This document shows positions 1 through 64,000 of a stretch of DNA of 64,000 nt, in pieces. The position numbers were made by a program, and so were the translations under genes. How positions within the stretch are numbered: the stretch's first letter is position 1; every line of letters starts with the position of its first letter. Location of the stretch: contig NC_087074.1 of the NCBI RefSeq assembly GCF_026151205.1, forward strand, positions 18,202,712-18,266,711, given 5' to 3'. The notes below the pieces were generated by a model. The model searched no databases and was not told the DNA's origin. It saw only the letters and a program-made list of their open reading frames with translations. The DNA is from Bolinopsis microptera (lineage: Eukaryota; Ctenophora; Tentaculata; Lobata; Bolinopsidae).

Positions 1-2241
1 ATCAATAAGTTATTTAACAACTGTCACAAGATCTGAATAAAAACATTGTTTAAGTTTTAATTCAGATCTTGTGAGAGTTGCTAAGCTGTTGTTGGCACAG
101 TTTAGTAAGAATTCGGTCTCTTGTAGGCTGTTGCCAGTCTGATAGTGATAGTTTGACTATCTTTTAATTTTAAACTTTTGACATGTCGCTGTAAAAGTAG
201 AGGTAATTTTCACATTAAATGAATATTTATCGAGTGAGCTGAGAATTATTATATAATATCACGATCGATGTACAAGTATTCAACGAGCTCTTCATGACGT
301 ATCTGTTGAAAGAATATGAAAAAATCGGTCTAAGTGTCGAGTGTCGGTCAGACATTTAACCAATACGGCTGTTCTTCTTTCTCAGTCTCTGAGCAATCGT
401 CAGATAGCTATAGACTTGGTAAATAATGGCGGCCCAATGCCCGTTTTTCAGACGCGTAATTTCAACGCTTATGCTATTAATACTTCAAAAATAATTTTCA
501 CACAGTTATTATTTGAAACCTTACTTATCACGCTTTAGCAAATATACGGATGCCTATTACTTAATCATTAGCTAATATATTTGTTGTTCGTTTTGCTGTC
601 ATTCCTTCATTCGCATAATATCGCTTGGTATTCTTTAGCTCCCCTGAGCCTTAGGCTAGGCGCTCATAATCCTTGATATTTTAAGTGACTCCAAATTATC
701 TGTGTTTATTGGGCTTCCAAGTAACCATTAGTTGTACCGCTGGAAGGTTTCATGGTAATTACACATGAAGAGCATCTGAATAGAATGTGCCAGTGTTATC
801 TAATCGGTACCGGCTTATAACAATACAGTGGTCAAACTAGATTCAATAGTAGTCGGCATCACTGATAATTCACATAACCAATAACGTTAAAAGTGAACTT
901 TCATCAACACAATCGCCAAGTAAGCTGGCGTGGGAGCCGTAAGTGCGCTTTACGCCGTTCAATAAAGTGACTGATAATCACGCACTTTACCTGCCGTTTC
1001 CTTGGCTTGTTATAGTTATACGGACGTCACTTGACAGTCTTTCTTAGCATTCTTTGCAGTGGTCACCGGTTTCTAGCCCTCAACTTTTGTAAAATAGGTG
1101 GTCCCGTCTTCGGGTCCTCAGAGACGAACTTCTGACAGTCCGTCAGCCGTATTAAGGACTCTGCAAAATGAATGCCGTAAATATGTCAAACATTTAGTCA
1201 TGACTCATGATCTTTTACCAGGTAATTCTATAGTGTGATCAATATTGGATGACTTCTACTGCTATAATGGTGACAAGTTGTAACAGCTGATCGGAGCTCC
1301 TGTCTTCTTTCTCTAGTCTCTAGCTCAACATTAAACATCTCTACAGACCTAACTGTACATGAGACTCGTGCCAAAAACTACAAAATCCAGCCAACTATAA
1401 CAAAAGAAGCATTTTCCAGGCTTCCAGTCGGAACATTTCACGGTATGACCTAATCACTTAGAACTTGTTCGACCAACAAGGCACTTTAGATTACAACTAG
1501 TCTTACCTTGCCTCCTGTTAACATACTCTAGTTATAACTCTGCTAGGTGTAATTCTACCCTGTCCGTCTAAAGAAATGCCACCGTCAAACAAGCCGGCAC
1601 CAGGGTGGCACCAGGGTGGCACCAGGGTGGCACCAGGGTGGTACTCCCCAGATAGGGAGGAGATACTAGTCTGACCCCTTCTAACTAGATGGTATCCAGA
1701 TTGGAGAGTGACCCAATAATTAAAGAATTTCTAATCGAGACTGTCAACACGACTCTTATAGCTCCTTCTTCCCCCGTATTCGGATTATTATATACAAATC
1801 TCTGTCAACAAGCTAACTGGACACGTTACACCAAATTTAAACTCTGAGAGAGAATTAGAGTTGCACAGCTCTAGTACACAATAATATTTAGGAGAATCGA
1901 TACATGTATGTTGTCATATTACATTTTGTTTCGTGCACCACGTACTTTTTTCCCTAGACGTACACACTACAACACAAAGCGCGTTGCCGGGATAGTTTTC
2001 TGACAGCTTCTCTACTTTTAGACCAGCTAGACTATAGGTTGATGCTGGGCCGACATTTTGCAGCGTGCTAGTTTTGTCTTGTTCCCCCCTGTGCTGTTGT
2101 TGTTGACAACTACTTCTCTCGTTTTGTTTATCCTTCGTTTTACGTCCACGTCTGTTAAACTTATAGCAAGGCTAGAAAGAGACTCGTGGAGATTTCGTGC
2201 TGTGTATGTGACAAAGATGATCGTATCTGCTGTGGATTGAA
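1..2241. other. Upstream region, no supported gene
   Basis: I see no exon with coding character here. The only structured element is a 12-bp tandem repeat near 1597-1641. The 2060-2220 stretch is pyrimidine-rich and ends in an in-frame TGA at 2218-2220, ahead of the first rod ATG at 2242. It could be 5' UTR or promoter of the myosin rod gene, but no convincing TATA box or initiator was found. Myosin motor exons, if they exist, would have to lie before position 1. Confidence 0.5.
1597..1641. repeat. 12-bp tandem repeat, about 4 copies
   Basis: The unit GGCACCAGGGTG is repeated about four times without interruption, upstream of the rod gene. No function is apparent. Confidence 0.85.
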
Positions 2242-2319
2242 ATGATAAGTGAAAGTGGTTTTTTGAGGAGATTCAAGGAGCATTTCCTACCAGAACTATA
2301 TTTCGATCAAGATGAAAAG
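2242..2319 (+). CDS. Rod gene exon 1 candidate with start ATG
   Basis: This encodes 26 codons beginning MISESGFLRRFKEHF and ending at a GT donor (AAG|GTAATT) in phase 0, which matches exon 2 at 3302. An in-frame TGA lies at 2218-2220 and no pyrimidine-tract acceptor lies between it and the ATG. That argues for a genuine first coding exon rather than one spliced from upstream motor exons. The peptide is not heptad-like, so support comes from phase and position only. Confidence 0.5.
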
Positions 2320-5300
2320 GTAATTAAACTGATGCTGACTATTGGCGACATGATTGACTAATGATAATTATGATAATGACTGACTTAACCACAATTAAAG
2401 TGACCTAATTAACGGTCCGATTGACAGTGGCACTGACATTGAAATTTAACTGACAGTGACACATACTGAATGCAAAGAACGCTCCAAACATTGTATATCA
2501 TTAGATGGTTTCATATTCCTGACAGTCAGTCAACGTGCTGACGTATCAGCCTACAAATAATCGCGGGTAAACTATATTTGAAACTTTAAATCTGCCTACT
2601 TAAAAGCTAGGAGTGGGAGTGGCAGAAGAGTGAATGCACGAGTCGCGAGTGTTGGTTTATTTTATACCAAGGACCATTTATACGATATCTTAACTCTTAA
2701 CATAGTATATTACGTGTTGATGTTTCCTTTTTGAGCAATGCTGGCGTTTATAACTATGGTGCAAACCATTCTTGATCCGAGATTTTTAATTCGGATCATC
2801 CAAATCCGTTTATTTGAGAATAATATGATTGCAATATCTGCCTGGACGACGTTAACAAGATGCCTGCGTTACTCAGTAAGCCCAATTTAGTCTAGTTTAA
2901 GAGATCATTTGATTAAAAAAGTATATCCTGATTACCATGCGTATATATGCTCAATTCACAACTAAATTTACACCATTTCATGCGATGAACAATCGTCTTT
3001 GCTTGTTGACTTGCCGTTATCAAACCTCCATATCCGTAAAATATAATCTGGTAAACACAATTCAACCATTCATTAGTTAGTTAAAATAAAGCGACACTTC
3101 TTTGACGGATTGTAATTATTAATCATTTAATCCGATTAAATGAATCGTCAGAGTGACGGCTTACATTTCTTTTGCTCTTGAATTTACAGAACCTTAAACT
3201 CTTTCGAACTTCAATGTTTAATGAGACCCTGGCCTATCTATCAATTTGTTTCTCACCATCCAATTTTCTAATCATGATTGTTAACAAATGCCATCTTTCA
3301 GAAAGAGGAGGACGTTAGAGAAAGGGAGGAGAAAGCACTTGTTGAAGTACAGAATGCAAATTCAAACAGAAGCAGGGTGGAAAAGCTTGAGAAGCTTATA
3401 AAGGTTAATATTTAGTATTTACTCTCGACTGTATAAATAGAAATGTTCTAAGTTCTAAGTAATCAAATACACGAGCTTTAAACACGGAACAAGACTTTTT
3501 ACAACATTAAATGCCCGTCCCGAACACGAACTGAGGATCAGGTATGGAATACAAATTACAAATTCGATTACAAACACAGTGAGTGATCTTATAATTGGAT
3601 AAAGCACGAACGGGGGCCATTTATAGAACACTTTAGTAATGACTTTTTATTTGTTTATGTCTTTGGATTGTTGTTTTTGGCGATGTTTCTATAATATTGG
3701 CAAGCCATGAAACAGAAATCAAGCAGGATCCTGATGCTTGAAAAGCTCATGAAGGTTAGTATTCTTACGGTCTTCTGTAGATCTGTTTAGACTTATCACC
3801 AGTGGATACATTTTGTTATTAAAACAAACAACTGCAATGACTTGTTGATATTTTGTTACCCTCACTATGACAACGATACAATCCCAGGCCAAAGAGAACA
3901 GTATCAAAACATTTATTACAAAGAACGATGCTCTGACTTCAGAATTGCTGGGGGTCAAAGAATTGCTCTATGAGAAAGATATGGCTTTCAGGTAGTTACC
4001 GTTTCTATGGTCGCTCGTTTTTTTGGGTTTTTGATTGTTTTTATTTTATCTTTGTTTCTGTTCTTCTACAGTTTTTATTTAAAGAGGTTCTTGTCGATGT
4101 TTCTGACACAAACGACTAAGAAAGGTGTATTTCTCGAACACTTTACAAATTTAGGGGAAGATTTCAATTTCAGTTCGACAAAGAAAACTACATGTGTAAA
4201 TCCAACTTAAAGTTTTATGTAACTGCTATGAAGCAGTCCTCTTGGTCCCCGAGGCCGAGGAAAACTTTAAGTTGGATGTAAACATTTAGTTAGCTTTGTC
4301 CGAACTTATACTTGCTCCTTATTCACATAAGTTAGCAATGTAATGTAATGTAGGAATCACAAAAATTAAGAGACTTAAGTTCAATTTTAATTATCGTCAA
4401 CACCTTAGATCAGTTAGTGACTCGCTGAATGTGGTAGTAGAGCGGTGTAATCACAAGTCTAAACAAGTCCAAGGGCAACTTGAGACTAACGATGAGCTGA
4501 CTGATCACAACGCGGTGAGTGGGTATATTTTTGAAGTCTGGGCAGCTCTTGTTTCTCTGAGAGGCAGCTCTTGTTTCTCTGAGAGGCGCAGCTGACAGAT
4601 ATGTCTTGTACAATGTACATTGTACAAGACAGGAACACAAAGCTTAAGTTGCCGCCCTCCGATAGAAGTTTCGGCGAGCTAAAGGCCAACTTTTGTAAAT
4701 GTGATCATATTATAAGACGTGACCTATCTCTACATATATGTGGGGATCACTGAGACACAATAGATTCGTAGGACCCAACAATTGATTTGGAAGACTTTCA
4801 AAAATGTTCTGACTTCTAAACCTTATGTTTATCAGTTCAGTCAAATTATTTTTAACTAATATTTCCAGATGTTACGATCTGACGTAGATATTTTGAAAAG
4901 AAAAGTGTCAGATCTTGAAAGTGAGGTTGTTGATTACGAGAAACTGAACGAAGAAAACAACGACGCGTACAAAAACCAAGTTTGCTAACAAAAAAGCAAT
5001 AACATATTTAGCTGAAGGCTGAAACCATTGACAGAAATTAATGATTAACCTTATGATTCGACATCCACTCTCGAACAACTGGGCGTTTTACAATTCTGTC
5101 AAGTAATGTTTGATTCAGGAGTCAGGATCATTTATAAACTTCACCTCAGAAGCAGCTACTCAGGAAAAGAGAGGAAGAACTTCTAGAACTTCGGAGTGAA
5201 TTCGAAGAAAAAATAGACAGGCAGTCAGAGTCGACAGCTTCAGTTCGAAAGAAAGCAGACCGGTGCTTGAACGAGAGCGAGCAGACGAAGGATCAGCTGA

Positions 5301-8300
5301 AGAAAATGAAAGATAAATTAGAGAAGGAAAGAGAGACCCATTTTGAGGAGATCCAGAGTCTCGAAATGGAGAAGTAAGAAACCAAAGAACAGATGAATAG
5401 ATGAATTGAGACGCTTCCCACTACTATTTAAATTCATGGATATCTAGGCTATATAATATATACATTTGTATTTTGAACCTAGTAGTACTTGTACCCGCAT
5501 GTCACATCTTAAGTTGTAATTATGGGTATGAGATGTGTGTAACCTCAATTAAATTCAGATTATCCCCAGGAACGAACTGATTCAGAAGCTGAGCAGTTCA
5601 GATAATCTGCTTAAGAAATCCCGGGAGGAGTACCTGTCCACGGCCAACAACCTGACCTTCACGGAAGCCGACTTCCATGCCCTTCAACTTAAATTCAACA
5701 GGTTTATTTGGATTTATCTTTACTTTATAAAGACTCCTAAACTTTATAAAGTTTAGGAGTCTTCAGTGCTGGTTAAACATTGGAAATGATAATTTAATCG
5801 TGTAATAATAATTACAAATAAGCGATGACATCTGAATTTTAAAATTATACTCATTAATGTTGTGTCATTAGTGTTCATAACAAATAGTATTCATATTCTT
5901 TTGGCTTCGTCGCGTAGTTCATAAAAGAGGATACCGCAGTTTACTCAGTATCCCTGCTAGTGTGTAATACGACCCCAACCAGAGCAGTTTACTCAGTATC
6001 CCTGCAAGTGTGTAATACGACCCCAACCAGAGCAGTTTACTCAGTATCCCTGCAAGTGTGTAATACGACCCCAACCAGAGCAGTTTACTCAGTATCCCTG
6101 CAAGTGTGTAATACGACCCCAACCAGAGCAGTTTACTCAGTATATCCCTGCAAGTGTGTAATACGACCCCAACCAGAGCAGTTTACTCAGTATCCCTGCA
6201 AGTGTGTAATGCGACCCCAACCAGAGCAGTTTACTCAGTATCCCTGCAAGTGTGTAATGCGACCCCAACCAGAGCAGTTTACTCAGTATCCCTGCAAGTG
6301 TGTAATGCGACCCCAACCAGAGCAGTTAACTCAGTATCCCTGCAAGTGTGTAATACGACCCCAACCAGAGCAGTTAACTCAGTATCCCTGCAAGTGTGTA
6401 ATACGACCCCAACCAGAGCAGTTTACTCAGTATCCCTGCAAGTGTGTAATACGACCCCAACCAGAGCAGTTAACTCAGTATCCCTGCAAGTGTGTAATAC
6501 GACCCCAACCAGAGCAGTTTACTCAGTATCCCTGCAAGTGTGTAATACGACCCCAACCAGAGCAGTTTACTCAGTATCCTTGCAAGTGTGTAATACGACC
6601 CCAACCAGAGCAGTTTACTCAGTATCCCTGCAAGTGTGTAATACGACCCCAACCAGAGCAGTTTACTCAGTATCCCTGCAAGTGTGTAATACGACCCCAA
6701 CCAGAGCAGTTTACTCAGTATCCCTGCAAGTGTGTAATACGACCCCAACCAGAGCAGTTTACTCAGTATCCCTGCAAGTGTGTAATGCGACTCTCCCCTC
6801 AGTCTGACCAAGGACCACGCCTCAATCAAGAGTGATCTCCAGAGTCACGAACAGAAAGTTACTACTCTCACTACCGAGAATAAAACCTTGAAGAAAAAGA
6901 TGGACAATTTAGAGATCGACCATGATACTCTAGTTCAACAAAGAGTTTCGCTCAATAACAGAATTCAAAATCTGCAAAGAGAGATTGAAGATGAGAAGGA
7001 TAAGGGGTTGAAGAACAACCAAATAATTGAGGTATAACTTAATACAATATACAAAACTCATATTATACAATTGTGATAGTTATGATCTACTTTTTAACCA
7101 TGATGATGTACTTTCTCACCATGATGATGAATTTCATAACCGACAGGATCTAAAGAGGCAGGCACAGCTGTATCTGAATGATCTGAACCTTTCCAACACA
7201 CGCTCCACTGAGTTCGCCAAGTCTACTCTGGAAGAAGAGGAAGACTTGCGGAGGAAGTGGCAGAACAGAATGAAGGAATCCGAAGACGAGATTAATCGGT
7301 TAACTGCAAAGTTAGTGCTAACTATTTGCCATTCAATTGAAATTTGTGATTCAACATTTTTGTCTAGCTGTGGCCTGGGATATTGAGTTAGAGAGTCCTT
7401 GTTGATTATTGAGCCATGCTGTGGTATTTCTGCACAGCCATGTTGCCATAGGTTTAGTCATCTGTATGTTGTGTTTCTTGGCTATACATTCCAAACAATT
7501 TCTTTGAGTCTATTATTATAGGTGCGTTGTCGATTACAGTAATAGTCATCAATCCATTAAATTATTTATAAATTTGACAGTCAGTTGGAATGGTACTGTT
7601 CAATAGTTGACGAAGGGAACGTTGTGTTTCATCTCGAAAAATAGAGTTGAAAAACACTTCGCCGCGTTTTTTCCGTTTAAGTCTCTCGTAATAAGTCTGT
7701 CATCGTAGCAATTTTTCAATTCTCGTGGTGCTGGTAGTAAAGAACGGAACTATCTGTATGACAATAATTCTTTAATAATGAAATTATAATATACCCTTGT
7801 ATTTGTCCTCCATTAACGAGTGAAGAGGTTGTAATATATTATTATATTATATTCGTTAGGAGCTTGTCAGATTCACTAATTTCAAAATTATATGACTTAA
7901 CTGTCGATATATTGGACCACATGCTAAGTTTGCCAGCCTAGTACCTGCTAGATTTGCCCTGTTGTTTTGACACCTGTCAGAATACACCCGTGTGATCACG
8001 TGACCGCTCACTGATCACGTGACCGCTCACTGATCACGTGACCGCTCACTGATCACGTGACCGGTCACTGGCCCTTATATTACGAAACCTACCCAACCCT
8101 ACCTCCCATAACTCAGATCAGAAGGAGCACCTTCAACTCCGCACCCGGCAGAACTTGTATAATATCAGAAAACGAGAGGTGTCTCAAAGTGACACCTTAT
8201 AAACTCGTATAACAGTCGCTACTGCACAAAGTTAGCTACGAAAAGTGTACACCCGGCTTGTAGCGTGTAATACTGGGTATCATCAACAACTCCATTCCCA

Positions 8301-11300
8301 ATTGTCAACACTATTTCCCGAACTCTCGCTCTCTCTCTCTCTCTCTCGCCTGCAAATTGCAAAGAGTTTGCTGGTTTGACTTGAGTCTGTTGTACATATC
8401 AAAGTCCACTGCATTTTTTTCGAGTTGTCAGTTGTTCCTGCGTGTAATTTCTTCTGTATTCTGCAATTATATTTCTAATTTGTAGTCTGAGGTGATCCTT
8501 TAATGTCTTTTACACCTATTCCCACTACAACTATTGATGCCGATGAGTAAGTTTGAGGAGTGTTTTCACGTTCAATTAAATGAATTTTTTATGAAAGAGT
8601 TTCCGATGCCTAATACATGTAATAGCTGAGTTTACATCGATATTTCGGTTGGTTTCGGGGTTCGACTGCATGTGGCACATTTGATTAAAAAATTACCAAG
8701 TCTCTGCAAAAATTTGCCCTTCTCTGCAGGAATATAACTTTCCTAATTTTAGATCTATTTCTATCAAATTTCAAAATACATAAATTTGAACCAAATTTCT
8801 TGTCCATAGAAGAGTTTTGTCACGAAAAAGACGAAAATATCAAATTTCTTCTTTGGTTTTTCGGCAGTAACACTTAAAGTATCAAATTTCATCATAGAGT
8901 CATAGCGTAAGCTGTTACTAAAAATAGCTATTGTGAACGTTTTGTACCTATGAGAAAATCCTCAGAACCTTCCAGACTCATCGCTCATCATATATAAATG
9001 ACTCATGTTTACATGAATATGTTAAGAGATCGCTATTCAACTCAGTGATTCCTCGTAAGTTGTTAACAAAAGTGGTAAAATTGTTCAGGACCTGTCATAC
9101 TGTGACAATCGCGGTTATTAAACACACCTTTCGGAGCTTTTGTACGTCTTCCTATTGCATACTGAAGTAAAAGTTTAAGAAATGCGTTAATAGAAACGCC
9201 CATAGAAAAATTGTTTTAGAAAGTCGTGTCAATTAGAATGTTCCTTACCATTTTTGGTTCTTAGGACTATGGCGAGTCAATTGCTTAAACAGAAAGTCAT
9301 CTCGATCACTTTATTTTTTCCTAAATGTCATATCATTAGAAGTAGTTATACTTGTGGCAGTCAACTTGTCAATCAATGGAACTTGTCAACCCATGGAAAC
9401 GTTTGGGAAACAATTAATCAATAATGATTCCTTTTAATAATGACTTATTCACTCTTTTGTTCAATGCACTAGCATTAGAGAAGAGGGACTATCAAGTTAC
9501 AACTTATCACTCACAATCTCCTTCCCTTAGATTAAAACTATCAGAAAAGAACAGAGCCGAGCAATGCGCGGATCTGGAGCAGCTTAACTACGACCTCAAC
9601 AGCACCAACAGAAATATGGTGTCATTGGAGAAAAAGCACAACAACGCTGAGATCATGTTGGAAGAGCATGTCTCACTCGATCAGGAGAACAGAGAGAAGA
9701 TAGAAACCATGAAGAGGTAAGTTCGGGTAATAGATCATAGCTCTAGATGAGACAATAAGGATTTGACAATAATAAGGAGGAGCCAGGAAACACCTGAGAG
9801 TTTAAATTCTTTGCATCCGATTTCGTTGGAATTTTGACAGATCATAATTGCATTTGCAGTTGCGATGGCGGAAAAAGGTTAAATATGCGGTTAGTAATAA
9901 GTGTGTTAATTTTCCGACTGACAGAAACCTACTTTTTGAAGCTGCTCGTCTAGAATCATGTTTTGCTAAATTTTGAGCTCTCTCTCTGAGCTTCGTGGCA
10001 GCCCAATATACTCACAGCGTTGTCATCACCGCAGTCATGTTTAGTACTCTTATTGTCACTGCTATAGTTGTGAGCTCTGTTACACCTCAAGCCTTTTTTG
10101 GCCGCTATTCAGTACATAGCACGATGTATTTTCTGCTTAATTTTTAGATTGTCAGCAAGTGGCCATGAGGAACTGTGAAATGCTATCGCCACCTCCGATG
10201 AATTCGGGGAATTCGTAGCAGTGTAGTAGCTTCTTCTGCATACGCGATTTTTAGTTTTCAGTTCACTATACCCTTGGTTGTTCAATAATTATTTTTTCGT
10301 AGTTATATTGATTCATGGTCCTGATTACTACTTATGTTATTGTTAAAGGTCATCAAACTTCTCTTTTTATGAGTATCACATATTAAGTTGACGAGAGCTT
10401 GTTATCATAGGATACATAAGAGCCTATTAGCTGATGCCCGATATTTTGATCCACGATTAGGTTTCTACTTTTAAGGTTCCACAATGACAGCACAGATCGC
10501 TAGCGTACACGCCTTGGAAAGGATATTTATATATTTTTTAACTGAACGCGCCATTTTTAAAACCGCGACCAATACCTCACTTAGTCACTCAACAGGATTT
10601 GCTATTAACATGGCTTTAGACATAAAATAGGCAGCAGTGAGCAGCACTACAGATTCTACATCCACACATACCACTTTTAACTTTGGTTTATCCTTTCCAT
10701 CGAAGTTTAACCAATTGTTATTTTTACCGCTCATTGAAAGTCCACATTTATTTTCGAGCAGTGATTTGTTGCTGATTCTGTATTTTTCTAGTTTGCGTTG
10801 TGAGTCCTTCAATGTCTTTTACACCTTTGCCCGTGATAGCTGAAGATGCAGATAAGTAAGTATATGTGTTTTGTTTTTTGCATTTCTCAATCAACAAACC
10901 GAATACATTTCGCGAGAGAGTTTTTCCATATATATACAGATTGGGCGACATCTGTCCGACAGCGACATCTGTCCGACAGCTGAATTAGGGATTTCGGACA
11001 GATGTCGCTGTCGGATAGGAGTCGTTTTTGGCGACATCTGTCCGAGTTTATATCGAAGTTTTGGCTGGGTTCGACAGCTGCATCCCCGACACCATAACTG
11101 CCAGAAACGTTGTGAGTGTGACGACATCCTTATCATTCCCTCATTAAACAGCTTTGGTTACTAGCATCACTTAGGTTTTCTGTTAAACTGCTGAAGCCTG
11201 ACATTTTGATCAACAAATAGGTGACATCACAAACTGACTGATCAACAAACAACCGACAACACTGGTCTCTGCGCGCTGCAAATATCCCAAACATGTAATT

Positions 11301-14300
11301 TTAAACTGTACGTGATACATTATAAACCTCACATTCACTTCATCACTCAACACAATTCGTATTGACATGGTTAGTAATAAGAAATTGTGTTGAGTGATGA
11401 AATTAAGTGGAGGTATATAAACCATTGTTTACTCCCGGGAAGCCTCTAAACAGTAACCACCCCACACAGGAGGAATGACAGACTACCAGAACCAGATAGG
11501 AGCTCTGAAGCAAGAGAAGGAGGTGGACATAAGACAGCAGAGAGATCTTAGGAACAAGATCAAGACTCTTCAGGATAGGGTGGAGGATCTCGAACATGAA
11601 GAGGAGTGTTCGGAGAGAAAGACTCAAGAGGTAATGGTACCCGCATCTTAAAAAAACGTTGAATGTGCAAAACCTATAATGTTAATGAAAATGTTGCTTA
11701 TTAGTTGTTCTTGATCATCCATAATTCGTTATATCGTCGTTAATAATTATGCAATACAGATGGGAAGGCAAGTGATGCGTCTTCAAGAACAATTAGAAAT
11801 GGCTAATGGTGCAATATCTGAACTCACTGAGGATGTTGAGAAAGCCAACCATAGAGCTGATAAAACACACAAAGACAGTCTCCTTGCTATGGAACAGGTT
11901 ATATCATGTTAAATCATATTAGTTGTTCAGTTTTGGGACACAATAAATGATTAACTCTAATTACAATTACCTTATTAGAGCTTATAGGTCTAAAAAGAAG
12001 AGTACAGCCAACAATTGGTTGAGTCAATTTCCATTATCTACAGAAAACAAACATTCTGGCTGAGAAAGATGACGAGATAGAGATGGTAAAGAAGACATGT
12101 CGGGGAACAATAACCCTCCTTAAAAACCAGCTGGAGGCTGCTGAGCAGGAGATCAACAAACTAGTGAGTACAGAATAGAATCTCACTAGTTTGCTGTGCA
12201 TAATCACATGATCACAATATGTTAAGATGTTGATAAATCCGAAGCTGACTTGAAATCAGTTAATCTAGATATCGGGATTGATTAGAATTAAAATGTTAAA
12301 ATCTCTAAACTCGAAATTCCACAGATTCTGATTAAGAAAGAATTGGAAGGCGAGATCATGCTACTACAGGATGACTTGGATGAAGCTGAGGCCACTGTAA
12401 ATGAACTTAACAACGAGATACCTCGCCAGCAGGACATCTTAGAGCAGGTTTGATTGCTTCACCATAATGAGATAATGTTAACTTGACCGAAATACCCTTT
12501 CATAGTAGAAATTCATCGCCTCATCGGAAATTTATCACCTCAGCCTATATATGGTGTGGATTGTGGAATGATCAAGTTCCTTAATGGAGAAGTTTGATTT
12601 AAAAGATTCTTTGTTCATAAGCCGCATACTTTAAATAGTTCAGATTAAAGTATTCGTAATTTCGTATATCTTTTGCCCATTTAAAGTCATGTAAACATAC
12701 GACAAAGGTCCGAAATCAGGTCTCTAATCAGTGAACTGACCTCTACAAGTGTCATAGGGCGGAATGAGGTGATTTATCAATTCCTCCCGGGCACACGTAC
12801 TCATATCAGTCTGTGACAAGGGACCCCTTTATTGTGACATGCAACTACCCAACTGTGACATGTGACTATCCTGTGACGTGTGACTTCCTTACTCGGTGAC
12901 TCCCTTCCATGTCTAACAACACCCATCCAGTTGTACACATCTAACTGTGATCCACCTAATTCCACAGCTTGCATAGACTAACCGTCTCTTTTGTGGGGTT
13001 TCTGTTACTAAAACTGGAGAGAATCAGGGGTCAGATAAGTCTCTGGGGGGCTACGGTCAGTGTTAAACAGGAGATGTAAGTTGGCAAGTGTTGACTGTTG
13101 ATGTCAAGGTCACTGTGCGTAACCCATCCTACAATCTTCACCTGACACCTCTTAACCGCTTCTTCCCTGTCACACATTGTTTTAAAATGTGATCTCACCC
13201 ATAACAGTGACTTTACAGTAAAAGTAAGTTAAGAGTTGCAGTGACATTAGTATTAACTCACTAACAAAGTAAAAAGAAAGCTGTGTTTTCGTCTCTAACT
13301 CTGATCAGACCTGCAGCTGCTCCATCAACTATCTACCCTAACTTTTCCCTGGTTATCGTATCCTGGCTAGATATAATTCCATTGAGGCCTCTTTCTTAAA
13401 GCTTTAAAAAGGGCTAACCAGCAAAAAGCTGACTGATACTCACAGTTCATTGAAACTTCACCAGCACACTATCCACTAACCTCAAAATTAATAAACCCAC
13501 AGTATAACACTCCCAACTGAAACCTACCTCCCCCTCCAGTTGAACATGAGTCTGGGTGAGGCTACAGCACGTTGTGAAGCGTTACAGGACGCCCTGGTCC
13601 GAGCTGACCTCAAGTGTACCCAGCTTTCAACACGGAATGACGAGCTAGAGGACCACGTGAAGCAGGTCAGTAAAATAGTAGTGCTGAGGAAGGGGAGGCT
13701 GAGGGAGGGGAGGCCGTGATATTGCAGCCTCTGCAGAGTGAGTATTACACTCCAACCGCTGACAGCCGGCTTATAAGTTAGAGGTGGTTTGGTTTCCTGA
13801 TGTGTTTGTTGACGTGTTATTGTAGTTGGCTCATTGGACAACCTTATCAATGCTCGTCGTGTTGCCTTTTTCCGTGCAGTATGGCTTTTTTGTAATATTA
13901 CTTTTAAAGTGATATACAATATATCTGATTTGTTAAAAGCTTATATTCGTTATATTTTTAAGTTGTAACCAGAGTAACCAGTTACAAGCACGAATTATGT
14001 CCTTGCCCTAAATAAAAACCTTTGCGCTTATAGTTTGTTATAGTATTTAATAAAGCTTCTCTCTTCTTTTCTTTACAATGTTTAGATGAGAGAAAACCAG
14101 GAGTGCAGACAGCACTAAGATATTATCCCTTCAACATACTTCCCTCCTTCTTTCAACACTAAACACACCATATTCCTGTTTAGGGTGAGACACAGAAGCG
14201 CCTGACTGATCAAGATAACATCGACCTCCACAACAAGATATCAGAACAGTCAGCCAAGGGAGAAGCTCTGTTGGACACCATCGCTAAAGTGGAGGCTCAG

Positions 14301-17300
14301 CTGGAGATACAGTCCGGTTTGATGGAGGCGATGGAGGCAGATAAGAGCAACTGGGAGCTAGAGAGACGTAAAATGAGGGAACTGGTCAGTAGCTTTAAAC
14401 AGCACTTTAAACTGTTATGGGGAGGAATTGTTTATCGGAAATTTTATTTAATCGTTAATAACTTTTATGACGTTTGTGTAGCTTTTTCCCAGCTTCTGTA
14501 TCAGTTTTGATCCATCCAGTTAAGGATCCTTAAGAATTTAAATGAGCACTTGTTTCAGATCACTACGCTGGAAGCTGATAATCAGCATCTTGAGGAGGTC
14601 AGAGTTGGTCTGGAATGTTCCGAAAACAAGATCAAGTCCCGTCTCAGGGTTAGTAAATTTTTGGTATAATACGACCATAAAAACTTAACTTTAAAAGTCA
14701 TTAAAACTTGTTATCCTTTGCCATTCATTTTTTCGGAAAATTTCTGAAAACGTTCGAAGTGCTATTGGCTCCAAAACAGTAAACACCGATCCACAGGAGG
14801 CTATATCAGAACACGATGACGCCATCAAGAGTGTGAAGAACACCCACCGAGCGAGAACACGTGCTCTGGAGAGCAGAGTAGCGGAACTAGAGGGGAACCT
14901 GGAAGAGGAGACCGAGAGGAGGACTCATTTAGAGAAGGTGGGGAGAAGTGCTCAGTGCTCCGTTTTTAGAGCTGTGCTCAGTACCTTATCAGCTCTTTTG
15001 TGGATGGCCCTATATTAGGGCCATTCGATATTGGGGTTGCTAGTTGTTCCCAGTCCCAATTTAGGATATAATTTTAAAAACAATTTCAATACAGCTGGGG
15101 TTTTTTGGGATATTTGTCTGTGGGGTTTTTTATCTGTACAGCTTACTTTGTCTAGTTCGTTCAAATTGCTGTTTAAATGAGCTTCAATAAAACCTAACAA
15201 CAACTAAAAATTTCATTTAGATAGCAGCTTACTGTCACATTATTTCGGACCAAAAAATCAGATGAATTAAAAAATGGCCAAAGCAAAACTATAAAGCGAC
15301 TTTCAGCTACTGGCCTTCCATGATTTTGGCCACTCACAGTCTGGTCGGTCCAAAAAGGGTATATAAAGTACTTAAATTTCTTCTTGAGACTGAGAATGTG
15401 GGTCAGTCGGTTAATCAAATCATCTGCTTGTCTACAGCTGCTCTGAGGTGTTGAGTTCGAATCCCGGTTGGGCTACAATTTCAAAACTGCAGAGCAGCTG
15501 TGATTCACCAAACTACGGTGCACATGATACTGACTCTTATTAATTATTTCTTCTTGTGTCTGACAATTTAAACTTATTTCCATAAATGTTACACTTCGTG
15601 TTATTAAGCTTTTTGACTTTCTGCGGAAGTTTAAATAACCATGTTTTGACCTGTAGGGACTGAAACGATTGGAACGACTCCTAAAAGAGTTGGAGATCCA
15701 AGCGATGGAAGATACCCAGACGATTGAAAGACAGGTGGATCAGATAGCTAGTGTTAACAACAGAAACAAACAGCTCAAAACTCAGTTCGCTGATGCAGTA
15801 AGTGTGAAATGTCATAGAAACTTCTATTATATGGTAAATAGTAGGTCTTCAAGAGACCAGTGATTTTCAGTTAGTGAGTAAAGTTAGTAGGATAGTGATG
15901 AAACAGCACGTTAGGGATTGGTCTGTTACTTTGACCAGATCAGTACAGTCACACCTACCTGCACCAATAGACACTGTAAGCTTTACTTATCATATGTTCC
16001 TAAAACCAAATATGGCTACAATAACCTATGACCCCACAGGAAGCACGCATTATATCGCTGCAACAGAAACTCCGAAAGTTGACGACTGAGGTTGAGGATA
16101 GTGAGGGAAGGAAACGCTACCATGACTAAAATGTTGAGCACACCTGCTAGTCGTTGTACTTCCCGACAATCGGTAGGTCGATTTTGTGGGTGTATGTTTT
16201 GAGTATTGAGAAAATGAAATGAACTGCTAGTAAACTTTGTGGGTAGATTAAGAAACAAAAGCATGAAAACTACGGTGGGAACGGGGATCATAATCTACTT
16301 CTGACGAGCAGAAATATGATAAAAAGTACATGATGCTTGTTGATTGTAGAAGCATGGTCACTTTCTCAATTTCCAACATATCAAGAGTCCTAAAATTAGT
16401 TTGGGTATGTAAGCCGTCTCAAGCAAGAGTGCAAAAATTCTGCAGAAATTAAATTTCTCTGCCGCCTTATAAGTCTTATAAGTGTGATAATGTTTGTCAT
16501 TGTGTTGAGAGATTTATAGAACTCATGAGCACACTCCCGCTAAGATTTAGGAAACTTTAAACCAACAATGCAATATGCATATTGCTAAGTGCAATGTGCA
16601 CATTTCCAAAAAACTTAACCAAAAGCTATCGTCACCTCTAAATGGCGCCAAGCTCAGTCAAGTAAGACTACAATCACTATCAACTATGTTAGTACATACT
16701 GAGCAAATACTCTTAGTACTTTAACAATTCGTATCAAGCTGGAGAGTGGAGCTGTTTTAAAACTTACCCGGCATCTAGGCAGTGGTCATAGCAAAACCGT
16801 GAACCAGGCATTGTGCTCGCTATATTAGTCATGCAACCTCCAAGCCTCACTAATAATGCTTCCTTTATAAACTCAGAAGAAATTTTTTCATGAACAATCT
16901 TTAACCACTTGCAAAACATTCACAAAGACTTTTGAATGATCCACAATGCTTATACCCGTGAAATACAGAGAGCCACGTTCCGATCATCCCGGCCGGAGAC
17001 TGCCATGTCATGGGACATGGAAGGGACGCAGGATCTGAACCAAGTTCTGAACGATAAGCTGTATACAGTATGTTACGTGTCCAAAATAATAGTTAATACA
17101 TGTTCATTATGATACTAACTCCAGTAATATTCATTACTCGTGGCCATCATGGCGTTATATGGCTTGACTAACATCGTTTTGAATCATACGATTTTGAGAC
17201 CAGATTCTCCTAGGAATCTTATCAAGACTAGGAAATATTATGTTTTGATTCAATTTCATGTCAGCCATCAAATTATCTTTTTAAATAATGTTGGTTTAAT

Positions 17301-18468
17301 TGTAAGCAAATAATTCGTATTTCACACTGTTTATTAGCGTGATTAAAATACATTTAATCAGATATTCAGATGTGCAGTGGATATCACTCCACATCTTATA
17401 TTTAAATCTAAGAGGGCATCTTTAAGTTCATGTTTGAGTGTTCATCAATTGTTTATCAGACTGATAGGCTACTTATGTGTGTTGTGATACTTCCCGATAT
17501 ATAACAAGAGGTCCACGCAGGTCAAAATAAACTGAGAAGCATTTTTAAGTCACATGACAGTATGCTGTCAAATTTCAATCCGCATGATTTATATTTACAA
17601 CGTACCATGTACTATAACAGTAACAGTGTTACTAACACTACCAACAGTGTTACTAACACTACCAACTTTCACACTCCGCACGTACAGAACGAAATACTGT
17701 ATTGATTCTGTACAACGGGCCATCTCACTTTCGATCACTATCTGTTCCGATTAAAACTGTTGGTAAATCAACCTATCAATCTATGTACTTTAATCAAACT
17801 TTCAAATGTCAATTAATCGATCTGACTAGATCTCCCAATATCAGTCAATTAACCAATGCATAAATTTGACGTGACAGTGACACGAATACTCGTTTCTGAG
17901 GTCACGTGATCATAGAGCACGCACTCTCTCTCTAACATAGAGCACGCACTCTCTCTCTCTAACACCTCTTCTCCCGCAGCAAATGATGAGGAACAGTGTT
18001 ATGGGAAGCAGGTCCGTAAGTAGACTGATCAGCCCGGAGGTAGAGTCAATCATGATGTCTGGTCGAAACAGCCCGGTTGGACCCCTGTCCATCCTCTCCG
18101 GACGAAACAGTCCAGCTTCCCAAAGAGCTGCATCTCCTGCTGGGAGCATCAGAAACTTCCAGTTTGAGGACAACTTGTTGACCAAGGATTATGAGATTGA
18201 AGGCGAGAGTAAAACAGAAAGTGAAAGTAAGCCTGAATGCGAAAATAAGGATGTCGACGAGAGTAAATCAGATGAGGCAAAGCCGATTGTGTCACCAGAG
18301 GATAAAGTTCCAGAAGTTATTTTGACAGAGGAAGATGTGAAGAAACCAGTAGATTTTGCAAAAGAAGAGGGATGTCAAGTGATTGGTGAGAAGGCACTAT
18401 GGGAGAAGGAAATTATTGTACCAGAGAATGATCAAGAAAATGCACCAAAAGCAGTAAATGGGCACTAA
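2242..18468 (+). CDS. Myosin-II-type rod (heavy chain tail) gene, spliced
   Basis: This is a spliced coiled-coil gene. Exons read from the sequence: 2242-2319, 3302-3403, 3888-3991, 4418-4514, 4869-4979, 5150-5373, 5570-5701, 6803-7031, 7147-7310, 9531-9716, 11475-11630, 11760-11897, 12044-12163, 12325-12447, 13540-13665, 14184-14384, 14559-14648, 14797-14937, 15657-15797, then either 16040-16129 (stop) or 16969-17067 plus 17980-18468. All junctions keep frame except 9716 to 11475. The product is about 1,100 residues of Glu/Lys/Leu-rich heptads. Exon 10 has the myosin-like SLEKKHNNAE segment. Exons 17-20 line up in order with the end of the myosin II rod (recalled alignment), for example ALESRVAELEGNLEEETE against the family's ALEAKIAQLEEQVEQE. 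The last exons give a non-helical tailpiece. A rod of this kind would assemble as a parallel dimer into filaments. No motor, IQ motif or other domain is seen. A cingulin-like or paramyosin-like relative is the alternative. The family call is firm; the exact paralogue is not. Confidence 0.83.
3302..7310 (+). CDS. Rod gene exons 2-9, N-terminal coiled coil
   Basis: Eight exons (3302-3403, 3888-3991, 4418-4514, 4869-4979, 5150-5373, 5570-5701, 6803-7031, 7147-7310) all join in phase. They encode continuous charged heptads such as KKMKDKLEKERETHFEEIQ and LNNRIQNLQREIEDEKDKG. Exon 6, the longest here, starts KQLLRKREEELLELRSEFEE, which resembles the myosin II segment around QLAKKEEELQ. Exon 5 ends at a weaker donor (GTTTGC). 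The exon 8 acceptor lies directly after the 48-bp minisatellite. Confidence 0.82.
3705..3754 (+). pseudogene. Relict duplicate of the 3' end of exon 2
   Basis: The stretch ending MLEKLMK|GTTAGT closely resembles the end of exon 2 (KLEKLIK|GTTAAT), including the donor site. It lies 350 bp downstream, in the next intron. No acceptor puts it in phase with its neighbours, so it looks like a partial tandem duplication that is not used. Confidence 0.5.
4201..4276. repeat. Inverted repeat, 16-bp perfect arms
   Basis: Arms at 4201-4216 and 4261-4276 are exact reverse complements (TCCAACTTAAAGTTTT). The loop is about 44 bp and contains a shorter GAGG/CCTC pairing. It lies in a rod-gene intron and could be a small foldback element remnant. 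Confidence 0.8.
5730..5763. repeat. Perfect 34-bp palindrome
   Basis: Two 17-bp halves with no spacer, starting AAGACTCCTAAAC, sit in the intron just after exon 7 and before the minisatellite. Confidence 0.9.
5932..6800. repeat. 48-bp minisatellite, about 18 copies
   Basis: A 48-bp unit (CCCTGCAAGTGTGTAATACG, then ACCCCAACCAGAGCAGTTTA, then CTCAGTAT) is repeated about 18 times with few changes (ATACG/ATGCG, TTTAC/TTAAC) and one 2-bp insertion near 6142. Because 48 is divisible by three, long open frames run through it on both strands. These are artefacts of the repeat. It ends at the exon 8 acceptor (CTCCCCTCAG at 6802). Confidence 0.97.
7993..8069. promoter_or_regulatory. Array of four 19-bp repeats, each with an E-box
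   Basis: The unit TGATCACGTGACCGCTCAC is repeated four times (the last with one change). Each holds the palindromic E-box CACGTG, read by bHLH-ZIP factors of the USF/MITF/TFE type. It lies about 430 bp upstream of the ATG of an internal candidate first exon (8503), a position suited to an internal promoter or enhancer. The sequence is certain; the regulatory role is inferred. Confidence 0.6.
8331..8349. repeat. CT dinucleotide run
   Basis: Short (CT)n tract about 160 bp upstream of the first MSFTP exon, possibly part of its promoter region. Confidence 0.7.
8503..8546 (+). CDS. Alternative first exon A (MSFTPIP...)
   Basis: A 44-nt open stretch starts with ATG, encodes MSFTPIPTTTIDAD, and ends in phase 2 at a consensus donor (GA|GTAAGT). 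It fits exon 10 (9531), which needs one nucleotide, giving MSFTPIPTTTIDADELKLSE. No acceptor is evident in front, and a closely related copy lies at 10812. This is the pattern of an internal first exon that replaces the upstream rod with a short leader. Confidence 0.6.
9531..9716 (+). CDS. Rod gene exon 10 (LEKK segment)
   Basis: It encodes 62 residues from LKLSEKNRAEQ to ETMKR. The acceptor is CTTCCCTTAG and the donor AG|GTAAGT. It includes SLEKKHNNAEIMLEE, which matches the position and pattern of the conserved LEKKQ segment of the myosin II rod. Reading through the donor gives an immediate TAA, so without splicing the chain would end here. The next recognised exon (11475) does not accept this phase. 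Confidence 0.8.
10812..10855 (+). CDS. Alternative first exon B (MSFTPLP...)
   Basis: This is a second copy of the MSFTP exon: same 44-nt length, same phase-2 donor (AA|GTAAGT), encoding MSFTPLPVIAEDAD. Sequence resemblance continues upstream (TTCTGTATT...CTAGTTTG against CTAATTTG). No recognised downstream exon takes a phase-2 donor, so either an exon before 11475 is unseen or this copy is dead. Confidence 0.45.
10945..11046. repeat. Direct and inverted copies of an 18-bp motif
   Basis: GCGACATCTGTCCGACAG occurs twice in direct order (about 10945 and 10963), once inverted (about 10994-11013), and a partial direct copy follows at about 11031. The cluster can fold into a long hairpin. It lies between candidate first exon B and exon 11. 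Confidence 0.85.
11339..11401. repeat. Inverted repeat, 19-bp perfect arms
   Basis: Arms at 11339-11357 and 11383-11401 (TTCATCACTCAACACAATT and its complement) flank a 25-bp loop. The hairpin ends 13 bp before a TATA-like element at 11414. Confidence 0.85.
11414..11420 (+). promoter_or_regulatory. TATA-like element upstream of exon 11
   Basis: TATATAA lies 55 bp before the ATG at 11475, the right distance for a start site near 11445. It is preceded by a hairpin. AT-rich DNA gives such matches by chance, so this only becomes interesting with the failed in-phase join of exons 10 and 11. Confidence 0.3.
11475..11630 (+). CDS. Rod gene exon 11, possibly a separate start
   Basis: It encodes MTDYQNQIGALKQEKEV to ERKTQE (52 codons) and ends in phase 0 at GAG|GTAATG, matching exon 12. 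Upstream in frame are GGA GGA and then a TAA at 11454-11456. Acceptors nearby (CACACAG|GAGGA, or GACAG|AC) all require a phase-1 donor, but exon 10 and first exon B end in phase 2. So the ATG may be a true start, or a small exon is missing. A trans-splice acceptor at CACACAG|GAGGA is a third option. Confidence 0.75.
11760..15797 (+). CDS. Rod gene exons 12-19, C-terminal coiled coil
   Basis: Eight exons (11760-11897, 12044-12163, 12325-12447, 13540-13665, 14184-14384, 14559-14648, 14797-14937, 15657-15797) are all phase 0 with clear acceptors and donors. They encode 46, 40, 41, 42, 67, 30, 47 and 47 residues of heptads without a break. Exon 18 (NTHRARTRALESRVAELEG) and exon 19 (IASVNNRNKQLKTQFADA) line up in order with the end of the myosin II rod (family GNARVKQLKRQLEEAEEE). 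Because every exon here is a multiple of three in the same phase, exons could be skipped or swapped without a frameshift. Confidence 0.87.
12448..13539. other. Intron 14 of the rod gene, no feature
   Basis: About 1.1 kb without an exon. It contains short imperfect repeats of TGTGACATG/TGTGACTA near 12833-12895 and nothing else I can support. Confidence 0.6.
15395..15480 (+). repeat. tRNA-like sequence, probable SINE head
   Basis: An A-box-like TGGGTCAGTCGG (15399-15410) and a B-box GTTCGAATCCC (15455-15465), about 45 bp apart, have the spacing of an internal RNA polymerase III promoter. The implied acceptor and D stems do not pair well, so it is not an intact tRNA gene. A tRNA-derived SINE or tRNA pseudogene in the rod-gene intron fits best. 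Confidence 0.5.
16040..16129 (+). CDS. Rod exon 20 with its own stop (short C-terminus)
   Basis: It follows exon 19 in phase 0 (CCCCACAG|GAAGCACGC), continues the coiled coil as EARIISLQQKLRKLTTEVED and ends ...KRYHD with TAA at 16127-16129. Its register matches the last heptads of the myosin rod. Splicing from exon 19 straight to 16969 is also in phase, so this looks like an alternative terminal exon giving a product without the tailpiece. An internal donor (GATA|GTGAGG) might instead splice onward. No clear polyadenylation signal was seen. Confidence 0.65.
   Translation, partial: EARIISLQQKLRKLTTEVEDSEGRKRYHD
16969..17067 (+). CDS. Rod exon 21, tailpiece linker
   Basis: It encodes 33 residues from RATFRSSRPETAMSWDMEG to NDKLYT, phase 0 at both ends (ATACAG|AGA and ACA|GTATGT). 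It is no longer heptad-like (Pro, Trp, Gly), marking the change to the non-helical tail. It joins in phase to either copy of the final exon (17980 or 22988). Confidence 0.65.
17980..18468 (+). CDS. Rod terminal exon 22, Ser/Pro-rich tailpiece
   Basis: It encodes 162 residues plus TAA after CTCCCGCAG. The N-terminal half is basic and Ser-rich with a doubled SGRNSP motif (SGRNSPVGPLSILSGRNSPA) and several SP sites, likely targets of proline-directed kinases. The C-terminal half is acidic, with repeated ESK/ESE. In myosin II, phosphorylation of the non-helical tail controls filament assembly; a like role here is inference. I do not recognise a closer relative of this tailpiece. A near-identical copy lies at 22988-23476. 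Confidence 0.75.
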   Translation, partial: QMMRNSVMGSRSVSRLISPEVESIMMSGRNSPVGPLSILSGRNSPASQRAASPAGSIRNFQFEDNLLTKDYEIEGESKTESESKPECENKDVDESKSDEAKPIVSPEDKVPEVILTEEDVKKPVDFAKEEGCQVIGEKALWEKEIIVPENDQENAPKAVNGH

Positions 18469-21335
18469 ATTTACAAGCACTTTCAATGGACCGGGAAAAA
18501 TTGAATGGGGACTTTCAAAATGGCGGAGGGGAAATTATTATTTGATAATGATAGTAATAGTATGATTATGAATATTTTACAATGGTTTTATTTAAAACTA
18601 TTTATTATTTGAATTTTAGGGATCAGACTAGACGACAAGATATGGACAAATATTTACAATCTAGATTAATTAGACGAAGGCACCCAGTGACTATGATTTG
18701 GTAATAATTTTTGTGAATGAGATTGCGATTTTTTCTGTATTTGAGTTATGAATTTGAATGAAGAATATTTTATATTTCTCAACGCTTACTTTCATTTTGT
18801 CATATGTAAAAAATAATTGAAACAAGTATCTGAATTTTCTGCAAATATTAGTTAAGATCACAAGTCCGAAATTTTTGTAACAACGCGGGAAAGTCTCAAC
18901 GTACAAAATAATCGACAGAAAGTGAGGTCATCACATTTTCGTCGTTAAAATTAAAATTAACAGTTACGGTTGAGACTTTCCCGAAATGAGCATCAAACTC
19001 CCAAAATAGAGCTGATGCCTACAATGCCAGACAATTCATCGCACTACGTTCACTGGTCGTACTACTTTCGCTGCCCGTACTAAAGCTTCCACTGGTAACG
19101 GGAACCGCAGATATTTATTTCCGGGGGTGAAAATTTACCGAATACTAAATCATCATTAATTGTCAGATAGATTGAACTTAATTGGCCATCTTTTCACTTT
19201 TCATGTTATGCACAATCAGAAGTGAAAGAACCTCCGGAAATGAAATCGCCGCGGCCTTTTTCTGTTCAGTGGTGACGTCAAAATATGTATTACCAACATA
19301 TCAAAGTAAAAAATCGGTATTTTCGGTTGACTTCGCCTCTATCATACATTTAAAGCATTTCAAGGCTTAAATTCAAACAAAAATCTCAACTACAAACCCC
19401 GTAATATAATTAAACCAATTTAAAAATTAAATCAAGCGGATTATCGAAACCCTGTCCACCTCTTAACCGGATAATATCATACTATATGATAAATATTATG
19501 ATCTTAAACGTGCTGAATTTTTATTAAATCGCAAAGATATCACACAATGTGTAATTCACGCAAGTACCAAGGGTACAGAGTCTTTCTGAGATGAAATATA
19601 TATACAATAGTCACATCTGGGAATTTTGTGATTTTACAAACTAGCATGCTTCAAAATGGCTGGAAATCTGATATTCCAACTGACAGGGTATCGGACAATC
19701 GAAATGTCTTATCAGACCAAATATTAAAATCACGCTGAGTAAAATAAAAAAAGTTGTATAATAGGTTCCCAAGGCTAGCGAAATAAGCTGTTTTATTTCA
19801 ATCAAACCTTTTTCAAATAAAATCTCAGATAACTGAATAACCGGCAACGGCACATAAAGTCTATGTCAATTATCGATATTTATAGCGTACAAAAATTAGT
19901 TTCATGACCGAACAAAAACAGTTTACATTTACATAACCACAGACATTAAATAATATTTGACTTGATCAAGCTTAGTCTTGATCAAACCAGTATTTTATTG
20001 TAAAAACATGTCATATGACATATTGATAAATTGAAAGGATTAAGGTTAATCGAGGATGAACCTTTCAAGATCGCCTCAACGCATAGTTGAGGATTCTTTG
20101 CATGGCAAGCTGGTGATAATTTCTTGAATAGTGAAAGAAACCTCTTTTTTAACTCATTTCACGATACACTCATATATTTATCGTTACATAAGAGTCGGTT
20201 ACGATTACAAATTTTAATGAGACCCTCAGCAACAAAAATGGGAAAAGATCAAGTCATGAATTTAATGGGACTTTGTTGTTAATTTGACTGGGTCAGAAAT
20301 TTTGTGATGAAGAATATTATAACTGCCAAAATAATGAATGGATTTATATTTCTCTCGCATTGTACCAAAGGGAAAAATCTAATTAAATCTTCTATCCATA
20401 TTTGCTGAGGGGGTCCCAAAGATAATTACAACAGTAAAAACGATTAAAAAGGTCAAGTTTAATTTGCTAACTGGACCAAGACTTTAAATTGACTGACTGA
20501 AAATTTCTTGATTACATCAGTTCTCAATCCCACACATTACACGTGCAGCTACACAAAGTTAACTGCTGCGAAAACGACACAGATCGAAACACAACATAAC
20601 GAGCAACCCACAATCCACATAATATAATCAAAGAGACAAAATCACATTTCATTGTTCGTAACTAAAAGTATAATATCTATAAAGGATTATCATTCTTTAT
20701 TTCGAGAGAGCACTGCAATGAAGATCATCGTATAAATCGTGCCACTTAACTTACCACGTAGAACGTGAATATAATTGTCGGTGTTGTTGTCTATTGTAAA
20801 GTTGCGCAGTCACTGCATACCACAATCGATGCCCGGGAGAGGTGCGGTTCTTGCAACTGAATTAAACTGGACATCTTACTATATATAAAGCGAGACGATA
20901 TATATATATATATCTGTGCCATTTTACTGACACCACGGCATCGACTTTAACGCAACTTTCTGCAAAAACCGTAAAAGATATACAACTGAAACTTTTTTGG
21001 CTGGGTCAAATGCTTTAATATCCTCCAAATCAGCATGAAAAAATAAAAAATTGGCCGAGGAATAATGATTTTAGAGCCGAAAATTTGGACCCCCAAGTGG
21101 TGTCAAAAACGCCAATTAAATAGGTAATAATTATTTCAGTATCTTGAGTCTTGACACCGTTTAGGGCTATATTTCACGGGTTCCTGCTAGTTTATTCTAA
21201 AGCACACTTGCACTGGGCACCAATATTCACGTTTTGACAAAATATTCGACAACACCACAGATACAATTTAACTCTGTGGTCAAAATATTCAAATATAACG
21301 GGACAGATAGTCTCATGCCCATATTCTATGGATAC

Positions 21336-21381
21336 CACGTGACATGACGTCACCCCACGTGACCGGACATCTTGTCACGTG
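21336..21381. promoter_or_regulatory. Three E-boxes and a CRE-like site (copy 1)
   Basis: CACGTG occurs at 21336, 21356 and 21376, and the palindrome TGACGTCA at 21345, within 46 bp. The whole cluster is repeated in the duplicated block at 26038-26083. bHLH-ZIP and CREB/ATF proteins bind such sites. The target gene is unknown; it may be the sestrin 3' region or the rod gene. Confidence 0.5.
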
Positions 21382-21991
21382 TCGTGAAGATAACTGCTGA
21401 CCACAGATTTAACTTACTATCACTGAACCCAACATAACACCACCTCTAAGAAAAAACATATTTTCTTCATCCTTGTTAATCAGTTTTCGTTCTTGATTAC
21501 TGAACTTAAATTTAATCGATATTTGTTTTGATGTATCAAATCCAGAAAGAGAAACCAAACCTTCCAATGTAACTTATAATGAATAAAAATGGTGGATTCG
21601 GTTTTGTTTACAGTATTTACGAGCTTTGGTCACGTGACAGGCTAGTGAAAATTTTCAGAAAATGTGTTATTGGACCAGTTTGGGGAGCAGCCTAGGGCGC
21701 TTTATATATTCTTGCCCATCATCGGCTGCTGCCCCGGTCCCCGAGACTTCATTTTACTTTCGTCTGGTTTCCACTCTCTGTTCAAACCAAGTTACTAGCT
21801 AGGTAACATGATAATCGAGACAGTTTTCAACGTAACAACGATTTCTGATGGTTCGGACAGACCTCCCTTCTCACCCATCTGAAAGGCAAACCAGTGCACT
21901 ACCAACTATGCGACCTCACACTTGGATGCTTCCATCAAGCAAAAGTTACCTTTATACCAACATTGTTTACAAGAAATTTACTTGCACGGCT

Positions 21992-22205
21992 ATACCCTGC
22001 AAGCGATACTCCGAGAGCTAGCTCCACCCGTTAATTGTGCCTTATATGGCGAGTAATTAGCTGTGCAAATATCACGTGCTAGATGCAGCCAGCAAGAGAT
22101 ACCCTGCAAGCGATAGACCGAGAGCTAGCTCAACAGTCCCCCTGTTAATTATGCCTTATATGGTGCGTAATTGGCTGTGCAAATGTCACGTGCTATATGC
22201 CGCCA
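21992..22205. repeat. 107-bp tandem duplication between the two large copies
   Basis: Two diverged copies of about 107 bp begin ATACCCTGCAAGCGATA at 21992 and 22099. Each contains CGAGAGCTAGCTC, CCTTATATGG and a CACGTG near its end. Confidence 0.85.
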
Positions 22206-22987
22206 CTAAGCGCGCTCAATCGCTACCTCGTGATCCTCACGTGACCGATTACACACCGATCTCGGTGTGTGACGGAAACTAGGAAAAAGCTAGTTTGAGC
22301 ATGAAATAAGCAAAACACCTCTCATTCTGCAGTTGAATTTGATTAATATCTCCAACCTCCTCTCGGCGGTGGAACAGAATTAGTCAATTCCTGTGTGCAT
22401 TTTCTCCCAGGAGAAGTGCACGCTGCACATGTTTTGGCGAGCTTTCCTTTATAGGAGGACTCTAATGAAAGTAAAGTTACTTTAGAGGAATTTTGATGTG
22501 GGAATTAGTCCGACTAAAAAGTCACCAAGTGCAATGAAACAGACGAAAACAGTATTAAAAAAAGCGATTGTCTTGTTGCTATATCTCACGGCTGCTGTTC
22601 ACATTGCTATTGCATGTTAGACCGCACTTCCCTTATAACATTATCATTGTTATTAGAACAGAAATTAATAGTACATGTACTATAACAGTAACACTACCAA
22701 CTTTCACACTCCGCACGTACAGAACGAAATACTGTATTGATTCTGTACAACGGGCCATCTCACTTTCGATCACTATCTGTTCCGATTAAAACTGTTGGTA
22801 AATCAACCTATCAATCTATGTACTTTAATCAAACTTTCAAATGTTAATTAATCGATCTGACTAGATCTCTCAATATCAGTCAATTAACCAATGCATAAAT
22901 TTGACGCGACAGTGACACGAATACTCGTTTCTGAGGTCACGTGAACATAGAGCACGCACTCTCTCTCTAACACCTCTTCTTCCGCAG

Positions 22988-23476
22988 CAAATGATGAGGA
23001 ACAGTGTTATGGGAAGCAGGTCCGTAAGTAGACTGATCAGCCCGGAGGTAGAGACAATCATGATGTCTGGTCGAAACAGCCCGGTTGGACCCCTGTCCAT
23101 CCTCTCCGGACGAAACAGTCCAGCTTCCCAAAGAGCTGCATCTCCTGCTGGGAGCATCAGAAACTTCCAGTTTGAGGACAACTTGTTGACCAAGGATTAT
23201 GAGATTGAAGGCGAGAGTAAAACAGAAAGTGAAAGTAAGCCTGAATGCGAAAATAAGGATGTCGACGAGAGTAAATCAGATGAGGCAAAGCCGATTGTGT
23301 CACCAGAGGATAAAGTTCCAGAAGTTGTTTTGACAGAGGAAGATGTGAAGAAACCAGTAGATTTTGCAAAAGAAGAGGGATGTCAAGTGATTGGTGAGAA
23401 GGCACTATGGGAGAAGGAAATTATTGTACCAGAGAATGACCAAGAAAATGCACCAAAAGCAGTAAATGGGCACTAA
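22988..23476 (+). CDS. Duplicate terminal exon 22' of the rod gene
   Basis: Same acceptor (CTTCCGCAG), same 489-nt length and stop as 17980-18468. I see three base differences, giving Ser to Thr and Ile to Val plus one silent change, and no frameshift. Only the last exon is duplicated. It could serve as an alternative last exon reached from exon 21 (phase 0), or be an unused recent copy. Confidence 0.65.
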   Translation, partial: QMMRNSVMGSRSVSRLISPEVETIMMSGRNSPVGPLSILSGRNSPASQRAASPAGSIRNFQFEDNLLTKDYEIEGESKTESESKPECENKDVDESKSDEAKPIVSPEDKVPEVVLTEEDVKKPVDFAKEEGCQVIGEKALWEKEIIVPENDQENAPKAVNGH

Positions 23477-26273
23477 ATTTACAAGCACTTTCAATGGACC
23501 GGGAAAAATTGAGTGGGGACTTTCAAAATGGCGGAGGGGAAATTATTATTTGATAATGATAGTAATAGTATGATTATGAATATTTTACAATGGTTTTATT
23601 TAAAACTATTTATTATTTGAATTTTAGGGATCAGACTAGACGACAAGATATGGACAAATATTTACAATCTAGATTAATTAGACGAAGGCACCCAGTGACT
23701 ATGATTTGGTAATAATTTTTGTGAATGAGATTGCGATTTTTTCTGTATTTGAGTTATGAATTTGAATGAAGAATATTTTATATTTCTCAACGCTTACTTT
23801 CATTTTGTCATATGTAAAAAATAATTGAAACAAGTATCTGAATTTTCTGCAAATATTAGTTAAGATCACAAGTCCGAAATTTTTGTAACAACGCGGGAAA
23901 GTCTCAACGTACAAAATAATCGACAGAAAGTGAGGTCATCACATTTTCGTCGTTAAAATTAAAATTAACAGTTACGGTTGAGACTTTCCCGAAATGAGCA
24001 TCAAACTCCCAAAATAGAGCTGATGCCTACAATGCCAGACAATTCATCGCACTACGTTCACTGGTCGTACTACTTTCGCTGCCCGTACTAAAGCTTCCAC
24101 TGGTAACGGGAACCGCAGATATTTATTTCCGGGGGTGAAAATTTACCGAATACTAAATCATCATTAATTGTCAGATAGATTGAACTTAATTGGCCATCTT
24201 TTCACTTTTCATGTTATGCACAATCAGAAGTGAAAGAACCTCCGGAAATGAAATCGCCGCGGCCTTTTTCTGTTCAGTGGTGACGTCAAAATATGTATTA
24301 CCAACATATCAAAGTAAAAAATCGGTATTTTCGGTTGACTTCGCCTCTATCATACATTTAAAGCATTTCAAGGCTTAAATTCAAACAAAAATCTCAACTA
24401 CAAACCCCGTAATATAATTAAACCAATTTAAAAATTAAATCAAGCGGATTATCGAAACCCTGTCCACCTCTTAACCGGATAATATCATACTATATGATAA
24501 ATATTATGATCTTAAACGTGCTGAATTTTTATTAAATCGCAAAGATATCACACAATGTGTAATTCACGCAAGTACCAAGGGTACAGAGTCTTTCTGAGAT
24601 GAAATATATATACAATAGTCACATCTGGGAATTTTGTGATTTTACAAACTAGCATGCTTCAAAATGGCTGGAAATCTGATATTCCAACTGACAGGGTATC
24701 GGACAATCGAAATGTCTTATCAGACCAAATATTAAAATCACGCTGAGTAAAATAAAAAAAAGTTGTATAATAGGTTCCCAAGGCTAGCGAAATAAGCTGT
24801 TTTATTTCAATCAAACCTTTTTCAAATAAAATCTCAGATAACTGAATAACCGGAAACGGCACATAAAGTCTATGTCAATTATCGATATTTATAGCGTACA
24901 AAAATTAGTTTCATGACCGAACAAAAACAGTTTACATTTACATAACCACAGACATTAAATAATATTTGACTTGATCAAGCTTAGTCTTGATCAAATCAGT
25001 ATTTTATTGTAAAAACATGTCATATGACATATTGATAAATTGAAAGGATTAAGGTTAATCGAGGATGAACCTTTCAAGATCGCCTCAACGCTTAGTTGAG
25101 GATTCTTTGCATGGCAAGCTGGTGATAATTTCTTGAACAGTGAAAGAAACCTCTTATAAGCGCGTTTAACTCATTTCACGATACACTCATATATTTATCG
25201 TTACATAAGAGTCGGTTACGATTACAAATTTTAATGAGACCCCCAGCAACAAAAATGGGAAAAGATCAAGTCATGAATTTAATGGGACTTTGTTGTTAAT
25301 TTGACTGGGTCAGAAATTTTGTGATGAAGAATATTATAACTGCCAAAATAATGAATGGATTTATATTTCTCTCGCATTGTGCCAAAGGGAAAAATCTAAT
25401 TAAATCTTCTATCCATATTTGCTGAGGGGGTCCCAAAGATAATTACAACAGTAAAAACGATTAAAAAGGTCAAGTTTAATTTGCTAACTGGACCAAGACT
25501 TTAAATTGACTGACTGAAATTTTCTTGATTACATCAGTTCTCAATCCCACACATTACACGTGCAGCTACACAAAGTTAACTGCTGCGAAAACGACACAGA
25601 TCGAAACACAACATAACGAGCAACCCACAATCCACATCATATAATCAAAGAGACAAAATCACATTTCATTGTTCGTAACTAAAAGTATAATATCTATAAA
25701 GGATTATCATTCTTTATTTCGAGAGAGCACTGCAATGAAGATCATCGTATAAATCGTGCGACTTGACTTAACACGTAGAACGTGAATATAACTGTCGGTG
25801 TTGAATTGTCTATTGTAAAGTTGCGCAGTCACTGCATACCACAATCGATGCCCGGGAGAGGTGCGGTTCTTGCAACTGAATTAAACTGAACATTTATTCT
25901 AAAGCACACTTGCACTGGGCACCAATATTCACGTTTTGACAAAATATTCGACAACACCACAGATACAATTTAACTCTGTGGTCAAAATATTCAAATATAA
26001 CGGGACAGATAGTCTCATGCCCATATTCTATGGATACCACGTGACATGACGTCACCCCACGTGACCGGACATCTTGTCACGTGTCGTGAAGATAACTGCT
26101 GACCACAGATTTAACTTACTATCACTGAACCCAACATAACACCACCTCTAAGAAAAAACATATTTTCTTTATCTCTTTTTCTCTTCAAAACGTATCACTA
26201 CTCATTTACCCCTCACGTGAAATACCAAACTTATGTGAGTTAGACTTCTTTAATGTATCTCCGTAGAAGGCAT
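23477..26273. other. Region between duplicate exon and sestrin stop, no gene
   Basis: Entirely duplication copy 2 apart from the last 100 bp. It contains the second CACGTG/TGACGTCA cluster (26038-26083). The two genes converge here, so it should hold the 3' UTRs of both. Confidence 0.6.
26038..26083. promoter_or_regulatory. Three E-boxes and a CRE-like site (copy 2)
   Basis: Identical to the cluster at 21336-21381. Here it lies about 190 bp beyond the stop codon of the sestrin gene. Confidence 0.5.
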
Positions 26274-27014
26274 TCAGTATGAACTTAAGGCTTTGAGAGC
26301 GAAGCAGTACTCGGCTTGGAACCTGGCCTCCATGATGATCAGGCAAAAGTGGACCTGCGGATATTTATCATTAAATTGCAATTTGAAAGCCGATTTGTTA
26401 AATAGATGAGTCATTTTCACAGCACTACACGTCGAATCAGAGCATTTTTCGGATTTGAAAAACAATTATGACGCACTTCATACTGAGAAACTTTGTGGAT
26501 CCATGAGACGTACCTTTTCAGAATGAGTGAACCCACGTTTGGACTCCCAATTGTTAAAAATGTCCTCCTTAAGTTGCTCTGGCACGCATGTGGTGCAAAA
26601 AATATAGTCTCTGAAACCAGGGGGAAGGAGCTCTGAGATCATACTGTAATCCACGTTGTAGTAATAGATGCCCCAGAGTCTGTGGACGTAGTACCACACG
26701 GAACTTCGAAGTTTTGACGTGTCAATGTTCTCCTTGCCGCCCATTCTGAGAGACGAAATACGTCAATTCATATTCGAATTCAAAACAACATTTGACATCA
26801 AAAGCAGCGGCAGAAAAGCAAAAAATCTCCAGATTAGTTTAAATATTACTGAGATAGAGGTGTTCTCCTTCCCTCAGTATAATGTTCGGAAACAAAATAC
26901 TCACGTGTGATAGGTTAGTTCTTGGATGATCTCGAACTTTCTGTTCAGGATATCAGCCAAAACTTCGTCTAAGTTCCTACAGCAGGGATATCCCATTTCT
27001 TCCCAATCTAACTC
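26274..27014 (-). CDS. SESN: Sestrin exons 13-15, C-terminal leucine-binding lobe
   Basis: Three exons (26905-27014, 26514-26745, 26274-26354) encode the C-terminal lobe. By alignment recalled from human SESN2, the leucine-contact residues T374 and T377 (TYHT), T386 (IDTS), L389 and R390 (KLR), F447 and E451 (GFTHSEK) are all present. The Trp of the pocket (W444) lies about three residues earlier (NNWESKRGFT). The D406/D407 pair that vertebrate sestrin uses to bind GATOR2 (GIRYDDYDY) reads GIYYYNVDY. The chain ends ALKALSSY, like the family's ALRAITRY. Confidence 0.93.
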
Positions 27015-30000
27015 CTGTGGTTATATAAGTTAGATTCCAGCCACTCTCACTTTTAACCGTACATTATATCTGTAACCATCGGAGGAAATGATTACCAAGG
27101 TTAAGTTACATTTTTAAATTTGCAGGAAAAAAATAATCAATCGAAGTTGTAAGATTACTGATCTGATAACACAATGAACAGTTATCGTGTTAGTACAGAC
27201 AAATCCGTCTGAAAAAATCGATCTGCTGACACACGAAGCTTTCAGAGGATTTTTGACGTTTTTGAGTCCCATTAGGTGCCCTTTATGGCTGACCAACTTT
27301 TCCAAACTTTTCCACTTGTCTTAAGGCCACTTTTTGCCACTTTACCACTTTTTACCACCTTTCTTGTTTTTCGAATATCTTTAGTTGTGAACATCGTAAA
27401 AGGTTGCGGATCAATCGAGTGTGTTCATATTATCAGGAAGAAAAACGTTTGTTCAAACAATTTTTACGTCAGATAATAAGTTAATTGGATAATTATCAAT
27501 TAACTAATTAGCAAAATTCTAAAAAATTTTTATTGGCTCAAAATGATCGGAATAGCTTGAAACACGGAGAAAAGTATTTTTTAGAAAAACTTTGAAAATT
27601 GTTCACTTACATTTTTTTTCGAGACTTGGAAAAAATTTCGAAAATTCAAAATATTTTTTCCGCCAAAAGTGATCAAACCGCATGAAACACGGAGAAAAAT
27701 GCCTTTCAAAAAAACTTAATACTTAAATCGCCAATATTTGTAGTTGGAGTTCAGTAAATCTCGGCAGATTTTAGTAAACAGGAATTACTAAGTGAAGAGG
27801 TCTGAAACTGAAAAACGTTAACCATACGATCGCGCGGCGATATAAGAGTTTCATAAACTAATTTTCACAGAAACTGCACCAATGGCACAGTCAAGATCGA
27901 AACGATAGCCTGCTGTACTGTCATTTTATTGATTTCAATGATGAATCAGTGGGGTTAAGATAATCACATTTGTAATAAATAAACATCTCTGTACCGTCAA
28001 TTGTGCTAATCTAAACCAGCCTACCTGTATTACCAGACCTCTTCTTTTCCTCGACAATCAAACCAAGTTGTTCATATCGCATTTGGTGGGTGATGTAAGT
28101 AGTAATACATATCGAGCTGTATTCAATCACAATACGACACAATGCAATACGTGTATATTATATTATGGCCCTTAATGAGGTATATGAAACGTTCTATACC
28201 GTACACTTCTCGTTACTCCAGTGAGAGGCCCAGTATGGAGAGGTTTAACAGTTTAGCACGAAAACGTCTGCTTGGCCTCATGGCTCTTTGACAGCTCAAA
28301 GAAGGCGAGAAAAGACCAGAAAGCTTAAATTTTCAACTCCACATTAATCCTGAGCTGATCATCATGGCCCCGAATATCCTACGGGAAGAACCTGTATTTT
28401 TACCTCACGACGTCCGGATTTCAAATCAACACCCTCAATAACATTAACAATCCTTCCTGATCAGGATCTGTCTCTATTAGCAATTTCCAAAATATCCTGA
28501 CTCTCGTGGGACATTTCACTGAATTAATTATTACTGGTTTTTTATTACCCCTTGCCCGTCATTCGTATCTACATCTTACCCTTGCCAGTATGTTACCCTT
28601 GCTGATTTTACGTTTAGCCGACCCTGACATATGGGGGTGATTTGAGGTAACCACCGATCCAGCATAGTAAATGAAGCGGTATGCAGAACAATACAAAACA
28701 AGTCACAGTTGATGTTGGAAGGTGTATTTACACTTGCTTCCTGGACCTGGCTGTTCCTTAGTTTCCCTGATCTGTTCTTGCCTTCTTCAAACTGTAAATG
28801 AGCCATGAGGCCAAGTATACGTTTTCGTGATAAACTTTAAAACGTCTCTATACCGGGTTTCTCACGGTATAAAGTAATAAAGCGTTACATAAACCTCATT
28901 AGTCATTAAGAGCCATATAATATACACGTATTGTGTCGTAGTCTGATTGAATACAGCTCGATATGTATTAGTTTCAATACTTTCAACACTATACTATATA
29001 ACAAATAATTTTAATGACAGGATGGATTACTGAGGGCACTGTGTTAAGGTGATTTAAGTGGGTCCCAATTCCCACCGACCATTCTTCTTTGTGTTATGAA
29101 TACTTGCTTCATCATCTCCTTTTAATAAAAATCACGGTGTCTTTATTGACTAAGCGCATTACTACTTACATCACCCACCAAATGCGATATGAACAACTTT
29201 GTTTGATTGTCGAGGAAAAGAAGAGGTCTGGTAATACAGGTAGGCTGGTTTAGATTAGCACAATTGACGGTACAGAGATGTTTATTTATTACAAATGTGA
29301 TTATCTTAACCCCATTGATTCATCATTGAAATCAATAAAATGACAGTACAGCAGGCTATCGTTTCGATCTTGACTGTGCCATTGGTGCAGTTTCTGTGAA
29401 AATTAGTTTATGAAACTCTTATATCGCCGCGCGATCGTATGGTTAACGTTTTTCAGTTTCAGACCTCTTCACTTAGTAATTCCTGATTACTAAAATCTGC
29501 CGAGATTTACTGAACTCCAACTACAAATATTGGCGATTTAAGTATTCTTGAAACGAAAAATTCACTAAGTTTTTTTGAAAGGCATTTTTCTCCGTGTTTC
29601 ATGCGGTTTGATCACATTTGGCGGAAAAAATATTTTGAATTTTCGAAATTTTTTTAAAGTCTCGAAAAAAAATGTAAGTGAAACATTTTCAAAATTTTTC
29701 TAAAAAATACTTTTCTTCGTGTTTCAAGTTATTCCGATCATTTTAAGCCAATAAAAAATTTTTAGAATTTTGCTAATTAGTTAATTGATAATTATCCAAT
29801 TAACTTATTATCTGACGTAAAAATTGTTTGCTCAAAAGTTTTTCTTCCTGATAATATGAACACACTCGATTGATCCGCAACCTTTTACGATGTTCACAAC
29901 TAAAGATATTCGACAAACAAGAAAGGTGGTAAAAAGTGGTAAAGTGGCAAAAAGTGGCCTTAAGACAAGTGGAAAAGTTTGGAAAAGTTGGTCCGCCATA

Positions 30001-33000
30001 AAGGGCACCTAATGGGACTCAAAAACGTCAAAAATCCTCTGAAAGCTTCGTGTGTCAGCAGATCGATTTTTTCAGACGGATTTGTCTGTACTATGTCTGA
30101 TTTAATAAAAGTGCAGTTATCGCCGCAAAATCTATAGAATTTACGAAATTTTATTTATTCTTTTAACAAAAAAGTTTAAGAGTCACTATAAACGTGTGCA
30201 CATACAGATTGGCGGTAAAATTAATTTCCTCTCAGATTGGTGGTAAAATTAATTTCCTCCATGATAATTCACCGTCTAACGACGCACATCACGTACGTCG
30301 CTCGCTCGCGTCTATATACACGCGTGGTGCGCGAAATATTTGACACTTTCATCAATATTGGGTCTTCGCCGCGTATGTATAATGGGCACAAAAATAGGGA
30401 CTTTCCACTAATTTGCTCCAAATTGCAAATTGCAAGGCCGAAAATATCAAGCGTTTTAGGCAATTATATAAAATTTCTCCTAAATTCTAAAATACGATTT
30501 TCTTTCTAAATAGTTAGATGGGACATACTAGTTTGGATTAATTACATTATAATACATTTGAGATATCACTTGAAACACAAGAAATGTAGGTTTCATACTG
30601 TCATATAAAATCCGGATTGGAGTATTATTTATGAGTCGCATGGTTGCAATGTATTCTGTGTAAAATTATATTTATCCCGGTTCATGCTACAAGTAAAAAT
30701 GCTCTTATTAGGGAAAAGGAGTTCACTCGACGTTTCAATGTAACTACATCGTATTCATGATCTCAAATTATTTGTTATATAGTAGTGTTGAAAGTATTAC
30801 TAACTATAACAAGACAGAGAGCAAAACATGATCACCATCTCTTAGGAACTCTTAGGAACACTTAGGAACTCCAAAAGTTGACTACGCAAAAGGGATTTTT
30901 ATTGACATTTCCTGCCTCCAGGATGTAAAAATGGTTAATCCGAAGACATGTCACATCGTGGTTCGAGAGTCGGATCTGTAACTATGCTCGTATAGTTTAA
31001 TCATTTTTAGTCTGCATACGGTCGTTTCATTGTTTCCTCAATTTCATTGAAATTGTTGAAGGATTAAGAAAATATTCTCTTGAAGTATGTGTTTTTTCAA
31101 ATGAACGCTCCGATTGGAAAACTGTACTTCAACCAACTCATGAGTTAATATCCGTCTTTTCTACTTTTCTAGACATATTTTCTAGACATATTTTCTAGAC
31201 ATCTTTTCTAGACATCTTTTCTGGATTGGCACTTTTTGAAAGAGAACTGATTAGTCCAGTAGAAGAGACCTATTCAGTCAAGAATATAATAATAAGAGTA
31301 TTTGAACAGAGAAATAGAGATAAATTCTTGGAAATGATTATGTCTAAGATCATCGGTTTGTAAAGGTCTGAGGAGGTAATCATGGGTAGAAAAACCTTAA
31401 CCTTAATGTTGTCTGCAGTCTGCACACTAAACGTTTCTCATGGCATGGATGTAATAACTTGTTTTAAGCCCCCAATGGGGTTCAGACTCTAGGTCTTGAG
31501 ACTCTAACTTCTAAGAGCTGCACCCTACTTTACAGGATCTAGGACGTGGAGACGTTAAACAAGACTATAGAGCTATAGAGCGGCGACAAAACATTCTCAT
31601 ATTTTCGATTGATATTGATAAATAAGGGTGAGTTACAAGAGTTTAAAAATAGGATTTTTGAATTACAATAATAATTTTAGGTATGGAACCATCTTGTTTT
31701 GGCTTATCGTCGTTTGAATATCGGAACCAAATTTGGAGAAAGTTTTTGGTAGTCCCCCGGCCCGGATGATATTGTTGTTTTTAGTCTGTTAATACCATAA
31801 TAATCGGCTGTATCTCTGGTTAGGATCGACGTTTTTAATGCAATAAAAGCTTACTATCAAAATGTAATACTATTGGCTTTCTCCCCGTGACCACATGTTT
31901 CCTAGAAATCTTACAAAATAATTCTACAAACCTCCCCAAAAACGCGGTCTTGTTTTGCTTGACTCTGGTTACCGTGCACCATTTCTATTTTCTCGTACTC
32001 CATTTCAGGGTCGATCATATAGTGAGATAACGCGCTTGTTTTCCTTCGTGATCCCCCAGAACTCGTGGCTTGCTGCTCCTGAAACGTAACGGCATGTTAG
32101 CAGGTATTTTTTGTATATCAATTATGTCAAATAATTAAACCTACACTGTGAATGTGCTTGAGAGGAGCAGATTTTGGCAGTTACCGGATATTTCATACAG
32201 CTTAAATGTTGGCATGTATTTAGTAAAATCAGAGACATTCAATTAGCACATCCAATTTTTCATGACACATTTTTAACTGGTTTATTTATAATTTACATCA
32301 GTTAATTATCTCTTTTCGAGCCATTGGCTTGGCTGGTGTCTTGGCCTTAAAATTATAAAACAGGAACGAAATATTCTGACTAATTTTTCCAAGGTGCTTA
32401 ATTTTACCTCCTTGAATACCTGGTATTGCACTAAGCTAGTAGATCATAAATCATTACACCAATAACCTTCACACTTGCGGATCTGTTTTCAAATCCACGC
32501 CCATCATTATACTTGAAATAACTGTGATTTAATAGACGTCATATACCACGGATGTCTACTCAGTGTTAAACACATTGCTGAATGTTGTGTTAGTAATATG
32601 AGCGGTAGTGGCAGTACCATTTCAAATAATCGGCGTGACTGACTGGATCAAAGAGAGACAGAGCGGGAGAGAGAGACGATATAAAGATCATATAATTGGT
32701 CAACTCATTGTGATAAAACATATGGTTCCCAGACCACCTCGTACGGCGCTAATTCCCCAACAAGTATCATTATATACTTTACTATCTAACAGTAAACAGA
32801 CAACACATACCGAGATGGTGTTTCAACAAGTTCATTTAACATTCCTCAACATGTTGTGTGACGAAACTTAAACTTCTTTTGTTTGACAGACTAATTAGAA
32901 ACATCTCAACTCTCAAGTATTTATTTTTAGATAATTGAGTTTGGTAAGGCAGATAATGTGTCAGTCATGTCGGAGTGGTCGACTCTCGTGCTGTTCTACC

Positions 33001-36000
33001 CACAGGGTTGGACACGACAACATAATATAACCATTATCTAGTTTCTTATCACAAATTGATTCATGGCTTTGTGTGTCCAGTAAAACCAAGGAGTATGGCG
33101 GGTCATTCAGTAAAAATATACAGAACCGCGTAATATATTATGTTTAACTTATTGAATTATTCAATTTCATTGATAATACGGAGTTTGGGAAGGGTCTTAT
33201 CTTAGTTTTACATGTATTTTCGTATTATGCCAGTGTGATTAGCACTCTGTCATGACCCCTGAAAAGCTAATTTTTCCCCTTTTTAACGTCACAGAATAAA
33301 CCGTAAATATCTAATTTCCTCTTTTTTGCGTCAGAGAAAAAAACAAGTTATCACCGCTCTAATTACAGTGTGTATAAATGCGGGGTAACTTTTTTAAGAG
33401 ATAAAAACTCTTCAATTGTAGCCAGTTTATCACACATATTCATAAACCTGTTATGAAAAGTCGCAGAGCGGGATATGTTGCTGCTGGGGTAAAATTCAGT
33501 TGTTATTGGGAAACCTAATAATTCCCTGCCGGTGACCGATTACAACAAAAAGAGTGTACTTTACAATGTGTCAACACTCTCGATTAAACCAAGAGGCCCT
33601 AACACATGTCTAAAAATAGACTTCTTTCCGTCCCGACGGTGTGATAGAGACAAATTTCTTAAGTTGCCTGATTACCGGAAAGTTTCTAGGTGACTGTGGT
33701 AGAGTGAGAGGACGAGGGAAGGACGGACAGACGGACGGACGGCGGGAGGAAGGGACGTATGTAGAAAAGAAGAAGGGATGGGATGAGGGAGACGGAGAGA
33801 GGGATAAGGAAAGGGCAGGGGAGAAAGAGAGGAAGGAAGGAAGGAAGGAAGGAAGGAAGGAAGGAAGGAAGGAAGGAAGGAAGGAAGGAAGGAAGGAAGG
33901 AAGGAAGGAAGGAAGGAAGGAAGGAAGGAAGGAAGGAAGGAAGGAAGGAAGGAAGGAGGGAAGGAAGGAAGGAAGGAAGGAAGGAAGGAAGGAGGAGGGA
34001 GGGAGGGAGGGAGGGAGGGAGGGAGGGAGGGAGGGAGGGAGGGAGGTAGGGAGGGAGGGAGGGAGGGAGGGAGGGAGGGAGGAAGGGAGGGAGGGGGGAA
34101 GGAAGGAAGGGAGGGACGGAGGGAGGAAGGGAGGGACGGAGGGACGGAGGGACGGAGGGACGGAGGGACGGAGGGACGGAGGGAGGGAGGGAGGGAGGGA
34201 GGGAGGGAGGGAGGAGGGAGGTAGGGAGGGAGGGAGGGAGGGAGGGAGGGAGGGAGGGAGGGAGTGAGGGAGGGAGGGAGGGAGGGAGGGAGGGAGGGAG
34301 GGAGGGAGGGAGGGAGGGAGGGAGGGAGGGAGGGAGGGAGGGAGGGAGGGAGGGAGGGGGAGGGAGGGAGGGAGGGAGGGAGGGAGGGAGGGAGGGAGGG
34401 AGGGAGGAAGGGAGGGAGGGAGGGAGGGAGAAGGGAGGGAGGGAGGGAGGGAGGGAGGGAGGGAGGGAGGGAGGAGGGAGGGAGGGAGGGAGGGAGGGAG
34501 GGAGGGAGGGAGGGAGGGAGGGAGGGAGGCAGCTACAGAAAGAGAGAGAGAGAGAGAGAGAGGCGGAGTAGCAGCTGCTAATGCACTGTATATTCAAACT
34601 TAATTATCTGATATGTGATACCTTCTAGAATGTTCACAGACGAGAGTTGGCATAGAGTTTAAAAGCTATATGGTCGGAACCATGGGTTAAATATTCATGT
34701 ATTGTTAAAGAACGACACGAAATATCACAAAGGTAATACCAACCGTTTCACAGGACAACCATTTGTTTGCTTTATCTGGTATTTATTTTCACCGATGAAC
34801 TTTGTCGCATGTGTTAAGTTATGCATAACCTCTTGCATATATGCAGAATATCTGCTGTGATTCAGGACACATTTTCATGCGGTTTTTAGTTTCAGAAAAT
34901 AAACTTCAAGTCTTAAGCCTTCAACCAGCTGGTTTTTACTTCAGGAGAGGAGAGTTTAGCAGAGTTTAATTCTCAACTCCGGAATTAGCACTGAGCTGTA
35001 CTAATTCAGTGATTCAGTCAGGTCACGTGCGGGGAGAACTTAATTGGGTTTGAATTAAAGTGTGGGTTTTGCCATTATTCGAGGAGGGCAAAAATTAACA
35101 TAATGCAAGGGTCTGTAAAACTAACAATTTGTTCGTATCAACCGCCTTCACATTTCAGAATCCCACATAGTCACGCAAGTCAGCTCTCATATCTCATTCT
35201 ATATCATGTTCGAGTATATTTATATTGGAGGTAATACACTATGACAAATATCAACTATGACAATTCTAAGAAAAAGCTATTTATAAACAAACTATAAATA
35301 AAAAAACCTGGGCGTTGTAGATATTTCCTTACTATATCCATAACTGTAACAGAGCAAGTACTTAGTCTCGTATCAGAGAACAACTTATACGACTCGGGAT
35401 ATGATTCAATTTGATATTACATGATTTATAAATATCCAATAGTCCGTGTACGGGTAAAACTAGGGTAAAACTAGGGTAAAACTAGGGTAAAACTAGGGTA
35501 AAACTAGGGTAAAACTAGGGTAAAACTAGGGTAAAACTAGTTTTTATTAAAATAGTCCGAGGAGTTTAAATTCCCTATTTTTTACCTACCACCCCACCCC
35601 CTCCCCCACCCCACCCCACCCCACCCCACCCCACCCCACCCCACCCCACCCCACCCCACCCCACCCCACCCCACCCCCACCCCACCCCACCCCACCCCAC
35701 CCCACTCCCTCCCCCACACCGAAACAAATCACAATACTCAAGTAAGCTACTTACGATAAGATCTGTGAATATCTGATGATTGACGTCCTGTATCAGACGA
35801 GGGCTACCGTCCTCCTGTAGGAGTCTTGTGTAGATATCTTCAAACATTATCGGGTTACCTGAAATCAGAAAGAGTTGGGTTTAGAGTGATAGGATATTAT
35901 CAGAGATAACTGATAAAGTTGATACGAGATAATAGTGTTTGATATTTTCAGCACTACTATTCCATTGTTATGACATACAATCAAATTTTGAGCTCGCTAT

Positions 36001-39000
36001 GTAATAAAGCTTGAAAAACTGGCTGGAGGGGGTTCGCAGTTCTCTAGCATAAGTACAGCACGTACGCCTTGTTTCCGCCTTGTTTCCGTTTGTCATATAA
36101 AGGATACCCGATATGAATATCCGATAAAAGTGACGTCATTAGAAAATATCATTAGACATGTCTAATAGACGTGAACCAGTTCATCCAAAACTGATCGATC
36201 TATGAAAATGGGTAAAAACTTCAATCGAATAAAGGCAAAACCTGCAGGAACCTGCCCTGAAACTGTGAAAGTGAGACGAACATCAGATACCTTTCCCAGG
36301 TCTACTGATACCGTAATGTGTAATACTCCCAATATTACCGCATTTTCATTGCAATAAAAACAATCGATAAAATCACGCACTTACTCACTTATCTTGTTAT
36401 ACGACCCAAGCAGATTTAATGTTATCATTCCGAACAACCCATATATCAAAACTGCAGCCTCCCCGGTAATGGGGTGACACAGTATTTATAGGCCCCTTAA
36501 AGATAAGATTTCATGATGTTCATGGCCATGATAACATACATATTGTGTTAGTTGCAGAAGTGTTGAATTACAGGACTGACGTTTCACGACCACTAGATTT
36601 GAAACTTATCGGTTTTATATATCATTTATGTAAAACGAACTCGCTGAAAAACCTAACTTTCTTCGAGCTTTTGGAAACTATCGGATTGATATTTATCGCG
36701 AGAGAGGTTATCGAAAAGGGTAAATAAGGAAATAAGGTAGAGATAAATCTAAGAATATTCTGAAAGAATAAACTGTTTCTGCAAGTTGTGCACTGTGCAG
36801 TTGCTTTTGCAAAACGTTTCCCACACAATTAAGTTATAATTATCTCTGTCAACATGGCGCCCCCTTGGATATTTGGATGACACTCGCTTCATTGTCGTGC
36901 TCAAATAAATTTAATCTCAACGATATTAATATCCTGGTTTCTCCCCTGAATACGATTATTAAAACTGTATTTGTTCAGTTTTGTATTTAAGTTTAAATTT
37001 GTTAAGTACGTGCATACTATCCGCATTGCAATTATTTTAAATTTCGTACTGTTATTTATTATAATCATGATAAGGATAAAATGCATCACGAAACCGGTAA
37101 ACATAATTTGTGATATCAATTGCGCAATGCATCTTCTCGAATTATATTATTAGTATTATATATATTATGATACCACTGAAAATTGTACATTTTCACACCA
37201 GACGTATTGGTATATATAATGTACATTTCTCGATTTAAAATATAAACGGCATGTAGTGATACAGGAGCAGGAGCGTGAATCAATCAGTCAACTCACTATG
37301 AACTCAACCTATTCTAGGACTGATTGTTACTGTGATAATTACCATTTAATAACCTAATAAGGACCTGAATTAGACAACTCTGCTTCCTTTGATGTACCGA
37401 TTTTCATAGATTAAAGCTTTCAAGTACTAACTTAAAGTGTGTATTGAACCTACACGAACGAGTCGAATTTCATCAGAAGTAATCGAGAAGGTGTTTTGGA
37501 TAAAAACTGGATGCCAAAAAGTTTCAAAATGGAGATTATGGAACATGATACTGATTATATCGTAACTATGTTGCCCGGACACGAAGGGAAACACACAATA
37601 TGAGGCTTGAAATCTGTGTAAAAGTAAAACTACATCATTAGAGCCTCAAATTATTTGTTATATTATAGTAGTGTCGAAAGTATTAAAACTAGTAAGGTGT
37701 TATTAATCTAGGAGTAGCAGTAAAGCTAACAGTAACTCTTACATCTTTACTGCCACGTGTTAAAAATAGAAATATAAAACTGATACTGACACTATTGATT
37801 AATAGGGTATAAACATTCTACTAGAGGACAACTCTTCTATAAATCTACATTAGTGGATCTGCTACAACAACATTGAGGGTAAGTGTGTGTAGCATTCCTA
37901 TCTCTCATTTAGATGATCTGGATATACATTTAAGACCGCTACACCTTCTAGAACCCCTCCCCTCCCATAAATCCTTGACAAGCGACATCTACAAGAAGTG
38001 ACAATCTTTACACCATCCCCAGTTCCCCCAGCCCCCGCTTCTGAGAGCCCTCTGATTTTGAATCGTAATCAATAGTTTGATCCAGCAATTTACTACGCTA
38101 CAATTAATGGCAAATTATGCTAGTCGTAACTAATTGCATCCAAGATACCATACATATTACATACCATTCAATTTCATAACATTTGCGGCCATATGATCTG
38201 GTAACCAATCAACTATTCACAAATACCAGTTCGGCGAACAACTATTCACAAACACCTGTTCGGCGAACAGGGGTCGGGCTATCTAGATACTGCCCGAAGA
38301 TTGTGAACAATGCTTTTTACACTGTACAATACAATAACAAATACAACTTACCATTGTTCTCAGGGTCAGCCAGCAAATCGTCATCTCCCGAGTCGACTTG
38401 TGGGGAGTTCTAAGAGGAAGAAATATAATGTTAGAGGAATAATAATAAATATTATGTGTATATTGTGGTGACTTAGTGACTACAACATTATAACAGCTCG
38501 TGATGGTGAAGATTACACAGTTTGATAGTATAATAGCCAGCTTCGTTTTACCACACTTATAACAACATTGTATGTGATCGAAGAACGGAGCTCTGCTTTC
38601 TATCAGAACTTCAATAAATAGATTGACGTTAAACCGTTGATCGGTCTACGATCGCTATAAAGACAAATTCCCAATTTGTGGTTCTTTAACCCAAGCAATC
38701 AGAAAGGTTTTAAATAATTTGATTCGGTTTTAAATAAACTGTCTAACAGTGAAACCCATGCCCCAAATTAGCTGATCCCTGTTTAAGTTTATTTAATTTC
38801 TGTGAATGATCATCCCATTTTGGGAGCCGATAGGTAAAATTCAATCAAATATTCAATCATAAATCCTATTAAGATGGAAGCAGACAAATCATACAGAGAG
38901 ACTGACAAATCGTTTAACTGGGTCATTTCATGGTTCAGTGTTCAAGGATTACGAACAAGTTGTTCTGAATGTATCAACCACACGGGTATAAAGTTATACA

Positions 39001-42000
39001 ATCGTGTGTAGCCTGGCACTTAAACATTGAAACTTTAAACAGAAACCCCGCCACGTTCAGATAATATTAACATTAAACTGTTAAACAGGTCTTCTAACTA
39101 GGATGTAACTTACCTTGAATTAAATTCGATCAAACTGACATTTAACTGTCTGAAAACCATGATTATTATAATGCTTATGGTTATTTAAACCAGTCACCAG
39201 ACTGCGATTAAGCCATCCACTAATTCATGACATAACCTTTATCTATCATAGGTTTCAACCAAAAAATGAATCAGTAAATCCCAACATTTTTTTTTCACGT
39301 CGACATTAAGAATAAACCCACACATATCATTATAATATATACAATTACACAACTAAGGTTGCGCACTGGTTATTATAATGAATTACATATATTAACACAA
39401 CACTAGAATCTGGAGAATTTAAGTAAATTTAACCAATGATTAGTTACCGATTTCCAGTACAAACAATCACACATTTTTAAATTATCACACATTTTAAACT
39501 TCACGAAACTTACTGGGTATGAATGAACAGGAGTACAGTAGCCCGAACTCTACATTGAAAAACATTTTAATAATTTTTAACAAAAAAGCCTTTTAAATAT
39601 TGTATTAGGACCTAATTTAGATGCCTGGCTGTGGTGGCCTCTTTCCTAATATTCTACTTAATTCTTAGGCGTGTTTAACTTTAAAAAACGTTGATTTGTA
39701 GAGGCAACTGATTTGGTTATTATACTCGTGACGCCCCATGTAAAGCTAATCATCATAATTTGAGTAGATTACGGTGAGTAGATTACACTACATTTAATTT
39801 TACAGAAACTTGTTACAGTCCTTGTAATATTCAATTCGATTAAAGCAAATTTCCTCGTTTCATATTTCTAGAAAGCTAGAACAATGCCACAATTTCCGTG
39901 ATCCCACACACTGTTCGTTAGTTTACTCCTCTTTCTATAATGACTTATTCTATTCGTAACTCTACTCGTAATTCTTAAGACAAAGCTTAGAGATCCTCAG
40001 CACTAACTCAACATCGGATTTCGTACACTACATTAATAAATACGTTAGTAAGTTTCTATATATTATTATAACTTATTCTACTCTTAATTTATGTGAGAAA
40101 GTTCAAATTCTCAAACATAACTCAGCATCAAATTTCGTTTAATACATTAAATATATTGTATTAATAGTAGGTAGTTGCCAATTAATTTAGTAAATTTCCG
40201 TAACGGAACGATGTCAATTATGAGATGGGAACTTAATAACATTGTCCTTACTCAAGACTAAACACACAAAACCAGAGGTATAATAAAATAGCGGAAAATT
40301 ACGTAGCGCCTGAGTCTATAAATAGCATCACAACACAAAACGTAATTCTAACACTCTCTCTCACTTTCTTTGAGAGAGACTGTGAGACGGGAATATTATA
40401 TTGTATTTAAAGTTTTCCCTTTCTTTGGGTTCACCGTCTTCGTAGTACTAGTACGGGATAAGTTATATATTGGGAAATTACATTATTTGTAATGGTAAAT
40501 TACATCATTTGTTTTCTTTAATACTCACTTCGATATTACTACTAGGGCTAACATTGATTGAGCTGTACATCTTTCGTGCATTAGGCCATAATTAGTCCTG
40601 GACCAGGCCATTACATTGGATAACAAAAATGAAAATAAAGCAGCTCAACAACACAGCTAGCTACTATCAAGGGGCTATTACTTATTATTAGTTATTACGT
40701 CATTGGTTAACTTATTAAATTTATTATAACTTGGTCAAATAATGATAGAACGGGCAATTAATCCTTTGTGATCTAATGTGATCTAAATTCTACATTCCAC
40801 AATCAATGTACGTTACGCAGTAAGACGTGCGCTCTACTGCGTAACGGTTATATATAATGCAATATAAAATACCCAGAACTCCAGAATAGAGGGTTCCAGA
40901 ATTCAATATTCACGTAGAAAACTTCATTTTTATAAGCAAATGTGTGTAAAAACTGACAACTTATTTAATGAATAAAACCAATGTCCGGTATAAGCCATTG
41001 CATGAATTTGATGCCTTACTAGTTACTTGACAGCTGTTTTACTACGCATAATGTTGTAAAAATGGTACTTTAAATCTTATCTCCCCTAATCTAAACCACG
41101 CCAGCAGCTGCAAAGATTTTAACAAACTGTAGAAGTTACACCGTGTGTGTTAGACATACTGATAACCATGATTTGTGAATTATACTATTCAGTTGAGCCG
41201 GAGAGCCGAACAGCGGGAGGAGAGCTACTACTCACATTTAACTTTAGAACTACTCAGATACGTTCTAGTACGAGCTTTCTACAGTGTGCTGTCACTTACA
41301 CTGATATATTGACGAAAATATGTCTTATTATATTCTAATGTGTTGTCTAGCTATATAGAGGGAAGTTAATGTAATATTTGTACAAATATTCTAATATTAT
41401 ATCATCCTTATAAGGACTAATTTTAGGACTAATCTAATTTTAGGACTAATGTTAAGGTACAGCGAGTTTAGGTTATATTATAATAATTTCATTACTTATT
41501 ATATTAATATTATTACTCATAATTAAGCTTAAGTGCTCTTACCCCGTAGTTATGACCAGCAATACTGTCTATCTCGTGAGTAAGACCACAACCCAACACG
41601 AAGGTAGTGAGCGCGTGGATGTGACACACAATGGTGACTGCTTGCGTCAACTCTGGTCGGGACCACGAATCTGGACCCGTTAGGAGGTCCTGGGGTGAAG
41701 TGGAGAGGTTAATTTCATAGCCAGAAATAAAAGGGTTGAAATAATTATTATAATCGTGGTCTGTGAACAACTCTCAAACGACATGACCTCAACGCTTAAC
41801 TTATAATAGTTGTGTTGAAAGTTCTTCAGAAAACGATGTATTCTAAAGAATATTAGATGTATTCTAAAGAAACAACTTCTCGGTTCTCGTGGAGCTATTG
41901 ATCATATTCCCAAGAGGAAACTTCTAATTTATTGTTTATTACAGTTATTCATATGACATATGGCAAACTTACCGACTTACGTAATATATTAAGTTAAAGT

Positions 42001-43433
42001 GACAGTTGACACCTTATTATATTATGTTAACTTGTGTAATTATTACTGTACCTGCATGTGTTGGGAAGTGAGGGCCCAAGGCTTGTGACAAAGTATGTTG
42101 TTGACTGTGGTAAGGTTTTGTAGTTTTTTAGGAGCGTTCTTCAGTCCTTCTAACCACTCCTGATCTCCTCCAAAACAGAGAAATTCCCGTTCTAACAGGT
42201 TCACCTGAGAGGAATATAATGTTTACAATTACTTCGTTATAACCGAAACATTTGGGAGATAGAGATTCTTAGTTTTATGTGAGTGATGTGCTGATATGTG
42301 AGGATATGCTGATCCTTGAGTATTGAACTTTATAGTTGTGCAAGGTAACCGGAGATAAATTCGGGTATATATCGCGGTGCAAAATATCAAAGTTAATACC
42401 AAGTGTTTCTGCAGAAATTTTATGCGATAAAAGATTTAAAACTTTTCTAGATTAAAATTCTTCTGTAGAAAACCATTAACCTTAATTCTATCTTTCTATG
42501 CGCTTTCGACTAATGAATATCCTAATTTCCATCGGGGATCATGTCCGAAGTGAAGCAATATTAGAAGACCCCGGAGTCCCGAGGATCATGTCCGAAGTGA
42601 AGCAATATTAGAAGACCCCCCCCCCCCCCGGCCCCGGCCCCCCCGGCCCCCTGAGTCCCGGTCCGTAGAACTAAGAGAGATTATCAGTTAGTTGTCAACA
42701 CTGTCACACAGCCGCTGGTAATCGTTATCAAGATATTATCAGTATAATTACCCTCATTATCGTTATCACATGTGTCCGGTTTTTAATTACATAATTGTTG
42801 GGGCAGCACATTTTCATAAGAGACCTCTACAAAGTACATTGCAGAAGCGTTTCCTAAGATATATTCTAGGTCCTTCTAAAATGTAGAAGGACTAAGAGTA
42901 CACTCAGACAGAAACTCTTAGAGTCTTTAATTACATCCAGGACAGACGATAATCGCTCTAGTATTCAATTTTCTAATGTGTGATGACGTCACAACTCTTA
43001 AAATATCTCAAGTACGATATCAGGACGTATTATATATTGTATATCAAGTGCATGTAATGGTTCACTTCATAAGGTTAATAAATTATAAAAAAAGGTGCAG
43101 AGACCACCTATATCAAATTATCAAAAATACGTTCTATAATCAGAGTATTTATGATAATTTGATCATGAATAATGAATAATCAATGAATAATCGATTATAT
43201 GTAACGGAATAATTAATAATAATCAACTCACTGTGTACAGGCAGTTGTGCCGAGCTGACGCCTGAAATTTGATTTTAAATTAATATTGTAATGATATAAT
43301 AGGCTAATAACTATTATATACGTACTTTAAAATTAAGGTAAAAAACAGTACGGGGTCGGGTCATTGCAATGACCTTTCTAGAAACTTATAGCTTTGATGA
43401 TATTTCATAATGTTTTAATATTTAATGTTACAT

Positions 43434-43465
<32 letters not shown>

Positions 43466-46400
43466 TGTGAGGATTAATGTCAGAACGTGTGATGAAACAT
43501 TGTCCCTCGCCACATTGTAATTATAACAATGGTCAGTGGGCACTGGGCACCCTTCTCTATTCAACACGATATTCAACACGATAATAATAATAGTTACAGC
43601 CCTTACCACCACCCCGTACAATATACAATGCTGTGTACGTGACCACAGAAATTTAGCAATTTAGCAATTAACTATTTAACTTGTTAAGGGGTTACACCAT
43701 GTCTGGTAGTATTTTCACGAAATTACCAAATATAGTATTGCAAGGGAGGGTGATGTCAGCATGTCTCAGATACCAGTTTTACAGGTCGGATAATTATACG
43801 TTTTTATGTATTTAGTGCTAGTGAAAAGGGCTACACCAGTAATCAGTATACACGCGCTAATTAAACACCTCGCTCAAAAACAACAACATGATCTAGAATA
43901 AACACAAATATTTAAAGATGAAACAGAGAATATTATCAAATTTGCAGCTACAATTTGATGTTGCACTATCTTTTTATTGAGTTATAATTTGATATACGAC
44001 CCCGTACAAAGTTTCATGGTATTATCCACCCTCTCTACCCCCGACAGTTTATATTGGTATCCTCCTGTCCAAAATCAACCCTTTACTTGTTTATGTCCAG
44101 TGAATAATGAATATTATACAAAAAGTAAGTAAGATTAGCTTAGAAGGTGACATTTTTTGCTTGGTGAACTGGTGACATATTTCGAATAAAATGAGGTGAA
44201 AATGCGAAGGAATTGTTTTTATAGTAGTGTACAAGCGTATCACTGCTAGATTGTAATGGAATAAATAAACTACTGTACTCGAAGCTAAGGAGAGGGCGAG
44301 AGAGATTTGATGAAGTAATAAAAATATATCTGTAACACAGCAGTGAAAAGCTAGCATCTGTAATCTAAATTGTTAGCTTTTAGTGCAGTTCTATTGTTCT
44401 TATCTTCATGATCTCAAATACAATAAGCAATTGAAGTATTGTGAATAAACAGATTACAATACTTTAATGACAATACCAATATTATTCAGTCTGAAGTGTT
44501 GAGCTCATACCAGAGCCCAGGACTCGAAATTGAGTTCTTGCCAGTACTATTATAGAATTAGTATTGTTGCAATGATGGACTTATAATTGTTAAAAGTCTG
44601 GTTATCATGAGGTCTAATTCACAGTTCACACTTCACAGTTCACAGGTCAAAGCGTACAATGGTAACTTACATATCACTTTCCGTAAATTTTTAATTCGCA
44701 ACAAAAATTTAAGTCTTAGCGAAGATTGAGGGACCCCTTTCACGTTTTTGTATCAATACTCCACTTTGGGTTAGTATATTCACAGAGGAAAGTGCTTGAA
44801 AATATTGCAACGCTAAAACATCAAGGAAACGTGTGGAACGTGACACCTTTTTACTACTTTTCCTTAAATAATGCGGTGAAAGGAGGAGTAGCTTCGTGTT
44901 AAGTTTTGCATAGAACTATGATAGCTTTTAGAAAAGTGAGAACCTTTGTATACGATATGATACAGAAAACATATTTAATGTATTTATAGTTCTTAAGCTC
45001 CTTGTGTCCAAGAGTGGTGTTTCTCTTGTCTAAAATATCAAGTCAATGTAGAAAGTAGCACCATGGTGTACTATATATCGTTACTACTTTTGCTTCCTTG
45101 TAAACGAGTGCAGTAGTGGTAGGAAGGGCAGTTTCGTGAGATGTGGAAAGTAGCAGTACTAGATAATACTTGCTACTTTTGCTTCCTTGTAAATCAATGG
45201 TTCGGGCTGAAGAAGAGTGGAGTGTAAACGTTTGCGTGGCACTGTTATTATCAACATTTCCTCTCTGTATTATTATAGTGTATATACATGAAAGAGTGCT
45301 GCTGAGTAGTTCACAGCAAAACTAGATCATAATATCAAGATCGTAACTAGATCTTATCGATCCTTATCCTATCGTGAAATTATGGAGCCGATACCCGAGG
45401 TATAATATTTATTAGGTTAATAATGACTTTAGATAAGAAGATATATCACCGTTCATTTCATAGTTTAACATTTGGAATGTTCTAGGCTATTTTATATGAA
45501 TGTTTTGAGGAATGGCATTGAATCTCAGTTCGAGGAATGATGATTGGATCTTTACATCGGAAACACTGCAATGATTTTGTATTCTTAAAAACAATCTTAT
45601 CATATCCGTGTTCACACTTTATTTCAGGAACACTGATCAGTGTCCTGACAACTAACCTTCAACGTGTAACATGATCTTCCGTTCTACTACCACCAACACT
45701 ACAATATATTGTCACGAACATGTCAGGTTATTTATAGGGTCATTCAGAGAAAGATTTTCACGATTAATCAGATCAAAACTTTGTTTCCAAACGGGAGTTT
45801 ATTATCGGCGAAACAGTACTATGCGTGTAAAACTATTGTTTATTGTGACATCTTTGTGGCCCATGTCTCTTTGTGGCCCACCTCTTGTGGCCCATACAGA
45901 ATTTTGTTGTAATAACATTTAATATAATTCCTAGATCAGAAAGTGATACGTATACGCTACAGCAGGGTTAGATGCATTAGCTCGCCTACCCCGGAAACAC
46001 ATTGCTGAGTCTTAGTGAATCTACTTTATAGTGCATAATATATGTGGTTTCAGGTATGTCGTGGCCTGGTTGTGAGAATAAATCGAACCTATTAATCATG
46101 ATCAACTAAACGTGACAGTTTTAATAGTACCGTTTTACAGTGTACACCTCTAACAAACGTGTGAAAGAAACGTGACTCAATTGTCTCCCCACGTACCCAC
46201 ACCACGTAACCACACGATGTAGGTGTGTAGGTCGAATGTTTGTTGTACACGAAAGTATGATAAGGTATCCGGATTACAGATTGAATCAAATATATAATTT
46301 ATATATCGTATTTATCGTATACCAGACTTCACAAGCAAAAAGGAATATCATACATATCTTTGCGTCACATCGAATGAATTTTAAAATTACACTCATTGCA

Positions 46401-49400
46401 TTTTATTACGCTGCACACCTGACACCATGATATTATCAAACCACACAGTATACTGTAGTGGTACGCAGTATTATATCGACACAGTCCTGAACATGTTAAT
46501 CTGTGATCAGTGCTTACATAATATTACGATACAGAGCTTGTACACTATGTATAGGGTGGGCCAGAGAAAACTGATCGTTTTGAAGTTGTAAGTACACTAT
46601 TGTGCTCATCTTCAAAGTTCTTTTAGTTTCCTACAGACTAAAATTGTGTTGTAAAGAATGTAAGTTACGACCGCAATAACTCTACGTGCCAACTATCAAT
46701 ATATTCCCGTAACATTTTCTGAATCAATGTATAACTGTATTTTGCACTTATCTGGTTCACTGGCTTTATAATCTTAATTATTGTCTAGTCATAAATGCCA
46801 AATATGGATAACATTTCGTCCGTTTCAAGGGAACCAGCTTTGGCTGCTATAGTGGTCATGACAACCTTTAAAACTCAAAATCTACCATTAAGAACTTCTA
46901 CTTTAAAGAAAGATATTGTTCAGATAATAAGTTACAGCTGCTCCCCCTCCCCCCCCCCCCCCCCCCCCATTGTACCATTATAGAAATGTTAGCCTGCTGC
47001 TCGGAAATTCCGGGAAAGGATCCCCTCTCCATTTCTACTAAACTACACACTAACCATGATAGCAATGTAAGCCCGGTAATGTCGAGGTAACACACCATTA
47101 CACTCTCTCATTAAATGGTGGTGAGTCTGAATCCAGTGAACGAGGTACTTGGGGTGTAGTCCCATCACTTGTACCATGTGTGACACCCGCGCGTCGTTCA
47201 TGAACGCATCTTTGAACATCGGCCATGCCTGTCGGGGTTAAGTGAAACGTTAGAGGATAATTCAGTATTTAAATCATGGTAATTATGGTAATTATGTATG
47301 TAATTTTGCAGAAATTTGATAAAAAATAAATTTGTCGTATGTGTTCAAATTTTATCGAATCATTACTGGAGATAAAAATTTTAGACAAATTACCGTGCTT
47401 TAAATTGGTGTTCAATTACTCGGGTGATACTTCAAAAGGCATGGTTTAAAGAAATTTTAAGAGTGATATTCTTATTGATATTCAGAATATAATTAAATAA
47501 TCAATGTATAATTGTCTAGTAGATAATTACAAAAATCATACATTATCATATAACCTCTGATTTGACATCGTCAAGTTTTGGTACTTTGTCTTTTGGTATG
47601 TAGAACGAAGGACCCTTCCTGAAGCGCACCCTTGGAACTTGAAGACCAAGCGACTGAAAGAGTAAAGGATTAGAGACAAGATATTATTGTTATATCACAA
47701 GTTTACAGATACGTCCAATGAAATTTATCATGCATACTGCATAGTGTGGAACAAAGCTTTGCCGAATATTTTACATGATATAATTTCTAATATAAAATAT
47801 TCAAGATGGCAAAACTTTGAACATTTTTTACGAAGGTCGCTCATATCGCTGGAGCCATATAATAAGACAATGAACTTCCTTGACGATTTTCTATCAGCCT
47901 CTCAACATGGTTAAAATGTCATGTACACTCTCTTTCTTACGTCTTAGCACATTTAAATGTAGTGTGATTATCTACATTCTCCACCATTTCTCAAGCTCGA
48001 AAAATAAACTGTAAACAAAAGTCTATTTTAATTTGACAAGCAGCAGGAACAGTGCGAAATGAACCAGAGCAACTCAGCTCGTAAAAGCTTGACTGTAAAC
48101 GCGCTACTGTCACCCTACTTCAAGGCTAGCTTGATGCACACCGTAGTAGTGGGAGAGCTGAGGTGCGGAGTTTTCAGCAGGAAAATGAAATTCTGGATAG
48201 ACTCCAAATAATATACTCTCTCTTGATTCTGGTAATTATCATTGTTGAGGTTGCTTATTTTAGCTGGACTATGTAGAATGAAAGTATAGTGTGTGTGAGT
48301 GTTGTCTTTATTAATGGAGCTATAATATGTCCAATACTGCTGTCTCATTCTAACTGACAAGGAAATTTGAAGTTCCTTATTGCAAAGTTCTCAACTCTCA
48401 AGGTGTTTTACTGATTGATTTTCTTCACGGAGAACTTAACAAATTTAGTTGATATGTAATCTTATCCTTGTGACAGTGTAACCTATACAGTATCCAAAGA
48501 TGTCATAGAGATACCAAATCCCCCCCCCCCCCCCCCGGCCGCGGCCACGGCCCTCCCCTGATCAATTCTCTCCTTATCGGATAAACCCTGGAAATCCCAA
48601 AGACGCAAATTCAACGGCCTTCCGCTAACAAACAAATTTTAAAACTGAATACTGATAGTACCAGAGTACTTAATAAGTACTCTGGTACTATCAATATTCA
48701 GTTTTAAAATTCGTAATCTGTTATATATCTGTAATATATTTATTACAGATCAAACTTTTTTAGAAGAAAGAAAAGTTTTAACCCAGGAAAGTGAAATACT
48801 GCATAATATAAAACATTGTAGTCTAAAATCCTAGTCTAATGAGTGCCGCATCCGGAATCATTAACTTAGATCATTAAGATCTTATTATTAATATCAGTCA
48901 GCAATCTTAATACTATTTCATTGTTAAATACTATATTTGGGCGAGAATCAAATCAGAAATCTTTGTTGTTGAGAGTTGAGAGGTTTCTTTAAATGGTATA
49001 CTGACTACAGTTTAAGGAGCTTACCAACTTCAGTATAGATCATCCGTCAACAGCAATACTTGTTAATGTTATTGTGAAGTCATCGACTGTGATAAAAGTT
49101 TCAAAGCTGTTCAGTAATAAAATTATTTAAAAAAATTGTTTTATCTAAACGAGATTAAACGTTTTTATGGCGACGGAAAAAGCTGGAACATTTTACTTAT
49201 ATTATATTACTTTTTTATTATATTACCTTTTTTTATGAATTTATAAAATTATGAAATGGAGCAGGCCTCTATGGAATAATATAAATGAATTAGAAGAATT
49301 TAAATATGCCCATTTAAATACGTTGCAAATTTTCCAGAAAATCAACGACAGGCCGCACACTAGGGTTTCTGTTTTTCTGGAAGCCTGAGAAATTAAGACA

Positions 49401-52400
49401 GAAGCACTGTAGGGGAGATGTCAATGGGAGAAAAGTCGTATGTTTTCCGCACATGACGTAATATTGAAAGTTGAAACTAATTTACAAAGTACAAGCTTAG
49501 ACCTTTAGGCTCCGTATGAGAAACAAATCTTATTGAAAATTAATATAGAACATTTTTAAATCGAGAAAGGTCTAGGTGTTCGCTAGTGCTCGGAAGCAAC
49601 ATGTAGGTACGACAATATTTTCCCCTTTTTTTGTAAATAGTGCGATTCCGCTCCTTCCCAAAACATTTTTATGTGCGGCAAATTTGGAGACAAAAAATAC
49701 CAAATTTGCAGCTTTTAAAAGTACTCTCAGGCTTGATTATTCAGCAGCGTAGTATATAACATTGCCTTACACGACTGTTTTGTTTAACACAACAATTAAC
49801 TTTCAAAGTGTCTTACCTAATGTCTCACGTGGATTTACCTGACGATTCAAGATGTATAAACAAGCTGGTGATAAGCATAATTGAAGTAGAGTACTTCAAT
49901 ATCATAACTTTATAACTTTATAACATTCCAACACTTGTTGTATTTATTATATTATTACTAAAGTGGCTCAATTTCAATCGGGTGATCCAGCTTGTTAAGC
50001 TATTTATTGGCCAAGATTCACCCTCTTTTGTTTTTTATCAAGTATCGATACTATTAAAAGTCATATTCTGATAATAATATTGAAGAACTTCTGGGAATAT
50101 TTTTAGGAACACGCTCCATACCCCATGCGTGAGAGTTACGAGTTATATGTAAAAACAAAGACTAAAGACCGGTGCTAGAGTTATATTAGGTAAAAACAAA
50201 GACTAAAGACAATTGGAGGAGAACAATAGAGCTACACCCTCTTAGTCTAATGGGATAATCATTCCGATGCTATCCTTCTGCCATATTTCTATTATATAGT
50301 TACAGTTAAGTTAGGACCCTGTGATTACACTGCTAAGGATCTCACCCACCGCGACCGACCTATCAATGCAGTTTCAGCATAAATATGATATGAAATGGTT
50401 TAAGACTAACCTCAAGATTACCGAGAAGGTCCTTCATGCCGTCAGATATTTCAGTAAAAGGGGCTCTGTGCGCTAACCGCAGTATCGTACTCAAGAACAA
50501 CTTTACACTATGGAGCTCAGACTTGGCCATTTCTGAGGAAACAAGGGAATAATTAATAACAATCTGTTAAAAATGGTCTGGTTAATAATCGCGGTGTATC
50601 TGTGTTCAGATAATATATTCTTGATGATCAATAAAAAGCGAAATAAATTGTCTGTCAAGAAAAGAGAAACTTCCACATATTTCAAGTTCGTTCATAAAAC
50701 AACAAATTAAAATCTCAAATTCGGATAATATTGGAACACCCAACCCTGCATTTCTGTAACTGGAAGGTAGAAACTAACCTAGGATGTGAGAGGAGATTTC
50801 GTGGACAACCTCTCTTCTTTCAAACTCATCGTCTGTAGCGAGCCTTGAAAACATCTCCTCCACCTGTAAGAATGAACACGGTTACAAAACGTCTAACGTA
50901 TCTACTATCTAGTGAATGGCGCATATTATTATGTATTTTTAGCAGTTTTGTTCTAGAAAGTTTTTCTTTTCATACAGCAAGAAACTGTAAACGAACTTGT
51001 ATTCCAACATATATCAGGATATTTTTTAAATTTTCATCCAGCAAATAATTTCCGTCATAAAAATTGTTCTTTATTTTCAAGACGCATTTCTCAGCTCATA
51101 TAAAAGATCAAAGGTTGAAATTATATGGATTTACCTTGAACTATTGATAAACGCAAAAGCTGGCATTAAAGCCATCATGTAAGCTGTCGTTTTGCTAATC
51201 AGTAAAACCAAAATAGCTTCTAATTTGTCTCACATTCTCTCGATTCATAGATTGAAAATTTTCCTTATGTACGTGATATTTTCGATAGAATATTGCGTCC
51301 AGAATTATTAAAGGATATAATTACTTCAACATGGCATGCTAGTCATGGTCATGAGTCACCGGTCACAAAAATCATAAGTCAACTTTTTCGTGGTGAGCAT
51401 TTTTTCGCATAATTCTGAATCCTGACCAAGAATACAAGAAATCAAGCCAGCAATTCTCTGCGATCAAAATTGAAAAGTAGCATTTTCCCTTAACTATACC
51501 ATGACCATGAGAATCATTAATTCAACATTTTACTCATTTATTTATTCGATAAAAATTGACGTTCAGCTATGCCTATGGTGACATAATTTAAGACAGAAAA
51601 AATAAATCCTGACCTCCTTTTACATCATGGCCATTGGCCATGGGAGAGGTCTCTCGCAAATGCGAGAAGAAAGATCCCGGAGAGGGCACCATTGGTTTTG
51701 GCATGTTGCATATTTTAAAAATTAAAGGGGAAAAAAAAGGCGCAGCTCCGTTTTGTGTATCACATATTTTATCATATAACCGATACAGTACGTGAGAATT
51801 AAAACAGTACGTGAAACACTGAATCAAGGAGACAGTAGATTATTTACACGATAACATAATATCTTTAAAGTTTTGTTAAATATCAAGAAGCTCACAAAAT
51901 GTTGATAAAGTATTTTCGTTACTATCAACTAAATATTTGTTCCGACATTTTTACGTACAAGATAAGACTTAATACAATAACGGGGCCGCTCCAGCCTACT
52001 GTTTAATAGACTAATGTAGCTCATATTCACATAATATATGTGGCCCGGAAGTCTGTGGAGTCTATAAATAATAATATTAAAATATGTCGTGTCATGTAAC
52101 AGATTTGGTTCTGTTAATATCATTGAGTTACTAACTTACTAAGAATTCTCCCTGACTGATGAACCAGTTTACCTGTCTAAACTTAACTAAACATAATACT
52201 ATATCATTTTAACATAATATTATTTACCTATTTTAGGCAATAAAGTTTAGAAAAGCACGGCTTCAATTCCTTGTTTTTAACAAAGCTGTCGTCCAAAAAA
52301 TCCAAAATTAGCATATCATGCTAGTAATGAAATTATATTTTGTAAAAAAAGCAGGACTAGCGATGGCTCACTGCACAGTGCCACCGGTTGAAAGTTACGA

Positions 52401-55400
52401 TACTATTAATATTATGTTAATATACAGTATACACACCACTCTGTCTATGTGGCGCACTTTGCAGACACTACTTCTAGTAATATAATATACTATATATTAA
52501 TATACTGCATATTACAGCGTTATCAATACCATCCTTATCTAGATCACTGTGCTATACTGGTCTCTACGCGGTCTACTCAGTGTCAGATTATTACAGAGGC
52601 AGTAACCGACACATCACATATCAGTGTCATGCAACCAGCACATCACATATCAGTGTCATGCAACCAGCCCAGAGTTTATCAACAGTCGGCAACCAGAACA
52701 TTCGGCGCGGTGATAATCTCAATATTCATTATCGATCAGCAACCAGGACAAGACATCTTTAACAGTCAGCGACTTATTCGATACAGCATGCCCTGATAGT
52801 TCGATGTTTTGTTGGAAAAAAACCAGAAGTTCATATCAAATGATTACTGGAACAAAAAGCCTTACTATTCATCGATTACTACAATAATACTAATTCATCG
52901 ATTATTTACCAGTTGAAAGTATATTGTAGAACTAGTTTTAAATGTTAATGACACCCGGATGATTGTTATTTCAGACTGATTTCTGAAGAAAATGCTGCCA
53001 TCAAACATCTTAGCTGGATAGGAAACAGGGCAAATAGCCAAGCCCAAAATATATCATAAATGAGGGCTATGGTTCACTACCTAAAGTACCTTAGGTAGTG
53101 AACCTTTGCGAAGCTATATGAAAAGTTATATGCGGAACCTTTGTTATAATATGATTAAAGCAGATTAGAACTCAGGAATTAGATATGGAACGAGAAAAGC
53201 ACTCCAACAAAAGACCTCTTCTTCTTTTGGTTGTCTATATATTGAGAATCTTTGTTTAAATCTTCTAAAGCATGGTAACGTTCACAACATTCACCTTTGT
53301 CTCTGTTATTCAGGAAGATATTATATTACAAGAAGCATAGAAAAGAGAAATAAAAGGCAGTCTCAACCCAAGGATTGAGTCAATTACTTGTGTGTATATA
53401 ATATGAACGATCGACGGATACATATTAAAATGTCAAAATGTGAGAGTCGGTGAGTTTTGATTTTACTTCCTGTTTCCATATACGAGCATAAAACCCAAGA
53501 CGAACATACAGTCCATAAAAAGTAGATTCTAATAAAAAGCGATCAATACCAGAAGGAAGTCCCACCTTAGTCCAGAGAGTAATAACAGCATGACGAGGCG
53601 TAACACGGTCCACAACCAAGAAAGGAGCGTGGTGCAGGGATACGACAGCAAGGTGGGGTGGTCCGCAGTGGTGGGGCTCGGGTGGGGCAAGAAGTAGCTT
53701 CATGTTGGGCGATCGCACACGCATTGTGACCATTTAGCACTACCTAATCACTGAGGCCACAATTTGTAAGATAAATGTGCAAAAACAGCCAGTGAGACTA
53801 AAAATGAAATATTAAATTGAATCAAATTAAAAGTAACGTCAAACACGAAAATTATTCCGACAAAGGATACATAAATTCTGAGGAAGGAAAATGGTAAAAT
53901 CGAGGGGAACAAAATTACGAAGAAAGAATTACACGAACAACTTCAAGATGTGTATTTAAAAATACTTCTGCAACTCTAAACCAAATGAGATTGTAGAGTA
54001 ATTTACGACCAATAATCCGTCTGATCCCGCAGTAAGGTCCTTAGTTCTTTAGTTCCTACGGGTCATATCATCGAAGACTCAGGAGCCCTAAAATCTAATC
54101 AAACCACCGTGCAAAGACAGCTTAATATATTATTATCTAAGGAACAAATACATTACAGCGTGATGGAGTGCCCTAAATCAATTTACAATTTATATTAAAT
54201 CACAGTTGCTACACAAAAAGTAGTATTAGGTAACACCTGTGCAAAGGGTAGCGGGCCACTACTGATAAGTGATAACAGACTTATTACTCATTACAAATAC
54301 GCAATGTCTCCACCACATTACACGTTATCAGGGCCGGGGTCACATATCTAGCATACTTGCTCCACATTGGTGGAGAGCATCTAGCATACTTGCTCTCCAT
54401 TGGTGGAGACCAGATAGGTCGTTTCACCTAGCTGCACGAAAACAGGCCCACGGGGTGAAGGGTCCCGCAACTACGTATCCTCGCACGAGTTTTACTCTCG
54501 ACAGGTATGCATTGAAAATTATCATTGGTTCTCCATATTATCCGCATAATTTACGGATAATATGATTATTATTTTTGTACGTGCTGCGGTCTCTTTGACT
54601 GAATAAGACAGAACACGATGGTATCAATATGTTTGTTTCTTGTTTGACTTGTTTGCTTGACAAATTGAAATTCGATACAATTAGTGGCAACCTTTTAGTG
54701 GTATTTTAGTGGTATTTTAGTGGTATTTTAGTGGTATTTTAATATAGTGTGTGGTATGGAACTAATTTAACAGCACAGAAATAACTGCAGACACATTGTC
54801 ACTGGTATCTCAAAGCATGGTAGTTCACTGCTTTTCCAGGCTAATGCTGCACTGCAGTGCAATTTGCAATTTACATGCATTTAAGTGAACACGTTGTAAC
54901 AGTTGATGGTTTTAAAACCGTTTAGAAGGAAGTAAATTTCAATAAATGTACAAGTTGATTATTAAGGTAGAATCTTGTTTAAATATTCCTTACTTTTACT
55001 CGTTTTACTTTTATTTGTGATTTTTTGCCTGATATAGTATGTTGTTTAGATGTTTTCAGTTTTGACGAATGACGAAGCTGCAGTAACAGGGGACTTTACA
55101 AACTAACTATAATTCCGATTAATCCGTCATGTTAATTTGTCCCAAAGTTGCTAAAAGAAATGATTATCATGAAACTTATCATAATGTGCGACTAATAAAC
55201 AATCGCCCAATCATTCAACTTGCTCAATCCAACTTACCAAAGTGTAATCTATTCGTTCTTTGGGAGCAACGAGACTGATGTTCTCAGGTCGAGACGTCGC
55301 ACTGCCAAGCATATCGTCCTGTAATTGTATATGGTTATCTAAAACTCATGTAAATATGGACGCTTAAATAACTTTAAATGAAGATCTGACATAGTTTGAT

Positions 55401-55717
55401 TTCGGTTACGTTTATCTTGCAAAACAGTGGGAGAAGACAGCTTCCTTCAACTAAGTTTCAACTTGGTCAGACAAAATGTCTCTGGTGCTTGAATAATGAA
55501 TACACGCAATGGGCATTTGAAAAAATATCATAATATATAGTGTGAGAACTTGGTAATCTGTCGACAGACACTCAACAAACAGTTGAAGCACGGTTAGCAC
55601 ATAGGAAGTTAGCAGATAGGAAGTCCGGACAGATTACAAAATTTCCAATGTTGCAAGAGAATAGTATTCCTGTATGCTATTAGTATATAATATTACCTTT
55701 TCGGAAGATGTAACCAT
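26274..55717 (-). CDS. SESN: Sestrin, complete spliced gene
   Basis: Stress-inducible leucine sensor that inhibits mTORC1 through GATOR2. Coding exons in gene order (coordinates on +): 55697-55717, 55238-55318, 50779-50863, 50411-50532, 47555-47653, 47055-47228, 43232-43261, 42052-42204, 41543-41689, 38352-38409, 35755-35858, 31932-32078, 26905-27014, 26514-26745, 26274-26354. The sum is 1,644 nt, exactly 547 codons plus stop, and every junction is in phase with GT-AG sites; vertebrate sestrins have about 480-550 residues. Hallmarks: LPRHYRAYIAIM, the ARHNCLY redox site, FGGDQEWLEGLKNAPKKLQN, the SWSRPELTQAV helix, and the C-terminal lobe ELTYHTMGG, IDTSKLRSSVWYYVHRLWGI, FTHSEKVHFCLIIMEARFQ. 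The middle linker (exons 10-12) is acidic and Ser-rich, as in the family. The active-site His is Leu and the GATOR2-binding Asp pair is Tyr-Asn. An in-frame TAG precedes the ATG. It converges with the rod gene. Confidence 0.96.
27191..30097. mobile_element. Large imperfect inverted repeat (foldback-like element)
   Basis: The left arm (about 27191-28345) is matched in reverse complement by the right arm (about 28738-30097). Outer ends: GACAAATCCGTCTGAAAAAA at 27199 against its complement near 30070-30090. Inner ends: ACGAAAACGTCTGCTTGGCC at 28259 against the complement near 28805-28830. Arms are highly similar with small indels, and the right arm has about 170 bp extra (28985-29155). The 0.4-kb centre has no recognisable transposase. 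No target-site duplication was found. A non-autonomous foldback transposon or an inverted duplication are both possible. Confidence 0.85.
31164..31222. repeat. 15-bp tandem repeat, about 4 copies
   Basis: TTTTCTAGACATATT and TTTTCTAGACATCTT repeated in line within sestrin intron 12. Confidence 0.85.
33830..34562. repeat. (GGAA)n then (GGGA)n purine microsatellite, about 0.73 kb
   Basis: An almost pure purine strand: GGAA repeats to about 33990, then GGGA repeats with occasional ACGG and AGG variants to about 34528, then (GA)n to 34562. Long open frames across it on both strands are repeat artefacts. Such polypurine tracts can form triplex DNA, and the G-runs G-quadruplexes. Confidence 0.98.
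35452..35540. repeat. 11-bp tandem repeat, 8 copies
   Basis: GGGTAAAACTA repeated eight times with no change, in sestrin intron 11 about 215 bp beyond the end of exon 11 (35755). Confidence 0.95.
35590..35705. repeat. (CCACC)n pentanucleotide array
   Basis: About 22 copies of CCACC with few interruptions. It lies 50 bp downstream of the exon 11 donor in the gene's direction. Confidence 0.95.
35859..43231. other. Sestrin introns 7-10 between exons 8-11
   Basis: Outside exons 38352-38409, 41543-41689 and 42052-42204 I see no coding sequence. Items noted: a dispersed-repeat fragment at 37645-37685, diverged 110-bp duplicates near 39935-40035 and 40068-40150, a hairpin at 40354-40381, a 47-bp tandem duplication at 42539-42619, and a poly-C tract after it. 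Confidence 0.6.
42539..42655. repeat. 47-bp tandem duplication followed by C-rich tract
   Basis: GATCATGTCCGAAGTGAAGC... occurs twice in line (from 42539 and 42586). It runs into a poly-C and CCCCGG-rich stretch to about 42655. Confidence 0.85.
43232..43261 (-). CDS. SESN: Sestrin exon 7, 30-nt microexon with the redox cysteine
   Basis: Ten codons, ASARHNCLYT, lie between TTTCAG and GTGAGT, phase 0 on both sides, joining ...YRAYIAIM to VNLLEREFL. The product matches AAARHQCSYLVNLH of vertebrate sestrins; Cys (C125) and Tyr (Y127) are kept. Skipping it would remove the redox site and leave the frame intact. Confidence 0.93.
43262..47054. other. Sestrin intron 6, no exon seen
   Basis: 3.8 kb with a poly-G tract (43439-43465), a diverged tandem duplication of about 120 bp at 45055-45195 (TACTTTTGCTTCCTTGTAAA twice) and a poly-C tract at 46948-46968. 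No gene is supported. Confidence 0.6.
43439..43465. repeat. Poly-G tract
   Basis: An uninterrupted run of about 27 G. Similar C-runs occur at 46948-46968 and 48520-48536. Confidence 0.9.
47654..50410. other. Sestrin intron 4, no exon seen
   Basis: It contains a poly-C tract (48520-48536), a strong hairpin at 48636-48710 and a local duplication of AAAAACAAAGACTAAAGAC near 50150-50205. No gene is supported. Confidence 0.6.
48636..48710. repeat. MITE-like hairpin, about 36-bp arms
   Basis: The left arm ATTTTAAAACTGAATACTGA...GAGTACTT pairs with the right arm AAGTACTC...ATTCAGTTTTAAAAT with one mismatch and a 2-3 bp loop. Confidence 0.85.
53071..53104. repeat. 34-bp near-perfect palindrome
   Basis: GGTTCACTACCTAA and its reverse complement are separated by a 6-bp centre. 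Confidence 0.85.
54693..54743. repeat. 13-bp tandem repeat
   Basis: GTGGTATTTTAGT repeated about four times within sestrin intron 2. Confidence 0.85.
55697..55717 (-). CDS. SESN: Sestrin exon 1 with start codon
   Basis: MVTSSEK, then a GT donor (AAG|GTAATA), phase 0, joining DDMLGSATS of exon 2. In the same frame a TAG stop lies 30 bp upstream (55745-55747), so this is the first possible ATG in this exon. The start is short and not conserved, hence slightly less certain than the rest. Confidence 0.75.
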
Positions 55718-58106
55718 GAAGTTGAACTGTTTGTTTGGTGAGGTCTAACAATGGAATATCCTTCTTCATCGAACCATTTTCATGTTATCCAGTTGTTGCA
55801 TTCTAGAAGAAAATATAAATGCTGAATGATACAGAAATTTAGCTGTAACCACAATTAGGGTCCAACATTTTGACTTATGATGCTATCGAGACTTGATACA
55901 CAATTATAAGAGACTACACAGTACAGAATCAATAAATAACTCATCAAACGTGACAATGGAATAAATGGATAACAACAGATTGAATTCAGAATATTTATTG
56001 TAGTTTGCAGTAATCTTTGCTAATGGAATGTTTCATATCCTTTGTGCACAATGCTCGTTCTGGTCCAACACCAGATAATTATAGGAACTGTGTGTAATTG
56101 TTATAATATAACAGAGAACATCTGGAATCGTCTAGAAACGTGGTGTTACTTATCTCTAGATATTATTTCAATTGCACATAAAACAGGAGCAAAATATTCA
56201 TAAGCACATCCTAATTGAACAAATTGGGTTAGGCAAAGTTCATTCCTAGGCCATAACTGGACCAACCAGAAGATCATTCCTGGACCAACCAGAAGATCTT
56301 CAATCTTGCAAGGATACTCATAACCACTGCACAAACATTGGGTGTACTGTAAACAATATTGATTTATGATTTGCCCACTGACTAGAAAGATTTTGATTTT
56401 TCATGTGCAACCTGTTGAATGTATGATAAAAAGAATACACTAGAATGCAGGTGAACTGATATAAGATGAGTATACCAATGTACCCTTTATATAAATTTTA
56501 ATTTTAGTGATGCAAAACTCTATCAAAAGTGAATAAAATCCAGAAAATACACCTTAAAATTCCGTGATCAACAAATTTGCATGGTTATTTTATAATGCAT
56601 TGACTCTTAATGATACTACTGAGACTTAATATACAACAAGAGATTAGACAATGATAAATAACTCATCAAACGTGACAATGAATGAATGACAACAAATTGA
56701 AAAGAAGTCACAATAGATAGTTTGCAGTAATATTTTCTTATGGAATGTTCTATAATTTATCCTTTGTTCACAACGCTCATTCTGCCACAAGCGCATCCTA
56801 ATTTTCCTTAAATTTTCTGACTGGTAGTCGAGGGCTACCTAATCACACATGTTATATTAATCTAAATATTGTTAAATTTCAATATAACCATGTGCCTTGC
56901 GTATAAAACCAAATTCACTTTCTCTGACTACTCACAAGTAAAACACAGCCAGCAGGCACAATTTTATAGTAGTTGTGTAGTTATGTGCCATGTAGAGTAG
57001 AGGCAACCATGCGCAAAAAAAGTTTGTGTGCAGTTAATATTCATTTTTGCACAGTAAAACAAATTTTTTAGTAAAACAAATTGTATTTTATACTCACAAT
57101 CAATTCATATTTAGTTCAAATATTTAAAGTCAAAATAACCATTTCACAGAAGTGGTTTTATTATAATAAAATAATTTGTGATTATACGTGTTCAAGTGAT
57201 TAATTAATAAAGTAATTTACACTGAAAAATGTACAAAATATACACAATTTTTACCTTGCAACACTGGCTTAGCGCGCGGCTGATCGAAAAAGTTTGGTTT
57301 GCATTTACTAACTACAATGTACAGCTTACCCGTACATGAAAAGATAACTCACTGAATTGTTTAATACTAAATGCATATTAAGTCAGATGTTGTTCAATGA
57401 GTTAGCCACGAAAATGTTCAAATTGTGTAGGAGGGTAAAGGACACAATTGCTTATAATGCTCCTTTCTGCCCGTTGACTACAATGAACATTTCGCGGAGT
57501 TCCTCCAGACGGCTTTTGTCGGAGAGCGTGTTATTTACTATCTAAGTAAACTATAGGTAAAAATATAATATTAATCATAAGCTAAAATGTACTAATCTTT
57601 GTATTCTAAATGGGGAAAAAGAAGAAACATTGTCAGTCAGTCGAGAAAATTGTCAGTCAGGCTATATGGCAGCTTTGTAGATGTTGTGACTATGCTAGTA
57701 GTGGTCCCAGGCTTGCGACTGGAATTGCGGTGTTAAATCGATTTAATGGTACCAACGATCCACCTCCCACTTGTTGTTTGGTACTTAGCATTAATAGTGT
57801 TAGCTGTAGCCATTTATAGCAAGAATCTTAAAACTAAAGGGGATGACAAGGAAAAGAGGAAGGAAAAAGAATAACGGGACAAACAATTAATTAAAGTATT
57901 TATAGGAGCATTAGATATTGTAATTACAAGCTTCAATAATAAATCACTGACTAAGACTTCTAATTAAAATGACACTTGGTACGCTCGCCCATTTTCACTG
58001 GTCAGTCTGAACTTCGGTTTAGCACGTTGTACACTTATTCACCTAAGTTTCAGAATTTGTTCAGTTTAGCAGAGTTAGTACCCGTGTTTCAATAAATCAA
58101 AAGATA
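55718..58106. other. Sestrin upstream region
   Basis: 5' UTR and promoter of sestrin should lie here. I see no exon or clear core promoter. It carries a diverged direct repeat of about 190 bp (55869-56060 and 56595-56790) and a 22-bp tandem pair (GGACCAACCAGAAGATC) at 56259-56302. Short open frames at 57357-57545 and 57610-57819 have no recognisable content. Confidence 0.55.
55869..56790. repeat. Diverged direct repeat upstream of sestrin
   Basis: Segments 55869-56060 and 56595-56790 share GAGACTTGATACACAA/GAGACTTAATATACAA, AACTCATCAAACGTGACAAT and TTTGCAGTAAT...GGAATGTT, in the same order and orientation, 727 bp apart. Confidence 0.8.
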
Positions 58107-59183
58107 TCAGGGGAGTTCTTTAATAATGTTACGGTCATCTAGAATACCGAACTTCCTGAAAACGTTATCATATTTCCTCAGACAACGTTTAATGCCTTTA
58201 ATCAGTCTATCACGGCTATATCCTCTATCAATTAGAATTTTGAATATTTTGTGAAGATGGGAGGTAAAGATATCCAATCTAGTGCAAACATTACCATATC
58301 TAAGAACTTGACTTGAAAAAACGTTGTAGCCAACCTCGGTTGGGATGTTACTGTGAGGAAATGTAAGGGATACAACATGAAAATTAAAATCATCAGTTTT
58401 GTTATACACTGATATTTCTAGTCCTTCTGTGGAAATATTAATATTTAAATCAAGGTAGTTAATGATTTTATTATTGGAACCAGCTCGCTCCATCTCCAAT
58501 GAATTAGGATAAATATCTTTAATCAATTTTTGAAAGTAAAGGTAGTTAATAATAGATAAATCGTCAACATATCGTTTATTATTGGATAATATCTTTGCTA
58601 ATCCCATTTTCTTTTCCTGAAGTAAACGTTTCATATAATTAAATTCCTTTTTGCCAACAGTGAGATCAGCTATAGGGGAACTTGAATTTCCACCCATAGG
58701 AATACCCTTGGTTTGTATGAATACAATCCCACCAAAGACGACATAAGTGTTATAAATAATAAATTTAACAGCCTCTTTTAGGTCATCTTGACTAAAGCAG
58801 GCATGACAATCATAGGTTTTATTGGAAAAGAAACATGTATTACTGTCTCTTTTAGAAATACAAATATATCTATTACGGTCTGAAAATATTAAATCAACAA
58901 CTTCATTAATCATATTCTCTACTTCAATCAAGTCTAATCTGGTATAAAGAGTAGTAAAATCATATACTTGTATATTATAAACATCGCTATTTTTGATAGC
59001 TTCAAGGAATTCACTTGAGGAATCTATGCTCCAAAACATGTTTATACCGCTGTTGTTGTAGATTGCCTTGCAGTATTTCTTGAAGTATTTCCTCAAAAGT
59101 TTCAGACAACAGTTAACTATGTTATGCAAAAGCCAGGCCAACATTTTGTTTTGTGTCAGCCGCACTACCAGGTTGCAGAGCAT
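58107..59183 (-). mobile_element. 5'-truncated reverse transcriptase, Penelope-like type
   Basis: A 358-codon open frame carries reverse-transcriptase motifs in order: the YTGVN-like NNSGINMFWSI segment, motif A VYDFTTLYT (about residue 93), motif B TKGIPMGGNSSSPIADL (about 160), motif C KRYVDDLSI (about 207) with both catalytic Asp, then NYLDLNIN (family PFLDLDI) and a C-terminal VSSQ/LVRF-like SSQVLRYGNVC region. The order and the YDFTTLYT/GIPMG/YVDD signatures match a group of invertebrate retroelement polymerases that I associate with Penelope-like elements. The family's N-terminal segment (RFIVAS...KPLS) and an endonuclease domain are absent, and an ATG follows an upstream stop, so it is a truncated copy, though its frame is intact. 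Confidence 0.8.
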
Positions 59184-60798
59184 GATAAATACTTTTTTTT
59201 AAATCATACAAATTTGCTAATATCAGAGTCCAATCTAGCTGCAAACGTTAGACACCACAGTTCAGCCGCCAAGTACTGTTTAAGTGAACACTGAGACACA
59301 AGGTTTAGGTGTCATTTTGTAAATCACTTTATGGATGGATAATTCTGTAATTATTGTAGAAAATTACAGTCACTGCCTCATATAATAGCGTGTCACGGCC
59401 AAGAATAAACATACGATACGTGCGCGCTTTAGAAACCCGCGCAAATATTGAAGTAGTGGGTAGCTGCGGCGCGCTTATAATATATATTACGTATAGCGCC
59501 TTACAGAAACGGCAATATTTAAGTAATTAAGTATTTGTTTACGGTACATAAATTCCACGTTTTTATCAATTATCTAGCATGGCCCAAAACTGTTGTCATT
59601 ATGCCACTCATTATCGAACCTGCTTTGGGCATCTAGAAGAGATCGGTTTAGCTTTGATTTGATTGAGTAGCAGGATGTGTTAACAAATGGAACACAGACA
59701 GGAATTAAAATTTTCAAACACAGTTTCAAGAACGATTCAAATAATAAGATTTTAAATGCATTATATATTAGGGCCTAGCAGCAACAATTATTATGAAATG
59801 AGTGTGGTTCGAGAAAGAGGATGTAGATTACAGGCTTTTGGAAAAGTTTAGGAAATTTGCTTTCAGGATTTAAATAAGATACGCTAAATCTAGTCAAGTT
59901 TCGTTGTACATAGTAATCTAGTGAAAATTAACAACTGCCACCAATTAGTGGGAAGCTTCCCACCATCCCACCATCCCACCAGTAAGCTTCCACTCTTCCT
60001 ACCGGAAAGCTTTCTCTTCCAACCAGGAGGCTTCGGAAATGTTGTGCCTTTCCACAGAAAAGACCATCTTTTTCCTGGCACTATGATTTCAGAAAGCCCT
60101 CTTTGTTGAGGATTTTCTACCGGTGATTTTTCGAAAATTTACGGGTAAATTAAAATTATTTCCCGGTACACTAGCGTACTGAGCGTACACCCTTTTGAAA
60201 GTTAAGTGGCTTTGCTGGACACGATAGTAGCCCACTGAATGGAATTGAAAAATCCCTCGTGGGACCCCCAATAAGCATAGATGGAGGTGCTGCAGACTCT
60301 GGAAAGGGAAGCCGGTGAGACCCCTACAATAATTAAAGTAAAGTAAAGTAAAATGTATGACAAAACAATCGTTTTTTTTAATTTTTTTATTTGAAAATTC
60401 AATTAATCATTATATATATAAATCAAGCGTTACATTTCAGCCATGCAAAGTTACAATGACATATTTTGATATACTAAATGATAAATGGTACTGCAATATA
60501 AGTTGCTTAATATTTGGCCGGATGACAACTAACGAGAAAAATAAACTTGATTATATAATAATTAATTCGGCTGAACCAACACATAGCAAGAGCCACATTA
60601 ACGTTGGGGCCGTCTACCAAATTTGAATGACAAACATTAACAAGTAATCAAACATATCATAAATAATTATAAGGATTTTGTTCATTACAATTCCGTCACA
60701 ACTGATAAGAAAAAAGAAAAGGACAAGCAGATAGGAAATTGGACGGACAGAATTGTAATCAACAAAAACAAATTTCTTAGACTCATAAGACTGATGAG
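59184..60798. other. No gene seen
   Basis: Intergenic DNA. Minor items: short CATCCCAC repeats near 59960-59985, and TAAAG-type (AAAGT)n near 60330-60350 which may mark the tail of a retroelement lying on the minus strand. Confidence 0.5.
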
Positions 60799-61137
60799 CT
60801 AATCTGGCCAGACTGTATCGGCAGCCCAGAGGTACTTGATCAGTTTGGCCTTAAAAGTAGAAATCCGCTCTGACTGCCGGATACATACTGGTAGACTATT
60901 CCATTTCAGCATAGATCTATGAAAAAAGCTATTTCGGAAGGCATCCGAGCAGGGCACAGTGGTACTCATGTAAGTTGAAGTATCCGACCTATCAATTATT
61001 TGAGCATTGTGTCTAGTGTATCGGGTGCCCTCTGGACGGCATAGGACTATATATGTAGGGAGCGAAACTGGAATTATGCTATTCACTATTTTATAGAAGG
61101 TCATAAGATCGTTATAAATAAACTTTCTTAAATCCTT
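60799..61137 (-). mobile_element. 3' end of a LINE (non-LTR retrotransposon) ORF2
   Basis: The frame LRKFIYNDLMTFYKIVNS...(60799-61137) ends with RNSFFHRSMLKWNSLPVCIR followed by FKAKLIKYL and a stop. This is the characteristic end of many CR1/Jockey/L2-type ORF2 proteins (family NSFFPRTIRDWNSLP). No reverse transcriptase or endonuclease remains, so it is a heavily 5'-truncated copy. Confidence 0.75.
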
Positions 61138-62860
61138 CTAATTTAATTAACGATCTATAAACGATCTATAAACTGTGTTTATAGATCGTATCTCTGAAAA
61201 GATAGCTGACCACAATAAAGAAGCTAAGAGCCAGGTCAAAAATTACATCAGAACACAATTCAGGTTTGATCTGCTACGAAGCACACTCTCTCTCTCTGTT
61301 CTGGTCAACGGTTTCTGGCCTCTTACTAAAAAGATGGAGGCCTTATCACCGTGCCCACAGAATGCAACTCCTGCTAGCTGCACGCCAGGACTCCCAAAGT
61401 ATATACGAAATCATAAAATAATAAATATCAATGCAGCAGACACCTGGAGTCTTGAAGCTGTCACTACCTGTCTCAGAGCAAACCCACTTCCGTTGTAGTA
61501 CTTCTGCGGGCAGACAAGGCCAAGGGACTTCCGAGCAAGGTCAAAGCCTGGGAGATATGCTCTATGCGGAGATGGGCCTAGGTTGAGTTCCTAGTATGGG
61601 ATTTAGCGAAAGTTCCTGGTGAAGAATCCTAGGAGGTTACCCAAAAGGGTTTTCCCTATCCAGTCTTGTCGACTGTTCCACAAATTTTCTTAAATTCTTA
61701 AATATGTATATATTAACCTTGCCATGCCGATAGTCATGAATGGAATTAATTTACACGCTGAAACTAAACTGTGAAAACTGGCCACAGGCCTAAATATTAC
61801 ATATCAATCAATTACAATTCATTAACATTACCAATATTAAAAACTATCGAAAATATTCAAGCAAGTATTCTCTAGCCAAAGGGCTCAATATTTAAATCTA
61901 AATCTTCTTCTTCGCTGAAACTAAACTAAAAATATGAACGAAAATACTTTTGAATCAGTGCAGAGTGAATGATGGATGTGGGAATTCACTAACTAACTTA
62001 AACATTAAAGTACAAAATAAAGTAAAAAGTTTTACAACAAATCATCACACATGTTTACAAAGTCAAAAGTATCATAAACTAATGAAAAAAGATAAATTAT
62101 AAATATTTCCCCGCCAATATTACTAATTTATCAACTACAACTAATTTGGATATTATCAAATACATTGCATCATTACATTTTAAAACTAAATCCTATTTAT
62201 ACTTTCCAGTTGTAGTACGAACATATATTAACACAATAATTTAAATTCCCTAGCTAACAGCGAAGCAAAAATAAAAATGGTTATGATAATACATTTTGAC
62301 CATTTGATGATTCGAATTTTGAATTTGAATATAAATTTCAATTCAAATAATGGAATAGCAAATTAAATACAAAGTTGCTGCATTGTTAAGCTTAGAGTTT
62401 AGTTTAAATACTTAATACACCGTTTGTATTTGTTTAACGGGTGGTACTTGCAAAATAGTTATTCCAAATATTAATGTATTGACCATTTACGAGTTAAACT
62501 CTGTTCAGTGCCAAGTACGTTTTGATAGTTTTTTAATGGACTTATTAATTAACGGCTGGTGGTGGTGTCATCGTTTGTCGTACTCAAAACGTTTCGCGGT
62601 TGCGAATGCCGGCCCATCGAGGAAAATCTTTTTACTTTGTATTTTAACCATTATAAAGTATGATTAGTCGGATATAGTACTGAGTTCAAACAGTCCCCGA
62701 AACGAAAAAGCAAACATTCGATTTTTGTTTCGGCGACTGAATCGTTGATGGGCCGGCAAATATTTGTTGTCGAGTAGTGTTGAATACTCATATTAACATA
62801 ATTATTGATTTAATTTAGGAATTGTATATAACTATCTTTGACCAAGTTTAATTGTTAATG
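61138..62860. other. No supported gene
   Basis: It begins with a hairpin around 61149-61188 (ACGATCTATAAAC). An open frame at 61175-61498 with SQVKNYIRTQFRFDLLRSTL resembles repetitive-element debris but I cannot name it. From 61680 to 62860 the DNA is AT-rich and featureless. Confidence 0.45.
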
Positions 62861-62869
62861 AGAATGCAC

Positions 62870-63860
62870 CCCAGGACTGGGCGCGCGCGGCGGCTTTGAT
62901 GTTAGCGGCTACAAGCTTGAAGCTAGGCAGCTGCAGAAAAAACGCCGCGCGCGTTCACAGTTCAGCGTACGACTTTTCGTTTTTGATTTTACAAATGACA
63001 AAGCAACTTTTAATGATTATTAATGGAATTATCGGATATTTATAATTCAATATGTATTGATTCTTCTGTGGAAAATAAAAATTGTATTTTACTTAAATTG
63101 TATTTTACTTAAATTTATTTAACCAGCGCCCTCACATGACATGTTGCTCTATCCAGAGCCCTTGCGCTTGCAATAGCGCGCGCCCGCCTCACGGCGGTAA
63201 AAAGGGCTCTAGCCATGAACCCACCCAACGATTTTGGCACCACTCTACAGTGGTGCCAAAATTACCCGCGCTTTTGTCCTCATATGCGACGTGTGTAGCC
63301 TTTCAGACATTGATTGCTTAAACGAGGTGTCGTACGTCAGTCGTCAACTCAAGATCGGGTGACAGGGGGCTGACCATGCCCGAACCTAATTGATCATTGA
63401 TTGGGTCTGAGGTCACGTGATTATGAGCCTATGAGGTCACGTGACTATGACGTCACCAGACCTTGTCCTCTGTTTTCCGCTTATTGGACCAGGTGAGCTT
63501 GCATGCTTGTGAATGAAGGTGTAAGTACAGCTGTACTGTATTTTATACCTAATTAACCCCTATACACTGTCACTATGCACTATAGAAACCTGAAAAGTGG
63601 TTACTGCATACTGGAGGGAGAAGTGCCAAGACTACCTGCGCTACAAAGACGCTGTTGTCAGCACTGCGCACGCGCGCACGAACCTTCCCATCGGGGTTCG
63701 TGGATAGGTGCTTTTCTTGACTTGTGAAACAAGCGCGCCCGAAGTGGCGCGAAAGCACATGGTTAGGTGAACATGACATGCACAAGCTCATGCATTAGCG
63801 CGCGCTCGCTTGTAGGTTTACAACCTACCAGGACGCGCGCCGAGTTGGACTCGTCGACGG
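62870..63860. promoter_or_regulatory. GC/CpG-richer segment with E-boxes and CRE
   Basis: CG-dense stretches (GGCGCGCGCGGCGG at 62880, GCGCGCGCCCGCCTCACGG near 63176, GCGCACGCGCGCACG near 63667, GACGCGCGCC near 63832) stand out against the AT-rich surroundings. Between them are two GAGGTCACGTGA motifs (63410-63422 and 63431-63442) and TGACGTCA at 63448-63455. This may be the promoter region of a gene beyond the window. A perfect hairpin, ATTTTGGCACCACT, lies at 63230-63261. No exon was found. Confidence 0.4.
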
Positions 63861-64000
63861 TCCTTCCAATATATGAACAGATATTTTACGAGTATCACCC
63901 GTTAAGCGCTCGCCGAAAGCGTGTCATGCGTAGCTTAGTGTCGTAGTAAAGCCCATGTAGTTAGTTAATTGACGATGTCAAACCGTTGCGTTTTGATCGA

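Follow-up and report, generated by a model that had tools for sequence, protein, structure and literature searches.

Does the myosin rod encoded in this window, the 64,000-nucleotide stretch of Bolinopsis microptera DNA that was analysed, belong to a headed heavy chain, or is it a gene in its own right, and where would such a gene begin? Judged from its sequence, the locus is a motorless gene of the myosin II heavy chain type, and it is probably a free-standing headless paralogue of the striated-type heavy chains (MHCIIb), duplicated in the ctenophore line and afterwards deprived of its motor. A first-pass annotation had described a headless myosin rod gene with a duplicated leader exon; a motorless rod gene of myosin II that contains a candidate first exon in two copies is supported here. 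All features below lie on the forward strand.

Gene structure and the search for a motor

The rod is encoded by 20 exons with GT-AG introns, among them the previously proposed chain of exons 1 to 10, which we could confirm throughout. Exon 1 (2242–2319; MISESGFLRRFKEHFLPELYFDQDEK) opens with an ATG said to follow an in-frame stop, which is indeed present as TGA at 2218, and this stop together with the missing motor makes it the candidate first coding exon. Exon 2 (3302–3403) was given the same end by four of four guides and the same start by three of four. Downstream, 3707–3754 (ATG at 3707, MKQKSSRILMLEKLMK) is in phase with exon 3 and partly duplicates exon 2 at its 3′ end (score 23 against a shuffle maximum of 17, n = 300), suggesting a possible extra start exon or a relic. 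The rod continues through exons 3–6 (3888–3991, 4409–4514, 4869–4979 and 5150–5373), exons 7–9 (5570–5701, 6803–7031 and 7147–7310), exon 10 (9531–9716) and exon 11 (11470–11630), followed by the light-meromyosin part in exons 12–15 (11760–11897, 12044–12163, 12325–12447 and 13540–13665) and exons 16–19 (14184–14384, 14559–14648, 14797–14937 and 15657–15797). In exon 20 (16040–16172) the rod frame terminates with YHD*, while the +1 frame runs on into exon 21 (16969–17067), where a presumed non-helical Ser/Arg-rich tail begins; skipping exon 20, from 19 to 21, keeps the phase. Exon 22 (17980–18468) carries a Ser/Pro-rich tail and the stop, and is tandemly duplicated at 22988–23476 with 3 differences in 489 nt. 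Unrestricted genomic alignment inserts spurious small exons, and with the Mhc2 guide both ends agree for 12 of the 18 exons from 2 to 19.

The rod frame contains no stop in 865 codons, where the two alternative frames have 61 and 73, and its G+C content by codon position is 0.544/0.273/0.536, compared with 0.382 in four introns. No second gene copy or haplotig was found in the 264.65 Mb of genome searched, as the DNA of 9531–18600 matched itself, the exon 22 duplication and a dispersed element. Ten other open reading frames of the window had no Pfam match at E ≤0.01, and the window had no Rfam match at gathering score.

The upstream check proposed earlier was run by tblastn with four pieces of the Mhc1 motor, and found no motor in the 50 kb 5′ of the window or in window positions 1–12000 (four matches, best E 0.16), while the positive controls were recovered. 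With 65 of 94 first-look candidates scored, the closest scored Myosin_head match on the rod gene's chromosome (C3) is 7.1 Mb distant, upstream, and among the matches listed there is none beyond 11.07 Mb on C3; the genome carries three headed MHCII genes with rods at other places. The rod is therefore not one isoform among the products of a headed gene. The earlier comparison with rod products of headed heavy chain loci, such as Drosophila myosin rod protein and catchin/myorod, does not extend to membership of that group: no motor domain, the mark of the MHCIIb family, was found at or near the locus, which is, like paramyosin, a separate headless rod gene.

Relation to the headed heavy chains

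Residues 4–436 of the exon 11–20 product are colinear without gaps with residues 1478–1910 of scallop striated myosin heavy chain (433 residues, E 5.7e-13), and exons 1–10 match residues 1144–1455 of Lethocerus Mhc_X1 (phmmer, E 5.1e-5). The colinear rod typical of MHCIIb is thus present, with a family score on exons 11–20 only (PF01576, 40.4 bits against a cut-off of 38.1); exons 1–10, recognised by phmmer and by the guides from the ctenophore's own genes, gave no PF01576 match among those listed at E ≤1, and the window exons were not matched individually. As guides to the rod, Mhc2 and Mhc1 score 665 and 662, a vertebrate striated rod 574 and MHCIIa 316, the vertebrate guide, like that of the paramyosin UNC-15, being a sequence not taken from a database; reversed guides score 120–163.

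Gene structure points the same way, being held in common with the ctenophore MHCIIb genes. By exact place and phase the window gene shares five of ten introns with Mhc2 (4–5, 5–6, 7–8, 18–19 and 19–20), three of six with Mhc1 (including 9–10) and none of 18 with MHCIIa, or two of 18 with a tolerance of one residue. None of 2000 random shifts reached the Mhc2/Mhc1 values, and 0.25% did with one-residue slack. In this count 18 of the 19 window introns were placeable, and small end or doubtful exons (two in Mhc2, one in Mhc1, four in MHCIIa) and introns outside the common rod part (one, one and three, respectively) were left out. A tree of seven rods unites the window rod with Mhc1 and Mhc2 (support 100/98), on a very long rod branch of 3.31 changes per column, and because of this length the placement leans on the intron evidence. 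By these comparisons the gene is fast-evolving and separate from the striated-type heavy chain genes of the same ctenophore, Mhc1 and Mhc2 (MHCIIb1 and b2), which are homologous along the rod and share its exact intron positions, but possess motors.

Homology and common introns link the gene to MHCIIb; as for the order of events, an MHCIIb gene would have been duplicated in the ctenophore line, the duplicate then losing the motor, the neck and the start of the rod, some 180 residues long. Three Mhc genes are reported for Mnemiopsis, and passages of two accounts (PMC3502136, PMC3912159) name no headless gene.

The frame at exons 10, 11 and 20

As sequenced, exon 11 requires a phase-1 donor and carries one surplus base relative to heavy chain alignments, and both exon 10 and, read from its first ATG, the downstream leader exon B described below, each of phase 2, miss its frame by this same single base. 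Five of five guides run on the spliced exons place the surplus at the 10–11 junction or close to it (at 1441, 1441, 1441, 1453 and 1474; junction at 1436). No shift was called by four guides within exons 1–10 or exons 11–20 taken separately, nor by three guides each in the Mhc1 and Mhc2 rods treated identically. Exon 20 shows a surplus resembling that at 10–11, and a second break is probable there.

These observations, along with the very long branch, are what would be expected if the locus were an MHCIIb duplicate lately turning into a pseudogene, with true, fixed breaks at 10–11 and in exon 20, so that a rod could still be made only from B-type mRNAs starting at ATG 10846 or 11475. We consider this unlikely, as the frame is free of stops with a strong codon-position signal, every intron retains GT-AG and the second ATG of leader B, at 10846, is in frame with exon 11. 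Moreover, in the MHCIIa control a shift was called exactly at a 22-nt exon left out of the model, which shows that overlooking a small exon can give the appearance of such a break.

The surplus base may reflect an assembly error, an allele, a missed small exon or a recent lesion; as the rod frame is open everywhere else that it was tested, assembly error or allele is the most likely source. Several other routes across the junction were tried. An additional exon between 10 and 11 is less likely, since the registers of the scallop and Lethocerus matches leave room for 6 nt (two residues) from exon 10 to the exon 11 methionine and 7 nt are present, and a small exon would insert residues beyond what the alignments need. 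Leader B does not supply it. Upstream acceptors for exon 11 meet an in-frame TAA 21 nt upstream, and both AGs after this TAA demand a phase-1 donor. Unrestricted genomic alignment did not call the shift at 10–11, bridging it with spurious small exons, and one guide put a shift at 12052.

Leader exons, filament packing and known motorless rods

Two related 44-nt candidate first exons with phase-2 donors had been proposed within the rod introns, and both are borne out: leader A at 8503–8546 (MSFTPIPTTTIDAD) and leader B at 10812–10855 (MSFTPLPVIAEDAD), each followed by GTAAGT. Leader A joins exon 10 (9531) in phase, as claimed, while leader B misses the frame of exon 11 from its first ATG and matches it from the second, at 10846. 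Their homology spans from about 100 nt 5′ of the ATG through the donor, and including flanks they align with a score of 44, against a maximum of 23 in 300 base-shuffles, so that A and B are, by this alignment, real duplicates of one another. The upstream blocks (8395–8502 for A, homologous to 10732–10811 for B), a putative promoter and 5′UTR, agree at 69 of 79 aligned positions, gaps apart, and the coding parts at 32 of 44 nt, with the residue changed in 5 of 14 codons by inspection. As the upstream part is as similar as the coding part and five codons change residue, the leader peptide is without clear constraint.

A leader pattern with 19 of 21 bases fixed occurs without mismatch at two places in the genome, A and B. 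With up to three mismatches it has 52, the next best two having two mismatches and the rest three, and the backward control pattern has 125. Each host intron holds one open candidate shorter than 200 nt running from an ATG to a phase-2 GTRAG, being A or B. The matching Mhc1 intron contains no leader (scores 14 and 11; shuffle maxima 18) and no candidate exon, and no leader-like sequence was found near exon 1 (scores 15 and 15; shuffle maxima 18 and 22).

Upstream sequence and candidate first exon have thus been duplicated together, one copy lying in the intron that precedes exon 10 and the other in the intron that precedes exon 11, and A and B may have internal promoters. Alternatively, A and B could be tandem-duplicated cassette ('poison') exons bringing a stop, or acceptors for spliced-leader trans-splicing, since the conserved block 5′ of both ATGs has pyrimidine-rich stretches with AG, and with the AGs tested four of four readings of A and three of four of B meet an in-frame stop. 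We regard this as rather improbable, given that homology reaching from about 100 nt upstream to the donor exceeds what an acceptor needs, that each intron holds a single open ATG-to-phase-2 candidate, and that A fits exon 10. If A and B are instead first exons, the gene has three possible start points, and active leaders would yield short rods consisting mainly of the packing-competent part. That this one ctenophore-specific gene makes nested rods (full, from exon 10 and from exon 11) through a tandem-duplicated promoter and first exon, the short forms setting thick-filament length or assembly, is a tentative proposal and may well be wrong.

A charge repeat of about 28/3 (9.4) residues is regarded as the signal for the side-by-side packing of myosin and paramyosin rods. 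In the window rod the heptad peak is 3.52 in both halves, and the charge repeat is significant in exons 11–20 (p 0.003) and not in exons 2–10 (p 0.215); among headed-rod controls the signal appears in six of six halves of three rods, with 0 of 1000 shuffles reaching it. The C-terminal half would thus retain the packing-competent part. By smaller parts, p is 0.072 for exons 6–10, 0.11 for exons 11–15 and 0.011 for exons 16–20, and in sliding windows the signal climbs about 100 residues past the start of exon 11 and is strongest from about exon 13. The boundary of the charge repeat does not coincide neatly with the leaders. The full product would be a two-chain coiled-coil with a non-helical Ser/Pro-rich tail, and its most likely role would be to co-assemble with the thick filaments of headed myosins, or to cap or modulate them.

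That the gene is a ctenophore paramyosin, orthologous to that of bilaterians, is highly improbable: it likewise encodes a myosin-like rod as a headless gene of its own, and UNC-15 scores 396, above its reversed control (162) and MHCIIa, but Mhc1 and Mhc2 score far above UNC-15, exact introns are shared with the ctenophore headed genes, UNC-15 groups across the tree with MYH7 (93/93; one paramyosin in the tree, long branch), and its strong charge repeat runs along the entire rod, against none significant in the window rod's N-terminal half. The missing paramyosin among the exon 11–20 matches is no test, because PDB, searched as a paramyosin control, gave only myosins and myosin chimeras (E ≤1e-5).

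Motorless rods such as paramyosin, myorod and myosin rod protein build or tune the thick filaments of bilaterian muscle. Drosophila myosin rod protein and molluscan catchin/myorod, which a headed heavy chain gene makes as alternative products (PMC3912159, PMC4410989), are motorless and take new N-termini from starts within the rod, as products of candidates A and B would; the window locus differs in that no motor was found. Tail-only myosin genes are already known, and the window gene seems nearer in kind to the following two rods. Lottia gigantea Mhc8 is a separate gene for the coiled-coil tail only of a muscle myosin heavy chain, which lies within a tandem Mhc array and begins where catchin begins (PMC3912159), whereas the window gene has no headed gene found closer than 7.1 Mb upstream, and has duplicated internal leaders. 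The Aurelia paramyosin-like protein (LC342273) is a non-bilaterian rod of <30% identity to heavy chain rods, distinct from the headed chain and demonstrated at the protein level in a preparation of striated muscle (PMC5958069). The duplicated internal leaders make nested rod isoforms simply testable at the RNA level, where RNA-seq and Iso-Seq reads of Bolinopsis have served for annotation (PMC10232365). A separate origin of muscle has been proposed for the ctenophore line (PMC3502136), and if our reading is true, a separate motorless rod that arose in a ctenophore from the striated-type heavy chains of that line would be a case of convergence, not of descent shared with bilaterian paramyosin.

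Origin among the ctenophore heavy chains

The rod gene of the window (C3:18202712–18266711), with 22 exons at 2242–18468 on the forward strand, was set against the genome's three headed, rod-bearing myosin II genes: the striated-type (MHCIIb) heavy chains Mhc1 (C3:4.91) and Mhc2 (C3:9.15), and the non-muscle MHCIIa (C6:14.6). With rod proteins as alignment guides, the spliced window rod scores 665 for Mhc2 and 662 for Mhc1, followed by a vertebrate striated rod (574), UNC-15 paramyosin (396) and MHCIIa (316), while reversed-guide controls reach 120–163. Introns at the identical residue and phase to those of the window gene, counted over the shared rod part, number 5/10 for Mhc2, 3/6 for Mhc1 and 0/18 for MHCIIa, against random-shift means of 0.10, 0.05 and 0.18; the Mhc2 and Mhc1 values were reached by 0/2000 shifts. 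Allowing one residue of slack gives 5, 3 and 2 shared introns; random shifts do as well in 0.25%, 0.25% and 21% of cases, respectively. A seven-rod tree groups the window rod, on a very long branch, with Mhc1 and Mhc2 (100/98), and UNC-15 with MYH7 (93/93). Given these guide scores, shared introns and tree grouping, the window rod is, as judged from sequence, a motorless derivative of the ctenophore striated-type heavy chains.

The first-pass annotation had proposed looking upstream of position 1 for a motor. None was found in the 50 kb upstream and window positions 1–12000, where four Mhc1 motor pieces gave four hits only (E 0.16–0.93); the same pieces did recover the Mhc2 and MHCIIa motors. 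A profile search of the genome (264,652,675 bases, 232 contigs) returned at least 73 matches to the motor profile PF00063, with 65 of 94 first-look candidates scored; among these, the last match listed on C3 lies at 11.07 Mb, 7.1 Mb ahead of the window, and none is listed beyond it. A strongly diverged motor farther off is possible. Separately, the Mhc2 locus (C3:9.15 Mb, local positions 3986–4489) contains a pair of alternative exons for loop 1, of which the downstream exon is about ten residues longer, resembling the mutually exclusive pair of Mnemiopsis Mhc2, whose 3′ exon is nine residues longer according to PMC3912159.

The same source describes Lottia Mhc8 as an EST-supported tail-only gene, and traces catchin and the Drosophila rod protein, as rod products, to headed genes; a paramyosin-like rod protein from a striated-muscle preparation of Aurelia is described in PMC5958069. 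Among the papers listed by literature searches on ctenophore muscle myosin and paramyosin, and on headless or truncated myosins and alternative or internal promoters, no headless rod from a ctenophore appeared, though one may still be in print.

Exon structure and reading frame

The exon chain was read off the sequence, then verified by splicing. Exons 2–19 contain no stops in 865 codons, against 61 and 73 in the other two frames (segments 2–10 and 11–19, each in its own frame), and G+C at codon positions 1/2/3 is 0.544/0.273/0.536 against 0.382 in four introns. An unrestricted run of a purpose-written spliced protein-to-DNA aligner on positions 1–19000 reproduced 12 of these 18 exons at both ends with the Mhc2 rod guide, the extra small exons being spurious. 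Exons 11–20 align with scallop striated myosin over 433 ungapped residues (E 5.7e-13) and match Pfam Myosin_tail_1 at 40.4 bits (cut-off 38.1). Exons 1–10 are absent from the Myosin_tail_1 matches listed up to E 1 but align with the MHC rod of an insect (E 5.1e-5). Taken singly, the window exons gave no match in a PF01576 genome scan.

Exon 10 (9531–9716) and the candidate first exon leader B (10812–10855) have phase-2 ends, but a phase-1 donor is required by exon 11 (11470–11630); since two different upstream exons are off by the same base, the simplest place for the fault is where exon 11 begins. On the spliced exons, five guides place a one-base surplus at 1441 (three guides), 1453 and 1474, close to the 10|11 junction at 1436, and exons 1–10 and 11–20 aligned apart show no frameshift with four guides. 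The unrestricted run spanned this junction with spurious small exons instead of calling a shift. In exon 20 (16040–16172) the rod frame terminates in YHD and a stop, and the +1 frame continues into exons 21 (16969–17067) and 22 (17980–18468). A second surplus in exon 20 is likely; skipping of exon 20, an in-phase splice, is a possible alternative. As controls, three guides per rod called no shift in spliced Mhc1 or Mhc2, and MHCIIa shows one, exactly where a 22-nt exon had been left out. The published B. microptera assembly was built from PacBio reads with wtdbg and polished with pilon (PMC10232365), so residual single-base errors are plausible. From these controls and the assembly method, an error, an allele, a missed small exon and a real lesion are all possible.

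Several other features were observed. Positions 3707–3754 duplicate part of the 3′ end of exon 2, carry an ATG of their own and are in phase with exon 3; they may be a further start exon or a relic. Intron 7|8 holds a minisatellite (5936–6791; 48-bp unit, 17.8 copies, 98% matches) whose period is divisible by three, which leaves long frames open (305, 231 and 124 aa). Exon 22 lies within a tandem duplication (17654–21471 and 22689–26173), whose copies have 22 mismatches over 3474 aligned bases, differ in length by 317 nt and show smaller indels; it is either recent or represents two haplotypes placed one after the other in the assembly. Some 176 copies of GGAG at 33831–34529 carry long open frames on both strands.

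Candidate internal first exons

Leader A (8503–8546, intron 9|10) and leader B (intron 10|11) had been put forward as two related 44-nt candidate first exons with phase-2 donors, a description borne out here: each is open from its ATG to a phase-2 GTAAGT donor, and their homology begins at 8395 (A) and 10732 (B) and extends as far as the donors, with 69/79 aligned positions identical upstream and 32/44 in the coding part. By inspection, eight of 14 codons are identical, one differs silently and five change the residue. Both perfect genome matches to a 21-base leader pattern fall in the window rod gene. Each host intron contains exactly one such ATG-to-donor candidate; intron 9|10 is among those common to Mhc1, and the matching Mhc1 intron has no such candidate. 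Leader A joins exon 10 in frame, as had been claimed. Leader B is out of frame with exon 11 from its first ATG, and in frame from a second at 10846, giving MQIRGMTDYQ. Cassette readings introduce stops in four of four cases for A and three of four for B. Nearby lie 4.1 copies of the 19-bp unit TGATCACGTGACCGCTCAC (7993–8070, about 430 nt upstream of leader A) and, between leader B and exon 11, a short dispersed element (10928–11049) with at least 38 other genome places at 93–98% identity (40 of 515 candidates scored).

Charge repeat and proposed filament packing

The heptad peak lies at 3.52 residues in both halves of the window rod. A charge repeat near 28/3 residues is the packing signal of thick-filament rods. 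Each of the three headed rods has it in both halves (0/1000 shuffles); in the window rod it is found in exons 11–20 (p 0.003) and is not significant in exons 2–10 (p 0.215). By exon block, p is 0.072 for 6–10, 0.11 for 11–15 and 0.011 for 16–20, and in sliding windows the signal climbs about 100 residues past the start of exon 11. The leaders thus precede the repeat-keeping part, though not precisely at its edge. This pattern suggests continued packing of the C-terminal part with thick filaments; short rods from A and B, if made, would be mostly packing domain.
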